From positions 1 through 64,000 of the forward strand of contig NZ_FOGH01000001.1 of the NCBI RefSeq assembly GCF_900111165.1: DNA of 64,000 nucleotides. The letters are read 5' to 3'. Below the pieces are notes generated by a model. The model saw nothing but the letters and a program-made list of their open reading frames with translations, was not told where the DNA came from and searched no databases. Origin of the DNA: Nitrosomonas sp. Nm51 (lineage in GTDB: Bacteria > Pseudomonadota > Gammaproteobacteria > Burkholderiales > Nitrosomonadaceae). The translations under genes were made by a program, and so were the position numbers. Below are positions 1-64,000 of the stretch, piece by piece. Numbering within the stretch: the first letter of the stretch is position 1; every line of letters begins with the position of its first letter.

Positions 1-2
1 AT

Positions 3-368
3 CAGTCTGTAACCGAGGAAGAAGCCTTGCTGGCATTGGATCAATTTGCCGCACGCTGGGACGAGAAATATCCGCAGATCAGCCGATCATGGCGCGCACA
101 TTGGGACAATATTTGCACGCTCTTCAAATACCCCGAGGATATCAGAAAAGCTATCTATACAACCAATGCCATCGAATCACTCAACAGCGTTATTCGGAAA
201 GCGGTCAAAAAACGTAAATTATTTCCAACCGATGATTCCGCCAAAAAAGTCATCTTTTTGGCAATTCAGGAAGCTTCCAAAAACTGGACGATGCCGATAA
301 AAAACTGGAAAGCGGCTTTGAACCGGTTTATGATCGAATTCGAGGATCGACTGATTGAGTATGTTTAA
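3..368 (+). CDS. IS256-family transposase, C-terminal part (5' end outside window)
   Basis: The reading frame is open from the first bases of the window, so the N-terminal part including most of the DDE core lies upstream. What remains is the C-terminal part of a mutator/IS256-type transposase. The hallmark stretch YTTNAIESLNSVIRKAVKKR carries the family's conserved TTNAIE...N..R pattern near the third catalytic position, and it is followed by a helical tail ending IEYV. The stop codon lies only 24 bases before the stop of the convergent mechanosensitive-channel gene, so the right end of the element must lie between or within the two stops. Family assignment is confident; whether the element is intact cannot be judged here. 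Confidence 0.85.
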   Translation, partial: QSVTEEEALLALDQFAARWDEKYPQISRSWRAHWDNICTLFKYPEDIRKAIYTTNAIESLNSVIRKAVKKRKLFPTDDSAKKVIFLAIQEASKNWTMPIKNWKAALNRFMIEFEDRLIEYV

Positions 369-391
369 CCCAGACAGTTACACAGTTTAAT

Positions 392-1258
392 TTACAGTCC
401 CTGTTTCCACTGATCCGTTATGCCAATATCAGCGGTTTCTCTAACATGATAAATCCGTTCCAGCACGCCCTGCGTAATATATTGTTCCAGCTCAACGGCT
501 TTTTCGGTAGGACAGAAGATGATAACGGTGACGATGCTTTTGGCGTATTCGTTAGTGCTGATCATGACGCGCGGCTCTGGCCCCGCAATATCGACGCCGG
601 TTCTATGCTCGATAAATGTGTTGTAGCGGCGGGCGATCTCGATGAAGTCGGCAGAAAGTGTCTCAATCTCACTGATAATCCATCGCGGCATGGCTGCAAT
701 ATTCAAGTAAGGCTCAATCGTGATGCTGAAGCGGTGAAACACATAGCGTTTAAAGAAATTCAGATTTTTGATCGATTCGGACAGAAACAGACTATTGGGT
801 ATCACAATAGTTCTACCGGTAAAACTGTAACTGTTAGGTGTTTTGTCCAGTTCCTGCAATGTGGTGTTCAGCATGTTGTAATCAATGACTTCGCCCTGAT
901 GCGCGCCAACTTCGATCCAGTCGCCGATGGTAAACGCGCCCGTTCCCGCGCGCAGCATGGCGCCGCTGAAGCACAGAATCAATTCCTTTGTGGCGATCAC
1001 CAGCGCCAGCGTGACGGCTGCAATTGAAATCGCAAATTCGCTCAATTCCGGCCACCAGATCGCAAGCAACCCGAATACGATAATCAGCCAGCTGGAATTC
1101 TTGACGCTGGTAATCCAGTGCCGCTGAGCTTCGGTCAGGATCGCGCGGTTGCGTTTGATCAGATGGACCAGTGCTATGCGTAGCGACAGTAAAACCGCCA
1201 CCAGTGCGCAACTCTGGGCAAGCTGGTTGTCCAGAAACAAAACGGTTAATTCAGACAT
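392..1258 (-). CDS. MscS-family mechanosensitive ion channel
   Basis: A 288-residue inner-membrane protein. The N-terminal third holds three hydrophobic segments (about residues 5-30, 50-75 and 78-105). The MscS-type beta domain follows, seen as FTIGDWIEVGAHQGEVIDYN and then GRTIVIPNSLFLSESIKN, and a soluble alpha/beta C-terminal domain ends the protein. Family members release solutes on hypo-osmotic shock by gating on membrane tension. The glycine- and alanine-rich third helix, with GAMLRAGTGAFTIGDW at its end, fits the pore-lining helix. It is convergent with the IS256 transposase, and its last codons abut the presumed IS end, so the extreme C-terminus may have been altered by the insertion. 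No paralogue-specific name can be given. Confidence 0.85.
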   Translation of the reverse strand: MSELTVLFLDNQLAQSCALVAVLLSLRIALVHLIKRNRAILTEAQRHWITSVKNSSWLIIVFGLLAIWWPELSEFAISIAAVTLALVIATKELILCFSGAMLRAGTGAFTIGDWIEVGAHQGEVIDYNMLNTTLQELDKTPNSYSFTGRTIVIPNSLFLSESIKNLNFFKRYVFHRFSITIEPYLNIAAMPRWIISEIETLSADFIEIARRYNTFIEHRTGVDIAGPEPRVMISTNEYAKSIVTVIIFCPTEKAVELEQYITQGVLERIYHVRETADIGITDQWKQGL

Positions 1259-1541
1259 GTGCGTGTCAAGTATATTTGAGCGCGATGATAACAGCTAATG
1301 ATTAAAACGAAATTGCACGCCGTAGCACGGATCAACTGTCAGCTTAGCAGTAAATCAAAACATTATCAGAGATGGTTCAAACACTCGATTCAATATTAAA
1401 AATTCTGGAAAAGCAAATCAATCGCATCGGTTATATACGAACGGCGTTTTTCTATATTTTTACAAATGTTTCAATGGCTTTTTTTCAGCTCAATCCCGGT
1501 AGTATCATATGGATAGCGTACTAGCTGATCTGGAAAATAAT

Positions 1542-2489
1542 CTATGTATTTTCTTCAATCGCGTCCATCATCATCTTTGCAGCATTAAACCCCGTTTGTT
1601 TATAAATCTCCTGTATACCGGTCGGGCTGGTGACATTGATTTCGGTGAGACAATCACCGATAACATCAAGACCGACCAGCAGCAGACCCCGTTCGGTCAG
1701 TTCCGGGCCGAGTGTGGCCGCAATTTTTTTGTCGTGATCCGATAAAGGTTGTGCAACTCCGGTGCCACCGGTATTAAGGTTGCCACGGGTCTCACCGGGT
1801 TTGGGAATGCGCGCTAGCGCATATGGCACGGATTTGCCTGCAATCAGCAGAATGCGTTTGTCGCCCTTGACGATCTCCGGAATAAAGCGCTGCGCCATGA
1901 TGGTCCGTGTGCCATAGTGAGTCATGGTTTCAAGAATGACGTTAACATTATGATCCGCGTCGTGCACCCGGAATATGCCCGACCCGCCCATGCTGTCGAG
2001 CGGTTTCAGGATAATGTCGCGGTGTTGATGCAAAAATTCCATAATCAGCGACTCCTGGCGCGTAACCAGTGTCGGCGGCGCGAACTGCGGAAACCGGATG
2101 ATCGCAAGTTTTTCGTTAAAATCACGAATGCCGCGCGGGCTGTTGATTACCCGCGCACCCTGTTTTTCAGCCAGTTCCAGCAGGTAAGTGCTGTAGAGAT
2201 ACTCCATATTAAATGGCGGGTCCTTGCGCATCAATACGGCGTCGAATGCCTGCAGCGGCTGCATGCTTTTTTCGCCCGCCTGATACCAGCCTATTCCCGG
2301 ATCGGCCTGCTCAATCAGCGCCAGACCGCGTGCGTAACAAACCACAGAATTGTCGCTCCATAACAGGTCTTCCTGGTGAATAACAAAAATCTCATGATCG
2401 CGCGCAACGGCTTCGCGCATTATGGCATAACTGGAATCCTTGTGAATTTTAAGGGCTTCGAGCGGGTCGAGAATAAAGGCCAGTTTCAT
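1542..2489 (-). CDS. gshB: Glutathione synthase
   Basis: A 315-residue cytoplasmic ATP-grasp ligase that joins gamma-glutamylcysteine to glycine, the second step of glutathione synthesis. The N-terminus MKLAFILDPLEALKIHKDSS is the typical GshB opening. Further family motifs are LMRKDPPFNMEYLYSTYLLE (substrate lid), ILKPLDSMGGSGIFRV (ATP-grasp loop) and NVTSPTGIQEIYKQTG near the C-terminus, where magnesium and nucleotide bind. The length matches the E. coli enzyme. It lies 29 bases downstream of the glutamate-cysteine ligase gene on the same strand, so the two steps of the pathway are very probably co-transcribed. Confidence 0.97.
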   Translation of the reverse strand: MKLAFILDPLEALKIHKDSSYAIMREAVARDHEIFVIHQEDLLWSDNSVVCYARGLALIEQADPGIGWYQAGEKSMQPLQAFDAVLMRKDPPFNMEYLYSTYLLELAEKQGARVINSPRGIRDFNEKLAIIRFPQFAPPTLVTRQESLIMEFLHQHRDIILKPLDSMGGSGIFRVHDADHNVNVILETMTHYGTRTIMAQRFIPEIVKGDKRILLIAGKSVPYALARIPKPGETRGNLNTGGTGVAQPLSDHDKKIAATLGPELTERGLLLVGLDVIGDCLTEINVTSPTGIQEIYKQTGFNAAKMMMDAIEENT

Positions 2490-2518
2490 GTTATGCTGGG
2501 ATCAGAAGCCGCGCCGAA

Positions 2519-3793
2519 TCAGCCGGCCGTTTGCCGCAGCTCAAGTGCAGCGGCTAACAGAGCCAGCCGCGCGACAACGCCATAGGCATAATACCGTTGC
2601 GGCATCAGACCCTGCTGCTGAGTGCCACTGGGCAGCAGACAATCCGGTTCGAATGATATCGGCACAAAATGCATACCGGGCGCGTTAAGGTTTTCATCCA
2701 TGCCGCGACCGGTATGCACACGGAAAAAACCGCCGACGACATAATGATCGATCATGTAAATCACTGGTTCAGCAACCGCATGATTAATATTTTCAAATGT
2801 ATAGACGCCTTCCTGCACCAGCACATTGGTGACCGACATACCCTCCTTGACCACAGCCATTTTATTACGCTCCCTGCGGTTCAATTGATACACCTCCGCG
2901 CCGTCTTTGACCGTCATGATTCCCATGCCATAGGTGCCTGAATCGGCCTTGACGATGACAAACGGATCTTCTTTGACACCATATTCTTTGTATTTTTCGC
3001 GAATAACACCGAGAATTTTATTCGAGGACTTGGCGACACAATCTTCGCCCTGTTTATCCCTGAAATCGATTTTCCCGCACGAGGTAAAGTAGGGATTAAT
3101 GAGCCAAGGATCAATCCCGACCAATTCGGCAAATTCACCGGCAATGGTATTGTATGCCTTGAAATGCTCTGATTTTCGGCGTGTTGCCCAGCCTGCGTGC
3201 AAAGGTGGAATAATGGTCTGATCCAGATTCTGCAATATTTCCGGAATACCGTTTGACAGATCGTTGTTCAGCAAAACCGCACAGGGATCGAACCCGTCAA
3301 CATACAAACGATTATTTTCCCGGATCACCGGTTCGAGCTTAATAGACTGGCCATCGGGCAGGTTGAACATCGTAGCGGTTTTGATATCGGGTATTAATGA
3401 ACCGATACGCACGTTCAATCCTGCATACTGCATAATTGCCTGTATCGATGCAACATTCTGTAAATAATAAGTGTTGCGCGTATGGTTCTCCGGAATCAAC
3501 AAAATGCTATGCGCATCGGGACAGATTTTTTCCACAGCCGTCATCATGGCCTGCACGCACAGCGGAAAAAATTCCGGACTCAAATTATTAAAGCCGCCGG
3601 GAAAGAGGTTGGCATCTACTGGCGCGAGCTTAAAACCGCTATTACGCAAATCAACCGAGCAGTAAAAAGGGATGCTGAACTCGTTCCACTTGCCGCGCAA
3701 CCAATGTTCAATCTGTGGTCTGGCAGCGTTAATCCGGTTTTCCAGATCCAGAACAGGTCCGCGCAGTGCAGCGGATAAATGAGGTACAGGCAT
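2519..3793 (-). CDS. gshA: Glutamate-cysteine ligase, ferrooxidans type
   Basis: A 424-residue protein of the glutamate-cysteine ligase family first defined in Acidithiobacillus ferrooxidans (TIGR02049), unrelated in sequence to E. coli GshA. It makes gamma-glutamylcysteine, the first and usually rate-limiting step of glutathione synthesis. Recognisable blocks are NLFPGGFNNLSPEFFPLCVQ near residue 65, LLIPENHTRNTYYLQNV near 100, and VKADSGTYGMGIMTVKDG near 285, an ATP-grasp-like glycine-rich loop. The start is an ATG at 3791-3793. The gene precedes gshB in the same direction with a 29-base gap, which supports the functional call. Confidence 0.92.
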   Translation of the reverse strand: MPVPHLSAALRGPVLDLENRINAARPQIEHWLRGKWNEFSIPFYCSVDLRNSGFKLAPVDANLFPGGFNNLSPEFFPLCVQAMMTAVEKICPDAHSILLIPENHTRNTYYLQNVASIQAIMQYAGLNVRIGSLIPDIKTATMFNLPDGQSIKLEPVIRENNRLYVDGFDPCAVLLNNDLSNGIPEILQNLDQTIIPPLHAGWATRRKSEHFKAYNTIAGEFAELVGIDPWLINPYFTSCGKIDFRDKQGEDCVAKSSNKILGVIREKYKEYGVKEDPFVIVKADSGTYGMGIMTVKDGAEVYQLNRRERNKMAVVKEGMSVTNVLVQEGVYTFENINHAVAEPVIYMIDHYVVGGFFRVHTGRGMDENLNAPGMHFVPISFEPDCLLPSGTQQQGLMPQRYYAYGVVARLALLAAALELRQTAG

Positions 3794-4160
3794 GACGCAG
3801 AACAGTGGGTATCCATCAAGATACAGTAGTATACATCATGCATGTCAGATTGTATTCCGGGGTTTGATTACATTCTCAGGGATTATCCACTTCCTTTTTG
3901 TTTACATATAGTCTTCACACATCAAATTTCGGCAGTCATATTCTATATTTCTCTGTATAAACAGTGTAATGAAAAAATATTGTACCGAAATTTGAAGAGT
4001 AAAAATTATACGTATCCGGAGCCGGCCGGCCCACTCCTGTCGCACACGTAAAAACACAATTAACATAGTTAATAACAATCATTTTCAAAAAGAATTAAAT
4101 TGTCAGCGTGACGTCGCTATTGAGTCGTAATTTCTCACTCAAGAACTCAAGGAGTTAATC
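3794..4160. other. Intergenic region between divergent gshA and the PRC-barrel gene
   Basis: AT-rich spacer between divergently transcribed genes; it should carry both promoters. A 69-codon frame at 3842-4051 has no ribosome binding site and no recognisable motif, so it is not called as a gene. A clear AAGGAG ribosome binding site at about 4149-4154 belongs to the PRC-barrel gene. Confidence 0.5.
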
Positions 4161-5087
4161 ATGAAAAGAATTAAGTTTACTATTCATTTGTCAATTATCG
4201 CTTTTTTAACTTTTTTATTACTGACCGGATTTTCTGTGTATGCAGGCGAAAAAAGCGGCAGCAATATGGATTCCGAAAAATCCCGCCAGGACGCAAGTCA
4301 CGGCAGACATTCTGGTAATGAATCGGATTACGACGACACCCGGGATCAAGGGATGTTAGGTGGCGATAGTGATGACCAGAAGTCTCCCACCAAAAAAAAC
4401 GATTACGACAGGAAAGACACCGGACATGACCGCAGCGAAATGGATTTAAAATTTGCTCCGGCCAATCTTGCTTACACGATGAATGCCAAGAAATTGCTGG
4501 AAATGGACATCGTGGACGGAAACAGCAATGATCTGGGAAAAATTGATGATTTAGTATTAAGCCATAACGAAAAAGCGACTTATGCAATCGTATCAGCAGG
4601 TGGCTTGTTAGGCATCGGCGACAAACTGATTGCAGTTCCGCTGAATGACTTAAAGATCAATGAGCAGGATGAAAAAATTGTCGTCAATCTGTCTGAAGAT
4701 CAGTTAAAAAGTATTCCGGAATTTAAATACGAGTATGTCGGCGATCGCAATTATCAAACAGATAACCGGCCTGTGGATAGCAGCGGGAACAGCAAGTACA
4801 GCGCAACCAATATCGACTTTGATATAAATGCCAAGAAGCTTTTTGATAGTACTGTTATTGACCGGAACGGTAAGGAACTGGGAGAAATTGAAGACTTTGT
4901 CCTGGACGATAAAAATACGGTCACATACACAATCGTATCGGTCGACGGCATCCTCGGAATGGGCGATAAATCGGTTGCAATACCGTTTCAGGCTTTTCGC
5001 ATGAACGAAACTAACAACAAAATGATATTGAACGCCACTGAAAAACAGCTTGAACAAGCTCCCGGATTCAAATTCAAAAAATCTTGA
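4161..5087 (+). CDS. Secreted double PRC-barrel domain protein
   Basis: A 308-residue protein with a cleavable signal peptide (about residues 1-28, ending VYAG), then a low-complexity Ser/Asp/Lys-rich linker to about residue 95, then two PRC-barrel domains. The first begins YTMNAKKLLEMDIVDGNSND and the second DINAKKLFDSTVIDRNGKEL. Each continues into a conserved VLSHNEKATYAIVSAGGLLG-type strand and an IAVPLNDLKINE-type strand, so they look like a tandem duplication. PRC barrels are small beta-barrels that bind RNA, proteins or membranes; periplasmic versions are common near CsbD and other stress genes, as here. Specific function unknown. The start is set by the AAGGAG site 7 bases upstream. 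Confidence 0.85.
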   Translation: MKRIKFTIHLSIIAFLTFLLLTGFSVYAGEKSGSNMDSEKSRQDASHGRHSGNESDYDDTRDQGMLGGDSDDQKSPTKKNDYDRKDTGHDRSEMDLKFAPANLAYTMNAKKLLEMDIVDGNSNDLGKIDDLVLSHNEKATYAIVSAGGLLGIGDKLIAVPLNDLKINEQDEKIVVNLSEDQLKSIPEFKYEYVGDRNYQTDNRPVDSSGNSKYSATNIDFDINAKKLFDSTVIDRNGKELGEIEDFVLDDKNTVTYTIVSVDGILGMGDKSVAIPFQAFRMNETNNKMILNATEKQLEQAPGFKFKKS

Positions 5088-5169
5088 TTTTCAAAAATCC
5101 ATATCCAGTCAGATTGGATCTTTATAAAACTATTTAAACTGCGGTAATTTATCAACAAGGAGAAGTATT

Positions 5170-5367
5170 ATGAATTGGGATCAAATTAAAGGTAACTGGA
5201 AGCAAGTAAAAGGAAAGGCACAGCAGCAATGGGGTAAATTGACTGATGATGACTTAGATACTATAGAAGGAAAGCGTGAGGAATTAGTTGGCAGAATTCA
5301 GGAAAGATACGGCATTGAAAAAGAAGAAGCTGAGAAACAAGCAGATGAATTTTGTAACAGATGCTGA
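5170..5367 (+). CDS. CsbD-family stress protein (copy 1)
   Basis: A 65-residue CsbD-like protein beginning MNWDQIKGNWKQVKGKAQQQ and containing the family's WGKLTDDDLD and EGKREELVGRIQERYG blocks. Proteins of this kind are small, highly charged and helical, are induced by general stress in many bacteria (E. coli YjbJ, B. subtilis CsbD), and have no established biochemical role. An AAGGAG site precedes the ATG. By eye 50 of 65 residues match the copy encoded at 8390-8587 on the other strand. It is followed by a terminator-like hairpin and then by a DUF1328 gene. Confidence 0.93.
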   Translation: MNWDQIKGNWKQVKGKAQQQWGKLTDDDLDTIEGKREELVGRIQERYGIEKEEAEKQADEFCNRC

Positions 5368-5404
5368 TTAAAACTAGTGTTTTAATGAATTAACTTCCCG
5401 TCCG

Positions 5405-5449
5405 GCGCACCTCGATCACAACAAATTCCGGTTGGGTGCGCTCTTTTTT
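5405..5449 (+). terminator. Terminator-like hairpin after CsbD copy 1
   Basis: Stem GCGCACC (5405-5411) pairs with GGTGCGC (5435-5441) across a 23-base loop and is followed by TCTTTTTT. It sits between the CsbD gene and the DUF1328 gene and could separate or attenuate their expression. The long loop lowers confidence. Confidence 0.5.
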
Positions 5450-5474
5450 ACAATTGCAATCAAGGAGCTACAAA

Positions 5475-5642
5475 ATGATTAATTTAGCTATAACTTTTTT
5501 AATTATTGCGATAATCGCAGCCTTGCTGGGTGTAACCGGCGTTGCCGGCGTTGCTGTCGAAATTGCATGGATTTTGTTTGTTGTCGGTTTGGTTTTGTCG
5601 ATTGTTTTTTGGATAATCGGACGACGTCCGCCGCCCGTTTAA
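5475..5642 (+). CDS. DUF1328 small membrane protein (copy 1)
   Basis: A 55-residue, almost wholly hydrophobic protein of the DUF1328 (YtjA) family. Two membrane helices, about residues 3-23 and 29-48, are joined by the family's [17 protein letters not shown] turn, and the protein ends in a short basic and proline tail (IIGRRPPPV). The start chosen is the ATG at 5475, which follows AAGGAGC at the right distance; the longer open frame from 5436 lacks a good site. By eye 47 of 55 residues match the second copy at 8086-8253 on the opposite strand. Members are often found beside CsbD genes. Function unknown, presumed inner-membrane stress protein. Confidence 0.9.
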
Positions 5643-6362
5643 AAACGATAAATTTTGTTGCAACGCTGGATTAATAATGAAGTCCAGCCATTTCAATGAT
5701 TGAATAAAAAATGCTTTTGTCAATCTTTAACTGTAAACCCAATTAATTGAAGATATAGCAATTTCAAACACGCATTTTGTTTTGCCATCAATCAAGGGTA
5801 AAAGGACAGATTGGTTGGCACAGAGATTGATGAAGACTTCTTTGAACGACAAGCAGCACCGTACTGCGGCTAGATTAAAACATGGCCGTAGTACCTTAAC
5901 ACAAACCTGTTCCGGCGATTCATTGGCTAATACTAAAAAACAATATTCACTGGAACTATTCGTAACGTGAATGCTATTGCAAACGATTATTTGACGAACC
6001 CTCTCGATTTAATATAAGCTGTTTACAACGATTTATCACGATGAGCGTGGTAAGTTTTTTTCTGCTAATGTGTGGTTTACTGGCTTTAGCCTAATTTTCT
6101 ATCACACCCACATCCACATAAAAAAATAATCTGGAATGAATGTTGTTAGTTAATACCGGTTTCGCTGGTATTTAAACATTCCTGATATCCCAAAAAAATT
6201 AATAAGTCATTGAACATTAATGATATAGATATTTCCGTTAGTGTCGCACTGACTCTGAAAACGTCTGAATGACGAAAATTACCCGGCATCGCTCGACCAA
6301 GAACTGAGGCAATTCGTCAAAATTATTAAATCCATAACTTAATTATTAAGCGAGGTGATTTG
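5643..6362. other. Long intergenic region upstream of the Crp/Fnr-type gene
   Basis: About 700 bases of AT-rich sequence. A 62-codon frame at 5782-5970 starts with TTG, lacks a ribosome binding site and has no recognisable family, so it is not called. The region before 6363 carries the direct repeat AATTATTAA...AATTATTAAG, which may belong to the regulator's promoter. No structured RNA was recognised. Confidence 0.4.
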
Positions 6363-7184
6363 ATGAATCCAACAAAATTAACTGAGAAGAAGTTAAAGTC
6401 ATATAGTCCGCTCACTCTACCACTTGTAAAAAAATTCAATCTGTTATGCGAATTTAACGAAGCCGAACTTACAACCTTGGTTCAAATGCATGAAAACTCC
6501 ATGTCATTAGATGCGCAAACTACCTTTTTAAATCAAGGAACTCATTCCAACAAAAGCTATATTGTCAATCGTGGCTGGGCATACCGTTACAATGACTTGA
6601 GCGATGGAAGCCGGCAAATAATTAATTTCTATTTACCAGGTGACATAATTAATCCGCTTGCTACGTTAACCCCCAATACGGCGTATTCTGTGGCCAGTAT
6701 TACACCTCTCGAGCTATGTGAATTCAAGCTCAATGCCTTTATCAATCCCATTATAGCCCAACCCAGGTTAAGCTTATTTTATGCCTGGATACTTAGTCGT
6801 CTCGATTCGATTATGGCGGATCAGACTGTCAGAATCGGACGACTGCTTGCGTATCAACGGACGGCACATCTGCTACTGGAGATATTTCACCGTTTGGAAG
6901 CAGTGGGTCAAACAAAAAATTGTACTTTTTCGATGCCAATTTCGCAGCATTTTCTTGCGGATACACTCGGGTTGAGTTTGGTTCATATGAACCGGACTTT
7001 AAAAAAACTGCGGATTAACAATTTAGTACATATCCACGCAGACCAGGTTGTCTTAAAGGATATAAAGAAACTGAAAAAAATTGCTGAATACCGTCCTTGT
7101 GATCTAGCCCAGACAGAAAATCTTCTTGCCTCTTTTAGCAATAAAACTAATCCAGATTTAAAGTTTGCTTACGGCGCAGCATAA
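6363..7184 (+). CDS. Crp/Fnr-family transcriptional regulator
   Basis: A 273-residue cytoplasmic regulator. Residues about 25-140 form a cyclic-nucleotide-binding-like beta roll (TTFLNQGTHSNKSYIVNRGW, then FYLPGDIINPLATL). A dimerisation helix follows (RLDSIMADQTVRIGRLLAYQ), then a winged helix-turn-helix of the Crp type (MPISQHFLADTLGLSLVHMN, then TLKKLRINNLVHIHADQVVL). The N-terminus lacks the cysteine cluster that would make it an oxygen-sensing FNR, and the beta roll lacks an obvious cAMP-binding arginine motif, so the ligand is unknown. ATG 6363 is preferred over TTG 6360 because GAGG lies 7 bases upstream. It lies between two inverted CsbD/DUF1328 cassettes and may control them. Confidence 0.9.
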   Translation: MNPTKLTEKKLKSYSPLTLPLVKKFNLLCEFNEAELTTLVQMHENSMSLDAQTTFLNQGTHSNKSYIVNRGWAYRYNDLSDGSRQIINFYLPGDIINPLATLTPNTAYSVASITPLELCEFKLNAFINPIIAQPRLSLFYAWILSRLDSIMADQTVRIGRLLAYQRTAHLLLEIFHRLEAVGQTKNCTFSMPISQHFLADTLGLSLVHMNRTLKKLRINNLVHIHADQVVLKDIKKLKKIAEYRPCDLAQTENLLASFSNKTNPDLKFAYGAA

Positions 7185-7511
7185 TCTCAAACGATAAATA
7201 AGTATACGAACTTATGATTCTATTTTAATTTGCCTTGCAATCGTTTCATTTGTTTAATCAGTTAATTTTGGGAACCGAATGAAAGTGGCTTAAGCAAACC
7301 GCATCAACATATTAATTTTTTGACGATTTTTCTCACCCACCAACCTGACATATCGTTTTTTGCGCCAGCATGCAGCCATCCAGCAATTTTTTTCACAATA
7401 TGTTAATATAATACATTACGTTAGTGTTAGTTATTGAGCACATTTTCTAATAGAATATAGAAAGCAATCTACAATATTTTTTAATTAGTCGACATCAAAT
7501 AAAGGTAAACC
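7185..7511. other. AT-rich intergenic region
   Basis: AT-rich spacer between the regulator and a small lipoprotein gene; no gene, repeat or clear terminator was seen. An AAAGG ribosome binding site lies just before the lipoprotein start. Confidence 0.4.
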
Positions 7512-7658
7512 ATGAGTAATATAAAATATCTTATCGTCTCGATTATATGCATAGGACTGGCTGGTTGCATATCTTATACTTCAAAAAAAGAAGAAACGGT
7601 TACGCCATCTCCGTCAAGTTCTCTCAACACAAATGAATACGCAGAAATTTCTGAATAA
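7512..7658 (+). CDS. Small lipoprotein
   Basis: A 48-residue product read from ATG 7512: a basic N-terminus (MSNIKY), a hydrophobic segment, and a clean lipobox LAGC with the acylated cysteine at residue 19. A short polar Ser/Thr/Glu-rich tail ends in EISE. An AAAGG site lies about 7 bases upstream. The lipobox and start signals make this a credible gene despite its size. The mature protein would be only about 30 residues, like entericidin-type lipoproteins, but no family motif identifies it. It lies in the stress/envelope island, between the Crp-type regulator and YqaE. Confidence 0.65.
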   Translation: MSNIKYLIVSIICIGLAGCISYTSKKEETVTPSPSSSLNTNEYAEISE

Positions 7659-7825
7659 CGTATGGATAGAACAGCGATCCTGAGTCTCTGATCTACATCT
7701 GATTTTTGATACCATTCGTACTACCGCAAAATAACAAATGGCGACAGTTTAATTAATGCGACTTTGGCTACAGGCATTTGTAGTGCGGTTTTTATGAAAT
7801 CTTGTACCCAGTACTTTTCCGGGTA

Positions 7826-7984
7826 TTATTTTTTGGCAATAATCCAGACAGCATGCACAATTCCCGGGATATATCCAAGTAGTGTCAGTAAAATGTTTAT
7901 CCAGAAATGCTTCCCAATACCTACTTGCAAAAAGACACCTAACGGCGGAATGAATATTGCAATTATGATACGTATCAAATCCAT
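7826..7984 (-). CDS. YqaE/Pmp3-family membrane protein
   Basis: A 52-residue proteolipid on the minus strand, starting MDLIRIIIAIFIPPLGVFLQ and continuing into LLTLLGYIPGIVHAVWII. These are the defining blocks of the Pmp3/YqaE/Rci2 family: two hydrophobic helices with a PPLGV turn and a GxxPGxxHA motif. Family members are induced by salt, cold or membrane stress in bacteria, yeast and plants, and are thought to affect membrane potential or lipid packing. AAAGGA lies upstream of the ATG (7982-7984). With the DUF1328 and CsbD genes on the same strand it forms the second stress cassette. Confidence 0.9.
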   Translation of the reverse strand: MDLIRIIIAIFIPPLGVFLQVGIGKHFWINILLTLLGYIPGIVHAVWIIAKK

Positions 7985-8085
7985 AATTTATTTTCCTTTA
8001 TTGGGGGCCATAAACTAAGATGGTTAAAAACGGCACATGTACTGTACGCATAACAACAGTACATGGTGATTAATTATTAAAATAA

Positions 8086-8253
8086 CTAAGCAGGTGGCGG
8101 CCGCCGCCCAATTATCCAAAAAACTATTGATAAAATCACACCCGCAACAAATAAGATCCAGGCCAACTCAATTGCAAGACCCGCAACCCCGGTAATACCC
8201 AGTAATGCTGCGATTATAGCTATTATCAAAAATGTAATGGCCAAATTAATCAT
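8086..8253 (-). CDS. DUF1328 small membrane protein (copy 2)
   Basis: A 55-residue product of the DUF1328/YtjA family, with the same two-helix plan as the copy at 5475-5642 and only conservative differences (by eye 47 of 55 identical). It begins [19 protein letters not shown] and ends [13 protein letters not shown] precedes the start codon at 8251-8253. It lies between YqaE and CsbD copy 2 on the minus strand. The order CsbD-DUF1328 is therefore repeated in inverted orientation on either side of the Crp-type regulator. Role presumed, not known: membrane stress tolerance. Confidence 0.88.
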   Translation of the reverse strand: MINLAITFLIIAIIAALLGITGVAGLAIELAWILFVAGVILSIVFWIIGRRPPPA

Positions 8254-8320
8254 TACATTTCTCCATGTTATGGATAAGATAAACCAAAATATTTACTTCA
8301 AAAACAGGATAGTAGAGATA

Positions 8321-8357
8321 GCCTATCCAAATCAGGAAAATTCTGATTTGGATAGGC
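8321..8357. terminator. Perfect 15-bp stem hairpin between CsbD copy 2 and DUF1328 copy 2
   Basis: GCCTATCCAAATCAG (8321-8335) pairs perfectly with CTGATTTGGATAGGC (8343-8357) around a 7-base loop. A T-run follows on the plus strand (GTTTTTAAA). On the minus strand, the direction of the genes, the hairpin follows the CsbD stop but has no immediate T-run. It may be a terminator read in either direction or an mRNA-stabilising 3' structure. Confidence 0.6.
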
Positions 8358-8389
8358 GCTGTTTTTAAATTTTTGGATTAGACTTCAAA

Positions 8390-8587
8390 CTAACAATTGT
8401 TGGAAAATTCATCAACTTCCTTTTCTGCCTGCTCTCTTGCAATACCATATCGTTCCTGAATTTTTCCAATCATCTCTTCACGCTTGCCTTCAACAATATC
8501 CAAGTCATCGTCAGTCAATTTCCCCCACTTTTGTTGCGCTTTTCCTTTCATTTGCGTCCAGTTACCTTTTATTTGATCCCAGTTCAT
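8390..8587 (-). CDS. CsbD-family stress protein (copy 2)
   Basis: A 65-residue paralogue of the CsbD protein at 5170-5367, beginning MNWDQIKGNWTQMKGKAQQK and keeping WGKLTDDDLD and EGKREEMIGKIQERYG. The ATG at 8585-8587 is preferred over the upstream ATG in the same frame because AAAGGAG lies just before it and it matches the paralogue's start exactly. Differences between the copies are mostly conservative, so both are probably functional. The gene is followed by a strong hairpin and then by DUF1328 copy 2, mirroring the arrangement at 5.2-5.6 kb. Confidence 0.93.
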   Translation of the reverse strand: MNWDQIKGNWTQMKGKAQQKWGKLTDDDLDIVEGKREEMIGKIQERYGIAREQAEKEVDEFSNNC

Positions 8588-8714
8588 AATGTCGCTCCTT
8601 TTTGTGATGTTACTACTACAAAACAATGCCCAAATCAAATTGACACAGCAGAAAATTACGCGGCTTGTTGAATTTGAATTCAGGCGCCACCTAAGTTGCC
8701 GACTAATTTAAACC

Positions 8715-8888
8715 TTAGGAGTCGCTCATAAATAACTGTAATAACTGTAACACTTGGATCGCATCCGGCGGGCACACTGCGGCGTTGTTCGTCGTCGCCA
8801 TAGCTTGGCTATGACTCATCCTCCCGTCTTGCATTGCATCCCGCCAGACGCGCCCAATTGTCACACTTATTTATTCGCGGCTCCTTAA
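8715..8888. repeat. MITE-like palindromic repeat element
   Basis: A non-coding element of about 174 bases whose ends are imperfect inverted repeats: left AGGAGTCGCTCATAAATAAC and, on the other strand, right AGGAGCCGCGAATAAATAAG (about 20 of 25 positions match). GC-rich arms surround a central CATAGC...GCTATG hairpin. The 70 bases at 8816-8885 recur in inverted orientation at 14669-14738 with two mismatches by eye, which shows that it is a dispersed repeat. It carries no ORF. It may be a miniature transposable element or the paired ends of a deleted IS. Confidence 0.7.
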
Positions 8889-9651
8889 AACAGTACGGCA
8901 ACCAATTTATCGCCTACTACGAACACTTCACTTCCTATTGATTTTTAAATAATGAATAAGAATGTGTGTATACGATATATGGGTCTGTAGAGAGCTGTTA
9001 TTAACTATGTTAAAAATTGGGTAAAGCGTCGAGTAAATCGACTGTGTCATCGCGCAAAGAAACTACCAGCGGCAAACTATGCTGCTGTAGTATGCAAGAA
9101 TACGGAAAGCCAGACAGACTTTTCTTCTGAAAAACTTGTGTATGGATTGACACAGACCGGCATGCATGCGGATTGCACGTTGTCAAATTATTCAAACATT
9201 TCATGCGCGCTGTCGCAACCAGTATCCACAGTCAAAAATCAACCAAAATTTCAACGGTTTCAGAAAATACAAGCCCGGAATCAGATCAATGCTGTTTATA
9301 AAATGGCTCCATCACGGTGATAATTAACAGGCCGTTGGAAACTATCCACGTGCCGTTGCATCGTTAAAAACAGATTCAGAATGTTCGTTTATTATGCATA
9401 AACGCCGCTTTCGTCTGTTTCTTTCTTGCATCGGCTGCCTCAAAACGTTTTTCATCAACCCGTTAAATGACTGCACTACAATAAAAATTCCCTTCTTTTC
9501 ATGCACTCGGGATTATATGCAAGCGGTTATTTATTAACATAGTTAATAGCCTCTATCACATAATCTGATTACAGTATTGCCGTAAACAGCAATATATCCA
9601 TTTATTAAGGATATGATCTCACAAAAAATCAGCTAACAGGAGGAGCTCAAA
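8889..9651. other. Intergenic region, no gene recognised
   Basis: About 760 bases without a supportable gene. Frames at 9138-9320 (plus) and 9010-9204 (minus) lack ribosome binding sites and known motifs. On the minus strand near 9375-9465 there is a short hydrophilic frame without a start codon. An AGGAGG site at about 9640 belongs to the next gene. Confidence 0.4.
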
Positions 9652-9966
9652 ATGATGAAGATATTTGAAGCCAAATTAACTGCTATTGTGGCGATAGTAT
9701 TCGTTTTTGCAACATTCAACAGTCATGCCGAACACCCCGATTCTGAAAGCATGAACGAAGCGGCCGAGAAAAAAGCGGACAGATTGGAAGAACGAGCAGA
9801 CCGAATCAGAGAAACAAATGAAATGATGCAAGACAGCAGGCAAGAGATCAGAGAAAAAAGAGCCGACAGCCTGGAGGAGCAGGCGGATCGAATTCGGGAA
9901 TCTGCCGAAGTAAAGGCTGACCGGCTAGAAGATAAGGCAGATAAAATCAGAGATGCGGAACATTAA
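9652..9966 (+). CDS. Secreted charged-repeat helical protein
   Basis: A 104-residue protein with an N-terminal signal peptide (MMKIFEAKLTAIVAIVFVFA, cleavage near SHA). The rest is an extremely charged, helix-forming sequence built from a degenerate repeat of the form ADRLEERADRIRE / ADSLEEQADRIRE / ADRLEDKADKIRD, about 24 residues apart. A strong AGGAGG site precedes the ATG. The mature protein has almost no hydrophobic core residues besides regularly spaced Ala, Leu and Ile, which fits a periplasmic coiled coil or amphipathic helix. No family was recognised. It is placed with the stress/envelope genes; function unknown. Confidence 0.7.
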   Translation: MMKIFEAKLTAIVAIVFVFATFNSHAEHPDSESMNEAAEKKADRLEERADRIRETNEMMQDSRQEIREKRADSLEEQADRIRESAEVKADRLEDKADKIRDAEH

Positions 9967-10367
9967 TACCGTCATAGAGAATGATAAAAATCCATCGTCT
10001 TTATAAAGATAGGTTGTCGAGCCGCACCATCCTGTCGTTATATGGCTCCTATTATTTGGACGAACTTGCAAATGCTACGGACAAAACATACTGATTAAAA
10101 CCGTGGATTACATACAAACTGACGAAAATTGGTTATTCCAAAAGAGCGGCAAATAACGCGGTATGGCGCCGCTTCAGGGACAGTCCAAAGATCATCCATA
10201 CAGCTTGGTCCGTCTCGGTCCCGCAGCAGTGAAAATTTACTAATTATTAACCCCTTTAGCGTTCATCTTGCTCGTGTAAGCAACTATTTTCGCACACAGG
10301 ATTGGCGTTGACCCACTACGGCAGATTTTGCCAAGAGCCTCGTATTAAACACCTATATATCCCGGTC
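9967..10367. other. Intergenic region upstream of the lipid kinase gene
   Basis: No supportable gene. A 60-codon frame at 10129-10311 lacks motifs and a ribosome binding site. It presumably contains the promoter of the lipid kinase gene. Confidence 0.35.
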
Positions 10368-11294
10368 ATGCATACTGAAAACAATCAGCTTTTTGCCGTG
10401 ATCAACCCAGTTGCAGGAAGTTGTGACGCCGAAACCGTACAGCATACGTTGACAAAGGCTTGCACCAATGCCGGATTTTCTCTGGAATGTCATTTTACGT
10501 CGATCGGCGAAAAAAATGAGGATATCATCCATGCCGTGCGTCAAGCCGTAAAAAATCGTTGTAGTCGCGTAGTTGCCGCCGGCGGCGACGGCACTATAGC
10601 TGCGGTTGGCAGTGGGCTTGTTGATACAGGGATTCCGTTGGCAATATTACCGGTTGGCACTGCTAATCTCCTGGCACGCGAGCTGGATATTCCATTCGAT
10701 CTATCCACAGCCTGCCAATTGGCTGTGAATGGTGACAAACAGCGCCGGCTCGATGCAATGCGTGTCGGCGAGCAGTATTTTCTTTCACATATCAGTCTCG
10801 GAGTCTATTCAAAGATCGCGGAGCGCACTTCACGGGCTGCCAAACGCCACTTCCGGCAAGTTGCCTATATCTGGAATGCGCTACCAGAGCTATTGAGCGG
10901 CCGCACCTGGCGTATGGCCTTAACCGTAGACGATCAGAAAATTCTTCTGCACGCTTCATTTATTATGATCGCCAATGTAGGCGGACTGGGTGCTGCTGAA
11001 CTTCGTTGGGGAGAAAATATTTTACTCGATGATGGCCATATCGATATTTGCGTTGTCCATGCGCGCACCTTGAAAGATTATTTAATGCTTGCAAACAGCA
11101 TCTTGTGGCGTCGTCACAAGTTATCACCTAAGCTGACCTACTATCGCGCCACCCGTAACATTCAGGTTACGACAACAAGCAAACGTGTGCCGGTACGCGG
11201 CGACGGTGAAATCATCGGTCATTCGGCAGTTGAAATCACTTTGGTGCCAGCAGCCATCAGGATAATCACGCCGACTACTGCCGAACATGGCTAA
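10368..11294 (+). CDS. YegS/DAGK-family lipid kinase
   Basis: A diacylglycerol-kinase-catalytic-domain protein of about 308 residues, which would phosphorylate a lipid or sphingoid substrate with ATP at the inner membrane. Visible motifs are VINPVAGSCDAE (N-terminal strand and loop), VVAAGGDGTIAAVGSGL (the GGDGT nucleotide-binding signature), LPVGTANLLARELDIP (the GTxNxxA motif), and the C-terminal beta-sandwich ending VRGDGEIIGHSAVEITLVP. The ATG at 10368 matches the usual start of the family; the frame is open back to a TTG at 10302, but both starts lack a strong ribosome binding site. Substrate unknown: YegS-like proteins act on phosphatidylglycerol or diacylglycerol, and relatives act on sphingoid bases. 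Confidence 0.88.
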   Translation: MHTENNQLFAVINPVAGSCDAETVQHTLTKACTNAGFSLECHFTSIGEKNEDIIHAVRQAVKNRCSRVVAAGGDGTIAAVGSGLVDTGIPLAILPVGTANLLARELDIPFDLSTACQLAVNGDKQRRLDAMRVGEQYFLSHISLGVYSKIAERTSRAAKRHFRQVAYIWNALPELLSGRTWRMALTVDDQKILLHASFIMIANVGGLGAAELRWGENILLDDGHIDICVVHARTLKDYLMLANSILWRRHKLSPKLTYYRATRNIQVTTTSKRVPVRGDGEIIGHSAVEITLVPAAIRIITPTTAEHG

Positions 11295-11340
11295 TACTTT
11301 ATCCATCTGATACTGTCATCGGCATAAGCTGCATTCGAAA

Positions 11341-11661
11341 CATTTAAAACTGGTTGAAATTTTATCGTTCCCACAATCAGCCCAGACTGCGCCGGTTTTT
11401 GTTTCAGCCGAGATTAAATCAAAAGCTTCCTCGTCTGGTCACTGTCATAAATATATCGCCGCAATGGTTGAGCGAATGATTAAGATGTCTGGATCGATTA
11501 CAAACACAGGAAAAATCCGGTTGGCGGTTGAACCCATGGATATGCGCCGCAGCACTGACAATTTGTCGATGATTGTGCAGCAGTTATCAAAAAATATTTC
11601 TGGCTTTACAATGAAAATTGAAACATCAGACCTTGATAGCAGCTTCAGATCAGGCCTGTGA
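11341..11661 (+). pseudogene. IS66-family remnant (TnpB N-terminus)
   Basis: Part of this frame matches the start of IS66 Orf2/TnpB: GKIRLAVEPMDMRRSTDNLS followed by MIVQQL corresponds to the family's 'lavePvDmRkgidgLa..Vq' opening. The same frame upstream (AQTAPVFVSAEIKSK) resembles the tail of an IS66 Orf1. After about 40 residues the similarity ends and an unrelated tail runs to the stop, so the element has been deleted down to a scar. It is non-functional. Confidence 0.55.
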
Positions 11662-11815
11662 TTAATCCATCACACTGCAGGATTGCGTTGCATTTGGGAA
11701 AATAGTTCCCAAGGCAACTGTCCAAAGATTTGGGACCATATTTAACTTCCATTTTTCAGTTACCATTAATGTAGCGATTAATTAACAGTCATCACAACCC
11801 TAACAGGAAATCAAT

Positions 11816-12316
11816 ATGTCACAACCTAAGACGAGGAATACGAGAAACAAGCGCACACAATCTCGCCAGCAGACTTCAAAGAAAATTGATCAGACGATAG
11901 AAGACACTAAGGAAAAAGGCAAGCAGATTGTCAGCGAAGCAAAAGAGGAAGCCAGTAAATTAATTGATGAAACAAAACAAGAAACCAGTAAAATAGCTGA
12001 GCAACAGCTGCAAAATGTAGCGCAGCAGATCAATAGCATTGCTAACGCTTTAATAAAAACTGCAGACAACATGGAAGACGGCCAGTCCTGGATAGCTGAT
12101 GGCACCCGGCAAACGGCCCAAGCGCTTGATAAAGTATCAGGTTCACTTCGTGATAGTGACGTTGGCACCTTGGTACGCAATTTTGAAGATTATACGCGCC
12201 GACAGCCTGTAGTTGTTCTGGGTGGCGCTGCTATCGCCGGTTTCTTTCTGGTCAAATTTTTAAAAAATTCAAGCAATCATACCCAAGAAACCATCAAAAA
12301 AAACAGCGACAAATAA
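11816..12316 (+). CDS. YqjD/ElaB-like membrane-anchored helical protein
   Basis: A 166-residue protein with a basic N-terminus (SQPKTRNTRNKRTQSRQQTS), a long charged coiled coil of about residues 20-125 (IVSEAKEEASKLIDETKQET), and one C-terminal membrane helix (PVVVLGGAAIAGFFLVKFL). The layout matches the tail-anchored, ribosome-associated YqjD/ElaB/DUF883 type, although the sequence is divergent. AGGAAA precedes the start. It is followed within 44 bases by a YqjE/holin-like gene and then a DUF3618 gene in the same direction, a standard triplet in proteobacteria. Probably inner-membrane and induced in stationary phase or stress; no molecular role is known. Confidence 0.7.
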   Translation: MSQPKTRNTRNKRTQSRQQTSKKIDQTIEDTKEKGKQIVSEAKEEASKLIDETKQETSKIAEQQLQNVAQQINSIANALIKTADNMEDGQSWIADGTRQTAQALDKVSGSLRDSDVGTLVRNFEDYTRRQPVVVLGGAAIAGFFLVKFLKNSSNHTQETIKKNSDK

Positions 12317-12359
12317 TATAAATTGAATATCGCTCATCTGGTAACCCTAGGAGACCATT

Positions 12360-12764
12360 ATGCATACCGGTAAGGAAGATCGAACGCTTAGCACTTTATT
12401 GAATGATTTGGCGCGACAAACATCTGATTTGATCCGTCAAGAAACAAAATTAGCAATCGCTGAAATGTCAGAGAGGAAATCGGAAACCAAACGGAGTTTA
12501 ACAGCGCTGGCAACAGGTGCCGGGTTATTAGTAGTCGGATTGATTTATATCCTTGATGCTGTCGTTTACGGTCTCGCTGAATTACTGCCGTCTGATTATT
12601 CACCATGGCTAGCTGCATTGATTGTAGGCATATTAACAAGTGTGATCGGATATATGTTCATAACAATGAGCAAATCAAATTTGGCACCGGAAAATCTGGC
12701 GCCCAGAACAGCAGATTCACTTCAACGTGACAAAAATATGGTGGAAGAGAAGTTGAATGGATAA
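12360..12764 (+). CDS. YqjE-like phage-holin-family membrane protein
   Basis: A 134-residue protein with an N-terminal amphipathic stretch (LSTLLNDLARQTSDLIRQET), then two membrane helices, about residues 53-78 and 82-103, and a hydrophilic tail. This is the pattern of the DUF1469/holin_3_6 (YqjE) family; 'holin' refers to topology, not to a demonstrated lytic function. TAGGAG precedes the ATG. Its last 8 bases overlap the start of the DUF3618 gene, indicating translational coupling in the three-gene operon. Confidence 0.8.
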   Translation: MHTGKEDRTLSTLLNDLARQTSDLIRQETKLAIAEMSERKSETKRSLTALATGAGLLVVGLIYILDAVVYGLAELLPSDYSPWLAALIVGILTSVIGYMFITMSKSNLAPENLAPRTADSLQRDKNMVEEKLNG

Positions 12765-13485
12765 TAATTACAAAGATCCCCAAACGATAGAAACCGAGAT
12801 AGAAAAAACACGTCAGCATATGCGTGTAACGCTGGAAGAAATTAACGGGCGTTTGTCGCCGGATCAGCTTTTAGATCGTGCTTTTGAATATATCAGTGAC
12901 AAGATTCTGAGAAATAACATTAATACTGCCAGCCTGACAGAAACTGCCAAAAAAAATCCAGTAGCTACAGCATTAATTGGTTTAGGCGTGGGCTGGCTGA
13001 TAGTTTCTGGAAAATCTGCCGGAAATCAAGGCGGGACTGCGGAGGACCATAAAGACAGCAGCGCTAATGCCGTAACAGATAATCAATTGAAAAATAACAA
13101 ATATTCAACTGCAGGCAATGCAAACAACAAACAGAACGCTGACGCGGAAAATGCCAAAGAAAAAGTCACTCAACAGAATGATTCCCAAGCCGAGCATTCT
13201 CTACATAAATTGCATGAACAACCTTTTGTCTTGATTGGCGCAGGTTTGGCATTGGGTGCGGCGCTGGGCGCGTATCTAAGTTCGGCACGCCGCGACGAAA
13301 AACCTTTTAAAAAGAGTCTCGAAAAACAAATTGACCAGGCAGCAGAAACCGGAAATGAGCAATTGGAAAAAGTGAAAGAAGCTGTCAGCTCGGCAGTTGA
13401 GACCATTAGTCAGGCAGTTGATGAAGTAAGCAGTACCACAGATGCTAATGAAGACAATAACAGACAAAACAGTCCGGAAAAATAA
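12757..13485 (+). CDS. DUF3618 domain membrane protein
   Basis: A 242-residue protein. Residues 5-50 are the DUF3618 domain (IETEIEKTRQHMRVTLEEIN, then GRLSPDQLLDRAFEYI). A first hydrophobic segment near residues 68-86 (PVATALIGLGVGWLIVSG), a long Asn/Gln/Ala-rich linker, and a second segment near residues 152-172 (PFVLIGAGLALGAALGAYLS) follow. The C-terminal 60 residues are a charged coiled coil. The start overlaps the end of the upstream gene. DUF3618 proteins typically accompany YqjD- and YqjE-like proteins, as here; they are inner-membrane proteins of unknown function. Confidence 0.82.
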   Translation: MDNNYKDPQTIETEIEKTRQHMRVTLEEINGRLSPDQLLDRAFEYISDKILRNNINTASLTETAKKNPVATALIGLGVGWLIVSGKSAGNQGGTAEDHKDSSANAVTDNQLKNNKYSTAGNANNKQNADAENAKEKVTQQNDSQAEHSLHKLHEQPFVLIGAGLALGAALGAYLSSARRDEKPFKKSLEKQIDQAAETGNEQLEKVKEAVSSAVETISQAVDEVSSTTDANEDNNRQNSPEK

Positions 13486-13636
13486 AACGACTCCGCCAGA
13501 CCCTGTTTATAAAAGGTTTTATCGTGGACTGGAAGTATTTATTGATAGACAACTACACAGTTAATGAGACAGTCTCGTGAAACATCATCTGCCAACAGTT
13601 ACCGGTGGCATGATGGTGAAATTGTTCAATTGTACT

Positions 13637-14275
13637 CTACGCCCAGATAACCATCTTGAAGCGTTCCTTAACGATACCGAAGTAATTGCATTTCCAGTCG
13701 CTTTGCGCGAAGAAATCAAGGTGGTGCCATTGGTCCTTTTGTTTCAGAATGCGAGCAGCTGCGTCGTCCCAGTCTATGGCTGCAAGCCTGGCTTCCAGTT
13801 GCTGTTTGCGGGTTTCGACTTCATGGTAATCGAAACTGTCGTATTCCCAATGCAGTACCTCAAAAACATTGCCGTCGCGGTCGGCATAGTCCATGCTGAA
13901 ATCAAGCCCCCATTTCGGGCGGATGCGGATGATCTTGTAAATGAGCGGATTGATTTTTGCCCATTGTTCCAGTTGTTGCAACGCTTCTCCACCGTAACCT
14001 TTGCGCTCAAACAGCAAGCTGTGATTCAGCACAGCACCTTCAACCCGCTCCGGCTGCGTGAACCATGGTGCTTTCAGCGCAAACCGGTGTTCGCGGTGCG
14101 CATGCGCATGCGCTCGGTTGGCTCCAGCATAGCGTTGTTCTAGGTCGGTCAGATCATAGCCGTTCTGATCAAACAGCGCCAGATCGCTCGCAGAGGGTAC
14201 ATCCGTTGTATCCAACGGTCGATACCAATGACCGTCGGGGTCGAATTGATGGTTGGTTAATTTGAGGTAACGCAT
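13637..14275 (-). CDS. Conserved-looking hypothetical protein
   Basis: A 212-residue soluble protein with no signal peptide or membrane helix. It is rich in Trp, Tyr and His (HWYRPLDTTDVPSASDL; AHAHAHREHRFALKAPWF; KWGLDFSMDYADRDGNVFEV) and ends with a helical Glu/Lys-rich region and KERFKMVIWA. The motif WGLDFSMDYADRDGNVFEVL followed by HWEYDSFDY looks structured and conserved, but I do not recognise the family. Codon use and length support a real gene. It lies convergent to the DUF3618 gene and next to transposon debris. Confidence 0.6.
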   Translation of the reverse strand: MRYLKLTNHQFDPDGHWYRPLDTTDVPSASDLALFDQNGYDLTDLEQRYAGANRAHAHAHREHRFALKAPWFTQPERVEGAVLNHSLLFERKGYGGEALQQLEQWAKINPLIYKIIRIRPKWGLDFSMDYADRDGNVFEVLHWEYDSFDYHEVETRKQQLEARLAAIDWDDAAARILKQKDQWHHLDFFAQSDWKCNYFGIVKERFKMVIWA

Positions 14276-14400
14276 GAATGTTCAAATGCTATCGGGGTAG
14301 CACACGTATAAAAAACTACAGATTGTGACAGGATGCGACCAGAAATACCACTCGGCCTGCATTTTATATATATAACAATCTGTTTATAAATAATTTTTAA

Positions 14401-14667
14401 TTATTTTGCGCGATCAATTGATTCCGGTCTTTTCACATTAGAATCGTCTTCCGGCGCAATGCCGGCCATGACATCGAGCGCCGCTTTGTGTTCGCCGGCG
14501 GCTTTTGTCAATAAGGTTTCGGTAATGGCTTTGCGCAGGTTATCTGAAGCCTGAGAATTATTATTGGCAGTAATCTGTTCGGCTGAGGCTGGCAATGCTT
14601 CGCGCCAAAACATATCCAATAGATTGAGACTATGGTGGTCATTTGGATCAAGCAACAGACTTTGAAT
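14401..14667 (-). pseudogene. Truncated gene remnant, C-terminal part only
   Basis: The frame ending at 14401 encodes a helical C-terminus (LLLDPNDHHSLNLLDMFWRE ... AITETLLTKAAGEHKAALDV ... PESIDRAK). Upstream, at about 14667, it runs directly into the dispersed repeat at 14669-14738, so anything N-terminal of this point has been replaced by repeat sequence. The host gene seems to have been cut by insertion or deletion of a mobile element. I do not recognise the original protein. Confidence 0.5.
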
Positions 14668-14668
14668 T

Positions 14669-14738
14669 AGGAGCCGCGAATAAATAAGTGTGAGAATTGG
14701 GCGCGTCTGGCGGGATGCAATGCAAGACGAGAGGATGA
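14669..14738 (+). repeat. Half copy of the MITE-like repeat, inverted
   Basis: Matches the 70 bases at 8816-8885 in inverted orientation at 68 of 70 positions by eye, starting AGGAGCCGCGAATAAATAAG. Unlike the copy at 8.7 kb, the second arm is missing: after 14738 the sequence continues into a small CGCCCT-GAAA-AGGGCG hairpin and then transposase code. This suggests that the repeat is the terminal region of an IS related to the transposase fragment beside it. Confidence 0.7.
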
Positions 14739-14756
14739 CGCCCTGAAAAGGGCGAA

Positions 14757-14951
14757 GTGCGAACAAAGCCACTGACCCGGATTGAGCGCCAGGCAAGTGG
14801 CATGAGTATCGAGGCCGTGCCGGATGAACTGCCCCAGGAATGTGATGCAGGTGCCGGGAAAAACAGCAAAGGCTATAAAACCAGCTGGACGGGTTACAAA
14901 CTACATATTGATGCCGCAGATGGCGGCATCCCGATTAGTTGTGTTTTAACG
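14757..14951 (+). pseudogene. Transposase fragment, IS4/IS5/IS1182-like DDE type
   Basis: About 65 residues from the middle of a DDE transposase: RIERQASGMSIEAVPDELPQ, then GKNSKGYKTSWTGYKLHIDA and ADGGIPISCVLT. In intact relatives this is followed by a SASLHDSQ-type segment carrying the next catalytic aspartate. Here the similarity stops abruptly at ISCVLT, and the same frame continues into an unrelated IS1634-type transposase. It is an internal deletion scar. Confidence 0.7.
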
Positions 14952-15837
14952 GCGTTAAAAACTGGCGCGATTCGTAAGCTGATGGATGCTGGCAGTATTC
15001 AATTGACGTTATTTGATGAACGCAATCTGCTTGAATTTGTACATCCTGACTTTCCTGAAGAAAAGCTGGTCGCTTGCCGCAACCCCGATCTTGCGTACCG
15101 GTACAAACATAAGCGAGAGGCTTTATTAAAGGCAACCACTGAAGCGCTGGAAAAGGTTCAGGCAATGGCCGCGCGAGGCTATCTCAAAGACGCAGATAAA
15201 ATCGGTCTGCGTGTCGGCCGCGTCATTAATCGGTACAGGATGGCTAAACATTTCAACCTGGAGATTTCAGAGAAGCAATTTAATTTCAGCGTTAACCACG
15301 AACAGGTTGACGAAGAAGCCGCCCTTGATGGCATTTACGTCATTCGAGCCGCCCGCCCTGGACGATAAACTCTCAGCTGAAGATGCAGTGCGCCACTATA
15401 AGTCGCTCAGTCAGGCAGGGCGAGTCTTCCGTTCCATCAAAACCATGGATCTGGAGGTTCGTCCCATCCGTCACTATCAGGAAGACCGGGTCAAAGCGCA
15501 TCTCTGTATCTGTATGCTTGCCTGCTATGTTAAGTGGCATATGATGGAAGCATGGCGGCCGCTTTTGTTTGCCGATGAAGACCAACCGGCCAGGTTGACA
15601 CGGGATCCTGTTGCGCCGGCAATACGTTCTCCAGAGGCACAAGAAAAAGCACAACATAAAAAAAGACCGGATGGAACACCGGCACATAGCTTCCAGTCTC
15701 TGCTTCATAACCTGGCAACGATTGTTCGTAATACCTGTCAGAGCAAGGAGACAGATACCTCTTCTTTCACAATTGACACTCAACTCACACCAAACCAGAC
15801 TGAAGCATTCCGCCTGCTAAAAGATATTAAAGTGTAG
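14952..15837 (+). pseudogene. IS1634-family transposase remnant, frameshifted
   Basis: The C-terminal half of an IS1634-type transposase. The first frame reads IQLTLFDERNLLEFVHPDFP, LVACRNPDLA, DKIGLRVGRVINRYRMAKHF and ALDGIYVIR. Coding then moves to another frame near 15345-15365, which continues AVRHYKSLSQAGRVFRSIKT, VKAHLCICMLACYVKWHM and DPVAPAIRSPEAQEKA to the natural C-terminus at 15837. The N-terminal half is missing and has been replaced by the different transposase fragment upstream. It is dead because of both the deletion and the frameshift. Confidence 0.8.
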
Positions 15838-16131
15838 ACAGGGCCTTGCAGGCTAATTCTCAAATATTATGTTGATATTAATGAAGAATTGTGCGATTAC
15901 TTGGAGGGAGCTTCAGACTAATTCAAAGCGTGAGACATTGTATCAGCATGCTCAAAACCTCATAGGCAGCGCATTACCTTATTTTAAAACGGCCGCTTTG
16001 CGCCAAATGTGTAAAGTCCATTACGTCGCCGCCAATCGAGATCCGTGGCCTTAATCACGAGATACCGGAGAATGCTCACAATCAGTTGCAGATTAAAAGA
16101 TTGATTTCAAAATTGTCCTGCATTTGTATTT
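15838..16131. other. Short region downstream of the IS1634 remnant
   Basis: No gene supported. A 61-codon frame (15869-16054) has no recognisable motif or convincing start; it could be further IS-linked debris. Confidence 0.35.
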
Positions 16132-17607
16132 TTATTTCACTTCAGGATAAGGATACAACATGTTCATGGCAATGCTTTTGCCGGCTGTTTCCACAATACG
16201 GACATGTTCCCGCCTGAACTCGCGCGCATGACGCAGGCCGCATGAGTGGGCGATCATGGCGACTTCTTTGTTATAATTTCTGGCGTAATTGGTAACGCGA
16301 ATGCATTTTTCTTCAACGACCAGGCCGCTTTGCAAGCGCGGGTTGTGTGTTGTGACGCCAGTGGGACAGGTATTCTTATGACAGCGCATCGCCTGTATGC
16401 AGCCGAGCGAGAACATAAACCCGCGTGCGGTATTCACAAAATCAGCGCCTGCGCACAGCGCCCAGGCGCCATGGGTTGCGGTAATGAGCTTTCCGGCGGC
16501 GACAATGCGGATGCGCTCTTTCAGATTGGATTCGATTAATGAATCGACGACACGCGGCAACGCTTCCATAATGGGCAGACTGACACTGTCCATGAGTGTC
16601 TGCGGTGAGGCGCCACTGCCACCTTCGCCGCCGTCGATGGTGATAAAGTCAGGTGCATAATGCAGACCTTTATGGACAATACGACCGCACAGTTCATTAA
16701 TAAAATGCCAGCCGCCGATAGCGGTTTTTATGCCTATGGGGCGCCCGGTTATTTCGCGCAACTGATTGATTTTATCCAGTAGTTCGTCGATATTATCAAT
16801 GTCCTTGTGGCGGTTTGGGCTGACTGAATCTTTGAAGGCGGGGATGCCGCGAATCATCGCGATTTCTTCTGTAATTTTGCTGCCGGGCAATAGCCCGCCT
16901 TTACCGGGTTTCGCGCCCTGCGAAAGCTTGATTTCAAATGCTTTGACGACTTCTCCCAATTCCGTGGCGCGTTGCGCGGAGAAATTGCCATGCTCATCGC
17001 GGATACCGTATTTTGCGGTTCCGATCTGCATAATCACGTCGCATTCACCTTCCAGATGGTAGGGTGCAAGGCCGCCCTCACCGGTATTCAGCCAGCAACC
17101 CGCATTAACGGCGCCGAGTGACAGCGCACGCACAGCGGGCTTGGAAATTGCACCGTAACTCATGCCGCTGATATTGATAATGGATTTTGCAACGAACGGA
17201 TGCCTGGCATAACCTTCGCCGATGATCTGAGGCGGGGTAGGCAGCTGGTTTTCTTCCAGAATCGGAAATGCCGCGTTGACAAAAATAATCGATCCCGGCT
17301 CACGTAAATCGTTGGTTGAGCCAAAGCCGATTACCCCTCCCTTGTCTTTGGAATGCCGGTATACCCAGTTGCGGGTAGCCCGGTTAAAGGGCATTTCTTC
17401 CCTGTCGTTCGAAAAGAAATACTGACGGAAATATTTTCCCTGCTCTTCAAAAAAGAAGCGCAGCCGCCCGATGATCGGGTAGTTGCGCAATATAGAATGT
17501 TTTTTCTGGGTAATGTCCTGGATAAACCAGAATACGATCAAGCCGATCACGACGAGACCCAGCATCGTTGAAAAAATATAAGAGAGCAGATCGAGCGCGT
17601 TTGACAT
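16132..17607 (-). CDS. FMN/Fe-S glutamate-synthase-family membrane protein
   Basis: A 491-residue protein homologous to the FMN-binding synthase domain of glutamate synthase, with an N-terminal membrane anchor (about residues 8-30). Diagnostic blocks are ISGMSYGAISKPAVRALSLG, LNTGEGGLAPYHLEGECDVI, QGAKPGKGGLLPGSKITEEI and TIDGGEGGSGASPQTLMDS, together with the Fe-S cysteine cluster CIQAMRCHKNTCPTG. The amidotransferase domain of true GltB is absent, so it does not make glutamate from glutamine by itself. Such stand-alone GltB-like oxidoreductases are common, and their substrate is unknown. It lies next to IS debris but appears intact. Confidence 0.88.
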   Translation of the reverse strand: MSNALDLLSYIFSTMLGLVVIGLIVFWFIQDITQKKHSILRNYPIIGRLRFFFEEQGKYFRQYFFSNDREEMPFNRATRNWVYRHSKDKGGVIGFGSTNDLREPGSIIFVNAAFPILEENQLPTPPQIIGEGYARHPFVAKSIINISGMSYGAISKPAVRALSLGAVNAGCWLNTGEGGLAPYHLEGECDVIMQIGTAKYGIRDEHGNFSAQRATELGEVVKAFEIKLSQGAKPGKGGLLPGSKITEEIAMIRGIPAFKDSVSPNRHKDIDNIDELLDKINQLREITGRPIGIKTAIGGWHFINELCGRIVHKGLHYAPDFITIDGGEGGSGASPQTLMDSVSLPIMEALPRVVDSLIESNLKERIRIVAAGKLITATHGAWALCAGADFVNTARGFMFSLGCIQAMRCHKNTCPTGVTTHNPRLQSGLVVEEKCIRVTNYARNYNKEVAMIAHSCGLRHAREFRREHVRIVETAGKSIAMNMLYPYPEVK

Positions 17608-17914
17608 ACATTCTCCTGTTGCTGATGATGCGCCTATCTTATCTGTTTAATCGGGATTTTTCATGTTTCGAGAGTTTGATCATTCCGATAATGTTACAGA
17701 TGGTCATTGCCCGGCTGAAGACGCGCAGCCGCTGATGCTGATGAAAATCGGTATACTAGCACTCTATCCATATGATATTGGCAGGCTCAGTGCGTTTGTC
17801 TGAGTACATGACAAAACGCGCCTTGCTGCATATCGCCATGGTAACGCTGTACCAGGCAATATCACAAGGATAGCGTACTAAGCATTTAATCAATATACAA
17901 AGACTGCTGCAGGT
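17608..17914. other. Divergent promoter region
   Basis: Spacer between the divergently transcribed GltB-like and nadC genes; it should hold both promoters. No gene or clear structural element was recognised. Confidence 0.35.
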
Positions 17915-18772
17915 ATGCCATACAACTTGATCGAAGAAATAAATAACAATGTGCGCAGGGCGCTGACGGAAGATACCGGAGCAGGCGATCTGACCGCGTT
18001 GCTGATTCCGGCGCAGCAGCGGTCAACCGCGCATGTTGTGAGTAAAACATCAGCGGTATTATGCGGTTTACAGTGGTTTGAAGGCTGTTTTAAGGCGGTG
18101 TCTCCTGAATCGGAAATACGCTGGCTGGCCAGAGATGGTGATACTGTTACCGCAGAACAGAAACTATGCGAAGTTACCGGTAGCGCACGCGCGCTACTGA
18201 CGGCGGAACGTGCCGCGCTGAATTTTTTGCAAATGCTGTCGGCCGTGGCAACGCAGACCCGGGCATATGTGAATGCCATTGCCGGTACAAAAGCCGTTAT
18301 TGTCGATACGCGCAAGACTCTGCCCGGTTTGCGGTTCGCGCAGAAATATGCTGTCAGATGCGGCGGCGGTTGCAATCACCGATTCGGTTTGTATGACGGC
18401 ATTCTGATCAAGGAAAATCATATCGCTGCGGCGGGCGGCATCGCTGAGGTGATGATGCAGGCCCGATCGATTGCGCCAGAAGATATTTTTATCCAGATTG
18501 AAGTCGAATCCGTACCGCAATTACGTGTAGCACTGGATGCCGGCGCGGTCATGATTCTGCTGGACAATTTTGCTGTAAATCAACTTGAAGAAGCTGTTGC
18601 CGTCAGCCGGCACTACAGCCTGAAATCCGGTCAGCCCGTTTTGCTGGAAGCTTCCGGCAATATTGACCTGGACAATGTAAGGCGCATCGCTGAGACAGGG
18701 GTCGACAGAATATCCATTGGCGCGTTGACAAAAAATATTCAGGCCATTGATTTATCGATGCGGTTTGTGTGA
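17915..18772 (+). CDS. nadC: Nicotinate-nucleotide pyrophosphorylase (carboxylating)
   Basis: A 285-residue quinolinate phosphoribosyltransferase, which converts quinolinate and PRPP to nicotinate mononucleotide in de novo NAD synthesis. The N-terminal ALTEDTGAGDLTALLIPAQQ and the central VIVDTRKTLPGLRFAQKYAV, with RCGGGCNHRFGLYDGILIKE directly after it, are family signatures that include the substrate-binding Arg, His and Lys residues. ILLDNF and ISIGALTKNIQAIDLSMRF close the barrel. The length is standard. It stands alone, convergent with the TIGR03790 gene downstream. Confidence 0.97.
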   Translation: MPYNLIEEINNNVRRALTEDTGAGDLTALLIPAQQRSTAHVVSKTSAVLCGLQWFEGCFKAVSPESEIRWLARDGDTVTAEQKLCEVTGSARALLTAERAALNFLQMLSAVATQTRAYVNAIAGTKAVIVDTRKTLPGLRFAQKYAVRCGGGCNHRFGLYDGILIKENHIAAAGGIAEVMMQARSIAPEDIFIQIEVESVPQLRVALDAGAVMILLDNFAVNQLEEAVAVSRHYSLKSGQPVLLEASGNIDLDNVRRIAETGVDRISIGALTKNIQAIDLSMRFV

Positions 18773-18799
18773 TAACGCCCCCTAACCAATGCAATTTTG

Positions 18800-19804
18800 T
18801 CAATTGCGCTTCTCGTAAAAGGGTGCGGCCATCGGTTCACCCACAAACAGGCCCTGTCCGGGCCAGGCTACGCTTTTCCAGTACGCCTCTATGAGTGATT
18901 CGCCCCGCGTGTATCGATCAATAACAATACCCGGATGCGGAAATTTCTGTGGAAACGCGCAAGGTTCTGTCACGGTGCCATAACTGGCAGTAACACCGGC
19001 ATCAAGCCAGTTCAGTATGCTCATTTGTTGATCGCCAAACAACACGCCACCGGAAGAAGTCAAGTGATCGGCAATGGCGCCGGGCAAATAGCGGTTGGTT
19101 TCCAGATTATTTACATTAGCTCTGCCGGTAAAGTAAAAAAGCACGTCCGCTTTTGCATGGAGTGCGTCGGTTTCAACAATGTCTATAGCGATACGGCGGA
19201 AGAGCGCCGTCTTAACGTTCTCGTACACATACGAGCGCACGTTTCGTGCTGAGTCCGTCGTGCTCACCAGATAAGCCGTTCCTTTCGGAAAGGTACCGTC
19301 GGATTGTACGCCGTTATCAATTACCACTTTTGTCCGTTGTATATTGCTGCCCGCCAGCATCATGGTGGGCCGTATCTTAAAATCATCGAAGGGTGACGAA
19401 GAGTCTGAGTTGAAATATATACTGGATTCTGTCGGAGAGCAGTCATATGCGCAGTATTGCCTGTCAAATCCGAACGTCATAGCACTGGTGATAGACATAC
19501 AGGCAACTTTATAGGGTTTTGACCAGGCAAGCACGTAAAACTGGACATGATCAGGTGTCTGCAAATAAATTTGTTTTCGCAGGATATTGAATAAGTGGCT
19601 GCCCATGGAACCGGTTACCGGAAATGCGATCCGAATAATATTTTCGTCAGGAATCTTTCGTTTTTGCTGATAATAGTCGGCAATTTCCAGACTTTCCGCA
19701 TCATTTTTATTGGCGATCACCGCAATCCGTTCAGGTATAACGGCGGCATGCAGGATGGGTGCCGAGAAAATACTCCATATTGCGTAGTAAAAAATGAAAC
19801 GCAT
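18800..19804 (-). CDS. TIGR03790-family exported protein
   Basis: A protein of about 334 residues with an N-terminal signal sequence (MRFIFYYAIWSIFSAPILHA). The opening PERIAVIANKNDAESLEIAD plus YYQQKRKIPDENII is the signature of the TIGR03790 family (Leu, Ala and Asp at a characteristic 'DP-S---A-YY---R-IP-EN' block). Later blocks are VQFYVLAWSKPYKVACMSIT, YLVSTTDSARNVRSYVYE and TSSGGVLFGDQQMSILNWLD. Function unknown in the family; members are exported and occur scattered among proteobacteria and planctomycetes. The frame is open to a GTG at 19825; ATG 19804 is chosen because it gives a normal signal peptide. Neither start has a good ribosome binding site. Confidence 0.8.
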   Translation of the reverse strand: MRFIFYYAIWSIFSAPILHAAVIPERIAVIANKNDAESLEIADYYQQKRKIPDENIIRIAFPVTGSMGSHLFNILRKQIYLQTPDHVQFYVLAWSKPYKVACMSITSAMTFGFDRQYCAYDCSPTESSIYFNSDSSSPFDDFKIRPTMMLAGSNIQRTKVVIDNGVQSDGTFPKGTAYLVSTTDSARNVRSYVYENVKTALFRRIAIDIVETDALHAKADVLFYFTGRANVNNLETNRYLPGAIADHLTSSGGVLFGDQQMSILNWLDAGVTASYGTVTEPCAFPQKFPHPGIVIDRYTRGESLIEAYWKSVAWPGQGLFVGEPMAAPFYEKRN

Positions 19805-19825
19805 CGCAGACTTCAAGATTGGCAC

Positions 19826-20214
19826 AAATATAGATATATGATTATTACATAATCATTTTCATAAACCGAATGCGGGTTGATATTTACCGGTTGCATCGAA
19901 AACGGTTTTCAACAGTATGCAAAATAAACTGCATAGATAACGACGATAGCATTCGGCCCTGACCAGCGGTTTATGCCGTACGGAGGATCATCTGAAGTCA
20001 TCCGGTTGCCAGAGAGTTAGCGTTTGATAACGCCTGCCAGCCAACTAATTCGATTGTTACAGAAAAACCACCCTCTAGGATGAGACGATACAACCGGGCG
20101 CTCATGACTGGGAAAAATTGTTGACGCCGAACATGCTCAATTGGTTTCAATCACTATTCAAGTAGCGCTGACTGCTATGCTATCGTCGCATTGCCTCACA
20201 GCTTATCCACTGAG
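19826..20214. other. Intergenic region downstream of the PKS operon
   Basis: About 390 bases between the PPTase stop and the TIGR03790 start. No supportable ORF. The short direct repeat TTATCCACTGAGTTATCCA lies just after the PPTase gene. It could hold the operon's terminator and the TIGR03790 promoter; I see no clear hairpin with a T-tail. Confidence 0.35.
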
Positions 20215-21030
20215 TTATCCATTGAAATTCAATTCATTCAATTCAGTAGTTTTGTAGAGCGGTATATTCTCAAAAAAACGGAATTTGAATTCTTTTGTTT
20301 GGCAAAATGAATTAGCTTTGATTGATATCGCTATTCGATGCCTCTTGTTGGGGCGGAACAGCCAGCTGCGCGAATTTACTGGGTGACCTGAATGCTTGTT
20401 CTTATATTCAAGTTGAATGTTGTCGTTGAATTTTTTTGACTTCGTTTCGCCTATTCGAAAACCGAAGTCCGCTAAATACATTGCAAATCCTAGACCACAA
20501 GCTTTAACGTAGGATTCTTTTAAGGTCCAGTAGTCAAAGAAACGGCTGCGTTGTCGGCCTACCGGCGTATTGATTAAATCTGAATACTCAGCTATGGAAA
20601 AAATATTTTTAGCGATTGATAGAAAATTACAGTTCCTGTTAATACTTTCGACATCGCAGCCAATTTCATTGTTTTGAGTGATAGCGCATAAGATTAAATC
20701 ATCTGAATGACTGATGTTGAATTGTAAAGGTAAAAGGGATTGAATAATTTTTGGTTTATTGTAGTTATCTTTTTTAAATTGCCAGCGGGATGGATGAATA
20801 TTTATGTAATGTGAGAGTATGTTTCGTATAAAAGAGCGTGTTATCAATTCGTTATGGCGTTTATTTGGAAAGACGTAACTTTGCTGCTTTAATATTTCTT
20901 GTTCGGAGAGCAAGCTTCTGTATTGTTTTAGCAGGCCGGTTTGGTGAATGGTATTTGGCTTTGTGAACCAAAGATGTATTTCATTGGTTTGCGATTGGAA
21001 CAATACTGGTTGATTAATACAGGAATTCAT
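20215..21030 (-). CDS. 4'-phosphopantetheinyl transferase, Sfp type
   Basis: A 271-residue Sfp/Gsp-type transferase that moves phosphopantetheine from CoA to the serine of carrier-protein domains. The two magnesium/CoA-binding motifs are IGCDVESINRN and FDYWTLKESYVKACGLGF, and the N-terminal FNISHSDDLILCA strand is present. It is the last gene of the minus-strand PKS operon, 11 bases after the outer-membrane protein gene. Its obvious client is the ACP domain (Ser 2069) of the 2145-residue PKS. It is larger than AcpS and of the secondary-metabolism type. Base composition looks more AT-rich than the housekeeping genes. Confidence 0.93.
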   Translation of the reverse strand: MNSCINQPVLFQSQTNEIHLWFTKPNTIHQTGLLKQYRSLLSEQEILKQQSYVFPNKRHNELITRSFIRNILSHYINIHPSRWQFKKDNYNKPKIIQSLLPLQFNISHSDDLILCAITQNNEIGCDVESINRNCNFLSIAKNIFSIAEYSDLINTPVGRQRSRFFDYWTLKESYVKACGLGFAMYLADFGFRIGETKSKKFNDNIQLEYKNKHSGHPVNSRSWLFRPNKRHRIAISIKANSFCQTKEFKFRFFENIPLYKTTELNELNFNG

Positions 21031-21041
21031 CGAGGATATAC

Positions 21042-22286
21042 TCAGAAGAAACGAATCAGGCGAATTTGGAAGTAATCATCTTTGCGCATTCCTGTTAAAA
21101 TATCCGTTGATTGACCTTTGGTGAAATCATTTGGCGCTACATTTAAAAAAAGTGTTGTTTCTGCCTCGATTTTCCATTTCTCATCCAAGCGCCGGCTTGC
21201 ATTTAGTTTAAAGATAGAAGCCTGTGTTTCCAAATCGATGGTATTGCCGACGATTAATTGTGTATCGGATACATCATTTAAGTTCAGGCGAACACCAAAA
21301 TACACATCATTATCAAAAGGTGTTGGCGGCGCCGTTATATCCCGGCCATCGTATAAATATTCAAGCAGAATGCCCATGTCGGCGTTGCTGTTCAGGATGC
21401 CGTAAAAAGAGTATTCAAAACCAGCCACTACGGCAGCGAACCGGCCCGAGCCTTGGCCGCTACGTGTCATTGCTTCAAGTTTCCATAACCAATTATCAAT
21501 GGCGCCTTGTATGTCAATACTGGTTTGATGAATCAATTCGTAAAGCGGTGTCAAAGTGCTGGTGCTCTGGTTGGGCAATATGCCTTCGTCAAAAAATCTT
21601 AGGCTTGGTTCGCGGCCAATTCCCCAAAAATGTGCAATTCCGATATCCCATGGGCCAATGGTATGATCCCAGCGCCCTGCAAAACTCGGGTGCCAGCGAT
21701 CGATACCGTCAAAAATCGGATCATGGGTATCAACCGGAAATTCAAATCGTAATCTGCCGCTTCGTGCGGGAAAGGTGCGGTCGCGGAAATAGGGAAGGTA
21801 GAACAAACTGAAATTACCGAAATCGCTTAAATAATTAAAATTTACCATCGGTTGACCCAGCTTCGCTTCTCCATATAAATTTTCGACCAGATCAATTTGA
21901 TTTATTACATCAACCAGATGGCGGGATTCTGTGGTGCCCCAGAAAGTTCTGCTTACTCCCAGCTTTAAATCCCAACTATTTGCGACATGAAACCAATTCA
22001 GCTCTCGAATATCAAAATGCGTTCTGTTTTTATCTTGACTGTCTACCCGTCCGAATGGAACAAATGTTATACGATTACTGCCAGTATGCCATTCATGCCG
22101 GAATTCCGGTTGCAGCATCACGGAAGGATTTAAAGTATCGTCATTTTGTACTGCGTAGGAAGGAGATTGTGTGTAAAGCCTGAAATCCAGCGATCCATGT
22201 CCGGAAATTTCCAAGGCGAATACCGTGTTCGATAGAAATGCGGCTAATGCAGCAATGTAGCAATTAACCGCATAACGAAAAATCAT
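21042..22286 (-). CDS. Outer-membrane beta-barrel protein of the PKS/MMPL operon
   Basis: A 414-residue protein with a signal peptide (MIFRYAVNCYIAALAAFLSN, cleavage near VFA). It is then a string of alternating amphipathic beta strands rich in aromatic residues (HGSLDFRLYTQSP, WDLKLGVSRTFWGTTESRHL, FSLFYLPYFRDRTFPARSG) and ends in a C-terminal phenylalanine (QIRLIRFF), the usual outer-membrane insertion signal. It resembles DUF1302/alginate-export-like porins that accompany MMPL exporters. Its place 4 bases after the LolA-like gene and downstream of the MMPL gene suggests that it is the outer-membrane receiver or channel for the lipid product. Exact family not certain. Confidence 0.78.
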   Translation of the reverse strand: MIFRYAVNCYIAALAAFLSNTVFALEISGHGSLDFRLYTQSPSYAVQNDDTLNPSVMLQPEFRHEWHTGSNRITFVPFGRVDSQDKNRTHFDIRELNWFHVANSWDLKLGVSRTFWGTTESRHLVDVINQIDLVENLYGEAKLGQPMVNFNYLSDFGNFSLFYLPYFRDRTFPARSGRLRFEFPVDTHDPIFDGIDRWHPSFAGRWDHTIGPWDIGIAHFWGIGREPSLRFFDEGILPNQSTSTLTPLYELIHQTSIDIQGAIDNWLWKLEAMTRSGQGSGRFAAVVAGFEYSFYGILNSNADMGILLEYLYDGRDITAPPTPFDNDVYFGVRLNLNDVSDTQLIVGNTIDLETQASIFKLNASRRLDEKWKIEAETTLFLNVAPNDFTKGQSTDILTGMRKDDYFQIRLIRFF

Positions 22287-22290
22287 ATTA

Positions 22291-23073
22291 TTACCTTAAG
22301 TTTCTCAGCGCATTGACGGCAAAGTCACGATCATTGTAACCGTTTCTGAATTTGTAGTTTTTACGCAGCAATTCAGTGCTTTTTCCATTTTGATGATTTG
22401 TCATGACCAATTTCCCGGCTTTCCAGAAACGGTCTAAATGCAGCGTGTAGTCGCTGAAAGCAAGTGTTTTTAATAACTCGTTTTTACGGTCATAAAAATC
22501 TATTCTACGCGGTTGGTAAATGGTTTTATCGATCCACTCCACTTGGCGTGTATAACCGGAATATTCGTATGCAGGCGTATTTTCTACTACAAAAGTATCA
22601 TATTCGCCAAGCTTCTCGTCTCTCAGGTACTTATAGGTATACTTTTCAAGTTCCCAGGAAGCAATATCTTCGAAAGCAAACTCGCTGCCAACAAATGGAC
22701 CAGATTTATTGACGGTTGATATACGTTTAACCCGTTTTAATGAGGGTAAATAAAGCCATTGATCATCGGGCTCAAGACCATGTGAATGCGTCAGGACCGC
22801 TGTGCCCCTGACATCAGCGGGGCTTTGAAAAACGCCGATTTCTTTATCGCCATCGCCCTCAACTTCTAGTGTTTTTACCAGAAAAATACGGGTGCTTTCT
22901 TCCCCCTGAGCGCTTCGCAGGGTCATGAATGCTTCATGCATGCTGTCGATAAAGCCATTGTCCCGCCGATTGACCTCCGCTTGTATGGAGTAACCCCGTT
23001 CTTCGGGAGTTTGAGCCAGCCCGTTAATACTGACCAACGAAAAGAGTGAAATGAATAGGATTATGTTTCTCAT
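22291..23073 (-). CDS. LolA-like outer membrane lipoprotein-sorting protein
   Basis: A 260-residue periplasmic protein with a signal peptide (ending NGLAQ). It matches the 'outer membrane lipoprotein-sorting protein' (LolA-like, PF17131-type) family: DNGFIDSMHEAFMTLRSAQG, IFLVKTLEVEGDGDKEIGVF, DDQWLYLPSLKRVKRIS, GSEFAFEDI and QVEWIDKTIYQPRRIDFYDR. The fold is an open beta half-barrel that can carry a lipid. Such proteins are usually encoded beside MMPL/RND exporters, as here (41 bases downstream of one). Inferred role: shuttling the PKS-derived lipid across the periplasm to the outer-membrane protein encoded next. Confidence 0.88.
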   Translation of the reverse strand: MRNIILFISLFSLVSINGLAQTPEERGYSIQAEVNRRDNGFIDSMHEAFMTLRSAQGEESTRIFLVKTLEVEGDGDKEIGVFQSPADVRGTAVLTHSHGLEPDDQWLYLPSLKRVKRISTVNKSGPFVGSEFAFEDIASWELEKYTYKYLRDEKLGEYDTFVVENTPAYEYSGYTRQVEWIDKTIYQPRRIDFYDRKNELLKTLAFSDYTLHLDRFWKAGKLVMTNHQNGKSTELLRKNYKFRNGYNDRDFAVNALRNLR

Positions 23074-23114
23074 GAAAATTCTCCTTGAGCTTGATAGAAT
23101 CTTAAAATGTTATG

Positions 23115-25454
23115 CTACTTAGGTAATGTTGCATTTTGCATATGTAGAATTTTCTTGTTTTTTGAACAGGTTTTTAATTTTTCAATAAACAAGAGTATGG
23201 GCGGAAGTAACAGGAAATCGGCTAGAAGACCGAGTGCAAAAATTATTGCAGTTAGCATTCCCATTTCCTGGTTGATTTTAAAGCTGGATAAAGCTAATAC
23301 TAAAAATCCGAGAATTAGCACAACCGAAGTGACCCACAAGGCTTTGCCAACTGTCGTAAAGGTGTAGCGGATCGCATCATCAGGTGATAGCTGCATATGC
23401 TTGCGCGCATGCTGGTATCGGCTCAAAAAATGCACAGTATCATCAACCAGGATGCCGAGAGTCATGGCGATAACAACCGATGAAGCCATTCCAACCTGAC
23501 CTACCAGTAATGCCCACATGCCGAAAGCCATCCCCGCCGGAATCAGGTTCGGTATCAAGCTAAGCGACCCGATTATTGCTGATCTCAATACAAACATCAT
23601 CAGGATGGAAATTAAGCCAATTGCCAGTAGCACGCCACCGATCATACTGACGATGTTGCGTTGCCCGATGTGTGCAAATAACAGCGTGGTGCCGGTTCCT
23701 TCACTATGGCTTAATTCGGGTGCGAATGTTTTAAGCCATTCCTGTGCTCTTTTTTCCAGATCAATTACCTGTTGACTTGAAATACTATGCAACGATGCAG
23801 TCACGCGGGTTGCCGATTTGCCAACATCGATACGGTCATTCAAATCAAGGCCATAGGGCAAAGACATTTCAAAGACCAGCAAGTATTGTGCTGCCATCTC
23901 AGCGGTTTCCGGCAGCCTGTACCATGACGGATCCCCGCCATGCATGTTCTGATTTAGACGTTTAAGAATATCCGTTATAGCGAAGACATGAATTGTTTCC
24001 GGCTGCTGACGGTACCATTCTACAAATGCATCTACTTTTCTGAGATATTCGGGATTGTTAATCCCACTGTCTGTCATGGTTTTCAGGGAATAATCGATGC
24101 GGTAGATACCAGTCAGGTGCTCTGTCGTATAATCAGTGTCCTGCCGAAACTGGACAGACTCGTCGAAATATTTAACATACTCGTCATCCAGAGTGTTCAA
24201 CGGAATGCAGGCAATCAGCGCAACAACCAGCACTGTTGATAGCGCGAAGTAAGTGCGCCCATGTTTGATAATGTTGTTGGCCAGGTTTTTCCAGATAGGA
24301 TTGCTTTTTAGCGATAATTTATTTTTTGGCTCGGGCAGCAACGTGACAAGCGCAGGTAGAAAGCTGATGGCAAGAATGAAGGTAACGCCAACACCCATTG
24401 CTGTAATATTACCCAAATCACGAAAAGGGGGTGATTCACTGAAATTCATGGAAAGGAAACCGATGCCTGTGGAAAAATTTGTAAAGAAAATAGCTTTAAA
24501 GTTTCCTTTTAAACTATCCGACATTGATTGAATTTTCTCAATGCCATGCGCCAGTGAATGATAATAACTCGTTAAAATATGGACAGTATTTGCAACAGCC
24601 AATGTTAACAGGATAGTCGGCGCCGGAATACTGGAAGGTGAAAAAGCAATATTCATCCACCCTGCCAGCCCAACTGCGGCAACTATTGATAGCGTTATCA
24701 TTATCGTGGCCGCGAGCACACCCCACACGGATTTAACAAGCAATCCCAGGACAATAATAATGACGGTTAGCATTGCTGGCGTCAGCGTTTTCATATCCAG
24801 TTCTGATGATTCTGCAAATGCCGTATCCATCATAACTGATCCGGTTATGTGGATATCCATTTCTGGATGAGCGGATTTAAGTTGCTTGACTTGCTGGCGG
24901 ATAAAATGGGTAACTTCCCTGGTTTCAGAATCCTGATGAAAGCCTGGCCGTTGAATAACTACATTAAAGCCCATTACACGCGCATCGGGAGATACGAGTC
25001 TATTAACAAGCAGCGGTTCATTCAATGCATAATCTTTAATTTGAGAAATTTTTTCGCTGGATAACTGCTCTGCATTTTTTACCAGATCTTCTACGATAAG
25101 GTCATCGCCTATCGCATAGCTATGCTGAAAATTAGTGATTGAATCAACGCGTGTTGAATACGGTGTTTGCCAAAGATCATGTGTCAGTTTCTCAGCAATG
25201 GCCAAGTTTTGCGGTGAAAAAATATTGTTGTCAGCTGGTGTGAGAACCAGTAAGACGTTGTCATCTTTTGTATATGTTTTTTGTAAACTTTCATAAGCAA
25301 TCAGCTGCGGGTTTTCTTCGCTAAAAAACATACGGTAATCACTTTTGAAGTGAAGATTCTTTATGCCGTAACCTGCGATGCTTACAAGCAGCAAGCTGCT
25401 GACAATTATTAACCAGCGGAAACGAAGTATGAAATGCGCATAAGTTTGTATCAT
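23115..25454 (-). CDS. MMPL/RND-family lipid exporter
   Basis: A 779-residue inner-membrane protein with the RND plan for a single-chain exporter: helix 1 (about residues 10-30), a large periplasmic loop (FSEENPQLIAYESLQKTYTK), a six-helix block (PAMLTVIIIVLGLLVKSVWG to FLPALVTLLPEP), a second helix and loop, and a second six-helix block (SMIGGVLLAIGLISILMMFV to FLLLPPILLFIEKL). MMPL motifs TLGILVDDTVHFLSRYQHAR and TVGKALWVTSVVLILGFLVL are visible. Relatives move hopanoids, mycobacterial polyketide lipids and aryl polyenes. It lies 12 bases after the oxoamine synthase gene, so the likely cargo is the operon's own product. Confidence 0.92.
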   Translation of the reverse strand: MIQTYAHFILRFRWLIIVSSLLLVSIAGYGIKNLHFKSDYRMFFSEENPQLIAYESLQKTYTKDDNVLLVLTPADNNIFSPQNLAIAEKLTHDLWQTPYSTRVDSITNFQHSYAIGDDLIVEDLVKNAEQLSSEKISQIKDYALNEPLLVNRLVSPDARVMGFNVVIQRPGFHQDSETREVTHFIRQQVKQLKSAHPEMDIHITGSVMMDTAFAESSELDMKTLTPAMLTVIIIVLGLLVKSVWGVLAATIMITLSIVAAVGLAGWMNIAFSPSSIPAPTILLTLAVANTVHILTSYYHSLAHGIEKIQSMSDSLKGNFKAIFFTNFSTGIGFLSMNFSESPPFRDLGNITAMGVGVTFILAISFLPALVTLLPEPKNKLSLKSNPIWKNLANNIIKHGRTYFALSTVLVVALIACIPLNTLDDEYVKYFDESVQFRQDTDYTTEHLTGIYRIDYSLKTMTDSGINNPEYLRKVDAFVEWYRQQPETIHVFAITDILKRLNQNMHGGDPSWYRLPETAEMAAQYLLVFEMSLPYGLDLNDRIDVGKSATRVTASLHSISSQQVIDLEKRAQEWLKTFAPELSHSEGTGTTLLFAHIGQRNIVSMIGGVLLAIGLISILMMFVLRSAIIGSLSLIPNLIPAGMAFGMWALLVGQVGMASSVVIAMTLGILVDDTVHFLSRYQHARKHMQLSPDDAIRYTFTTVGKALWVTSVVLILGFLVLALSSFKINQEMGMLTAIIFALGLLADFLLLPPILLFIEKLKTCSKNKKILHMQNATLPK

Positions 25455-25466
25455 TCTGAATACCTC

Positions 25467-26834
25467 TTAGCTCAGCGTGTTTAGGGGTGAATTGTCTGTG
25501 TTCGATAGTGACTTTATTTCTTTTGCGAGCGTATCCACTGTATAGTTCACTTCATCTTCAGCGAGGTTGCTTGTTATAAAGAAACGCAGTCTTGCTTCGG
25601 ATTCCGGTACTGCTGGATATAGAATTGGATGAACGCATATACCGGCATCAAGCAGTTTTTGGCCTAGCTTTAAACAGGCTATTGAATTTCCCGTAATGAT
25701 GGGAATCACGCCGGTTCCCTCAGCCAGGCCGGTGTCCAGTCCCTTTTTCTTGGCCCGTTCTATAAAAAGTTTGGCGCGGTCTCGAAGGCGTGCAGCCCGT
25801 TCCGGTTCTTGCTGCAGAATTCTGGCTGCCTGCAATGCCGCGGCAGTGTTAGCTGGAGAAATTCCCACACTAAACAAGATTGCTCCAGCAGAGTTATACT
25901 TAATATTTTCAATTAACGCATTTGATCCGCAGATATAACCGCCACAGCTGGCAAATGCCTTGCTGAGCGTTCCCATCCAGATATCGACTTCATTCCCGTT
26001 AATCCCAAAATGATCGTGAGAACCGAGCCCCCGCGGTCCTATAACGCCGGCAGCATGAGCCTCGTCTACCATGAGAATACTGTGATTTTTTTTCTTGATT
26101 TTAATAAATTGAGGCAGATCGGCGATATCGCCGTCCATACTGTAGACACCTTCAATGACTATAAGTACGCGCTCATAGTCTTGGCGGTTTTCCCTGAGTA
26201 TTTGGTCAAGTGCTTCCCAGTTATTGTGTGGAAAAACCATTCTGCGTGCGCCAGAGAGAATACAGCCTGTAATAATGCTGTTGTGTGCCAGGCTGTCGTG
26301 CAACACGAGATCTCTGGGCCCGAAGAGATGTCCTATTACTGACACATTGGTCGAATAGCCACTGACAAGCGCAATCGCGCTTTCAGTGTCATGAATTTTT
26401 GCCAGCTCTTTTTCCAGCTCTCTATGTAAGGGTATTTCACCCGAAACGATCCTGCTGGCTGATACGGATGTTCCAAACTGATCAATCGCATTCCTGGCGG
26501 CGTTATTGACATCGGGGTGTCCTGATAAACCTAAATAGTTATAGCCTGAATAGTTGATATACTTTTTTCCATTAAAGTTAGTGACATGATCACTTACTCC
26601 ATGGTGAACAGAAAAGTAAGGATTATCCAGTTTCAGTGTTTGAAATGTCTTTTTTTGTTCGCTGAGCATAGAATAACCGGGAAATTTTTCAAACTGATAA
26701 AATTCTTCCGGAATTGCATTCTTGCCCGTGGCGTTTAGAAGTGTATTTTGCTGTTCGGCAGCGCTGCTTGCCAACAATTGGCGAAGAAGCTGGCGCTTGC
26801 TGGCACTGCTCATGCTGTCAACATCTTTATGCAT
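25467..26834 (-). CDS. Alpha-oxoamine synthase (AONS/SPT-like), PLP-dependent
   Basis: A 455-residue fold-type I PLP enzyme of the 8-amino-7-oxononanoate synthase/serine palmitoyltransferase group, which condenses an amino acid with an acyl thioester, losing CO2, to an alpha-amino ketone. Visible residues: NYSGYNYLGLSGHPDVNNAA, SGSIxxH-type RIVSGEIPLHRELE, the PLP-pocket DEAHAAGVIG (Asp 257), and the Schiff-base lysine 292 in GTLSKAFASCGGY. It has about 65 extra N-terminal residues compared with BioF. It is 14 bases downstream of a PKS that lacks a thioesterase, so it most likely releases the polyketide from the ACP. No other biotin gene is nearby, so BioF is unlikely. Confidence 0.9.
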   Translation of the reverse strand: MHKDVDSMSSASKRQLLRQLLASSAAEQQNTLLNATGKNAIPEEFYQFEKFPGYSMLSEQKKTFQTLKLDNPYFSVHHGVSDHVTNFNGKKYINYSGYNYLGLSGHPDVNNAARNAIDQFGTSVSASRIVSGEIPLHRELEKELAKIHDTESAIALVSGYSTNVSVIGHLFGPRDLVLHDSLAHNSIITGCILSGARRMVFPHNNWEALDQILRENRQDYERVLIVIEGVYSMDGDIADLPQFIKIKKKNHSILMVDEAHAAGVIGPRGLGSHDHFGINGNEVDIWMGTLSKAFASCGGYICGSNALIENIKYNSAGAILFSVGISPANTAAALQAARILQQEPERAARLRDRAKLFIERAKKKGLDTGLAEGTGVIPIITGNSIACLKLGQKLLDAGICVHPILYPAVPESEARLRFFITSNLAEDEVNYTVDTLAKEIKSLSNTDNSPLNTLS

Positions 26835-26848
26835 TTTGATTACTCCAT

Positions 26849-29800
26849 TTATGACATCAATTGTTTTAATAAAACATCAACATCTTCATCAGTGAGCTGA
26901 GCAACGACTGAATCTTTATTTAAGCCGGTTTCTTCTGGTTCAGATAAGCGAGAAATATTTGATTTGTCAAAAATCATTTTTGCTGTTTGACTTAGATTAT
27001 TACCACGCAGCAGTTCTAACGCTGAAATTCTTACGCCAAATGTCTGGTAAATCGTGGTTTGCAAATCGGCAGCCATTAAAGAATCAACGCCTAACTGGGT
27101 TAAGGAATGCTGCAACTCAATTTTGTCGGCGGGGATGCACAGTGTTTTTGCGATTTGTTCGCACAAAGCAGCCGACATTGCGCCTAATTGTTTATCAGCC
27201 GGCAATTGACTGATTTCCTGGCAAATACTAGTCATTTGATGATCTGGGTCACTAGAATCGGATAGCATTAATTTTGAATACCGTGGAGAATTTCCACCCA
27301 TTGGTTCAAACGCTTGCCAACGCGGCCAGTTCGTATCCATCAGACCGTATTGAGGTAAATTCATATTGGACATGTGCATCCATGAATCCAGCGCTTGCGT
27401 CGAGGTAAGTGGGGAAATCCCCATATTTTCAAGATGTTTTTTAACCTCATCGTTATCAACCGCCATACCGGCTGCGATAGCGCCCCAGTTAATACTGGTA
27501 GCAGGCAACCCCCTTGCATTGCGATACCAGGCCAGCGTGTCTAAAAATGTATTAGCCGCTGAGTAATTTGCCTGACGGCTATTACCAATCAAGCCAGATA
27601 CCGAAGAAAATAATACAAAGAAATCCAGCGGCATCTTTTGGGTTATTTGATGAAGATTCCAGGCGCCAACAGCTTTGGCTTGCATTACCGTTGAAAGCCG
27701 GCACGGATTGAGCTCATTGATTGGCGCATCATCCAGTACCGCAGCTGTATGTAAAATTCCTTTGAGAGCAGGAAATTCCTGTTTTATTTTTTCAATTAAT
27801 TGATTTATCTGAGCGTTATCGCAAATATCAGCGGCAACTTCCATTACTTTAACACCCTGTTTTCTCAATAAGGCTACCGTATCAATCGCAGTTTTGCTGG
27901 CAGCACCGCGCCTTCCGAGTAAAACCAGATATTTTGCACCATGTTTTGCTAGCCACCTGGCGCTTTCCAGGCCAAAACCGCCAAAACCGCCGGTAATTAA
28001 ATAAGTGGCTTTGGGATCGAATTTATTTGTATTACTGTTTATCAGTGAAATTGACGCTTTATCTTTAAGCGATACCACAGGTGTAAATAAATTATCGGAA
28101 AATTGCTTGCTGAATACTGTTTTGAAGCTTTTCTCCGGAGAGACAGGGTAAGCCGTGCCGGGTTCTGTTGAGTACTGATTTACAAACTGCGCCAGTTCTG
28201 AAAGCAGTTTTGTAAACAAACCGGGTGAAGAAAGTGCAATGTTCAATCCGTCTGGACTGTAAAACATAACATTCGTTTTTTTGGATAGTGCCGGTTGCTG
28301 TGCATTGGTTTGATTGATTATGATTTCGCGGGTACCGGGGGTTTTGAGAATTTTCAAAAGTCCCGGTTGTTCATCGCTGCCGGCGTGAATCCACGCACCC
28401 ATGTTACAGGTGCCAACCCTGTTCATTAATATTTTTCCAAAACCGGGTTTGCTCGCGTTTAAAACAGTAATACTTTTGAATGATTCTAATAGTTTGATTT
28501 GTTGAGAATTATCACTGTAATAAATCAAATCGAGGTTTAACCATTTGCAAATGTTCGTTAGTGCGGAGGCTGGTATGCCGGTTTGCGCATCAACTATGAC
28601 AGTCTCACCTTCTGTAAGGCTTGTTAGATATCTAAGTAAATAGTATGCAGGCAGCATTGATGTTGCCAGTGCAACCAGTTCTTCAGAAGTAATTTTTTTA
28701 AATTCAGCGGTACTGAAGACCTGCTTGACCGGTATAGTGCAATGAGAAGCGGGAGTATGATTTGCGGCAATGAGGACGCGATCATTTTGGTTTAATTGTG
28801 ATATGTTCTTGCCTTTACTGCAGATATTCCCAGCTGCGAAAAAGCCGCTTGATGAATTTTCACGATTTTGATCAGCTATGGCGCTTGCGAGACTGAAATG
28901 GCTGACTGCAATTTCCACTTCATTTGCTTTGGGCCTGACACGGGTAATGGGACTAAAGTCTGACTCATTACCCGGATCAACCTGGAATGCCTCTACCTGT
29001 GTTCCATTGAGCGGAACGGCAGGATTCAGAAAATAATTATCCGGTATTTCAATACGTTCCAAACGATGAACAAACCGTTGTAAATTCCTGAGTGCAACAT
29101 CGTCTTCAGCGCTGTTAACTAACAGCTCAGTCTTTAGTTGTTCTATGGCAGCATAACTGTGTTGGGTATCAAGATCGATTGTTGTGCATTTAAAATCCGG
29201 GAATTCGTTATGTGCAACTCTTATCAAGCCTATCAGAGAAGACTGTGCAAGATGTGTAACCGTATCTGTTTCTATTACTGGATTGACCCCTTGTGTTACG
29301 AAATATAGCCTGGGTACGTTTGATGTAAAAATGTCACTTAAACACTGTAATACTTGCAAGGCCGCAGACGTCTGCCCGATTCCGGTCGGGTCATTATCTT
29401 TTTCATGTGGATTTAAACCCCATAAATAGGCGACGCCAACACAACTCTTGTCTTTTACATAGTTAAGGATTGCTTTCAAGTGATGAACCTGATCACAATC
29501 AAGTGGCCGAATAACCGGATCGTTTTCTTGAAAAATATCGGACAATTTAATTTGAAAAACAGTATTGCCCGGTTCAGTCTCAAGCTGTGTGCACAACGCA
29601 TTGCATGTAAGGCTGTTATCGGAGAAAACAACCCAGCACCCCGCATTCGTCTCTCTTGATTCCAGGTTTTGGGGGTACCATTTCCAGGCATGTGCGTAAC
29701 GGGATAATTGATCGTGAGGATTTTCTTTTTCGTTTTGTAAAGCCTTGCAGAATAATCCTTCTATTTTGGCGCATATACTGCCATTTTCATCATACAATGC

Positions 29801-32800
29801 CAGAGAGCCGATTATGCCGTTGCTATCTCTTTGTAAAAGCCTGCCTTGGCACCAGAGCATTTTTCCAGGAGATTTGTGGAACGTAATTTCGCTGATTGAA
29901 ACGGGCATAAAGAATTGTTCATCATCTTCAACCAAGGCGATGAGCGACTGAAAACAACCATCTAATAAACAAGGATGCAAATAATAGTTAGACAAATCGT
30001 CTAGCAACTGGTCATGTAACTGGATTTGTGCAAAGACTTTGTTTTTGCCGCGTCTTAGCTGGCGAATGGTACGAAAATGCGGGCCATAGTCTAGTCCCCT
30101 GTGTCTTAGGTTTTGATAAAGATAATCTATATCTACATTTTCATCGCAATCCCTGAAATTTTTTTCTAACTGAGCTGTTGTTTGCTTGACAACGCTTGTC
30201 TTTGCTTTTTTGATTATTCCTGATGCATGCAGCTGCCAATTCATCAGCTCGTCAGGTTTTTTGCTGAAGAATGAATATTCTCCTGTATGCTCGTCAAGAT
30301 TAATATGAATAGTTGGGTCATTAATAGACTCAAGTATAAGCGCATGATGAAAATGAATATTTTCAATTAAACAAGCTGGCTCTGCAGTTTCCGCTAATTC
30401 ATTATGCGCAGCAATGCCTGCTTCAATATAGGCAGCGCCGGGCATAACCACTAAACCATCAACCTTGTGGTCTTTCAAATATGGAATAAATTGATGGTTA
30501 AGCGTGCCTTGCCAGCTTGGCCGGGGATCGCGTAAACGCTGATCAAGAATTGGATGCGCAGGAACATTAGTGCGTTTTGAAACTGAATCATCCATTTCAT
30601 GCCAGTAGATTTCTCTTTGCCATGGGTACGTCGGAAGTTTGATGTATTGTGCATTTTCCGCATACAAGCGCCGCCAGTTCAAGTTACATCCGGCAGTATA
30701 TAAGCCTGCCATACCCAGTTTAAAGGTTAGCTGCTCTGGTGCGCCGCGTTTCAAAGTAGCGGCTGTTTGTGCAGGAATATTTCTGGCGCTGCAGCATTCC
30801 TTAATTGCGGTTGATAATACCGGGTGAGGTCCGACTTCCAGAAATACGCGATGCCCGTCTTTTAGTAAGCTTTCCATGGCCTTGGCAAAATAAACCGGTT
30901 TGCGGATGTTGTTACACCAGTATTCAGCGTCGCAGGCAATATCATCAACCAAATCTCCCGTAACGGTCGAATATAACGGAATGCTTGGTAATGAAGGACT
31001 TAACTGTGCCAGTTTTTCACGCACTTCTGGTTTGAGCGCATCCATATAGTGGCTGTGATAGGCAACTTCAACTTTCAAAAATCTATTGAATTCATTGATA
31101 GCAGTTAAGTATGTTGAAATGGCTTCAAGGCTATTGCTGTCGCCGGCAAGCGTGATGGATGTGGGCCCGTTAATAGCGGCAATGGAAACTTTGTTTTCTG
31201 TTAAGTCGAGCAGTTCCTGGCATTGTTCATAATTGATGCCGACTGCAAGCATTCGCCCTTGTCCGGCTGCTTTATTTTGAATCTGGCTACGGTAATAACT
31301 TACTTGAATCGCTTCTTCGAGAGTCAGTACTCCGGACACATAAGCTGCGGTTACTTCTCCGACGCTGTGACCCACAATTGCAGCTGGCTCAACGCCATAT
31401 GCGCGTAACAGTGCGGCCAGTCCAACTTGAATAACAAAATTTGCAGGCTGAGCGATTGTCGTTTTGGTGATGCGCGATTGCTCTTCATCAGCAAGTATTT
31501 CGTTGCGGATAGACCAGCCGGCTAATTGAAAAAATAAAGTATCACAGGTATCAACAGCTTCCCTAAATACAGATTCACTTGCATAAAGTTCGCGACCCAT
31601 AGCCCACCACTGCGGTCCCATACCGGTGAAAACAAAAACCGGATTTTTAATTTCGTTGTCCAGGGTTTTTCCTTGCGCCAGCCATTCTCCTGCACCTTGA
31701 GAAACAAATTGTTCAAGCTGAGTGCGGATTTCTGTAAACGTACTGCCGACTGCGGCTAACCGGTGATTATGGTGACTGCGGCGGCAGGATGCCGAGTAAC
31801 AAAGGTCATCAAGTGATATAGAACCGGTCTCTGAAAAACGATCAAGCCAGGACTGTGCAAGTGCCGAAAGCCCGCTATCACTTCTTGCCGATAAAGGCAA
31901 AATATAAGGCGCCTTGTTTTGCTCCGGTTTGATGGTTTTTATATTGGGATTTATGGGTGCATTTTCCAGAATAACATGTGCGTTTGTTCCCCCATAACCG
32001 AAGGAATTGACACCCGCAAAAAGCTGATCTGCGTTTGGTGCCAGCGACTCAATTTTACGTGGCAAACGAAGCCCAAGTGCTTTGAAAGGGATATTAGGAT
32101 TGGGGTTTTTTAAGTTGGCTTGAGGCGGAACCTGGCGGTGAGAAAGACACAAGGCTGCTTTAATCATACCCGCTACGCCAGCGGCTGCTTCGGTATGGCC
32201 TATGGTTGATTTTACCGATCCTATGAAACATGCATTTTTCTGCGAACGTCCTTGACCAATGACTGCGCCCAATGCTTGTGCTTCAAGCGGATCGCCAACC
32301 GGCGTTCCCGTACCATGGGCCTCAAAGTAGCAGATTTTTTTAGGATCTAATTGATATTTATTGCATACTTCCCGAATCAATGCAGACTGTGCTTCAGGAT
32401 TGGGAACGGTAATACCGTTAGTGCGGCCATCCTGATTAACACCGGTACCCCTGATCAATGCGTAAATAGAATCGCCATCTTTTAATGCTTCAGATAAAGA
32501 TTTCAATACCACAACTCCGGCACCCTCACCACGACCATAACCATCCGCGTTTTCGTCAAAACTTTTACTGCGGCCATCGCGAGCCAGAAACCCGCCTTTA
32601 CACATTGCAACCGGGTATTCAGGGCGGAACATAATATTTACTCCGCCTACTAAGGCAAGGTTGCATTCACCTTGCCATATGGACTGACAGGCTAGATGCG
32701 TAGCAACAAGCGATGAAGAACACGCGGTATCAAGGCTCATACTGGGACCATGAAGGTCGAGCATATAAGAGATGCGATTGGATAGAATTGTCATGGTAGA

Positions 32801-33286
32801 TCCAATTGCTGTATGCGTCGTAATAAAATCGCGATTCGTGCTCCCCATTTGCGTTAGTTTATGATCCAATGTAAAAGCGCCTATAAAAACGCCCGTATTG
32901 GAGCCTGCAATTGATTCTATGGGAATACCGGCATCTTCCAACGCTTCCCAGCTTGTTTCTAACAATAATCGCTGCTGTGGATCCATGCATTCGGCTTCGC
33001 GCGGTGTAATGCCAAAAAATAATGCGTCAAATTCGCTAATTTTTTGCTTAAGAAAACCGCCTGCGTGTGTATATATTTTTCCAGGTTTGCTTGAATCTGG
33101 ATCGTAAAATCGTTTCAGATTCCAGCGATCAGGCGGTATATCTGAAATTGCATCTTTTCCGCCGAGTAATAATTGCCAAAAACTCTCGGGATCATTCGCA
33201 TCCCCTGCGTAACGACACCCGATTCCAATAATTGCAAGTGGTTCTGTACTACTGTTGCGGCTTAGGGTATTTGCAGGTTTTTGCAT
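26849..33286 (-). CDS. Type I polyketide synthase, KS-AT-DH-ER(degenerate)-KR-ACP
   Basis: A 2145-residue single-module synthase. KS is at about 15-445 (Cys 189 in LDTACSSS, His 324 in EAHGTGTPVGDP, His 364 in GHTEAAAG). AT is at 548-860 (GHSVGE with Ser 641; specificity motif YHSH at 743-746). DH is at 908-1200 (His 940 in HKVDGLVVMP, Asp 1109 in HPCLLDG). A structural region follows at 1200-1430, then an ER-shaped region at 1430-1710 whose NADPH motif is replaced by TGIPASAL. KR is at 1757-1945 (ITGGFGGFG, LDD 1851-1853 suggesting B-type, Tyr 1908). ACP is at 2035-2110 (Ser 2069 in GVDSLMA). No thioesterase is present; the C-terminus DEDVDVLLKQLMS may be a docking tail. First gene of a six-gene operon. 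Iterative action with unsaturated or hydroxylated product is inferred. Confidence 0.95.
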   Translation of the reverse strand: MQKPANTLSRNSSTEPLAIIGIGCRYAGDANDPESFWQLLLGGKDAISDIPPDRWNLKRFYDPDSSKPGKIYTHAGGFLKQKISEFDALFFGITPREAECMDPQQRLLLETSWEALEDAGIPIESIAGSNTGVFIGAFTLDHKLTQMGSTNRDFITTHTAIGSTMTILSNRISYMLDLHGPSMSLDTACSSSLVATHLACQSIWQGECNLALVGGVNIMFRPEYPVAMCKGGFLARDGRSKSFDENADGYGRGEGAGVVVLKSLSEALKDGDSIYALIRGTGVNQDGRTNGITVPNPEAQSALIREVCNKYQLDPKKICYFEAHGTGTPVGDPLEAQALGAVIGQGRSQKNACFIGSVKSTIGHTEAAAGVAGMIKAALCLSHRQVPPQANLKNPNPNIPFKALGLRLPRKIESLAPNADQLFAGVNSFGYGGTNAHVILENAPINPNIKTIKPEQNKAPYILPLSARSDSGLSALAQSWLDRFSETGSISLDDLCYSASCRRSHHNHRLAAVGSTFTEIRTQLEQFVSQGAGEWLAQGKTLDNEIKNPVFVFTGMGPQWWAMGRELYASESVFREAVDTCDTLFFQLAGWSIRNEILADEEQSRITKTTIAQPANFVIQVGLAALLRAYGVEPAAIVGHSVGEVTAAYVSGVLTLEEAIQVSYYRSQIQNKAAGQGRMLAVGINYEQCQELLDLTENKVSIAAINGPTSITLAGDSNSLEAISTYLTAINEFNRFLKVEVAYHSHYMDALKPEVREKLAQLSPSLPSIPLYSTVTGDLVDDIACDAEYWCNNIRKPVYFAKAMESLLKDGHRVFLEVGPHPVLSTAIKECCSARNIPAQTAATLKRGAPEQLTFKLGMAGLYTAGCNLNWRRLYAENAQYIKLPTYPWQREIYWHEMDDSVSKRTNVPAHPILDQRLRDPRPSWQGTLNHQFIPYLKDHKVDGLVVMPGAAYIEAGIAAHNELAETAEPACLIENIHFHHALILESINDPTIHINLDEHTGEYSFFSKKPDELMNWQLHASGIIKKAKTSVVKQTTAQLEKNFRDCDENVDIDYLYQNLRHRGLDYGPHFRTIRQLRRGKNKVFAQIQLHDQLLDDLSNYYLHPCLLDGCFQSLIALVEDDEQFFMPVSISEITFHKSPGKMLWCQGRLLQRDSNGIIGSLALYDENGSICAKIEGLFCKALQNEKENPHDQLSRYAHAWKWYPQNLESRETNAGCWVVFSDNSLTCNALCTQLETEPGNTVFQIKLSDIFQENDPVIRPLDCDQVHHLKAILNYVKDKSCVGVAYLWGLNPHEKDNDPTGIGQTSAALQVLQCLSDIFTSNVPRLYFVTQGVNPVIETDTVTHLAQSSLIGLIRVAHNEFPDFKCTTIDLDTQHSYAAIEQLKTELLVNSAEDDVALRNLQRFVHRLERIEIPDNYFLNPAVPLNGTQVEAFQVDPGNESDFSPITRVRPKANEVEIAVSHFSLASAIADQNRENSSSGFFAAGNICSKGKNISQLNQNDRVLIAANHTPASHCTIPVKQVFSTAEFKKITSEELVALATSMLPAYYLLRYLTSLTEGETVIVDAQTGIPASALTNICKWLNLDLIYYSDNSQQIKLLESFKSITVLNASKPGFGKILMNRVGTCNMGAWIHAGSDEQPGLLKILKTPGTREIIINQTNAQQPALSKKTNVMFYSPDGLNIALSSPGLFTKLLSELAQFVNQYSTEPGTAYPVSPEKSFKTVFSKQFSDNLFTPVVSLKDKASISLINSNTNKFDPKATYLITGGFGGFGLESARWLAKHGAKYLVLLGRRGAASKTAIDTVALLRKQGVKVMEVAADICDNAQINQLIEKIKQEFPALKGILHTAAVLDDAPINELNPCRLSTVMQAKAVGAWNLHQITQKMPLDFFVLFSSVSGLIGNSRQANYSAANTFLDTLAWYRNARGLPATSINWGAIAAGMAVDNDEVKKHLENMGISPLTSTQALDSWMHMSNMNLPQYGLMDTNWPRWQAFEPMGGNSPRYSKLMLSDSSDPDHQMTSICQEISQLPADKQLGAMSAALCEQIAKTLCIPADKIELQHSLTQLGVDSLMAADLQTTIYQTFGVRISALELLRGNNLSQTAKMIFDKSNISRLSEPEETGLNKDSVVAQLTDEDVDVLLKQLMS

Positions 33287-33660
33287 TTGATTACTCCCAA
33301 TAGATATATGTATTTGTATTGATCTTCAATGCGTTTCTTGTTGGGAGGATTATGCGAATTTGAGAAATTGTACGCAGTGTGAAAAATCACATTGCATGTG
33401 AGATGCTGTTAACAATTTAATTGCATGCATTGGTTTTTAGCGCCATTCAGCGGATTGCATGTTTCAAAAACCGGCCCAGTGGGATGAAGTGTCTGGCCTT
33501 CCAATCATGCGCTTAAAAAGGACTCGAATGCGTCCTTTTTGCTCATCAGAAACAAGCGCGATTGGCAGAAATAACGCGCTAATCTGGCTGTTAAATTGTG
33601 CAGCCAACGGTGCAGGTTCGCGCTAAACTCGGGACATCCGTTTAAATTTCAGGTAATGCT
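33287..33660. other. Divergent promoter region between the PKS operon and putA
   Basis: About 370 bases without a gene. It contains the 14-bp palindrome at 33378-33391 with another TGTGAG half-site 5 bases further, and a TGTTAACAA palindrome at about 33408. The PKS start is preceded by GGGAG; putA is preceded by AGGT. Confidence 0.5.
33378..33391. promoter_or_regulatory. Palindromic Crp/Fnr-type operator candidate upstream of the PKS
   Basis: TGTGAAAAATCACA is a perfect 5+5 palindrome with 4 central bases, followed 5 bases later by TGTGAG. CRP uses TGTGA-N6-TCACA and FNR uses TTGAT-N4-ATCAA, so this combines CRP half-sites with FNR spacing. It lies 92 bases before the PKS start codon. A Crp/Fnr-family regulator is encoded at 6.4 kb, but any link is speculative. 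Confidence 0.5.
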
Positions 33661-36600
33661 GTGGTGATGCCAATGAATTCAGATTATCTCTTTTCGATCC
33701 GGCAGGCGATGGGTGCTATTTATTTGGCCGATGAAACGACATTGGTTCAGGACTTGCTGTTGAAACTTCCGGATTACCCTGCGTCCGATATCGTGGTCCA
33801 AGCGCGCCATTTGCTGGCACAGTTGCGCAGTGACATGGCTTCTGAATCGCAACGACACGTTAAGCAATCGATAGTACAGGCGTTTCTGCAAGAATATCAG
33901 CTCGATAGCGAAGAAGGTCTGGTGCTCATGGGTATCGCGGAAGCGTTGCTGCGCATCCCCGATCGCGCGACCCAGGATCGCTTCCTGGCTGATCGGTTAA
34001 GTGCGGCCGACTGGCATCAGCATGCGCAGCACAGCGATTCGTCGCTGGTTAATCTGGCAACAGACGCATTAGCGATTTCCAAATTGCTGGAACGGCAACA
34101 GCTGCCAACGCAACCGGACCATCAATCACACATTCAGACGATTTTTAAAGCGCTGCATGAGCGTCTGGGTCGGCCTGTCATTCGTACGGCATTGGAACGG
34201 GCGATGCATGTGTTAGCTGAACAGTTTGTGATGGCGGAGACTATTGAGCAGGCGATTGCCAAGTCTGCCAATGCAGTAGATGATCAGGCAGGTCTCGCAG
34301 ATCGTTATTCGTTTGATATGCTGGGAGAAGCGGCGATTACAGCGGCAGATGCCGAGCGGTTTTTCAAAGCATACAGCCGTGCAATCACACAGCTGGGCCG
34401 AAACCTTCAAGCTGAAGATTGCAGTAATATTGATTTGTTTTACGCAAGACCCAGTATTTCCATCAAGCTTTCCGCCTTGTATCCGCGCTATGAGCCTTTT
34501 CAGCACCGTTATGCCGTGCCGGCGCTAACTGCCAGATTGTTCGATCTTGCTCTGCAAGCACGTAGTGCCGGCATCGCGCTGACTATCGACGCCGAAGAAA
34601 GTGAGCGGCTAGATCTCTCAATGGATATTTTTGCGGCGGTATTTAACCGTGCAGAACTGGACGGCTGGTCAGGGTTGGGCATCGTTGTGCAGGCATATCA
34701 AAAGCGAGCGACGCATGTTATCCGCTGGCTCGCGGCACTGGCGCAAGGTAAGCAGCGCAAAATTCCGGTTAGACTGGTCAAGGGCGCTTATTGGGACAGT
34801 GAAATCAAAAGAGCGCAGGAAAACGGACTTGATAGTTATCCGGTATTCACACGAAAATCGGCGACTGATATCAGCTATCTGGTTTGCGCTCGCTTATTGA
34901 TTGATCATCCGGATTGCTTTTATCCGCAGTTTGCTACCCATAACGTCCATACGATTGCCGCCATTATACAGATTGCACGCCAGCATCCGTGTTATGAATT
35001 TCAACGTCTGCATGGCATGGGGACAATGCTTTATCAGTTGATACAGGCGCATCATCCGCAAATCGTGTGCCGCGTATATGCGCCTGTGGGCGAATACCGG
35101 GATTTGTTGCCGTATCTGGTCCGGCGCTTGCTGGAAAATGGCGCCAATACTTCATTTGTTCATCATATGGAAAATCCAGATGTCGCTATCGAGGAAATCG
35201 TCAATGATCCTGTGCATGTCTGGCAAAATGAGACGCACTCGGAACTGGTATTGCCTGCGGCGCTTTATGGCGGGCAGCGTCGCAACTCGCATGGACTCAA
35301 CCTGGCCGATCCGCTGGTGCAGACGCAGGTAAAGCAAAATCTGGATAAACTTGCAGACACGCGGTATCAGGCTTTTCCATTGATAAATGGCAAAGCTTAT
35401 ACAGGGCACATACATACTGTGAGCGCGCCTTACAATAGCAATCATGTGGTCGGCGTTGTGAATTTTGCAGATAAATCCGCCGTGGCTGAGGCGCTGGATG
35501 CCGCGGAATCTGCATTTAACGACTGGCGTTTGTGTTCAGTAAAAAAGCGTGCGGGTTATTTGCTTAAAGCAGCTGATCAGATGGAACAGCAGCGTATGGA
35601 ACTGGTGTCTTTGTGCATGCGTGAGGGCGGCAGGACAATTAAGGATGCGTTGGCTGAAGTGCGTGAAGCAGTCGATTTTTGTCGTTATTATGCAGCCAGG
35701 GCTCTTGAATTGTTTGAGCGGCCGACTGCTTTGCCAGGACCGACTGGAGAAGATAATGTATTGCGGTATTATGGGCGTGGCGTGTTTGTGTGCATTAGTC
35801 CATGGAATTTTCCGATTGCAATTTTTGCAGGCCAGGTTGCTGCGGCACTGGCAGCCGGCAATACGGTGGTTGCCAAGCCGGCGGAACGAACGGCACTGAC
35901 GGCCATGGTTTGTGTACGCATTCTGCATCAGGCCGGCATTCCGGAATCTGTATTACATTTTTTGCCAGGTAAAAGTTCTGAAATTGGTCGGCAGTTGCTT
36001 GACGATTATCGATTGGCTGGAGTGGCTTTTACCGGCTCCATTGAAACCGCGCGATACATCAACCGGCAGCTTGCGAATCATCCGGCAATCGTGCCGCTGA
36101 TTGCAGAAACAGGCGGACAGAATGTGCTGATTGCCGATACGTCTGCGCATAAGGAACAGTTGGTGCAGGATGCTGTTTTGTCAGCTTTCAATAGCGCCGG
36201 ACAACGTTGCTCCGCTTTACGTGTTTTGTTTGTGCCTCAGGAAACGGCAGACACGGTTATTGAAATGCTGGTTGGCGCGATGCAGGAACTGCGAATAGGT
36301 AAACCGGATGATATCACTACCGATGTGGCTGCGGTGATCGCGCAACATGCCGCGCAGCAGCTGGGGCTGCATGTTGAACAAATGCGTAAGAGTAACCGTG
36401 TGATTTATCAATTGCCGTTGCCGTCCGGGACCGCCAGTTTTCAGTCCGGCAATTATTTTCCGCCAACACTGATTGAAATCAATGAGATGCGGCAGTTACA
36501 TAGTGAAGTGTTTGGTCCGATTTTGCACATTGTCCGGTATCAGTCCGGCGATTTGAATGCAGTTATTAACAGCGTTAACGCTGCCGGTTATGGATTGACG

Positions 36601-36858
36601 TTCGGCATTCACAGTCGTATCCGAGGCACAATCAAAAAAATTCAACAGCAGGTTAGAGTCGGCAATATTTACGTCAACCGCAATATGATCGGGGCAGTAG
36701 TCGGCGTGCAGCCTTTCGGTGGCATGGGCTTATCCGGCACCGGCCCTAAAGCGGGCGGGCCAGATTATTTACGCCGTTTTGCCGTCGAACAGGCGGTGGC
36801 TGATAATGCTGCGGCTATGGGTGGAAATCCCAGTTTGCTTGCACAGAATTTACTTTAA
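33661..36858 (+). CDS. putA: Bifunctional proline dehydrogenase/P5C dehydrogenase
   Basis: A 1065-residue PutA, oxidising proline to glutamate in two steps. The N-terminal half is the FAD-dependent proline dehydrogenase barrel (YARPSISIKLSALYPRYEPF, TIDAEESERLDLSMDIF, RLVKGAYWDSEIKRAQENGL, FATHNVHTIAAI). The C-terminal half from about residue 560 is the NAD-dependent P5C dehydrogenase (CISPWNFPIAIFAGQVAAAL, IAETGGQNVLIAD with the catalytic Glu, FNSAGQRCSALRVLF with the catalytic Cys, FGGMGLSGTGPKAGGPDYL). It lacks the N-terminal ribbon-helix-helix DNA-binding domain of E. coli PutA, so it is not expected to repress its own gene. GTG 33661 is taken from the AGGT spacing; ATG 33667 and 33673 are alternatives. 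Confidence 0.96.
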   Translation: MVMPMNSDYLFSIRQAMGAIYLADETTLVQDLLLKLPDYPASDIVVQARHLLAQLRSDMASESQRHVKQSIVQAFLQEYQLDSEEGLVLMGIAEALLRIPDRATQDRFLADRLSAADWHQHAQHSDSSLVNLATDALAISKLLERQQLPTQPDHQSHIQTIFKALHERLGRPVIRTALERAMHVLAEQFVMAETIEQAIAKSANAVDDQAGLADRYSFDMLGEAAITAADAERFFKAYSRAITQLGRNLQAEDCSNIDLFYARPSISIKLSALYPRYEPFQHRYAVPALTARLFDLALQARSAGIALTIDAEESERLDLSMDIFAAVFNRAELDGWSGLGIVVQAYQKRATHVIRWLAALAQGKQRKIPVRLVKGAYWDSEIKRAQENGLDSYPVFTRKSATDISYLVCARLLIDHPDCFYPQFATHNVHTIAAIIQIARQHPCYEFQRLHGMGTMLYQLIQAHHPQIVCRVYAPVGEYRDLLPYLVRRLLENGANTSFVHHMENPDVAIEEIVNDPVHVWQNETHSELVLPAALYGGQRRNSHGLNLADPLVQTQVKQNLDKLADTRYQAFPLINGKAYTGHIHTVSAPYNSNHVVGVVNFADKSAVAEALDAAESAFNDWRLCSVKKRAGYLLKAADQMEQQRMELVSLCMREGGRTIKDALAEVREAVDFCRYYAARALELFERPTALPGPTGEDNVLRYYGRGVFVCISPWNFPIAIFAGQVAAALAAGNTVVAKPAERTALTAMVCVRILHQAGIPESVLHFLPGKSSEIGRQLLDDYRLAGVAFTGSIETARYINRQLANHPAIVPLIAETGGQNVLIADTSAHKEQLVQDAVLSAFNSAGQRCSALRVLFVPQETADTVIEMLVGAMQELRIGKPDDITTDVAAVIAQHAAQQLGLHVEQMRKSNRVIYQLPLPSGTASFQSGNYFPPTLIEINEMRQLHSEVFGPILHIVRYQSGDLNAVINSVNAAGYGLTFGIHSRIRGTIKKIQQQVRVGNIYVNRNMIGAVVGVQPFGGMGLSGTGPKAGGPDYLRRFAVEQAVADNAAAMGGNPSLLAQNLL

Positions 36859-36995
36859 AAAGTTATTATTAATTATATTGTTAATAAGTAATCTGGGAGG
36901 GCGTGGTTTCTCTGATACCCTGTCTCTTTGATTAAAGTTTACGGGTTTGAAGACGTAAACAGCACAATGGGAAAACACTATAAAACGAATTAATT

Positions 36996-38717
36996 ATGAT
37001 GCTACGGAATAATCTTAGGTTTCTTCTGATCGGATATTCAGAAACAGACGCCATGGCGCTGGGTGCGGAACTGTCAAAAATTAATAGCAAGATAAATTGT
37101 AAAGCAATAACGGATGCAAATGATATCCGGATTGCATTTTATGAGTGTGAATGGCATGTGCTGATTTGTAATTACACGAAAGACTCCGGCAGTCTGAAAG
37201 AAGCGCTGGAAGTGTGGAGACAAGTTGGCCGTGATACGCCCTTTATTATTTATGCTGATGAAACCAGTGATGAAAAGGTTATCTCTGCAATACATTATGG
37301 TGTGCATGATTATGTTTATAAAGGGCATATTGCGCGGCTTGTATTTGTAATTGAGAGAGAGCTGAAAAATTTAGAAATCAAACGTGCAAAATTACAGGCT
37401 GAAAGTAAAATTTATCGATTGACCTACTATGATAATTTGACGGGCTTTCCTAAGCGGAATTTGTTTTGTGAAAAAGTTACAGAGATTCTGTCAAAACAGT
37501 CTAATGAAAAAAAACTGGCAGGGGTGTATTTGATCAAGATTGGCGGCCTTCCCGATATCAATAGTACCTATGGATATCACGTGGGCGATATGTTGATTCA
37601 GCAACTTTCGTATCGCATGTCTGTTTATACAAACAGTCAATGTTTGTTGTCCAGAATTGGCGGCAGTAAGTTCGTTTTTTTTAATTGCGATGTAAAAAAT
37701 TTGGAAGATGTGCAGAATTTTGCGGACAAGATTATGCACATGGTGTCAATACCGATGGTGATCAATGATCTTGAGTTTTATGTAACACTCAACATTGGCG
37801 TCAGTATTTATCCGACGCACGGCGACACTGTTTCATCATTGCTTGCAAATGCAGAAAATGCTTTTTGTGACCCGGGATATAAATGGCACAACAGCTGTCG
37901 CTATTTTTTGAATAAGCCGGATGAGATCTCCACTAAACGTGTTTTTACAAGAGAAGCATTACGAAGAGCAATTATCAATAACGAACTTGAGTTATTGTAT
38001 CAGCCTATTATCAATCTTGACACGGGTGGTTTTAGGGGGGTTGAAGCCATTCTGCGATGGAATCATCCAGAAGCCGGGCCATTGACTCCTAGCGAGCTGT
38101 TTCCTTTTATTTATGAAAACGGATTAATTCTCGAAATCGGAAAATGGGCGCTCAAACAAGCGTGTTTACAAGCCAAGTTCTGGCATGAAATGGGTTATGA
38201 TGCATTAACGATTACACTGGCCTTAGCAGTTTCTGGATTTGATCAGGCACATTTTATCAAATACGTTCAGAATATGCTGGCTGAAACCAAACTGCCACCG
38301 CAGTTGTTGGAATTGGAATTACCTGAATCGTTTTTACAAGGTGCGGAATTCTGCATGGCTAATTTGAAAGAACTGAGCGATACAGGTGTGCGGTTTTCGA
38401 TCAATAACTATGGTACAGGTGGCGCATCAATCAGATGTTTAAATATTTTGCCAGTCAATAGCCTAAAACTGGATCCGGAATTGACATCAAATCAGAATAT
38501 TAGCTCAGAGAATTCTGCCGTTGTGACAGCAATCAATGCAATGGCGAAAAATCTGGGGCTGTCCGTTATTGCGCAAGGCATTACAGGCAAAGCGCAATTA
38601 AACATCTTATACGAAACGCAATGTAAATTTGCTCAAGGAGATTATTTCAGTCAGCCGGTCAGTGCTGAAGATTTTCTCAAACTACTGGAACAGCGCAAAA
38701 CCGGCACACTCGATTAG
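36996..38717 (+). CDS. Degenerate receiver-GGDEF-EAL protein
   Basis: A 573-residue cytoplasmic protein with three recognisable but damaged signalling domains. Residues 1-125 fold like a response-regulator receiver, but the phospho-acceptor position is Asn 59 (VLICNYT) and the acidic pocket is LLIGYSET. Residues 140-310 are a GGDEF domain whose active-site loop is GGSKF (222-226), so cyclase activity is not expected. Residues 315-565 are an EAL domain with EAILRW (350-355), but the metal-binding DD is NNYGTG (470-475) and the usual EGVE is QGIT, so phosphodiesterase activity is also unlikely. It sits directly upstream of flhDC. Inferred role: a c-di-GMP-independent or ligand-sensing protein-protein regulator. 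Confidence 0.88.
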   Translation: MMLRNNLRFLLIGYSETDAMALGAELSKINSKINCKAITDANDIRIAFYECEWHVLICNYTKDSGSLKEALEVWRQVGRDTPFIIYADETSDEKVISAIHYGVHDYVYKGHIARLVFVIERELKNLEIKRAKLQAESKIYRLTYYDNLTGFPKRNLFCEKVTEILSKQSNEKKLAGVYLIKIGGLPDINSTYGYHVGDMLIQQLSYRMSVYTNSQCLLSRIGGSKFVFFNCDVKNLEDVQNFADKIMHMVSIPMVINDLEFYVTLNIGVSIYPTHGDTVSSLLANAENAFCDPGYKWHNSCRYFLNKPDEISTKRVFTREALRRAIINNELELLYQPIINLDTGGFRGVEAILRWNHPEAGPLTPSELFPFIYENGLILEIGKWALKQACLQAKFWHEMGYDALTITLALAVSGFDQAHFIKYVQNMLAETKLPPQLLELELPESFLQGAEFCMANLKELSDTGVRFSINNYGTGGASIRCLNILPVNSLKLDPELTSNQNISSENSAVVTAINAMAKNLGLSVIAQGITGKAQLNILYETQCKFAQGDYFSQPVSAEDFLKLLEQRKTGTLD

Positions 38718-38864
38718 CATTTTTCCGCTGAGCGGCAGATAATCAACAAATTTTTTCATGGTGATCATCGTATTTATTTTAAAACTCAGTGCATTAAATA
38801 ATTATAATAATTTAATGTAAGTAATTAATTTAATCATTTAAATTAATTGACTTTTTTAATTTTG

Positions 38865-38907
38865 TAGGAAAAATTCTTATACTACGATAAGAGTTTTTCC
38901 TATTTTT
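38865..38907 (+). terminator. Rho-independent terminator after the GGDEF/EAL gene
   Basis: A 16-base stem (TAGGAAAAATTCTTAT at 38865-38880 against ATAAGAGTTTTTCCTA at 38887-38902, one mismatch) with loop ACTACG, followed by TTTTTGTTTT. It separates the GGDEF/EAL gene from flhD, so flhDC needs its own promoter between 38908 and 39016. Confidence 0.75.
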
Positions 38908-39016
38908 GTTTTAGCGTTGCTTCCATTTACTTAAATACACAAAGCATTGAAAATCTACATGTATCCGGTGTATTGTTTAACTGTTCTACTCAGTTTATTA
39001 AACAGGAGAATTTAAA

Positions 39017-39340
39017 ATGGAAACAAAGCAGCTTTTGGATGAAATCAGAGAAATCAACTTGGCTTACTTGCTGCTTGCCCAGCAATTGATACGTGAAGAT
39101 AAGGTGGCAGCTATGTATCGACTAGGTATCAATCAGGATGTTGCTGAACTTATTGAAAAACTGACTACAAGCCAGCTTTTGAAAATGGCTTCTTCCAATA
39201 GTTTGCTATGTCGTTTTAGATTTAATGACGCTTTGATAGCAGAACTGCTGTCGGGTAGTAATCGTGATGATAATAGTGCCGTATCTCAATCACACGCTGC
39301 CATATTGATGGCCGGACAACCCGCCGAGGCAATTACTTAG
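39017..39340 (+). CDS. flhD: Flagellar master regulator subunit FlhD
   Basis: A 107-residue protein matching FlhD throughout: LLDEIREINLAYLLLAQQLI at the N-terminus, then REDKVAAMYRLGINQDVAEL and TTSQLLKMASSNSLLCRFRF, the DNA-contact end of the protein. FlhD forms a heterohexamer with FlhC and activates class II flagellar promoters with sigma-70. AGGAGA lies before the ATG. The flhC gene follows 32 bases downstream. The length fits the betaproteobacterial type, including the variable C-terminal tail. It is intact, unlike its partner. Confidence 0.95.
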   Translation: METKQLLDEIREINLAYLLLAQQLIREDKVAAMYRLGINQDVAELIEKLTTSQLLKMASSNSLLCRFRFNDALIAELLSGSNRDDNSAVSQSHAAILMAGQPAEAIT

Positions 39341-39372
39341 GCTTTTGGTCGTTTTCTAAAGGGAAATAATAT

Positions 39373-39913
39373 ATGCGCAATCGAAGCATACTTACAGAAG
39401 CTAAACAAATTCAGTTGGCATCCGAGTTGATTAAATTAGGTGCACGTTTACAGGTATTGGAAGTGAATTCCAATTTAAGCCGTGAAAGACTCGTAAAGCT
39501 ATACAAAGAAATAAAAGGGGTATCCCCCCCCTAAAGGAATGCTGCCTTACTCCGAGGACTGGTTTATGAGCTGGCAGCCTAACATGCATTCTTCATTATT
39601 CATTAATATTTATAATTTTATTACGACGCATGCAGATATTAACAGTATTGATGCTTTGATAAAAGGTTACAAGTTATATCTTGAGCATATCGAAGCAAAC
39701 AAGCTTGAACAGGTGCTCAGTCTGACACGTGCCTGGACATTGATCCGTTTTGTTGAAAGTGAAGTGTTATGTATAACGCCTTGCGTAAAATGTGGCGGAG
39801 AATTTTTAGTGCATTCGCTTGATATTCATTCAAACCATATCTGCGGATTATGTAATATTCCATCCAGGGCTGGAAAAACCAAGAAGGCTGCTGCTGAGTC
39901 AAGGCTGCATTAG
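39373..39913 (+). pseudogene. flhC: flhC, split by a one-base insertion in a C8 tract
   Basis: From ATG 39373 the frame encodes FlhC residues 1-53 ([20 protein letters not shown], then [18 protein letters not shown]) and stops at TAA 39532-39534, directly after eight Cs (39524-39531). The rest of FlhC is in the +1 frame: KGMLPYSEDWFMSWQPNMHS, then SLFINIYNFI, IDALIKGYKLYLEHIEANKL and the zinc-binding cysteines CVKC and CGLC. With C7 instead of C8 the two parts join as [10 protein letters not shown] and give about 179 residues, normal for FlhC. So flhC is off in this sequence unless the tract varies, ribosomes shift +1 at CCC-TAA, or the base is a sequencing error. Confidence 0.9.
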
Positions 39914-39928
39914 CTGCTTGCGTCTAAT

Positions 39929-41125
39929 CTAGTGATCTAATGCTTGTTTAAGCCGGGTTAATGCTTTTTCCAGATTATCCATGGAAGTGGCAAATGACAA
40001 ACGCATATAACCTTCGCTGCCAAATGCTGAACCTGGAACAACTGCAACACCGGATTTTTCCAGCAAGTATTCACAAAATGCCAAATCGTTTTTATGCTGT
40101 ATAAGGCCATTGCTATATAGGTTGTCAACCGCTTGGCGTGCATCTGCGAATGCGTAGAAGGCGCCTTCAGATTTTAGACAGGTAACTCCCTTACACTGGT
40201 TTAATTGTTCAGAAATAAAATCGTTGCGCGTGATGAATGCATCAATCATTGGTTTTATACAGGATTGATCGCCGTTTAACGCCATTTCCGCCGCCGCTTG
40301 GGATATCGAACTGGGATTTGAAGTGCTTTGTGACTGGATATTTTCCATGGCAGTAACGATTTCAGCAGCTCCTCCACAGTAACCGATGCGCCATCCGGTC
40401 ATTGAGTATGCCTTGGATACGCCGTTCAAAACAACCGTTCGTGCGTATAAATCGGGACAAGCGCTTAATATATTGGCAAATTGGTTGCCTGACAGCAGTA
40501 TATGTTCATACATATCGTCCGTGGCGATGAGGATATGAGGGTATTTGCGCAGTACTTCACCTAACGACCGCAGTTCCTCCAGTGAATAAACAGCGCCGGT
40601 TGGATTGCTTGGGCTGTTTATGACAAACATTCTCGTTTTTTGGGAAATAGCCTTCTCGAGTTGATCGGCTGTAATCTTGAAACCTTGCTCAATACCCGTG
40701 TCAATAAATACTGGCCTGCCTTCGGCAATCATCACGATGTCAGGATAAGAGACCCAGTAAGGTGCGGGGATAATAGCTTCATCTCCCGGATTGAGGGTGG
40801 CTAACGCAAGATTAAAAAAACTTTGTTTGCCGCCGCAGGAAACCAGAATTTGCGCGCTATCATATTCCAAATTGTTTTCACGTTTAAACTTGGCGATGAT
40901 AGCTTTTTTTAATCCAGGGGTGCCGCCGACAGCCGTATATTTGGTTAAGCCTTTGCTGATAGCTTCTATTGCGGCGTCTTTGATATGTTGAGGCGTATCA
41001 AAATCAGGTTCGCCAGCACCTAAGCCGATAATATCTTTCCCTTCAGATTTCAAACGGGCGGCGCGGGCTGTAACAGCCAGGGTAGGTGATGGTTTGATGG
41101 CTTGTACGCGGCTGGATAGTTGCAC
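39929..41125 (-). CDS. Pyridoxal-phosphate aminotransferase, aspartate type
   Basis: A 398-residue fold-type I aminotransferase of subgroup I-gamma, the bacterial AspAT or aspartate/prephenate aminotransferase group. Blocks seen are LGAGEPDFDTPQHIKDAAIE, KYTAVGGTPGLKKAI, PAPYWVSYPDIV, INSPSNPTGAVYSLEELRSL, and the PLP-lysine region GVSKAYSMTGWRIGYCGG, with PGSAFGSEGYMRLSFATS near the end. It transfers amino groups between aspartate (or related acids) and 2-oxoglutarate. The gene stands alone, convergent with flhC and divergent from uvrB. Substrate range within the subgroup cannot be fixed from sequence alone. Confidence 0.93.
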   Translation of the reverse strand: MQLSSRVQAIKPSPTLAVTARAARLKSEGKDIIGLGAGEPDFDTPQHIKDAAIEAISKGLTKYTAVGGTPGLKKAIIAKFKRENNLEYDSAQILVSCGGKQSFFNLALATLNPGDEAIIPAPYWVSYPDIVMIAEGRPVFIDTGIEQGFKITADQLEKAISQKTRMFVINSPSNPTGAVYSLEELRSLGEVLRKYPHILIATDDMYEHILLSGNQFANILSACPDLYARTVVLNGVSKAYSMTGWRIGYCGGAAEIVTAMENIQSQSTSNPSSISQAAAEMALNGDQSCIKPMIDAFITRNDFISEQLNQCKGVTCLKSEGAFYAFADARQAVDNLYSNGLIQHKNDLAFCEYLLEKSGVAVVPGSAFGSEGYMRLSFATSMDNLEKALTRLKQALDH

Positions 41126-41214
41126 AACAAATTCCTCACTCTAAAATAGACAGACCGGCATGTTAAAATAACGATCAAACAATTGTAATGACAACATGAA
41201 AATGGATTATACCT

Positions 41215-43245
41215 GTGATTCAGACCTTCCCCAATAGTTTATATAAATTGCATCAATCGTTTAAACCTGCCGGAGACCAGCCGCATGCAATTGAAGATCT
41301 TGCCGAAGGGATTAATGATGGGCTGACCTATCAAACGTTGCTGGGTGTCACTGGTTCAGGTAAAACATTTACCATTGCAAACGTCATTGCGCGGTTGGGC
41401 CGTCCCGCAATTCTGATTGCGCCCAACAAAACGCTGGCAGCGCAACTATATGCAGAAATGCGTGAGTTTTTTCCTGAAAATGCGGTTGAATATTTTGTTT
41501 CCTATTATGATTATTATCAACCTGAGGCATACGTCCCTTCACGCGATTTGTTCATTGAAAAAGATTCCAGTATCAATGCTCATATCGAGCAAATGCGGTT
41601 GTCGGCAACAAAATCGTTACTTGAGCGTGACGACACAGTGATTGTAGCAACCGTTTCCTGCATCTATGGTATCGGCGATCCTGTTGATTATCACGGTATG
41701 ATTTTACATTTGCGGCGGAACGAGAGATACTCGCAACGCGATATTATTAAGCGTCTGGCTGAAATGCAGTATGAACGCAATGAAATTGAATTTGCTCGTG
41801 GCATGTTTCGTGTCAGGGGTGATGTGCTTGATATTTTTCCGGCAGAAAGCTCCGAGGCGGCTGTGCGAATATCGTTGTTTGATGATGAAGTTGATGACTT
41901 GTCATTGTTTGATCCGTTGACCGGCCGTGTTTTACAGAAATTATCACGTTATACCGTTTATCCTTCCAGCCACTACGTGACACCCAGAAGCACTGTCTTG
42001 CGGGCGATGGACTCGATAAAGCATGAATTGCGCGAGCGATTGGATTATTTTTATCAGGGTCATCATCTGGTTGAAGCGCAGCGTCTCGAACAGCGCACCC
42101 GGTTTGACCTCGAGATGCTTAATGAATTGGGTTTTTGTAAAGGCATTGAAAATTACTCACGGCATCTTTCGGGAAAAAAACCAGGCGAGCCGCCGCCAAC
42201 ACTGATTGACTATCTGCCCAAGAATGCCCTGATGTTTATTGACGAGAGTCATGTGACTGTGCCGCAGATTGGTGGCATGTTTAAAGGAGATCGCTCGCGT
42301 AAAGAAAACCTGGTGCAATATGGCTTTCGCCTGCCCTCGGCGTTGGACAACCGCCCACTGAAATTTGAAGAATTTGAAAAAATGATGCCGCAAACCATTT
42401 TCATTTCTGCGACGCCGGCGGATTATGAACACCGTCATAGCGGACAGACTGTCGAGCAAGTCGTTCGGCCGACAGGGCTTGTCGATCCGATGATTGAGGT
42501 GCGCCCGGTTACATCGCAGGTGGATAACTTGATGTCTGAAGTGACTATCCGCGCTGAGCGGAATGAACGTGTACTGGTAACGACACTGACCAAGCGTATG
42601 GCAGAGGACCTGACCGATTATTTTGCGGATCATCGGATAAAAGTACGTTATTTGCATTCTGACATCGATACTGTGGAGCGTGTTGAAATCATTCGCGATT
42701 TAAGACTTGGTGAATTTGACGTGCTGGTTGGTATCAATCTGCTGCGTGAAGGACTTGACATTCCGGAGGTTTCACTGGTTGCAATACTGGACGCAGATAA
42801 AGAAGGATTCTTACGTTCTGAGCGTTCTTTGATTCAGACCATCGGCAGAGCTGCGCGTCATATTAATGGAACGGCCATTCTTTATGCGGATCAGCTTACC
42901 CGTTCAATCCGTGCAGCCATCGATGAAACAAACCGCCGGCGTGAAAAACAACTGGCCTTTAACCGTAAGCATCAAATCACGCCGCGGACTGTGCACAAGC
43001 GGATAAAGGATCTGATTGACGGTGTATATAATCTTGATACGGCGCACAAGAAACAGAAAGCCAGCGACACGCAGGCGGTTTACCAAGCGATGGATGCGCG
43101 TCAGATTGGCAAGGAAATTCAACGGCTGGAAAAAAACATGTTGAGTGCTGCCAAAAACCTGGAGTTTGAGCAGGCCGCGCACTGCCGGGATGAAATCAAG
43201 CGGCTAAAAAACCAGCTATTTATAGGCGCAACCGAGATGGAATAG
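41215..43245 (+). CDS. uvrB: Excinuclease ABC subunit B
   Basis: A 676-residue nucleotide-excision-repair helicase-like subunit. Walker A is [14 protein letters not shown]. The damage-probing beta-hairpin region is [20 protein letters not shown]. Helicase motifs include [43 protein letters not shown] and [15 protein letters not shown]. The C-terminal UVR domain ([20 protein letters not shown]) contacts UvrC. Length and domains are normal. The start is a GTG with a weak ribosome binding site. Monocistronic here. Confidence 0.98.
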
Positions 43246-43247
43246 CT

Positions 43248-43595
43248 TTATTTTTTTATCATCGTTGATGAAACGAAAATAACGCGTCTGAACGTGCGGT
43301 TTAGTGTTTTGCTGGTAAAATTTTCCATTGACATGCTTTCCACAAATTTGATGTGGTCTCCGGGCTTGACTTGCGTAGTCGGCGCGGCTATCCAGAAAAG
43401 CCGGTCTCCGTTTTCGATCTGCATGTAGGTATAGCCAGCGGTGTCCAGGACATCTACAACTTTTCCTTCATTGTTAGGATATTGTTTGCCGGGTGCAACT
43501 GTAACGGTTTCTTCGTGATGCAATGCCAATGTGCTCAAAGGATAAGAAAACAGGCTAAACGTTATTAGCGTGATTGGAATGAAAAAAAGCCGCAT
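43248..43595 (-). CDS. Small periplasmic NrfJ-like protein
   Basis: A 115-residue exported protein: signal peptide MRLFFIPITLITFSLFSYPL, then a single small beta-rich domain (EGKVVDVLDTAGYTYMQIEN, GDRLFWIAAPTTQVKPGDHI, SKTLNRTFRRVIFVSS). This resembles the OB-fold-like NrfJ-related proteins found near periplasmic heme or nitrogen genes. ATG 43593-43595 is chosen over an upstream ATG because GGAGG precedes it and it gives a proper signal peptide. It comes 77 bases after the rRNA/tRNA methyltransferase gene in the same direction. Function unknown. Confidence 0.65.
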   Translation of the reverse strand: MRLFFIPITLITFSLFSYPLSTLALHHEETVTVAPGKQYPNNEGKVVDVLDTAGYTYMQIENGDRLFWIAAPTTQVKPGDHIKFVESMSMENFTSKTLNRTFRRVIFVSSTMIKK

Positions 43596-43672
43596 AATTC
43601 CTCCACTGATGTTTGAATCAAACAGGCTATGATACACCGCTATGATGCTAAGTTCCAATCACAGCGCTCAAT

Positions 43673-44530
43673 TCAAATGTTTTCGCTGCCCTGAAATTGC
43701 GTATTCATGTGATGAGCCTGCCATTGCTGGCGCACTTTTTCGAACAGAAAAACTGCTGCGGCAGCGGCGGCGTTGAGTGATTCTGTTTGGCCTGGCATGG
43801 GAATGGCGATTGCTCTATCCGCTGCTTGGAGCATCGGTTTTGATAGTCCCGCGCCTTCATTGCCAAAAATGAAGGCAGTGGGTTTGTTTAAGTCCGATTG
43901 ATACAATGTTTGAGACCCTTTCGGCGAAGCAGCTAACACCTGGCCATGAAAACTTCCTGCAATTTCAATGAGATTACAATTATTATGAATGGTTGTAAAA
44001 AAATGCGCACCCATGGCTGCGCGCAGTGTCTTGGGCGACCAGGCATCGGTGCAGTCTTTGGATAAAAAAATGTCTGAAATATCAGCAGCTGCGGCTGTGC
44101 GGATAATTGCGCCCAGGTTGCCCGGATCCTGAATTGATTCCAGTAGAATACAACTGGCCGACTTTGAAACGGAGCTTCCGGGTTGATTTGTGATTGCCGG
44201 AACAGAAATACAGGCGAGAATGCCGGTTGGCGTTCTGACCGGAGAAATCTTTTCGAACACATGATCGGTAACCCGGAATACACGCGTTACCGTTTCCGGA
44301 AATTGCCTGCATGTATTCACCAGTGATAGGATATCGCTGTTTTTTTGACCGGTTTCGCTGACAATAATGCTTTTCGGTGCTGTCAGATCTGTATCGGCGG
44401 CAAGATAGGATTGAATCAGATGGATGCCGTCGAGAACCGTGCTGGATGATTGTTCGCGCAATCGAGCGGATTTTTGCAGCTTAACCAGATATTTGATATA
44501 CGGATGTTCGCGTGAGGTTATCCGCTGCAT
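43673..44530 (-). CDS. TrmH/SpoU-family RNA 2'-O-methyltransferase
   Basis: A 285-residue SAM-dependent methyltransferase of the SPOUT (knotted) class. An N-terminal substrate-binding domain (SREHPYIKYLVKLQKSARLR) is followed by the three SpoU motifs: LLESIQDPGNLGAIIRTAAA, AFIFGNEGAGLSKPML and IPMPGQTESLNAAAAAAVFL. The Asn, Glu and Ser/Asn residues of the cofactor knot are all present. Targets in the family are ribose 2'-OH groups of 23S rRNA or tRNA; the exact site cannot be assigned. Probably co-transcribed with hisD upstream (63-base gap). Confidence 0.9.
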   Translation of the reverse strand: MQRITSREHPYIKYLVKLQKSARLREQSSSTVLDGIHLIQSYLAADTDLTAPKSIIVSETGQKNSDILSLVNTCRQFPETVTRVFRVTDHVFEKISPVRTPTGILACISVPAITNQPGSSVSKSASCILLESIQDPGNLGAIIRTAAAADISDIFLSKDCTDAWSPKTLRAAMGAHFFTTIHNNCNLIEIAGSFHGQVLAASPKGSQTLYQSDLNKPTAFIFGNEGAGLSKPMLQAADRAIAIPMPGQTESLNAAAAAAVFLFEKVRQQWQAHHMNTQFQGSENI

Positions 44531-44593
44531 TTAAATCATCCACAAAGATGCGGCAGCGGGAAAAACGCCGGGCTGGCACGCCGTAAACGGTGG

Positions 44594-45895
44594 TTATGCT
44601 TTAATCCGGTATTCCGCGGAACGGGCATGTGCCTGCAGGCCTTCACTGTTTGCAAGAATGGATGCGATTTCGCCGAGTTTTGTGGCGCCTTGATCGGAAA
44701 CCTGTATCAAACTGCTGCGTTTTTGAAAATCGTAAACGCCTAGCGGAGATGAAAACCGCGCTGTGCGCGAAGTTGGCAATACATGGTTGGGACCGGCGCA
44801 ATAATCGCCCAGCGCTTCGCAGGTATGTCGTCCCATGAAAATAGCACCGGCATGCTTGATTTTGTCAACCCAGAACTCGGGATTATCAACGGAAAGTTCA
44901 AGATGCTCGGGAGAGATGGCGTTGGCAATTGCGCACGCTTCTTCCAGATCCTGAATCTGTATCAGCGCGCCGCGGTTTTCCAGCGCTGCGCGAATGACGT
45001 CATGACGTGGCATGGTATCGATGAGCCGGTCAATACTCTTGGCAACCTGATTTAGAAAATCGGCGTCCGGTGCCAACAGTATCGATTGCGCCAATTCATC
45101 ATGTTCGGCCTGAGAAAACATATCCATCGCAATCCAGTCAGGTTCTGTTTTGCCGTCGCAAATCACCAGAATTTCAGACGGGCCAGCAACCATGTCGATA
45201 CCGACAATACCAAAGACGCGACGTTTGGCGGCTGCGACATAGGCGTTGCCGGGCCCGACGATTTTATCAACCTGCGGTATGGTTTCGGTGCCGTATGCCA
45301 GCGCGCCGATGGCCTGTGCGCCACCTATGGTAAACACGCGATCGATTCCACTGATAGCCGCGGCTGCCAGTACCATGTCATTTTTCTCGCCGTGCGGCGT
45401 CGGTACAACCATAAGAAGCTCTCCGACGCCGGCGACTTTGGCGGGTATTGCATTCATTAGTACTGACGATGGATAGGATGCCTTGCCGCCAGGGACATAA
45501 AGTCCCACGCGATCGAGCGGCGTGACCTTTTGGCCGAGCAGGGTATTGTCGTCTTCCCGATAGTGCCATGAACTGGCAACCTGTTTTTCATGATATGTTT
45601 TGATGCGCTTTGCGGCAAGTTCAAGCGCTTGCCGTTGCTCAGCCGGTAATGACGACAGTGATTGATGCAGCTCGTCGTGCGTTAATTCCAGCGTTTTAAT
45701 CGAACTGGCATGCACATGATCAAATCGTTGGGTGTATTCAATCAACGCCGCGTTACCGCGTGTCTTAATTTCAATAAGAATCTGCGCAACGGCGGTGTCA
45801 ATCGATTCATCCATAATGGCGTCAAAAGCCAGTAATTGATGTAGAGCCTGATTGAAATTGCTGTCAGTTGAAATGAGCCGTTTGATTTGAACCAT
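44594..45895 (-). CDS. hisD: Histidinol dehydrogenase
   Basis: A 433-residue zinc enzyme that oxidises L-histidinol to histidine in two NAD-dependent steps. Motifs are [57 protein letters not shown], and [12 protein letters not shown] with the catalytic and zinc His/Glu, followed by [12 protein letters not shown] and [18 protein letters not shown]. The length is normal. It lies 44 bases downstream of hisG, so the first and last enzymes of histidine synthesis are adjacent here while the rest of the pathway is elsewhere. Confidence 0.98.
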
Positions 45896-45939
45896 GATTA
45901 GTTGTCCGGGTGATAGAAGCGAAAAATGATGGTTAGCAA

Positions 45940-46584
45940 TTAGTTGTTGACGGCATGAGAGAATGCGCTCAGGATAGGTTCTATTGTTTCCCGCTTCAGT
46001 TTTAGTGCGGCCTGATTGACAATCAACCTTGAAGATATCGGCATTATTTCCTCTACCGCACGCAGGTTGTTGGCTTTCAGCGTGTCGCCAGTTGAAACCA
46101 GATCGACTATCGCGTCCGCCAGTCCTACCAGTGGCGCGAGTTCCATTGAACCATACAGTTTAATGAGATCGACGTGAACACCTTTGTCGGCGAAATGTTC
46201 GCGTGTTGTCTGTAAATACTTGGTGGCAATTCTTAGTCGCGCTCCTTGGCGTACTGCCGAATCATAATCGAATCCGTCTGGTACTGCGACCATCATACGG
46301 CAGCGCGCGATGTTCAAATCCAAAGGCTGATACAGGCCGTTGCCGCCATGTTCCAGCAGAACGTCTTTTCCTGCAATTCCCAGATCGGCCGCACCGTATT
46401 GCACATAGGTCGGTACGTCGGAAGCGCGCACGATAACCAGCCGCACATTGTTACGGCTGGTTGGTAAAATCAGTTTGCGTGATGATTCGGGATTGTCTTG
46501 GGAGACGATACCGGCAGCTTCCAGTAATGGTGCGGTATCGTCAAATATTCTCCCTTTTGACAAGGCGATGGTGATGTCGGTCAT
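45940..46584 (-). CDS. hisG: ATP phosphoribosyltransferase, short form
   Basis: A 214-residue HisG of the short type, which lacks the C-terminal regulatory domain and normally works with HisZ (not in this window). It catalyses the first step of histidine synthesis, ATP + PRPP to phosphoribosyl-ATP. Motifs are [37 protein letters not shown], and the PRPP loop [22 protein letters not shown] 46582-46584 is the natural start; an upstream in-frame ATG would overlap the end of sodB. It lies 22 bases after sodB and 44 before hisD. Confidence 0.96.
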
Positions 46585-46606
46585 ACAGCCTGCTGGCTGA
46601 TCAAGT

Positions 46607-47245
46607 TCACGCAAGATTAGCCTGTGCAAATTCCCAGTTTATCAGTTTGTCAAGAATGGTATTGACATAGTCGGCACGCCGGTTCTGGTAATCCAGATAG
46701 TATGCATGTTCCCAGACATCAATCGTCAACAGCGGGCGAAGATTCTGTGTGATGGGAGATTCTGCATTACTGGTTTTGGCTACCGCGATTTTATCACCAT
46801 CCTGGACCAGCCAGGCCCACCCGCTGCCAAATTGTGTCATGGCTGCGTTGGCAAATTCTTTTTTACAGGCATCAATACTGCCGAATGATTGCTCTATCTT
46901 TTGTTTGAGCGTTGCAGATGGTTCTCCGCCACCATTGGGGCTAAGACTATGCCAATAGAACATGTGGTTCCAGACCTGCGCCGCATTATTGAAAACGCCG
47001 GCTTTATCCGCTTTTCCTGCAACTGCCAGAATGATTTGTTCGAGCGATTGACCTTCCAGGTCGGTACCTGCAGCCATTTTGTTCAGGTTGTCAACATAAG
47101 TTTTGTGATGCTTGCCATAATGAAAGCTGAGTGTGTTTGCGGATATCACCGGTTCCAAAGCATTATCTGCATAGGGCAGGGGCGCCAGAACATATTCATT
47201 GCCTGATAATGCAGCACTGGAAAAATTATCAAGATTAAGTGGCAT
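46607..47245 (-). CDS. sodB: Superoxide dismutase, iron type
   Basis: A 212-residue Fe/Mn-family superoxide dismutase. The metal ligands are visible in [17 protein letters not shown] (His), [13 protein letters not shown] (His) and [20 protein letters not shown] (Asp and His); the AAQVWNH and GSGWAWLV patterns fit the iron-dependent group. The N-terminus is about a dozen residues longer than in E. coli SodB ([18 protein letters not shown]) but has no signal peptide, so the enzyme is cytoplasmic. AAAGGAGA precedes the start. It is upstream of hisG by 22 bases and may drive the same transcript. Confidence 0.96.
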
Positions 47246-47333
47246 GCGAGTCTCCTTTCTGAAAAATTGAATTAAATGGTTGACGAAGGTTTTTATAACT
47301 GTTGATTAAAAATTATTATTTTTTTAGAACACC

Positions 47334-47765
47334 TTATTTTTCCGGTTTGATTTCTGTAACAAATGTAATTTTGTTGTAGCCAGCAAGGCGTGCGGCTTCC
47401 ATGATTTTGATCACAGATTGATGAGAAGCATTCTCGTCACCGTTAATGACAATCAAAGGATCCGCTTGTTCCTTGGCGGCATTACGCAGCGCATCGCGCA
47501 GATATTCAATGCCGGTCGATTTGATTGGTACCAAATCGATTGTGTATTCTCCCATCGCGGTGACAGTGATATCAATTGTTCCAGGGTGCTCTGCATTTTT
47601 ATCGATTTCTTTATTGCTGGCTTCAGGCAATGTAATTTCAAGTTCGGCAAACTTAGAATAAGTCGTAGTGACCACCAGAAAAATCAGTATCACCAGTAAA
47701 ACATCGATCATCGGCACCAGATTGATTTCAGGCTCTTCCTTGGGTCTGCCACGTTGAAAATTCAT
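47334..47765 (-). CDS. ExbD/TolR-family biopolymer transport protein
   Basis: A 143-residue protein with the ExbD/TolR plan: a short cytoplasmic N-terminus (NFQRGRPKEEPEINLVPMID), one membrane helix at about residues 17-38 (VLLVILIFLVVTTTYSKFAE) that begins with the functional Asp of the LVPMID motif, and a periplasmic domain (ITLPEASNKEID, LIVINGDENASHQSVIKIME). ExbD transmits proton-motive force with ExbB and TonB. No exbB gene is adjacent in this window, since the upstream gene is divergent purE. Possibly the last member of a split operon or a TolR-like unit. Confidence 0.88.
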   Translation of the reverse strand: MNFQRGRPKEEPEINLVPMIDVLLVILIFLVVTTTYSKFAELEITLPEASNKEIDKNAEHPGTIDITVTAMGEYTIDLVPIKSTGIEYLRDALRNAAKEQADPLIVINGDENASHQSVIKIMEAARLAGYNKITFVTEIKPEK

Positions 47766-47944
47766 TTAGGGTACGTTTTTAATTCGAGTTATGGTTTAGA
47801 ATTATATAGCGCGAGTTGCGTATTATAAAACAACATGCAAAACAGCGTAGCATCTGCAACATGATACGCGGCGCGTTTGCTGCGACATGTTTTTATTATT
47901 GTAATTTTTTCGTTAATGTGATTACCTCGGACTTCCGGACATAT

Positions 47945-48436
47945 ATGAAAGAGCCATTAGTCAGCGTTGTCATGGGCAGCAACAGCGACTGGAATGTCAT
48001 GCAGCATGCGGTCGCGGTACTGAAGGATTTTGACCTTCCGCATGAAGCGCGCGTCGTCTCTGCGCATCGCACACCCGATGCCATGTTTGCGTTTGCCGAA
48101 ACCGCGAGCCAGCGCGGTATTCAATGTATTATTGCCGGCGCCGGCGGTGCCGCACATTTGCCGGGCATGATTGCTGCAAAAACGACGGTACCGGTTCTGG
48201 GAGTTCCTGTCAATTCGCGTTACCTGAAAGGACTTGATTCCTTGTTGTCAATTGTACAGATGCCTGCAGGTGTTCCGGTGGCGACCTTTGCGATCGGTGA
48301 AGCGGGTGCCGTCAATGCAGGACTGTTTGCTGTCGCCATGTTGGCAAATAATCAACCGTCAATCCGGGATCAGCTGAATGCATTCCGGAGTAAGCAGGCA
48401 GAAAGTGTGGTGGCAATGCAATTGCCAGAAAAATGA
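47945..48436 (+). CDS. purE: N5-carboxyaminoimidazole ribonucleotide mutase
   Basis: A 163-residue class I PurE, which moves the carboxyl group from N5-CAIR to CAIR in purine synthesis. [38 protein letters not shown] (with the catalytic His of SAHRTP), [20 protein letters not shown] and [17 protein letters not shown] are all conserved. The frame is open upstream, but the family start is the ATG at 47945. It is followed by purK (25-base gap) and purC, its direct pathway neighbours. Confidence 0.97.
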
Positions 48437-48461
48437 TCGCATACCGGGTAAGATAAACTGA

Positions 48462-49592
48462 ATGGAACCAATTCTTCCAGGGGCAATGCTGGGTTTGCTG
48501 GGTGGCGGTCAGCTTGGCCGGATGTTTGTCATGGCTGCGCATCAAATGGGATATCAGGTAATGGTGCTGGATCCAGATGCCGATAGCCCAGCTGGCCGGA
48601 TAGCCGAACAATTTCTCTGCAAAGAATATACCGATCAAACCGCATTGCAACAACTTGGCACAAGGTGTGCCGCAGTTACAACCGAGTTTGAAAATATTCC
48701 GGCAGATGTGCTTTCTGCATTGGCGTCATATAGCGCAGTCAGTCCTAACGCCGAAAGTGTTGCGATCGCCCAAAACAGAATTGCAGAAAAGCGTTTTTTA
48801 CAAACACACGGTTTCCCCGTCGCGCCGTTTGCAGTAATTGATAAGATTGACTGTGTTGATGAAGTAAAGCATTTATTTCCCGGCATACTAAAAGTCAGTC
48901 AGTTCGGTTATGATGGCAAAGGGCAACGGCAGGTAAGCGATGCGGACGAATTGCATGCGGCCTTTGTTGAGATGCGTTCGGTGCCATGTGTGCTGGAAAA
49001 AAAACTGCCGCTGAAATCCGAAGTTTCTATCGTACTAACCAGAGGGTGCGATGGCGCAATGGCATCTTTCCCAGTCGTGGAAAATCAGCATGTCAGCGGT
49101 GTCCTCGACATCAGTATCGCGCCGGCCAGAATTGCAACCATGATTGCTAAACAGGCCAATGACGCAGCTGAAAGCCTCGCTGAAATTCTGGAGTATCAGG
49201 GCGTGCTCTGTGTCGAGTTTTTTGTATTGGAAGGTGAAGGATTGATAATCAATGAAATTGCCCCGCGTCCGCACAACAGTGGGCACTATACTGTCGATGC
49301 GTGTATTACTTCGCAGTTCGAGCAGCAACTGCGTGCCCTGTGCGGTTTGCCGCTGGGTAATGCGGCGATGCACCATTCTGCCGTTATGGTTAATCTGCTT
49401 GGCGATTTGTGGCAAAAAGGTGAGCCCGAGTGGCTGCATGTAATCAAGCAACCGCTGGCGAAACTGCATTTATATGGAAAAAAAGCAGCGCGGCCAGGAC
49501 GAAAAATGGGGCATTTTACCGTCCTTGGCGCGACTGTTGATGAGGCATTTGCCAGCGCACGTGAAATTCAGCAGCAATTGGAGTCTGTATAA
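48462..49592 (+). CDS. purK: N5-carboxyaminoimidazole ribonucleotide synthase
   Basis: A 376-residue ATP-grasp enzyme that carboxylates AIR with bicarbonate and ATP. Blocks are MLGLLGGGQLGRMFVMAAHQ, AVTTEFENIPADVLSAL, VSQFGYDGKGQRQVSDAD, VCVEFFVLEGEGLIINEIAP with RPHNSGHYTVDACITSQFEQ directly after, and a normal C-terminal domain. It works directly before PurE. It is the second gene of purE-purK-purC, and purC begins 6 bases after it, so the operon is tight. Confidence 0.97.
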   Translation: MEPILPGAMLGLLGGGQLGRMFVMAAHQMGYQVMVLDPDADSPAGRIAEQFLCKEYTDQTALQQLGTRCAAVTTEFENIPADVLSALASYSAVSPNAESVAIAQNRIAEKRFLQTHGFPVAPFAVIDKIDCVDEVKHLFPGILKVSQFGYDGKGQRQVSDADELHAAFVEMRSVPCVLEKKLPLKSEVSIVLTRGCDGAMASFPVVENQHVSGVLDISIAPARIATMIAKQANDAAESLAEILEYQGVLCVEFFVLEGEGLIINEIAPRPHNSGHYTVDACITSQFEQQLRALCGLPLGNAAMHHSAVMVNLLGDLWQKGEPEWLHVIKQPLAKLHLYGKKAARPGRKMGHFTVLGATVDEAFASAREIQQQLESV

Positions 49593-49598
49593 ATTAGT

Positions 49599-50492
49599 AT
49601 GCTGAACGAATCTGCATTGTTTGAAACGCATATCGAAAGCCTGCCGTTCGTGCATCGCGGCAAAGTGCGCGATATCTACGCCGTGGACGACGACAGGCTG
49701 TTGATCGTACAAACCGACCGCATCTCGGCTTTCGATGTCATTTTGCCCGACCCGATACCGGGCAGAGGCAAGTTGCTGACCGCATTGTCGGCGTTCTGGT
49801 TCGAAAAACTCGCGCATATCATACCGAATCATTTGACTGGTATTGCGCCCGAGTCAGTCGTCGCTGCGACCGAGCGCGAGCAGGTTCAGGAACGCGCTTT
49901 TATCATCCGCAGGCTCAAACCGCTGCCGGTTGAGGCGATTGTGCGCGGTTATATCGTCGGTTCAGGATGGAAAGATTATCAGACAACCGGCGCCATTTGC
50001 GGTATTCAGCTACCGCCGGGGTTACAGCAGGCGGAAAAAATACCGGGTGGCGCCATCTTTACCCCGTCGACCAAAGCAAAAGCAGGTGCGCATGATGAGA
50101 ATATCCGGGTGTCCGAAGTAGAACGGCAGCTCGGAAAAGAATTGACCGCCAAAGTCAAGGAAAAAGCATCGCAGTTGTATACCGAAGCGGCGGATTATGC
50201 CGTACAACGGGGCATCATCATCGCCGACACCAAATTTGAGTTCGGGCTTGATGAGACCGGTGAGCTGTATCTGATCGATGAAGCGTTGACGCCCGATTCA
50301 TCCCGTTTCTGGCCGGCCGACCAATACCGCACCGGCATCAGCCCACCGAGTTACGACAAACAATTTGTGCGCGACTGGCTGGAAAGGCAGAGTTGGAACA
50401 AAAAACCGCCAGCACCGGCTTTGCCGGTTACAGTCATTCGGCAGACGATGGAAAAATATCAGGAAGCGTTGAGGCGGTTGACTGGAGTTTGA
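49599..50492 (+). CDS. purC: SAICAR synthase
   Basis: A 297-residue phosphoribosylaminoimidazole-succinocarboxamide synthase of the longer type also found in yeast and many proteobacteria. Motifs are [75 protein letters not shown] and [17 protein letters not shown]. It joins aspartate to CAIR, the step after PurE. Codon use in this gene looks richer in G and C than in purE and purK. Last gene of the pur operon. Confidence 0.97.
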
Positions 50493-51098
50493 GATAAGCG
50501 GATGATCAACGGATAAGCTTGCGTCATCCAGGAAAGGATTCTGGCAAGAGTGAACAGCGATTAATGATTGAGAAAGAAGTAATTTTCAAGAAAACTGTAA
50601 TTTTGTGTAGAGTATAAACTTGACCTTGCGTACTGTTAGCCTATCGCCGTGTGGCGAGAATTTTGATTATACAATTAGACCATGTCATTATGAGTGACCC
50701 GAGCTGTGCCTTACGTTACATCGGCTAATTAAATAAATATTTACAAGCAACTCAAGAGTGTTGTTAAGAGAAGATCAGGGCTAATTTGTTCTACCTTTGA
50801 AACATAGGAAACACGTTGTTTTGGCAAAAATAAGACCTCATGAAAAACAAAGACTTAGATTTAGAACAAATTCGCCCTGAAGAGAAAATACTTAAAATGA
50901 AAATGGGATCAAATATCTCCGCTTGGTTATCAGTTATTGCCATTGTTATATCGTAACTACTTACCCCATGTTTCGTGAGCTTTACCCGCCAATGCAATTT
51001 GAATGGCGATTAGCGGATTATATCCCTTGTTGGCCATAGACCGGCAGCGCTAATCCTATAAAATTGGACATTCCAGTTTGAGAAAGATTATGACGGGA
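50493..51098. other. Intergenic region between purC and creA, with one doubtful small ORF
   Basis: About 600 bases between convergent genes. The only candidate gene is a 38-codon frame at 50840-50956 (plus strand), with a charged N-terminus KNKDLDLEQIRPEEKILKMK and a hydrophobic end ISAWLSVIAIVIS; there is no convincing ribosome binding site and no family, so it is left uncalled. No terminator with a clear T-tail was found. Confidence 0.35.
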
Positions 51099-51608
51099 CT
51101 AATGCCAGGGCATAATCGGAATGGTGGAAATACTGTTTTTGGGTGATCCTTCAATGATGCGATCACTATACGTTAAATAGATGAGTACGTTTCTTTTGGG
51201 GTCGTAAAAACGAGCAACTTGTAACGATTTGAAGAGTAATGACGTGCTTTTTTTGAATACTTCATCGCCATCTAAATCACCATTTTTAATTTTTTCGGGC
51301 AATGAAATCGGCCCAACCTGTCTGCATGCGATTGATGCGTCGGAAGTGTCTTCGGCAACGCCAACCGCACCTTTTACACCCCCGGTTTTAGCTCTGCTTA
51401 AATAGCATGTGGCACCGCCGATGTCGGGGTCGTCAAACGCCTCGATAACAATTTTGTCATTTGGGCCGAGTAATTTGAATTTGGTCGATACGCTTCCAAT
51501 TTTTTCTGCGCTCAAAAATGATGCAAATAATAAAGCGGACATCAAAACAAAAACGTGTGCAATTTTAAGCAAGGTAAATTTTTTTGTGTTGATTGCTAAA
51601 CGTGTCAT
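51099..51608 (-). CDS. creA: CreA-family exported protein
   Basis: A 169-residue periplasmic protein: signal peptide within residues 1-35 ([20 protein letters not shown], cleavage near AEK), then the CreA domain. Conserved parts are [60 protein letters not shown] and RQVGPI, and the C-terminal [20 protein letters not shown]. Two conserved cysteines (GATCYL and SIACRQ) could form a disulfide. Start ATG 51606-51608 is taken from AAAGGA upstream. Function is not known even in E. coli. Confidence 0.93.
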
Positions 51609-51746
51609 GTTTTTTCCTTTCATTGGCTGCTGGCAATTTCTAGTGTGCATAAATCAATTTTTGATATGGTTGTTTGAAATTGCTGCATTAGTGGGCGGTT
51701 AAAATTAATAAATGTCATTGTACATTTTAACTAAATCATCAATAAT

Positions 51747-51776
51747 TTGTTCCAAATTTTTTAATTGTTTGATAAA
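51747..51776 (+). promoter_or_regulatory. Candidate sigma-70 promoter of the rimP-nusA-infB operon
   Basis: TTGTTC at 51747-51752 and GATAAAAT from 51771 with an 18-base spacer. Transcription would begin near 51783, just before the leader hairpin. Assigned by eye only. Confidence 0.4.
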
Positions 51777-51794
51777 ATCGAGATCAAATTTTTA

Positions 51795-51817
51795 TGGGCT
51801 TCGAGAGCCCATTTTTT
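51795..51817 (+). terminator. Terminator-like hairpin in the rimP leader
   Basis: Stem TGGGCT (51795-51800) pairs with AGCCCA (51806-51811) around the loop TCGAG, followed by TTTTTT. It is only 17 bases before the rimP ATG, inside the presumed leader, so it could attenuate the nusA operon or end upstream transcripts. Confidence 0.65.
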
Positions 51818-51833
51818 ATTTGTGTTGGCCACT

Positions 51834-52262
51834 ATGATGCTGGAAAAATTGCTAGAATTAACACTTGAAGGCATGGGGTATGAGTTGGTTGATGTCGAAC
51901 ATTTATCGCGCGGTAAACTGTTAAGGGTGTTTGTAGACAAGCAAGAGGGTATAACTATTGATGATTGTGTCACAATCAGTAATCATTTGAACCGTTTGTT
52001 AACAGCAGAAAATATTGATTACGGTCGCCTGGAAGTGTCTTCGCCGGGTTTAGACAGGCCACTTAGAAAAGAAGGTGACTTTTTTCGTTTCATTGGCGAA
52101 ACAATTAGATTAAAACTGCGTGTCCCAATACAAGGACAAAGAAATTTTGTGGGCATTTTACGGGAAGTAAATGATGGCATTTTAAAACTTGAAGTCGAAG
52201 GAAAATTGTTTGACCTAGATATGCGCAATATTGGAAAGGCTCGGCTAGTTCCAAAATTGTAA
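51834..52262 (+). CDS. rimP: Ribosome maturation factor RimP
   Basis: A 142-residue 30S assembly factor (older name YhbC). Two domains are visible: [20 protein letters not shown] with the [20 protein letters not shown] strand, [20 protein letters not shown] as the family signature, then the C-terminal Sm-like barrel ([20 protein letters not shown]). ATG 51834 or 51837 is the start; the frame is open further upstream through the terminator. It is the first gene of the conserved rimP-nusA-infB-rbfA-truB operon. Confidence 0.95.
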
Positions 52263-52288
52263 GCAATTAAAAATTTGACTGGAGGACT

Positions 52289-53761
52289 ATGAGCCGCGAG
52301 ATTTTACTGCTGGTTGATGCGTTGGCACGTGAGAAAGCTGTAGAAAAGGAGATCGTTTTTACAGCATTGGAGATGGCATTATCTTCTGCAACAAAAAAAA
52401 GATTTCATGAAGATGTCGATACACGGGTATCAATTGACAGGAAGTCAGGTGATTATGAGTCCTTTCGCCGCTGGTTGATAGTTGAAGATGATGCAGTTGA
52501 AGATTTTTCTCGACAGATTGCTTTGACTGATGCAAAAAAAATCAACCCTGATATACAGGTTGGAGATTATACCGAGCAACCGTTGGAGCCTATCGAATTT
52601 GGACGTATTGGTGCCCAGGCAGCCAAACAGGTTATTTTCCAAAAAATTCGCGATGCGGAACGTGAACAAACGCTCAATGATTTTCTCGAGCGTGGTGATT
52701 ATTTGGTAACAGGTACAATAAAGCGGCTGGATCGTGGCAATGCTATCGTTGAGTCAGGCAGAATAGAAGCGGAGTTGCCACGTGACCAAATGATACCTAA
52801 AGAAAATCTTCGTATAGGGGACCGTGTGCGTGCTTATCTGTACAAAGTCGATCGCGCGGCCAGAGGTCCTCAATTAAAACTTTCACGGATCACGCCAGAA
52901 TTTCTTGTGAAATTGTTTGAACTTGAAGTGCCTGAAATTGAAGAAGGCATATTGGAAATTAAAGCGGCTGCAAGAGATCCCGGGTCACGGGCAAAGATTG
53001 CTGTAAAATCAAACGATCAGCGTGTTGACCCCATAGGAACATGTGTTGGAATGCGTGGCTCCAGAGTACAGTCGGTTATCAGTGAACTGGCAGGTGAACG
53101 TGTGGATATTATACTATGGTCGGATGATCCGGCTACCTATATCATCAATGCGCTGGCACCCGCGGAGATCAGCAGTATCATGGTTGACGAAGAACAGCAT
53201 AGCATGGACATTGTTGTTGATGAAGAAAACCTTGCGCAGGCAATAGGCCGTGGCGGACAGAATGTGCGCCTTGCGTCTGAATTGGCCGGCTGGGTTCTTA
53301 ATATTATGACTATTCAGGAATCCCAAACAAAACATGAGCAGGAAGCTGCATTCATTAGTCAGCTTTTTATGGATAAATTGCATGTAGATCAGGAAATTGC
53401 TGAGATTTTGGTAGAAGAGGGTTTTGCGACGCTGGAAGAAGTCGCGTATGTTCCATTAAATGAAATGCTGGAGATTGCGTCTCTGGATGAGGAAGTAATT
53501 AACGAGGTTCGTGAACGAGCCAGAAATGCGTTGTTAACAGATGCGATCGCCAATGAAGAAAGAGTCGAGAATGTAGCTGATGATTTACTTTCTCTGGAAG
53601 GTATGGATATTGAGACAGTGCGTATATTAGCTGCAAAAGGAATTAGCAGCCAAAGTGATTTGGCTGATTTGGCTGCCGACGATCTGGTGGAAATGACAGG
53701 AATGGATATTGAACGTGCCAATAAATTGATTATCAAAGCACGTGAACCATGGTTTGTTTAA
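52289..53761 (+). CDS. nusA: Transcription termination/antitermination protein NusA
   Basis: A 490-residue NusA: an N-terminal RNA-polymerase-binding domain ([39 protein letters not shown]), an S1 domain ([20 protein letters not shown]), two KH domains ([40 protein letters not shown]), and two C-terminal acidic helix-hairpin repeats of the alpha-CTD-binding type ([36 protein letters not shown]). Domain content is as in E. coli. GGAGG precedes the ATG. Binds polymerase and RNA to control pausing and termination. Confidence 0.98.
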
Positions 53762-53862
53762 ATATTAATAAACTGAATATCATAACGAGTTGATTTGAAC
53801 AGTATAGTGACAGTCTGGTTTTTTGTTTTATTTGGTTTAAAGAAGGCTTTAAAAGGTTATAC

Positions 53863-56568
53863 ATGGCGCAAATAAGTGTAGAACAATTTGCTAATGAACT
53901 TGGTTTGCTACCGGCAGTGTTGCTGGAACAGCTGCAAGCTGCCGGTGTGAAAAAAATGTTGGCAGGAGATAATCTAACCGAGCAGGATAAGGCGCAGTTA
54001 CTTGATTACTTGAGAAAGACACACGGCGCCAAAGAAATGAAAAACAAGGTGACTCTAACCCGCCGTCAGACTTCGGAGATTCGTAAATCTGATAGTATGG
54101 GTCGCGCACGCACGATTCAGGTGGAGGTAAGAAAGCGGCGCGTATTTACCAAACCTTCCTATGAAACAAGCTTGGAAACCAAACCAGTCGGAGCCGAAAT
54201 AAAGCCCAAACCACACTTAACAGAGTCTGTTATTGATGCGGAACAGTTAGCGAGGCGTGAAGAAGAAGCAAAAAAACAAGCAGAGCTGATTGCGCGTCAG
54301 GCGGCAGAAATTCAGCGCAAGCATGCGCGAAAAAATGTTGAAATCACCCACGAAGAAAAAAACCAGCCTGGATCAATCACGCCCGCTTCTGAGCAAACCG
54401 GACAGCAGAAAGTTGCCGGAAAAATGCCAAAGCCAGCGCATGAAGAATTTCCTCAAACAGCTGAGGGAAAAATTGAACTGGAAAAGTCACCTGGTGGCGT
54501 AGCAAAGGAAGCAAAGCCGGTTCAGTCGACTGTTGCGGTAACGGATAGCAATAGCGAATCAGTAGAAAAAAAACTTTTGCCTGAAGGATCGGCAAAAAAA
54601 CAAGAAGACAAAACCGAGAAAACAGACAAGACTGAAAAGAAAAAGAAGCAGGTTAAGCAATCAGGCTGGAAAGAAGATACTGCACGCAAGCGCGGTGTAA
54701 AAACGCATGGAGATATAGGAGGCCAAGGGTGGCGTGCTCGCCGTGAAAAACAGCAGAAATCAATTTCAGTTGAAGCGAAGAAGGAACATGGTTTTTCCGC
54801 GCCGACTGAACCGATTGTGCGGGAAATCGTCGTACCCGAAACCATTTCTGTAGGTGCATTAGCCCAGAAAATGTCTGTTAAAGCGGCTGATATCATTAAG
54901 GTATTAATGAACATGGGTTCTATGGTTACGATCAATCAAATGTTGGACCAGGAAACAGCCATGATTGTCGTCGAAGAAATGGGACATGTTGCGCAATACG
55001 CTGCAATAGACAGTCCTGAAGCATTTTTGGCTGATACCGAATCGCTTATTGCTGAAGCGCAATTGGAACCACGGGCCCCCGTAGTTACAGTTATGGGGCA
55101 TGTGGATCATGGGAAGACATCCTTGCTGGATTACATCCGCCGTTCACGCGTGGCAGGTGGTGAAGCCGGCGGCATTACGCAACATATCGGCGCATACCAC
55201 GTTGAAACTGAGCATGGCATGATTACGTTTCTGGATACACCCGGTCATGAAGCGTTTACTGCCATGCGCGCGCGCGGTGCAAAAATCACCGATATTGTTG
55301 TTTTGGTAGTTGCCGCAGATGATGGTGTTATGCCGCAGACAATCGAGGCTATTCATCATGCCAAGGCTGCCGGAATTTCATTAATCGTTGCGGTGAACAA
55401 AGTTGATAAACCTGAAGCTAATATCGAACGAATTAAACAGGGGTTGGTGGCACATGAAGTCGTGCCTGAAGACTGGGGTGGCGATACCATGTTTATTGAA
55501 GTGTCAGCAAAAACAGGCCAAGGCATAGATGGTTTATTGGAAGCGATCTTGTTGCAAGCAGAAGTTCTGGAACTTAAAGCGCCCAAGAAAACAACGGCAA
55601 AAGGTGTGGTAATTGAATCACGTCTGGATAAGGGCCGTGGGCCTGTGGCGACCGTTCTGGTTCAATCGGGTACGTTAAAACGGGGCGATGTCCTTCTGGC
55701 AGGTGCAGTCTTTGGCAAGGTGCGTGCTATGAGTGACGAAAATGGCAAGTTGATTAAACAAGCAAGCACATCAATACCGGTGGAAATACAAGGAATGTCA
55801 GAGGTTCCAGATGCAGGGGATGTTGTGTTGGTTCTTGATGATGAGCGTAAAGCAAGAGAAATCGCTCTATTCCGTCAAGGAAAATATCGCGATGTCAAGC
55901 TTGCCAAACAGCAGGCCGCGAAACTGGAAAATGTGTTTGACCAGCAAGAAGGCGTTAAGGTACTGTCATTGATTATTAAAGCTGATGTTCAAGGCTCCTG
56001 TGAGGCGCTGACACATGCGCTGCAGAAACTTTCAACTGATGAAGTCAAAGTTAACATTATACACAGCGGCGTGGGAGCAATTATTGAATCAGATATTAAT
56101 TTGTCTTTGGCATCAAAGGCGGTAGTAATTGGATTTAATGTGCGAGCGGATGCGGGTGCACGGAAATTAATTACTTCAAGCGGCGTGGATGTGCACTATT
56201 ACAATATTATTTATGAGGCTGTCGATGAAGTGAAAGCGGCTCTTTCCGGTATGATGGCGCCTGAGCGAAAGGAGAGTATTCTGGGCCTTATAGATGTTCG
56301 GGAAATATACCGGATTCCAAAAGTCGGTGTGGTTGCAGGTTGTTATGTTCTGGAAGGTTTTGTTAAAAGAAATTCACTAATCAGAGTATTGCGGGATGGC
56401 AAAGTGATTCACAACTGCGAACTGGATTCTTTGAAACGTTTTAAAGATGATGTGAAAGAAGTCAAAGAAGGTTTTGAATGTGGTGTATCTCTAAAAAATT
56501 ACAATGATATCCAAGTTGGCGATCAGTTAGAAGCTTATGAAATAATTGAAACGAGTCGCACGCTATAA
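53863..56568 (+). CDS. infB: Translation initiation factor IF-2
   Basis: A 901-residue IF-2. N-terminal helix domain [20 protein letters not shown], then a long charged Lys/Glu/Ala-rich linker to about residue 290, IF2_N repeat ([20 protein letters not shown]), the GTPase domain with G1 [13 protein letters not shown]3 DTPGHEAF and G4 NKVD, and C-terminal domains that bind fMet-tRNA ([20 protein letters not shown]). IF-2 brings initiator tRNA to the 30S subunit and promotes subunit joining. Normal length and context between nusA and rbfA. Confidence 0.98.
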
Positions 56569-56574
56569 TTATCA

Positions 56575-56952
56575 ATGCCCAAGGATTTTCACCGTTCTCT
56601 GCGTGTGGCTGATCAAATTCAGCGTGAGCTTGCCGATATGTTGGGTCATGAAATCAAAGATCCACGCCTTAGTAACATTACGATTACAGCTGTTGAAGTT
56701 AGCCGCGACTATGCTTACGCCAAAGTTTTTTTTACAACTATAAGCGATCAGAAAAATAATATCTTAACCGAGAAAGGATTGGAAAAGGCGAGTGGATTTC
56801 TTAGATCAAGCCTGTCCAAGCGGATTAAATTACGCGTTGTGCCGCAACTGATTTTTATTTATGATAAATCAATTGAGCACGGCGCATATATGTCCAAGCT
56901 GATTGACGAGGCTGTTGCGCAAGAGCAGCAAGAAAATAAGAATGGTAGCTGA
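56575..56952 (+). CDS. rbfA: Ribosome-binding factor A
   Basis: A 125-residue single KH-like-domain protein that helps mature the 16S 5' helix of the 30S subunit. DFHRSLRVADQIQRELADML, then GHEIKDPRLSNITITAVEVS and RDYAYAKVFFTT, and SKRIKLRVVPQLIFIYDKSI are the family blocks. The gene starts 6 bases after the infB stop. Standard length and order. Confidence 0.96.
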   Translation: MPKDFHRSLRVADQIQRELADMLGHEIKDPRLSNITITAVEVSRDYAYAKVFFTTISDQKNNILTEKGLEKASGFLRSSLSKRIKLRVVPQLIFIYDKSIEHGAYMSKLIDEAVAQEQQENKNGS

Positions 56953-57042
56953 ATCGACATGAACTTTCTCAATTGATTATATCGGTACCTCACATGACGG
57001 AATTCCTGTCAGCATCAACTAATCAAAATCAACAAATATAGT

Positions 57043-58020
57043 TTGTTTGCCTTTAATATAACCCGGCGCAATATCAGTGGCATATTGCTGTTAGATAAAC
57101 CTTATGGAATGACATCCAATCAGGTGCTTCAGAGAGCAAAATATTTATATGCGGCTGCCAAGTCGGGACATACGGGTACGCTGGATCCTTTAGCTACGGG
57201 TATGCTGCCTATTTGTATGGGGGAAGCAACCAAGTTTACTTCGGTCTTGTTAAAAGCCAGCAAGTCATATGAAGCCGTAATTAAGTTGGGTTATCAAAGT
57301 ACCACTGGTGATGCGGAGGGAGTCATAACAAAATTATCCGACGCAGCTAACATACGGCTGAATATAGAAGATTGTAAATCGATGTTGCGGCAATTTGTGG
57401 GTAAAATAGCACAAACGCCGCCGATGTACAGTGCGCTAAAGTATCAAGGCAAGCCTTTATATAACTATGCTCGCAAAGGTGCAACGGTTGAACGCATACC
57501 ACGTGCAGTTTCAATTCATTATCTGCAGATTAAATCATTGTCAGGCAATGAGCTGATTGTATCGGTGCAATGCGGAACGGGTACCTATATACGTGTTTTA
57601 GCTGAAGATATCGGTAAGGCGCTGGGATGTGGCAGCGCGTATCTGATTAGCTTGAGACGTTGTAGTGTCGGTTGCTTTCATTTGAATCAGGTGAAAACGC
57701 TTGGAATGCTGGAAGAAATGAATCTAATGGAACGTGATCGTTGCTTGTTGCCGATTGATAGCATTTTACATGAATTTCCTTCGGTCTCGCTGGATAAAGC
57801 TGAAGCACAGGCTATTTTGTGCGGACGTACGGTCCCCAGGAATAACACGAAAAATCCGATGGACCATACTCAACAAAAGAATATTGTACGCTTATATTAT
57901 CAACAGTTTTTTCTGGGGCTGGGAGAAGTTTCAATGTGTCAGTCGATAAAGCCTAAACGATTGTTATCTGATAGCTATTTTGCCAAGCAAGATCATAACT
58001 TGCTTAGCCGAATTTGCTGA
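57043..58020 (+). CDS. truB: tRNA pseudouridine(55) synthase TruB
   Basis: A 325-residue pseudouridine synthase for U55 in the T-loop of tRNAs. The catalytic block GHTGTLDPLATGMLPICMGE contains the active-site Asp. The N-terminus GILLLDKPYGMTSNQVLQRA, the TPPMYSALKYQGKPLYNYAR block and the C-terminal PUA-like part fit. There is no ATG near the expected N-terminus; the only in-frame start is TTG 57043, without a good ribosome binding site, which is unusual. The operon's normal next genes (rpsO, pnp) do not follow; the ccm cluster does. Confidence 0.94.
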   Translation: MFAFNITRRNISGILLLDKPYGMTSNQVLQRAKYLYAAAKSGHTGTLDPLATGMLPICMGEATKFTSVLLKASKSYEAVIKLGYQSTTGDAEGVITKLSDAANIRLNIEDCKSMLRQFVGKIAQTPPMYSALKYQGKPLYNYARKGATVERIPRAVSIHYLQIKSLSGNELIVSVQCGTGTYIRVLAEDIGKALGCGSAYLISLRRCSVGCFHLNQVKTLGMLEEMNLMERDRCLLPIDSILHEFPSVSLDKAEAQAILCGRTVPRNNTKNPMDHTQQKNIVRLYYQQFFLGLGEVSMCQSIKPKRLLSDSYFAKQDHNLLSRIC

Positions 58021-58104
58021 TTTGAATACGGCTTGAAAACCTGTACAGTGTTACGGATTTAATCCGAAGCGTTATGATTTTATGTTCAACTTTACAAAAT
58101 AATT

Positions 58105-58719
58105 ATGTTGCAAGGAACCAATCTTGCCTGTGTGCGCGGTGACCGCAAACTTTTTGAATCAATCAGTTTTACATTAGAAGCGGGCGGATTAATGCTGGTA
58201 AACGGGCCCAATGGAAGTGGGAAAACCAGTTTATTGCGGATACTGTGCGGATTATCAAGTCCTGCCATGGGTAAAATTATCTGGAATGGTATAGCCATCG
58301 GGTCGCTTGGTAGCGAGTATTATCTCGATTTAACGTATATCGGTCATTTGAGTGGAACAAAAGATGACTTGACCGCATTGGAAAATCTACGTATTTCCAG
58401 TGCGCTCTGTGGCACAAAAATAACCGATATGCAGGCTCGCGATGCACTTGAGAATATGGGAATGGGCGGTCGGGAATTTCTTCCGGCAAAGATTTTATCG
58501 CAAGGTCAACGCAGACGCGTTGCGCTTGCCCGGTTACTGGTTTGCAGAACCAAGTTATGGGTTCTTGACGAACCTCTAGCGGCATTGGATGTCAGCGCCG
58601 TCAAGCTTATCCAGAAATTGCTTGAACAGCATTTGAAGCTAGGTGGCATGATTGTTATGACAACGCATCAGAAAATTGATGTCACTGCCGCCTCAACCGT
58701 GCAGCTGCAACTGGCGTAA
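58105..58719 (+). CDS. ccmA: Heme exporter ATP-binding subunit CcmA
   Basis: A 204-residue ABC ATPase of the cytochrome c maturation system. Walker A is NGPNGSGKTSLLRIL, the signature loop is LSQGQRRRVALARLL, Walker B is LWVLDEPLAALD, and the H-loop is TTHQKID. With CcmB it powers release of holo-CcmE, the heme chaperone. First gene of ccmABCDEFGH; its stop (58717-58719) is one base before ccmB. Confidence 0.97.
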   Translation: MLQGTNLACVRGDRKLFESISFTLEAGGLMLVNGPNGSGKTSLLRILCGLSSPAMGKIIWNGIAIGSLGSEYYLDLTYIGHLSGTKDDLTALENLRISSALCGTKITDMQARDALENMGMGGREFLPAKILSQGQRRRVALARLLVCRTKLWVLDEPLAALDVSAVKLIQKLLEQHLKLGGMIVMTTHQKIDVTAASTVQLQLA

Positions 58720-58720
58720 T

Positions 58721-59380
58721 ATGTTTCTTTGGATTGTTCAACGTGACTTGTTGCTGGCCGTTCGACGCCGTTCCGATGTTTTGACCACCTTGTTTTTCTT
58801 TATAATAGTTGTCAGCTTATTTCCACTGAGTGTTGGTCCGGAAATGAATATGTTGCGCATGATGGCGCCCGGTATAGTCTGGGTTGCCGCTTTGCTGGCC
58901 TCAATGTTGTCACTGGGCAGACTGTTTGCTAATGATTATCTTGACGGTACTTTGGAACAAATGCTGCTTTCTCCTCAATCATTGTCTGTTCTTGTATTGG
59001 GGAAAGCGTTGGCACACTGGCTGGCAACCGGCGTGCCTCTGGTCATGATGGCGCCGGTTTTAGGCATTCAATATGATTTACCGACAGATGCGTTGTTTGT
59101 TCTGACACTATCGCTGCTGCTTGGAACCCCCGTATTGAGTCTGATTGGCGCAATTGGCGCAGCCTTAACCCTGGGATTACGTGGCGGAGGGGTTCTGGTA
59201 TCTTTACTGGTATTACCGCTTTATATTCCGGTATTGATTTTCGGAGCAGGTGCGGTAGAAGCCATCATGGCCGGTATTGATTATGATGCGCACTTGTCAC
59301 TGTTAGGTGCATTTTTATTGGTGTCAGTTGTATTCGCACCCTGGGCCGCAGCGGCTTCCTTGCGGGTGTCTATGGAATAA
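58721..59380 (+). CDS. ccmB: Heme exporter membrane subunit CcmB
   Basis: A 219-residue membrane protein with six hydrophobic segments (for example TTLFFFIIVVSLFPLSVG, LIGAIGAALTLGLRGGGVLV and LLGAFLLVSVVFAPWAAAAS). The family motif LLSPQSLSVLVLGKALAHWL is visible. It pairs with CcmA. The start ATG 58721 is chosen over an earlier in-frame ATG that overlaps ccmA, because it matches the family N-terminus (MFLWIVQRDLLLAVRRRSDV). Confidence 0.96.
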   Translation: MFLWIVQRDLLLAVRRRSDVLTTLFFFIIVVSLFPLSVGPEMNMLRMMAPGIVWVAALLASMLSLGRLFANDYLDGTLEQMLLSPQSLSVLVLGKALAHWLATGVPLVMMAPVLGIQYDLPTDALFVLTLSLLLGTPVLSLIGAIGAALTLGLRGGGVLVSLLVLPLYIPVLIFGAGAVEAIMAGIDYDAHLSLLGAFLLVSVVFAPWAAAASLRVSME

Positions 59381-59573
59381 TGGTGGAAAAATTAAAATAA
59401 TTAACCTCATCTTATTAGAATTAAATGCTATTTTATTTGAATCAATGCAATTTTCTGATTCACCGATTTTAGTATAGAATTATTTGTAATGAGCCAGGGT
59501 CAAAACAACCACATTCTGCTGAAGTAATCAGAAACTTAAAAAATAACAACACGTCTTTCAAAGAATATTGCAT

Positions 59574-60317
59574 ATGGCTATTAATTGGTATAAATACGCG
59601 TCTCCTGCAAGCTTTTATTCTCTTGCAGGCAAAATGATCCCTTTCTTCGCAGTAGTTGCTTTTGGTCTGCTGGTTGTCGGGCTGTATATTGGATTTTTCG
59701 TTGCACCAACAGATTTTCAGCAAGGTGAAGCATATCGAATTATTTTCATTCACGTTCCTGCCGCATGGATGTCAATGTTTCTCTACGTTGTGATGGCATT
59801 TTGGGCTGGTATCGGCCTCGCATTTAATACTCGTCTTTCTTCAATGATGGCGACTGCCATAGCGCCTACGGGGGCGTTGTTCACATTTCTGGCTCTGTGG
59901 ACAGGTTCACTCTGGGGAAAACCAATGTGGGGAACATGGTGGGTATGGGATGCGAGACTGACATCCGAGTTGATTTTGCTGTTTCTTTATATCGGCTTTA
60001 TGTCCCTGCAGGCTGCAATTGATGATTCCCGAAGAGCCGACAAAGCGGGCGCAATTATTGCGCTGGTCGGCGTAATTAATATTCCGATTATCTATTTTTC
60101 TGTACAATGGTGGAATACTTTGCACCAGGGGGCTTCGGTTAGTGTGACACAAGCACCCACTATGGCTTCGACAATGCTGACCGGAATGATGGTCATGGTT
60201 TTTGCGAGCTGGATGTATTCGATAGCGGTTATTTTAAAACGCGTGCGTGTCATTATTCTTGAACGGGAAAGTCATACCGCATGGGTCGCCGAGCTTAGAC
60301 AAAAAGGAGTGCTGTGA
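59574..60317 (+). CDS. ccmC: Heme-handling protein CcmC
   Basis: A 247-residue inner-membrane protein with six hydrophobic segments and the WWD heme-binding motif WGTWWVWDARLTSELILLFL between conserved histidines (IFIHVPAAWMSMF and WWNTLHQGASVSV). It presents heme to CcmE. Start ATG 59574 rather than TTG 59568. A 190-base AT-rich spacer separates it from ccmB and contains a TATAGAAT-like box near 59474, so a second promoter is possible. Confidence 0.96.
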   Translation: MAINWYKYASPASFYSLAGKMIPFFAVVAFGLLVVGLYIGFFVAPTDFQQGEAYRIIFIHVPAAWMSMFLYVVMAFWAGIGLAFNTRLSSMMATAIAPTGALFTFLALWTGSLWGKPMWGTWWVWDARLTSELILLFLYIGFMSLQAAIDDSRRADKAGAIIALVGVINIPIIYFSVQWWNTLHQGASVSVTQAPTMASTMLTGMMVMVFASWMYSIAVILKRVRVIILERESHTAWVAELRQKGVL

Positions 60318-60523
60318 TGAATTGGTCAAGCTGGTCTGAATTTTTTTCGATGGGCGGATACGGTGTTTATGTATGGGGGTCCTATTTTGTAACGTTTGCA
60401 TGTGTGATCGGTGAAGTACTTCTTGTTTCCAGACGCAAAAGAACTTTGATTAAAAGGGATGGTCTGACACACAAGTCAAATAAAGAAACGTACTCAGTCC
60501 GGGATGAAGAATTGAATAACTGA
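60317..60523 (+). CDS. ccmD: Heme exporter subunit CcmD
   Basis: A 68-residue small membrane protein with the single helix MGGYGVYVWGSYFVTFACVI and a basic tail (RRKRTLIKRDG) typical of CcmD. The ATG overlaps the ccmC stop as TGATG, after AAGGAG. CcmD helps release holo-CcmE from CcmABC. Slightly longer than average because of its polar C-terminus. Confidence 0.92.
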   Translation: MNWSSWSEFFSMGGYGVYVWGSYFVTFACVIGEVLLVSRRKRTLIKRDGLTHKSNKETYSVRDEELNN

Positions 60524-60591
60524 ACAAAGAGCCACAAATGAACAAAAAATCTCAGACCCAAATGAGATTTCAAATAAAGAAGAGATAAAAA

Positions 60592-61038
60592 ATGAAACCA
60601 CGTCATAAAAAACTTGCAGTAATCACTGCTGGTGTTACAGCATTGGGGTTCGCGGCTGTTTTAGTATTAAATGCATTTCAAAGTAATTTGGTTTTCTTCT
60701 TTAGTCCGACACAAGTAACAGCTAATGAAGCGCCCATAGGTAAAAGCTTTCGAATTGGCGGTTTGGTAGAGGAAGGCAGTGTTAATCGTGAAGAAGGAAC
60801 AACAGTCAAATTTGCGGTAACAGATACGTCCGAGGCGATTCAGGTCGTCTATACGGGGATACTTCCCGATTTATTCAGAGAAGGTAAAGGTGTTGTCGCG
60901 CAGGGTAAATTAAACGAAAACGGTATTTTCGTTGCTGATGAAGTTCTGGCAAAGCATGATGAAAATTATATGCCGCCAGAAGCTGCGCTAGCTTTGGAAG
61001 AAGCCGCAAAAGCTCAGAAAGCTTCTCTGACACAATAA
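60592..61038 (+). CDS. ccmE: Heme chaperone CcmE
   Basis: A 148-residue membrane-anchored periplasmic chaperone. One N-terminal helix ([20 protein letters not shown]) is followed by the OB-fold ([40 protein letters not shown]). The heme-attachment His lies in [13 protein letters not shown], the canonical HxxxY-type motif. It carries heme from CcmC to CcmF. It is 68 bases after ccmD. Confidence 0.97.
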
Positions 61039-61047
61039 ATAAAGATT

Positions 61048-61106
61048 CTAAAACATGTATGCGTGTTTTAGGTTGTTTCCAATTGTCTTTGTGTTTGAAC
61101 AAAGAC
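61048..61106 (+). other. Two tandem 8-bp hairpins between ccmE and ccmF
   Basis: Hairpin 1: CTAAAACA (61048-61055) with TGTTTTAG (61064-61071). Hairpin 2: GTCTTTGT (61085-61092) with ACAAAGAC (61099-61106). Both stems are perfect, with 8- and 6-base loops. No T-run follows either, so these look like intercistronic mRNA structures and not terminators. Confidence 0.5.
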
Positions 61107-61129
61107 CTTACATATAAATTTTAGACATC

Positions 61130-63187
61130 ATGATTCCAGAAATTGGCAATTTTGCGCTCATTCTTGCGTTGTTACTGGCAATTACACAAGGAACCTTGCC
61201 GTTAATTGGCGCAGCTCGTGGTATAACTTCTTGGATGGCATTAGCAAAACCGGTTGTACAGGGTCAGTTTGTTTTTGTCTTGATCGCTTTTTTGTGTCTT
61301 GGTTATTCGTTTGTTACAAGTGATTTTTCTGTTTTAAATGTGGCACGAAATTCCAATACAGAACTCCCGCTGCAATATCGTATCGCGGCAACCTGGGGGT
61401 CTCATGAGGGCTCACTGCTGCTTTGGGTATTGATGCTGGCAGGTTGGTCGATTGCTGTCAGTGTTTTCAGCAAACAGTTGCCTGAAGACATGACCGCGCG
61501 GGTTTTAGGTGTTCTGGGTCTGATCAGCGTTGGATTCCTGTCGTTTATGTTATTGACATCCAATCCGTTTGATCGTCTGTTACCCGCTGCCATGGAAGGC
61601 AGTGATCTTAATCCGCTGTTGCAAGACCCCGGTATGGTTATTCATCCGCCCATGCTGTACATGGGCTATGTAGGATTTTCAGTAGCATTTGCATTTGCAA
61701 TTGCTGCTTTGCTCAGTGGCAAACTGGATGCAACATGGGCGCGTTGGTCACGTCCGTGGACAACCGTTGCCTGGGTATTTTTAACCTTTGGTATTATGCT
61801 TGGCAGCTGGTGGGCTTACTATGAGCTGGGATGGGGAGGTTGGTGGTTCTGGGATCCCGTTGAGAATGCCTCTTTTATGCCTTGGCTTGTTGGCACGGCA
61901 CTAATGCATTCGCTGGCAGTAACTGAAAAACGCGGCAGTTTCAAAAGTTGGACAGTTTTATTAGCAATCTGTACGTTTGCGCTATGTCTGTTGGGCACAT
62001 TCCTGGTGCGCTCGGGAGTACTTACTTCTGTGCATGCTTTTGCGACTGATCCGGAAAGAGGCGTATTCATATTAGGGTTCTTGTTTGTGGCCGTTACTTT
62101 ATCACTGTTATTATTTGCATGGCGGGCACCAAAAGTTGGTTTGGGAGGTAAGTTTGACTTGCTGTCACGTGAATCAATGTTGTTGGCAAACAATCTATTA
62201 TTACTGGTCGCTGCTGCCAGCGTTATGCTGGGCACTTTGTATCCGTTAATAATTGATGCGCTTAATCTTGGAAAAATTTCAGTCGGCCCGCCTTATTTTG
62301 AAGCTGTTTTTGTGCCGATTATGACGCCAGCGATATTTTTAATCGGACTGGGGCCGATCTCCCGCTGGAAACAGATGAGCTTGCCATCGTTGGCCGTTCG
62401 AATTCGCTGGGCAATTGGCGTTAGCATTGTAAGTGCGATTATCGTGCCATTCTACATGGGTGAATGGAAACCGCTTGTCAGCTTCGGTTTATTGCTGGCA
62501 TTCTGGATTGTTATGAGCATATTGGTTAGTATGAAGCACCGTTTAAGTAACAGCGGGCAGGGTAATGTTTTTGTCAAGCTTGCCAAACAATCCAGAAGCT
62601 TTTATGGAATGCATTGCGCACATTTTGGCGTGGCGGTATTTATTATTGGTGTCACACTAGTCAACGGTTACGAAACTGAAAAAGACGTGCGTATGGATAT
62701 AGGCAGCCGCGTTACCATAAAAGAATATGCATTTCAGTTTAATGGCGTATCTGATGTCGTAGGGCCTAATTATATGTCAGTGCGTGGAGACATTGATGTA
62801 TTAAAAGACGGTGAGTTTGTACGAAAACTGTACCCAGAAAAGCGTACTTACAATGCATCAGGCATGGTAATGACAGAAGCTGCGATTGATACGGGATTTT
62901 TCCGTGATCTTTATGTTGCTTTGGGTGAACCTCTGGCTAATGAGGCCTGGGTTGTTCGTGCTTATCACAAGCCTTTTGTAGACTGGATTTGGCTTGGTTG
63001 TTTATTGATGTCAATCGGTGGTATTTTAGCTGTAAGTGATAAACGCTATCGCTTGAGAATCAAAGAGAAAAGCCAACAGATCCTGGGCAAAAAATTTAAC
63101 CAGGAAACTCCTGCAACAGATGAGGCTGCTAAACCAGTTGCCACGGAAGGTGGCACAGCATTGGCTTCAGATACAAGGAAAGTTTAA
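61130..63187 (+). CDS. ccmF: Heme lyase CcmF
   Basis: A 685-residue polytopic membrane protein, about 15 hydrophobic segments. The WWD motif WGGWWFWDPVENASFMPWLV and conserved histidines (AATWGSHEGSLLLWV, MVIHPPMLYMGYVG, MHSLAVTEKRGSF) are present. CcmF with CcmH joins heme to the CXXCH motif of apocytochrome c. Its stop overlaps the ATG of ccmG as TAATG. Length is normal for the family. Confidence 0.98.
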   Translation: MIPEIGNFALILALLLAITQGTLPLIGAARGITSWMALAKPVVQGQFVFVLIAFLCLGYSFVTSDFSVLNVARNSNTELPLQYRIAATWGSHEGSLLLWVLMLAGWSIAVSVFSKQLPEDMTARVLGVLGLISVGFLSFMLLTSNPFDRLLPAAMEGSDLNPLLQDPGMVIHPPMLYMGYVGFSVAFAFAIAALLSGKLDATWARWSRPWTTVAWVFLTFGIMLGSWWAYYELGWGGWWFWDPVENASFMPWLVGTALMHSLAVTEKRGSFKSWTVLLAICTFALCLLGTFLVRSGVLTSVHAFATDPERGVFILGFLFVAVTLSLLLFAWRAPKVGLGGKFDLLSRESMLLANNLLLLVAAASVMLGTLYPLIIDALNLGKISVGPPYFEAVFVPIMTPAIFLIGLGPISRWKQMSLPSLAVRIRWAIGVSIVSAIIVPFYMGEWKPLVSFGLLLAFWIVMSILVSMKHRLSNSGQGNVFVKLAKQSRSFYGMHCAHFGVAVFIIGVTLVNGYETEKDVRMDIGSRVTIKEYAFQFNGVSDVVGPNYMSVRGDIDVLKDGEFVRKLYPEKRTYNASGMVMTEAAIDTGFFRDLYVALGEPLANEAWVVRAYHKPFVDWIWLGCLLMSIGGILAVSDKRYRLRIKEKSQQILGKKFNQETPATDEAAKPVATEGGTALASDTRKV

Positions 63188-63714
63188 TGCGATATCTGTT
63201 GCCTCTATTTGCTTTTTTAGTGTTAGCGGTTTTCTTATTTGTCGGCTTGTCATTAAACCCGCGCCAGGTTCCGTCGCCCTTAATAGATAAACCAGCACCT
63301 GAATTTCAACTTTACAGTCTGCATGAGCCGGACAGGATTTTTTCTTCGAAAGAAAACATAGGTAAAGTTTGGTTACTGAACGTATGGGCTTCCTGGTGTG
63401 TTGCATGTCGGGATGAACACCCTTTATTAGTACAACTTGCGAATTCAGGCATTGTGCCTATATATGGCCTTAATTATAAGGATGAGAACACAACGGCTAA
63501 ACAATGGTTAAAACACTTTGGGGATCCGTATATTGCAAGTGTGGTTGATCCAGATGGTGCGGTTGGGATTGATTATGGAGTATATGGGGTGCCGGAAACA
63601 TATGTTATTGACAAACAGGGAATTATTAGACACAAGCAAATAGGTCCGGTTACTGTAGATTCATTACAAAACAAGATTATTCCATTGATTGTCGAATTGC
63701 AAAAGCAGACATGA
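63187..63714 (+). CDS. ccmG: Thiol:disulfide interchange protein CcmG/DsbE
   Basis: A 175-residue membrane-anchored periplasmic thioredoxin. An N-terminal helix (LLPLFAFLVLAVFLFVGLSL) is followed by the thioredoxin fold with active site NVWASWCVACRDEHP (CVAC) and the cis-Pro loop YGVYGVPETYVIDKQG. It keeps the heme-binding cysteines of apocytochrome c reduced. The ATG overlaps the ccmF stop, and its own stop overlaps the ccmH ATG. Confidence 0.96.
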   Translation: MRYLLPLFAFLVLAVFLFVGLSLNPRQVPSPLIDKPAPEFQLYSLHEPDRIFSSKENIGKVWLLNVWASWCVACRDEHPLLVQLANSGIVPIYGLNYKDENTTAKQWLKHFGDPYIASVVDPDGAVGIDYGVYGVPETYVIDKQGIIRHKQIGPVTVDSLQNKIIPLIVELQKQT

Positions 63715-64000
63715 AAAAATTCTTAGTTTCATTTTTATATAATTCGGTTCGTGTATGCGCTGATGGGATTACACTGAAAAGGTTTAGTGACGTTTTTTTC
63801 AGCAGCACGGCTGTAATGCTGGTAATCCTATTTGTGATGCCGTCACAAAGCCTGGCTGAAACAGAATATAAAGAGGCGGTTCCAGTAGCGGAAAATCCGG
63901 AAATAGAAAAAAGAATGCTGGCCTTAACAGAAGATCTTCGTTGCTTGGTATGTCAGAATGAATCAATAGCAGAGTCCCGGGCTGATTTTTCCAATGATAT
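63711..64000 (+). CDS. ccmH: Cytochrome c maturation protein CcmH, N-terminal part (runs off window)
   Basis: The ATG overlaps the ccmG stop (ATGA). The visible 96 residues include a long N-terminal region with a signal/anchor segment (TAVMLVILFVMPSQSLAE) and the CcmH signature LRCLVCQNESIAESRADF, whose LRCxxCQ motif reduces apocytochrome c thiols. The leader before the signal segment is longer than usual, so a later Met could be the real start. The gene continues beyond the window. Confidence 0.9.
   Translation, partial: MKKFLVSFLYNSVRVCADGITLKRFSDVFFSSTAVMLVILFVMPSQSLAETEYKEAVPVAENPEIEKRMLALTEDLRCLVCQNESIAESRADFSND

Follow-up and report, generated by a model that had tools for sequence, protein, structure and literature searches.

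A six-gene operon of Nitrosomonas as a candidate system for the assembly and export of a sphingoid-like lipid

The closest described analogue of the locus analysed here is found in Pseudomonas fluorescens where, in the part of the published account available to us, the polyketide synthase (PKS) PfSgaA and the alpha-oxoamine synthase (AOS) PfSgaB make C24-C28 sphinganines, PfSgaB having serine palmitoyltransferase (SPT) activity and using serine almost exclusively (PMC12134224). WcbR/RkpA PKSs are placed in capsule clusters, those of Nitrosomonas included, by the accessible portion of a second report (PMC3908369). A canonical SPT route is also known for the genus, from Nitrosomonas eutropha, and the excerpt that describes it gives for the rhodobacterial spt-acpR-aasR cluster an AOS-family enzyme that likewise joins serine and an acyl thioester to form 3-oxo-sphinganine, though with a stand-alone acyl carrier protein (ACP) and fatty acids instead of a PKS (PMC9386255).

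We report the computational analysis of an operon of Nitrosomonas sp. Nm51 that lies in the first 64,000 nucleotides of contig NZ_FOGH01000001.1, a stretch referred to throughout as the window. Six consecutive open reading frames on the minus strand, separated by intergenic gaps of 14, 12, 41, 4 and 11 bases, encode a mono-modular type I PKS (26849-33286, 2145 aa), an AOS proposed as the release enzyme (25467-26834, 455 aa), an MMPL/RND (HAE3-like) inner-membrane exporter (23115-25454, 779 aa), a LolA-like periplasmic carrier (22291-23073, 260 aa), a probable outer-membrane beta-barrel (OMP; 21042-22286, 414 aa) and an Sfp/HetI-type phosphopantetheinyl transferase (PPTase; 20215-21030, 271 aa). 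The recomputed frames and gaps agree with the initial annotation of six minus-strand genes spaced by about 4-41 bases, and the identities it assigned fit our results, the OMP as a probable barrel only. Co-transcription is suggested by gene spacing alone, since promoter-like (31 against 30.2 in shuffles) and terminator-like matches (14 against 13.5) are at chance level; a tRNA scan found none. We consider it moderately probable that this single operon serves both the synthesis and the delivery of a sphingoid-like lipid, where both the product and its export are inferred.

In comparison with PfSgaAB of P. fluorescens MYb115, which was made by description and not by sequence, the arrangement of a mono-modular type I PKS directly adjoining an AOS is shared. 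Enzyme activity was measured there, whereas the operon offers SPT-like catalytic motifs; relative to PfSgaAB(/SgaC) it lacks an SDR reductase and has a decayed enoylreductase (ER), the MMPL-LolA-OMP set and a PPTase. A full reductive loop in PfSgaAB is inferred from the reported saturated product, while in the window PKS the ER motif is lost, and the available part of PMC12134224 describes no exporter. Pfam finds no 3-ketosphinganine-reductase-type SDR among the six operon genes, and the best match in the window genome to the SDR of a Pseudomonas plasmid locus (L063) is only 33% identical. The pairing of PKS and AOS is already known; the present variant and its coupling to the export trio are new. 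The earlier statement that no pathway with this exact set had been described stands for the six genes together, which we did not find in the open-licence literature (titles and starts of abstracts, among the matches listed), and has to give way for the PKS and AOS route to sphinganine (PMC12134224).

A window-type AOS occurs in 11 of 85 Nitrosomonas genomes, ten of which keep the order PKS-AOS-MMPL-LolA-OMP on one strand, three of these ten with one flavoenzyme gene inserted. The gene order is found in ten Nitrosomonas genomes besides the window's own, one of them rearranged (L135 carries its PKS on the opposite strand), and in a distant family, f115, where all six AOS loci show it as far as their contigs reach. 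Such recurrence points to more than chance and rules out an assemblage confined to the window; conservation in relatives, on which the original reading had been staked beforehand, is thus borne out. In these counts L035 and L129 are taken as one contig (both are 52683 long, with an identical AOS row), and a 3.9-kb contig of G425 (L138), which carries MMPL, LolA, OMP and PPTase pieces and no AOS match, stands outside the eleven. Among 22 Nitrosomonas loci, none could be matched usefully to the flanking genes PutA, nadC and TIGR03790 (a single PutA match had 27% identity), and a scan of named genomes yielded two loci only. One further genome, from the same taxonomic order, holds a locus (L059) in which the LolA-like gene is kept and an ABC ATPase and FtsX/MacB-type permease replace the MMPL protein.

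Pfam resolves the PKS as KS-AT-DH-KR-ACP, which we read as KS-AT-DH-(psiKR/linker)-psiER-KR-ACP; the KS, AT, DH, KR and ACP motifs are all intact, and neither a thioesterase nor a methyltransferase was matched. No ER domain was matched by Pfam either and, within the decayed ER region (28037-29011, minus strand; PKS residues about 1426-1750), which is the least conserved domain, the NADPH motif is lost. The same loss is seen in nine of nine Nitrosomonas PKSs aligned at full length (the ACP stretch of L134 being unreadable), in the partial L035, in three of three PKSs of another family and in L059. For five close PKS pairs dN/dS is 0.15-0.27 in the ER, as against 0.02-0.04 in the KS and 0.12-0.17 in the psiKR/linker, which the ER exceeds only slightly; values so far below one imply that the ER region is still under constraint. 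Two pairs with dS saturated in some or most domains were left out of these ranges: L132-L136 (ER 0.16, KS 0.02) and window-L130, for which neither domain gave a value. The enzyme is the only type I PKS of the window genome, which has one PKS-sized ketosynthase frame, and with its ER decayed an unsaturated product is expected.

Intact DH and KR beside a decayed ER would also suit a conjugated polyene amino-ketone, that is, an outer-membrane protectant resembling the aryl polyenes and not a sphingolipid. The amine-oxidase/NAD_binding_8-type (perhaps CrtI-like) and FMO-like flavoenzyme genes added in some operons lean the same way, as do the MMPL- and LolA-like genes carried by aryl polyene clusters. 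Those clusters, however, use discrete type II KS/CLF, KR and DH genes, and a trans-acting ER, of which the zinc alcohol-dehydrogenase encoded in L059 could be an example, might reduce the chain; a polyene product is in our judgement unlikely. The locus itself, with a single type I PKS in place of type II enzymes, is not an aryl polyene cluster.

Turning to the export genes of the proposed sphingoid-like pathway, the MMPL protein has PF03176 domains and multiple hydrophobic segments. Members of the MMPL/RND family with lipid cargo include HpnN (hopanoids), BstA (sterols) and mycobacterial MmpL; the window protein belongs to this family but scores far under the HpnN and BstA cut-offs. The LolA-like protein has a signal-peptide-like start, matches PF17131 (E 6.5e-57) and is a homologue of the solved structure 3bk5. 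The 414-aa protein falls in no Pfam family and has no homologue in the PDB, where a profile search gave one chance hit (E 0.42). Its hydrophobic, signal-peptide-like N-terminus, its residue alternation (0.336 against a shuffle mean of 0.197, a level reached by 1 of 500 shuffles) and a C-terminal Phe shared by all 14 aligned sequences (window counted), as in outer-membrane barrels, suggest that it is probably an outer-membrane beta-barrel. By position, a 452-aa protein of L059 is a possible barrel, although its alternation lacks significance, being equalled in 73 of 500 shuffles.

The same trio is widespread without the biosynthetic genes. In 14 of 20 loci of other genera, picked from the best-scoring LolA matches, an MMPL and an OMP gene are present in the same gene order, and the LolA proteins of these stand-alone cassettes (L149-L168) are 53-59% identical to that of the window; unlike the window, none of the 20 loci opened, nor any of 16 in a further set, shows a LolA-like gene with a neighbouring PKS or AOS, so that the usual cargo of the trio may be something else. 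An efflux or lipid-recycling cassette, unrelated to the PKS genes and merely co-transcribed with them, would account for this and for the adjoining regulators, both of those tested being of the TetR family (one, at L151, from the stand-alone set). Since the order is shared by two distant families, and since the LolA-like gene is kept in L059 beside a different pump, we hold this explanation to be rather unlikely. In the MMPL tree a single origin of the coupling between PKS and trio is neither recovered nor rejected (p-AU 0.42; L231, L225, L229 and L230 dropped).

In the KS tree the window PKS lies inside a separate clade of LolA-linked PKSs (97/91), outside the capsule group; L201 and L065 were dropped for their long branches, L129/L035, whose contig end lacks a KS, is absent, and three of the six f115 loci are included. 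A LolA-like gene adjoins all examined loci of this clade (11 Nitrosomonas, six of the other family and L059), and the first two groups also have an MMPL gene and, where contigs reach, a barrel gene. An MMPL-linked clade that excludes L059 is rejected (p-AU 0.0245).

This tree bears on whether the PKS and AOS instead supply a surface polysaccharide with its lipid anchor or primer, the MMPL trio having another job. Such a role has reportedly been proposed for the rkpA/rkpG and wcbR/wcbT loci, which (L067 of Sinorhizobium meliloti among them), as far as the consulted portion of the literature describes them, also have a PKS followed by an AOS. At least one capsule-panel gene lies near 48 of the 76 PKS or AOS loci fetched, a non-random set picked partly by score, with six plasmid loci selected from 26 plasmid matches and with L035 and L129 both among its members. 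The label is generous: any capsule-panel gene above 100 bits in the fetched stretch sufficed, an SDR alone being counted, and L210, so labelled, on inspection shows an ABC-MacB-TolC set. The window AOS is 44-54% identical to the AOSs of capsule-type loci, and WcbR/RkpA PKSs of capsule clusters extend, as noted above, to Nitrosomonas. But capsule-type PKSs are about 2500 aa long against 2145 aa, belong to another KS clade and have capsule genes adjacent, where Pfam finds no capsule-like gene among the six operon and four flanking genes of the window; the two tested with Pfam have an intact ER, and L145 also a methyltransferase, both missing from the window PKS. The four Nitrosomonas genomes with a capsule-type AOS (G107, G403, G419 and G420) are, moreover, none of the eleven. 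A plain capsule-anchor locus can be rejected on the KS group and the lack of capsule genes in operon and flanks, and the anchor or primer role is very doubtful.

The AOS, a PLP enzyme, scores highest against the BioF/Kbl/SPT models of NCBIfam, always under cut-off, and keeps SPT/AOS-like His, Asp, Lys and Arg motifs, whose residues we take to be catalytic. It reads DEAHAA in the six Nitrosomonas rows aligned and DEAHS in four capsule-type rows, L207 and L059, so the amino-acid choice may differ. PKS-AOS fusion proteins occur (L062, L065 and L210), and in an AOS tree that excludes L059 a joint grouping of the MMPL-linked AOSs is unsupported (34). The operon AOS is not the housekeeping SPT, as a canonical SPT, over the NCBIfam cut-off, is encoded separately in the genome at C68. 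Although the CAI-1 synthase belongs to the AOS family and the DEAHAA substitution might favour alanine or glycine, a short diffusible amino-ketone signal in place of a membrane lipid is most improbable, given that a reducing PKS together with a LolA-like carrier and a probable barrel argues for a hydrophobic product and that the nearest characterised analogue, in the portion of its description at hand, uses serine almost exclusively (PMC12134224).

The PPTase belongs to the ACPS superfamily, with HetI closest and below cut-off. Its gene follows the OMP gene in nine of ten Nitrosomonas loci that extend beyond the latter (it is absent in L037), is split over two frames in four of these nine (L129, L133, L134 and L136), as also in L138, and was not seen in the f115 loci. 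Across the Nitrosomonas loci the position is mostly kept and the type exchanged. The window genome has two PPTases, one of them AcpS-sized and outside the operon.

In the pathway that we propose, the PPTase would load the ACP arm and the PKS would iterate with malonyl units through ketoreduction and dehydration, omitting enoyl reduction, so that the finished chain would stay bound to the ACP as its enoyl or poly-enoyl thioester, as the domain states suggest. By analogy with PfSgaB, the AOS would join this thioester to an amino acid, of which L-serine is the likeliest, in a reaction that gives off CO2 and frees the chain without a thioesterase as a 2-amino-3-ketone bearing a 4,5-double bond. 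The conservation of gene order, together with family analogy, suggests that the MMPL protein may then lift the product out of the inner membrane, the LolA-like protein ferry it through the periplasm and the barrel insert it into, or pass it through, the outer membrane. The claim with which this work began, that one operon makes and exports a sphingoid-like lipid, is partly supported: it is in keeping with the gene set, domains and conserved order, with the corrections that the trio is also a separate cassette and that the PPTase, mostly kept in position, is exchanged in type. More tentatively, these loci could possibly form a family of self-contained systems for outer-membrane lipids, a counterpart of the Lol pathway for polyketides instead of lipoproteins. 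In such a system an iterative PKS with a dead ER would yield a sphingoid base that is already desaturated (4-ene or polyene), to be released by the AOS and relayed to the outer membrane by a LolA-like protein powered by an MMPL or a Lol/MacB-type ABC transporter.

With a likely lipid producer and a likely delivery route in one operon, producer and cargo become testable together, and the widespread stand-alone MMPL-LolA-OMP cassettes gain a concrete cargo class to test. If true, the recently discovered bacterial synthesis of sphingosine-like lipids would be tied to dedicated outer-membrane delivery and, for the ammonia oxidisers, the operon would add a second possible source of sphingoids beside the canonical SPT.

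The operon comprises six open reading frames, all on the minus strand and separated in the window by gaps of 14, 12, 41, 4 and 11 bases. Family searches assign their products as a type I polyketide synthase (PKS, 26849-33286), a PLP enzyme resembling the alpha-oxoamine synthases (AOS, 25467-26834), an MMPL exporter (23115-25454), a LolA-like protein (PF17131, 22291-23073), a family-less protein of 414 amino acids that is probably an outer-membrane barrel (OMP, 21042-22286) and a phosphopantetheinyl transferase (PPTase, 20215-21030); the same searches identify the neighbours as PutA, which is divergent, and a TIGR03790 protein encoded downstream on the operon's own strand. The genome (3.24 Mb in 131 contigs) is that of a Nitrosomonas, a contig of Nitrosomonas sp. 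slu-bin5 carrying a 77% AOS, and holds one PKS-sized ketosynthase ORF and two PPTases, the second being AcpS-sized.

The domain order of the PKS is KS-AT-DH-psiER-KR-ACP, where psiER denotes a decayed enoylreductase, and the Pfam search detected neither a thioesterase nor a methyltransferase. The motifs of the KS, AT, DH, KR and ACP are intact, the AT motif VAYHS being of the malonyl kind. All nine Nitrosomonas PKSs aligned at full length have lost the ER's NADPH motif, as have a partial one (L035, taken to be one contig with L129), three PKSs of another family and that of L059, a genome of the same order; in the same alignment the PKSs of Planktothrix (L062), the Sinorhizobium meliloti capsule-type locus (L067) and a further capsule-type locus (L145) retain it. 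Amongst Nitrosomonas orthologues the ER is the least conserved of the compared domains, at 26-44% against 75-77% for the KS. Its dN/dS in five close pairs (0.15-0.27; KS, 0.02-0.04) lies near that of the psiKR/linker stretch (0.12-0.17), so the domain now evolves much like a structural part, with some constraint remaining. With the DH intact and the ER decayed, an unsaturated product would be expected from the domain sequences, through dehydration without enoyl reduction, barring a reductase acting in trans.

The catalytic core of the AOS aligns with serine palmitoyltransferase (SPT), KBL and further AOS structures, and its catalytic His, Asp, Lys and Arg motifs are all kept. One motif reads DEAHAA in the six aligned Nitrosomonas rows, as opposed to DEAHS in four capsule-type rows, in L059 and in L207 of a distant family (f115, that of genome G668). 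PKS-AOS fusions occur in Planktothrix (L062), in Streptomyces (L065) and in L210, and their existence is evidence that the ACP passes its chain directly to the AOS. In L210 (3726-17667) the fusion, of 2612 aa, adjoins an ABC ATPase that has a cNMP domain, a permease of the MacB type and an OEP protein resembling TolC; on the Streptomyces plasmid (5749-13158) a KS-AT-ACP-AOS fusion and an MMPL gene point away from each other, so that actinobacteria offer a parallel to PKS/AOS with MMPL.

Of 399 genomes sampled from the order, 26 have AOS relatives at E <= 1e-90; at E 1e-100 the tallies are 10 of 340 for the class and 19 of 398 for the phylum. The samples overlap, and the tallies of AOS distribution include the window's own genome. 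Within the genus, 15 of 85 genomes have one at E <= 1e-60: eleven of the window type (70-100% identity) and four, of 50-52%, that adjoin Wza-KpsMTE genes. A non-random sample of 76 PKS or AOS loci besides the window has some capsule-panel gene in 48, the MMPL-LolA-OMP trio in 17 and neither in 11. The one-strand order PKS-AOS-MMPL-LolA-OMP is present in ten of the eleven window-type genomes, three of these ten loci with one flavoenzyme gene inserted between PKS and AOS. The eleventh, L135, has its PKS on the opposite strand. The family f115 has the AOS in 6 of 24 genomes, with the five-gene order in all six as far as the contigs extend (complete in L207 and L248). An amine-oxidase-family gene lies between PKS and AOS in L037, L134 and L137, and an FMO-like gene upstream of the PKS in L037 and L133-L137; both are possible tailoring enzymes.

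The PPTase follows the OMP gene in nine of the ten Nitrosomonas loci that reach past it (the exception is L037). It is of the HetI/Sfp-like type in two of the nine, the window and L129, and EntD-like in the other seven, and is split over two frames, by a broken gene or sequencing error, in four of the nine (L129, L133, L134, L136); none was seen in the six f115 loci as far as their contigs extend. On a short Nitrosomonas contig (L138) the PPTase downstream of the OMP gene is likewise in two frames, from either cause.

A careful KS tree unites ten Nitrosomonas PKSs, three of f115 and that of L059 (support 97/91), with L059 sister to f115 (100/96) and the capsule PKSs outside. The L059 order (3107-16054) is PKS-AOS-alcohol dehydrogenase-ABC ATPase-FtsX/MacB permease-LolA_like-unknown: the ATPase and permease replace MMPL and LolA_like is retained, so that LolA linkage marks the group and the pump varies. 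The zinc alcohol dehydrogenase may be a trans-acting enoyl reductase. In a quick MMPL tree the Nitrosomonas operon pumps are closer to stand-alone pumps than to those of f115 (SH-aLRT 89), a single origin of the operon pumps is not rejected (p-AU 0.42), and the AOS tree groups the MMPL-linked AOSs without support (34). LolA-like relatives (E <= 1e-30) occur in 120 of 369 genomes of the class; amongst 20 loci from the best-scoring matches MMPL adjoins in 18, and MMPL and OMP both in 14, with no PKS or AOS beside the gene in these 20 or in 16 further, mostly weaker, loci. Six Nitrosomonas genomes (L139-L144) carry a complete stand-alone trio. L229 and L230 lack an AOS but have divergent MMPL and LolA-like genes, next to two ORFs (993 and about 613 aa) and a gene resembling AMP ligases; this is perhaps another lipid system with the same carrier type.

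Related systems are in print: in P. fluorescens MYb115 the C24-C28 sphinganines are products of PfSgaAB, whose PfSgaB acts as an SPT favouring serine almost exclusively over alanine and glycine, and 6101 homologous clusters were counted (PMC12134224); WcbR/RkpA PKSs lie in capsule clusters, including some of Nitrosomonas (PMC3908369); and N. eutropha has canonical sphingolipid genes (PMC9386255, PMC11324152). Titles and abstract openings among the matches listed from open-licence PMC papers gave no description of the six-gene set, although as a sign of absence this is weak. A search of the window genome with the SDR of a Pseudomonas plasmid, a 3-ketosphinganine-reductase type, gave no close match.

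On balance we lean towards seeing in the operon a PKS/AOS sphingoid pathway of a variant form, one whose ER has decayed and which includes its own LolA-type route of export, with a confidence slightly lowered by the two-frame PPTases and the constraint still acting on the ER. Its biosynthetic class, from homology and precedent, is fairly secure; unsaturation of the product, use of serine, export and an outer-membrane destination are what we would infer. Since a canonical SPT, over the NCBIfam cut-off, is encoded elsewhere in the genome (contig C68, 109511-110686; L261), a standard sphingolipid route is probably present in the organism besides this one.
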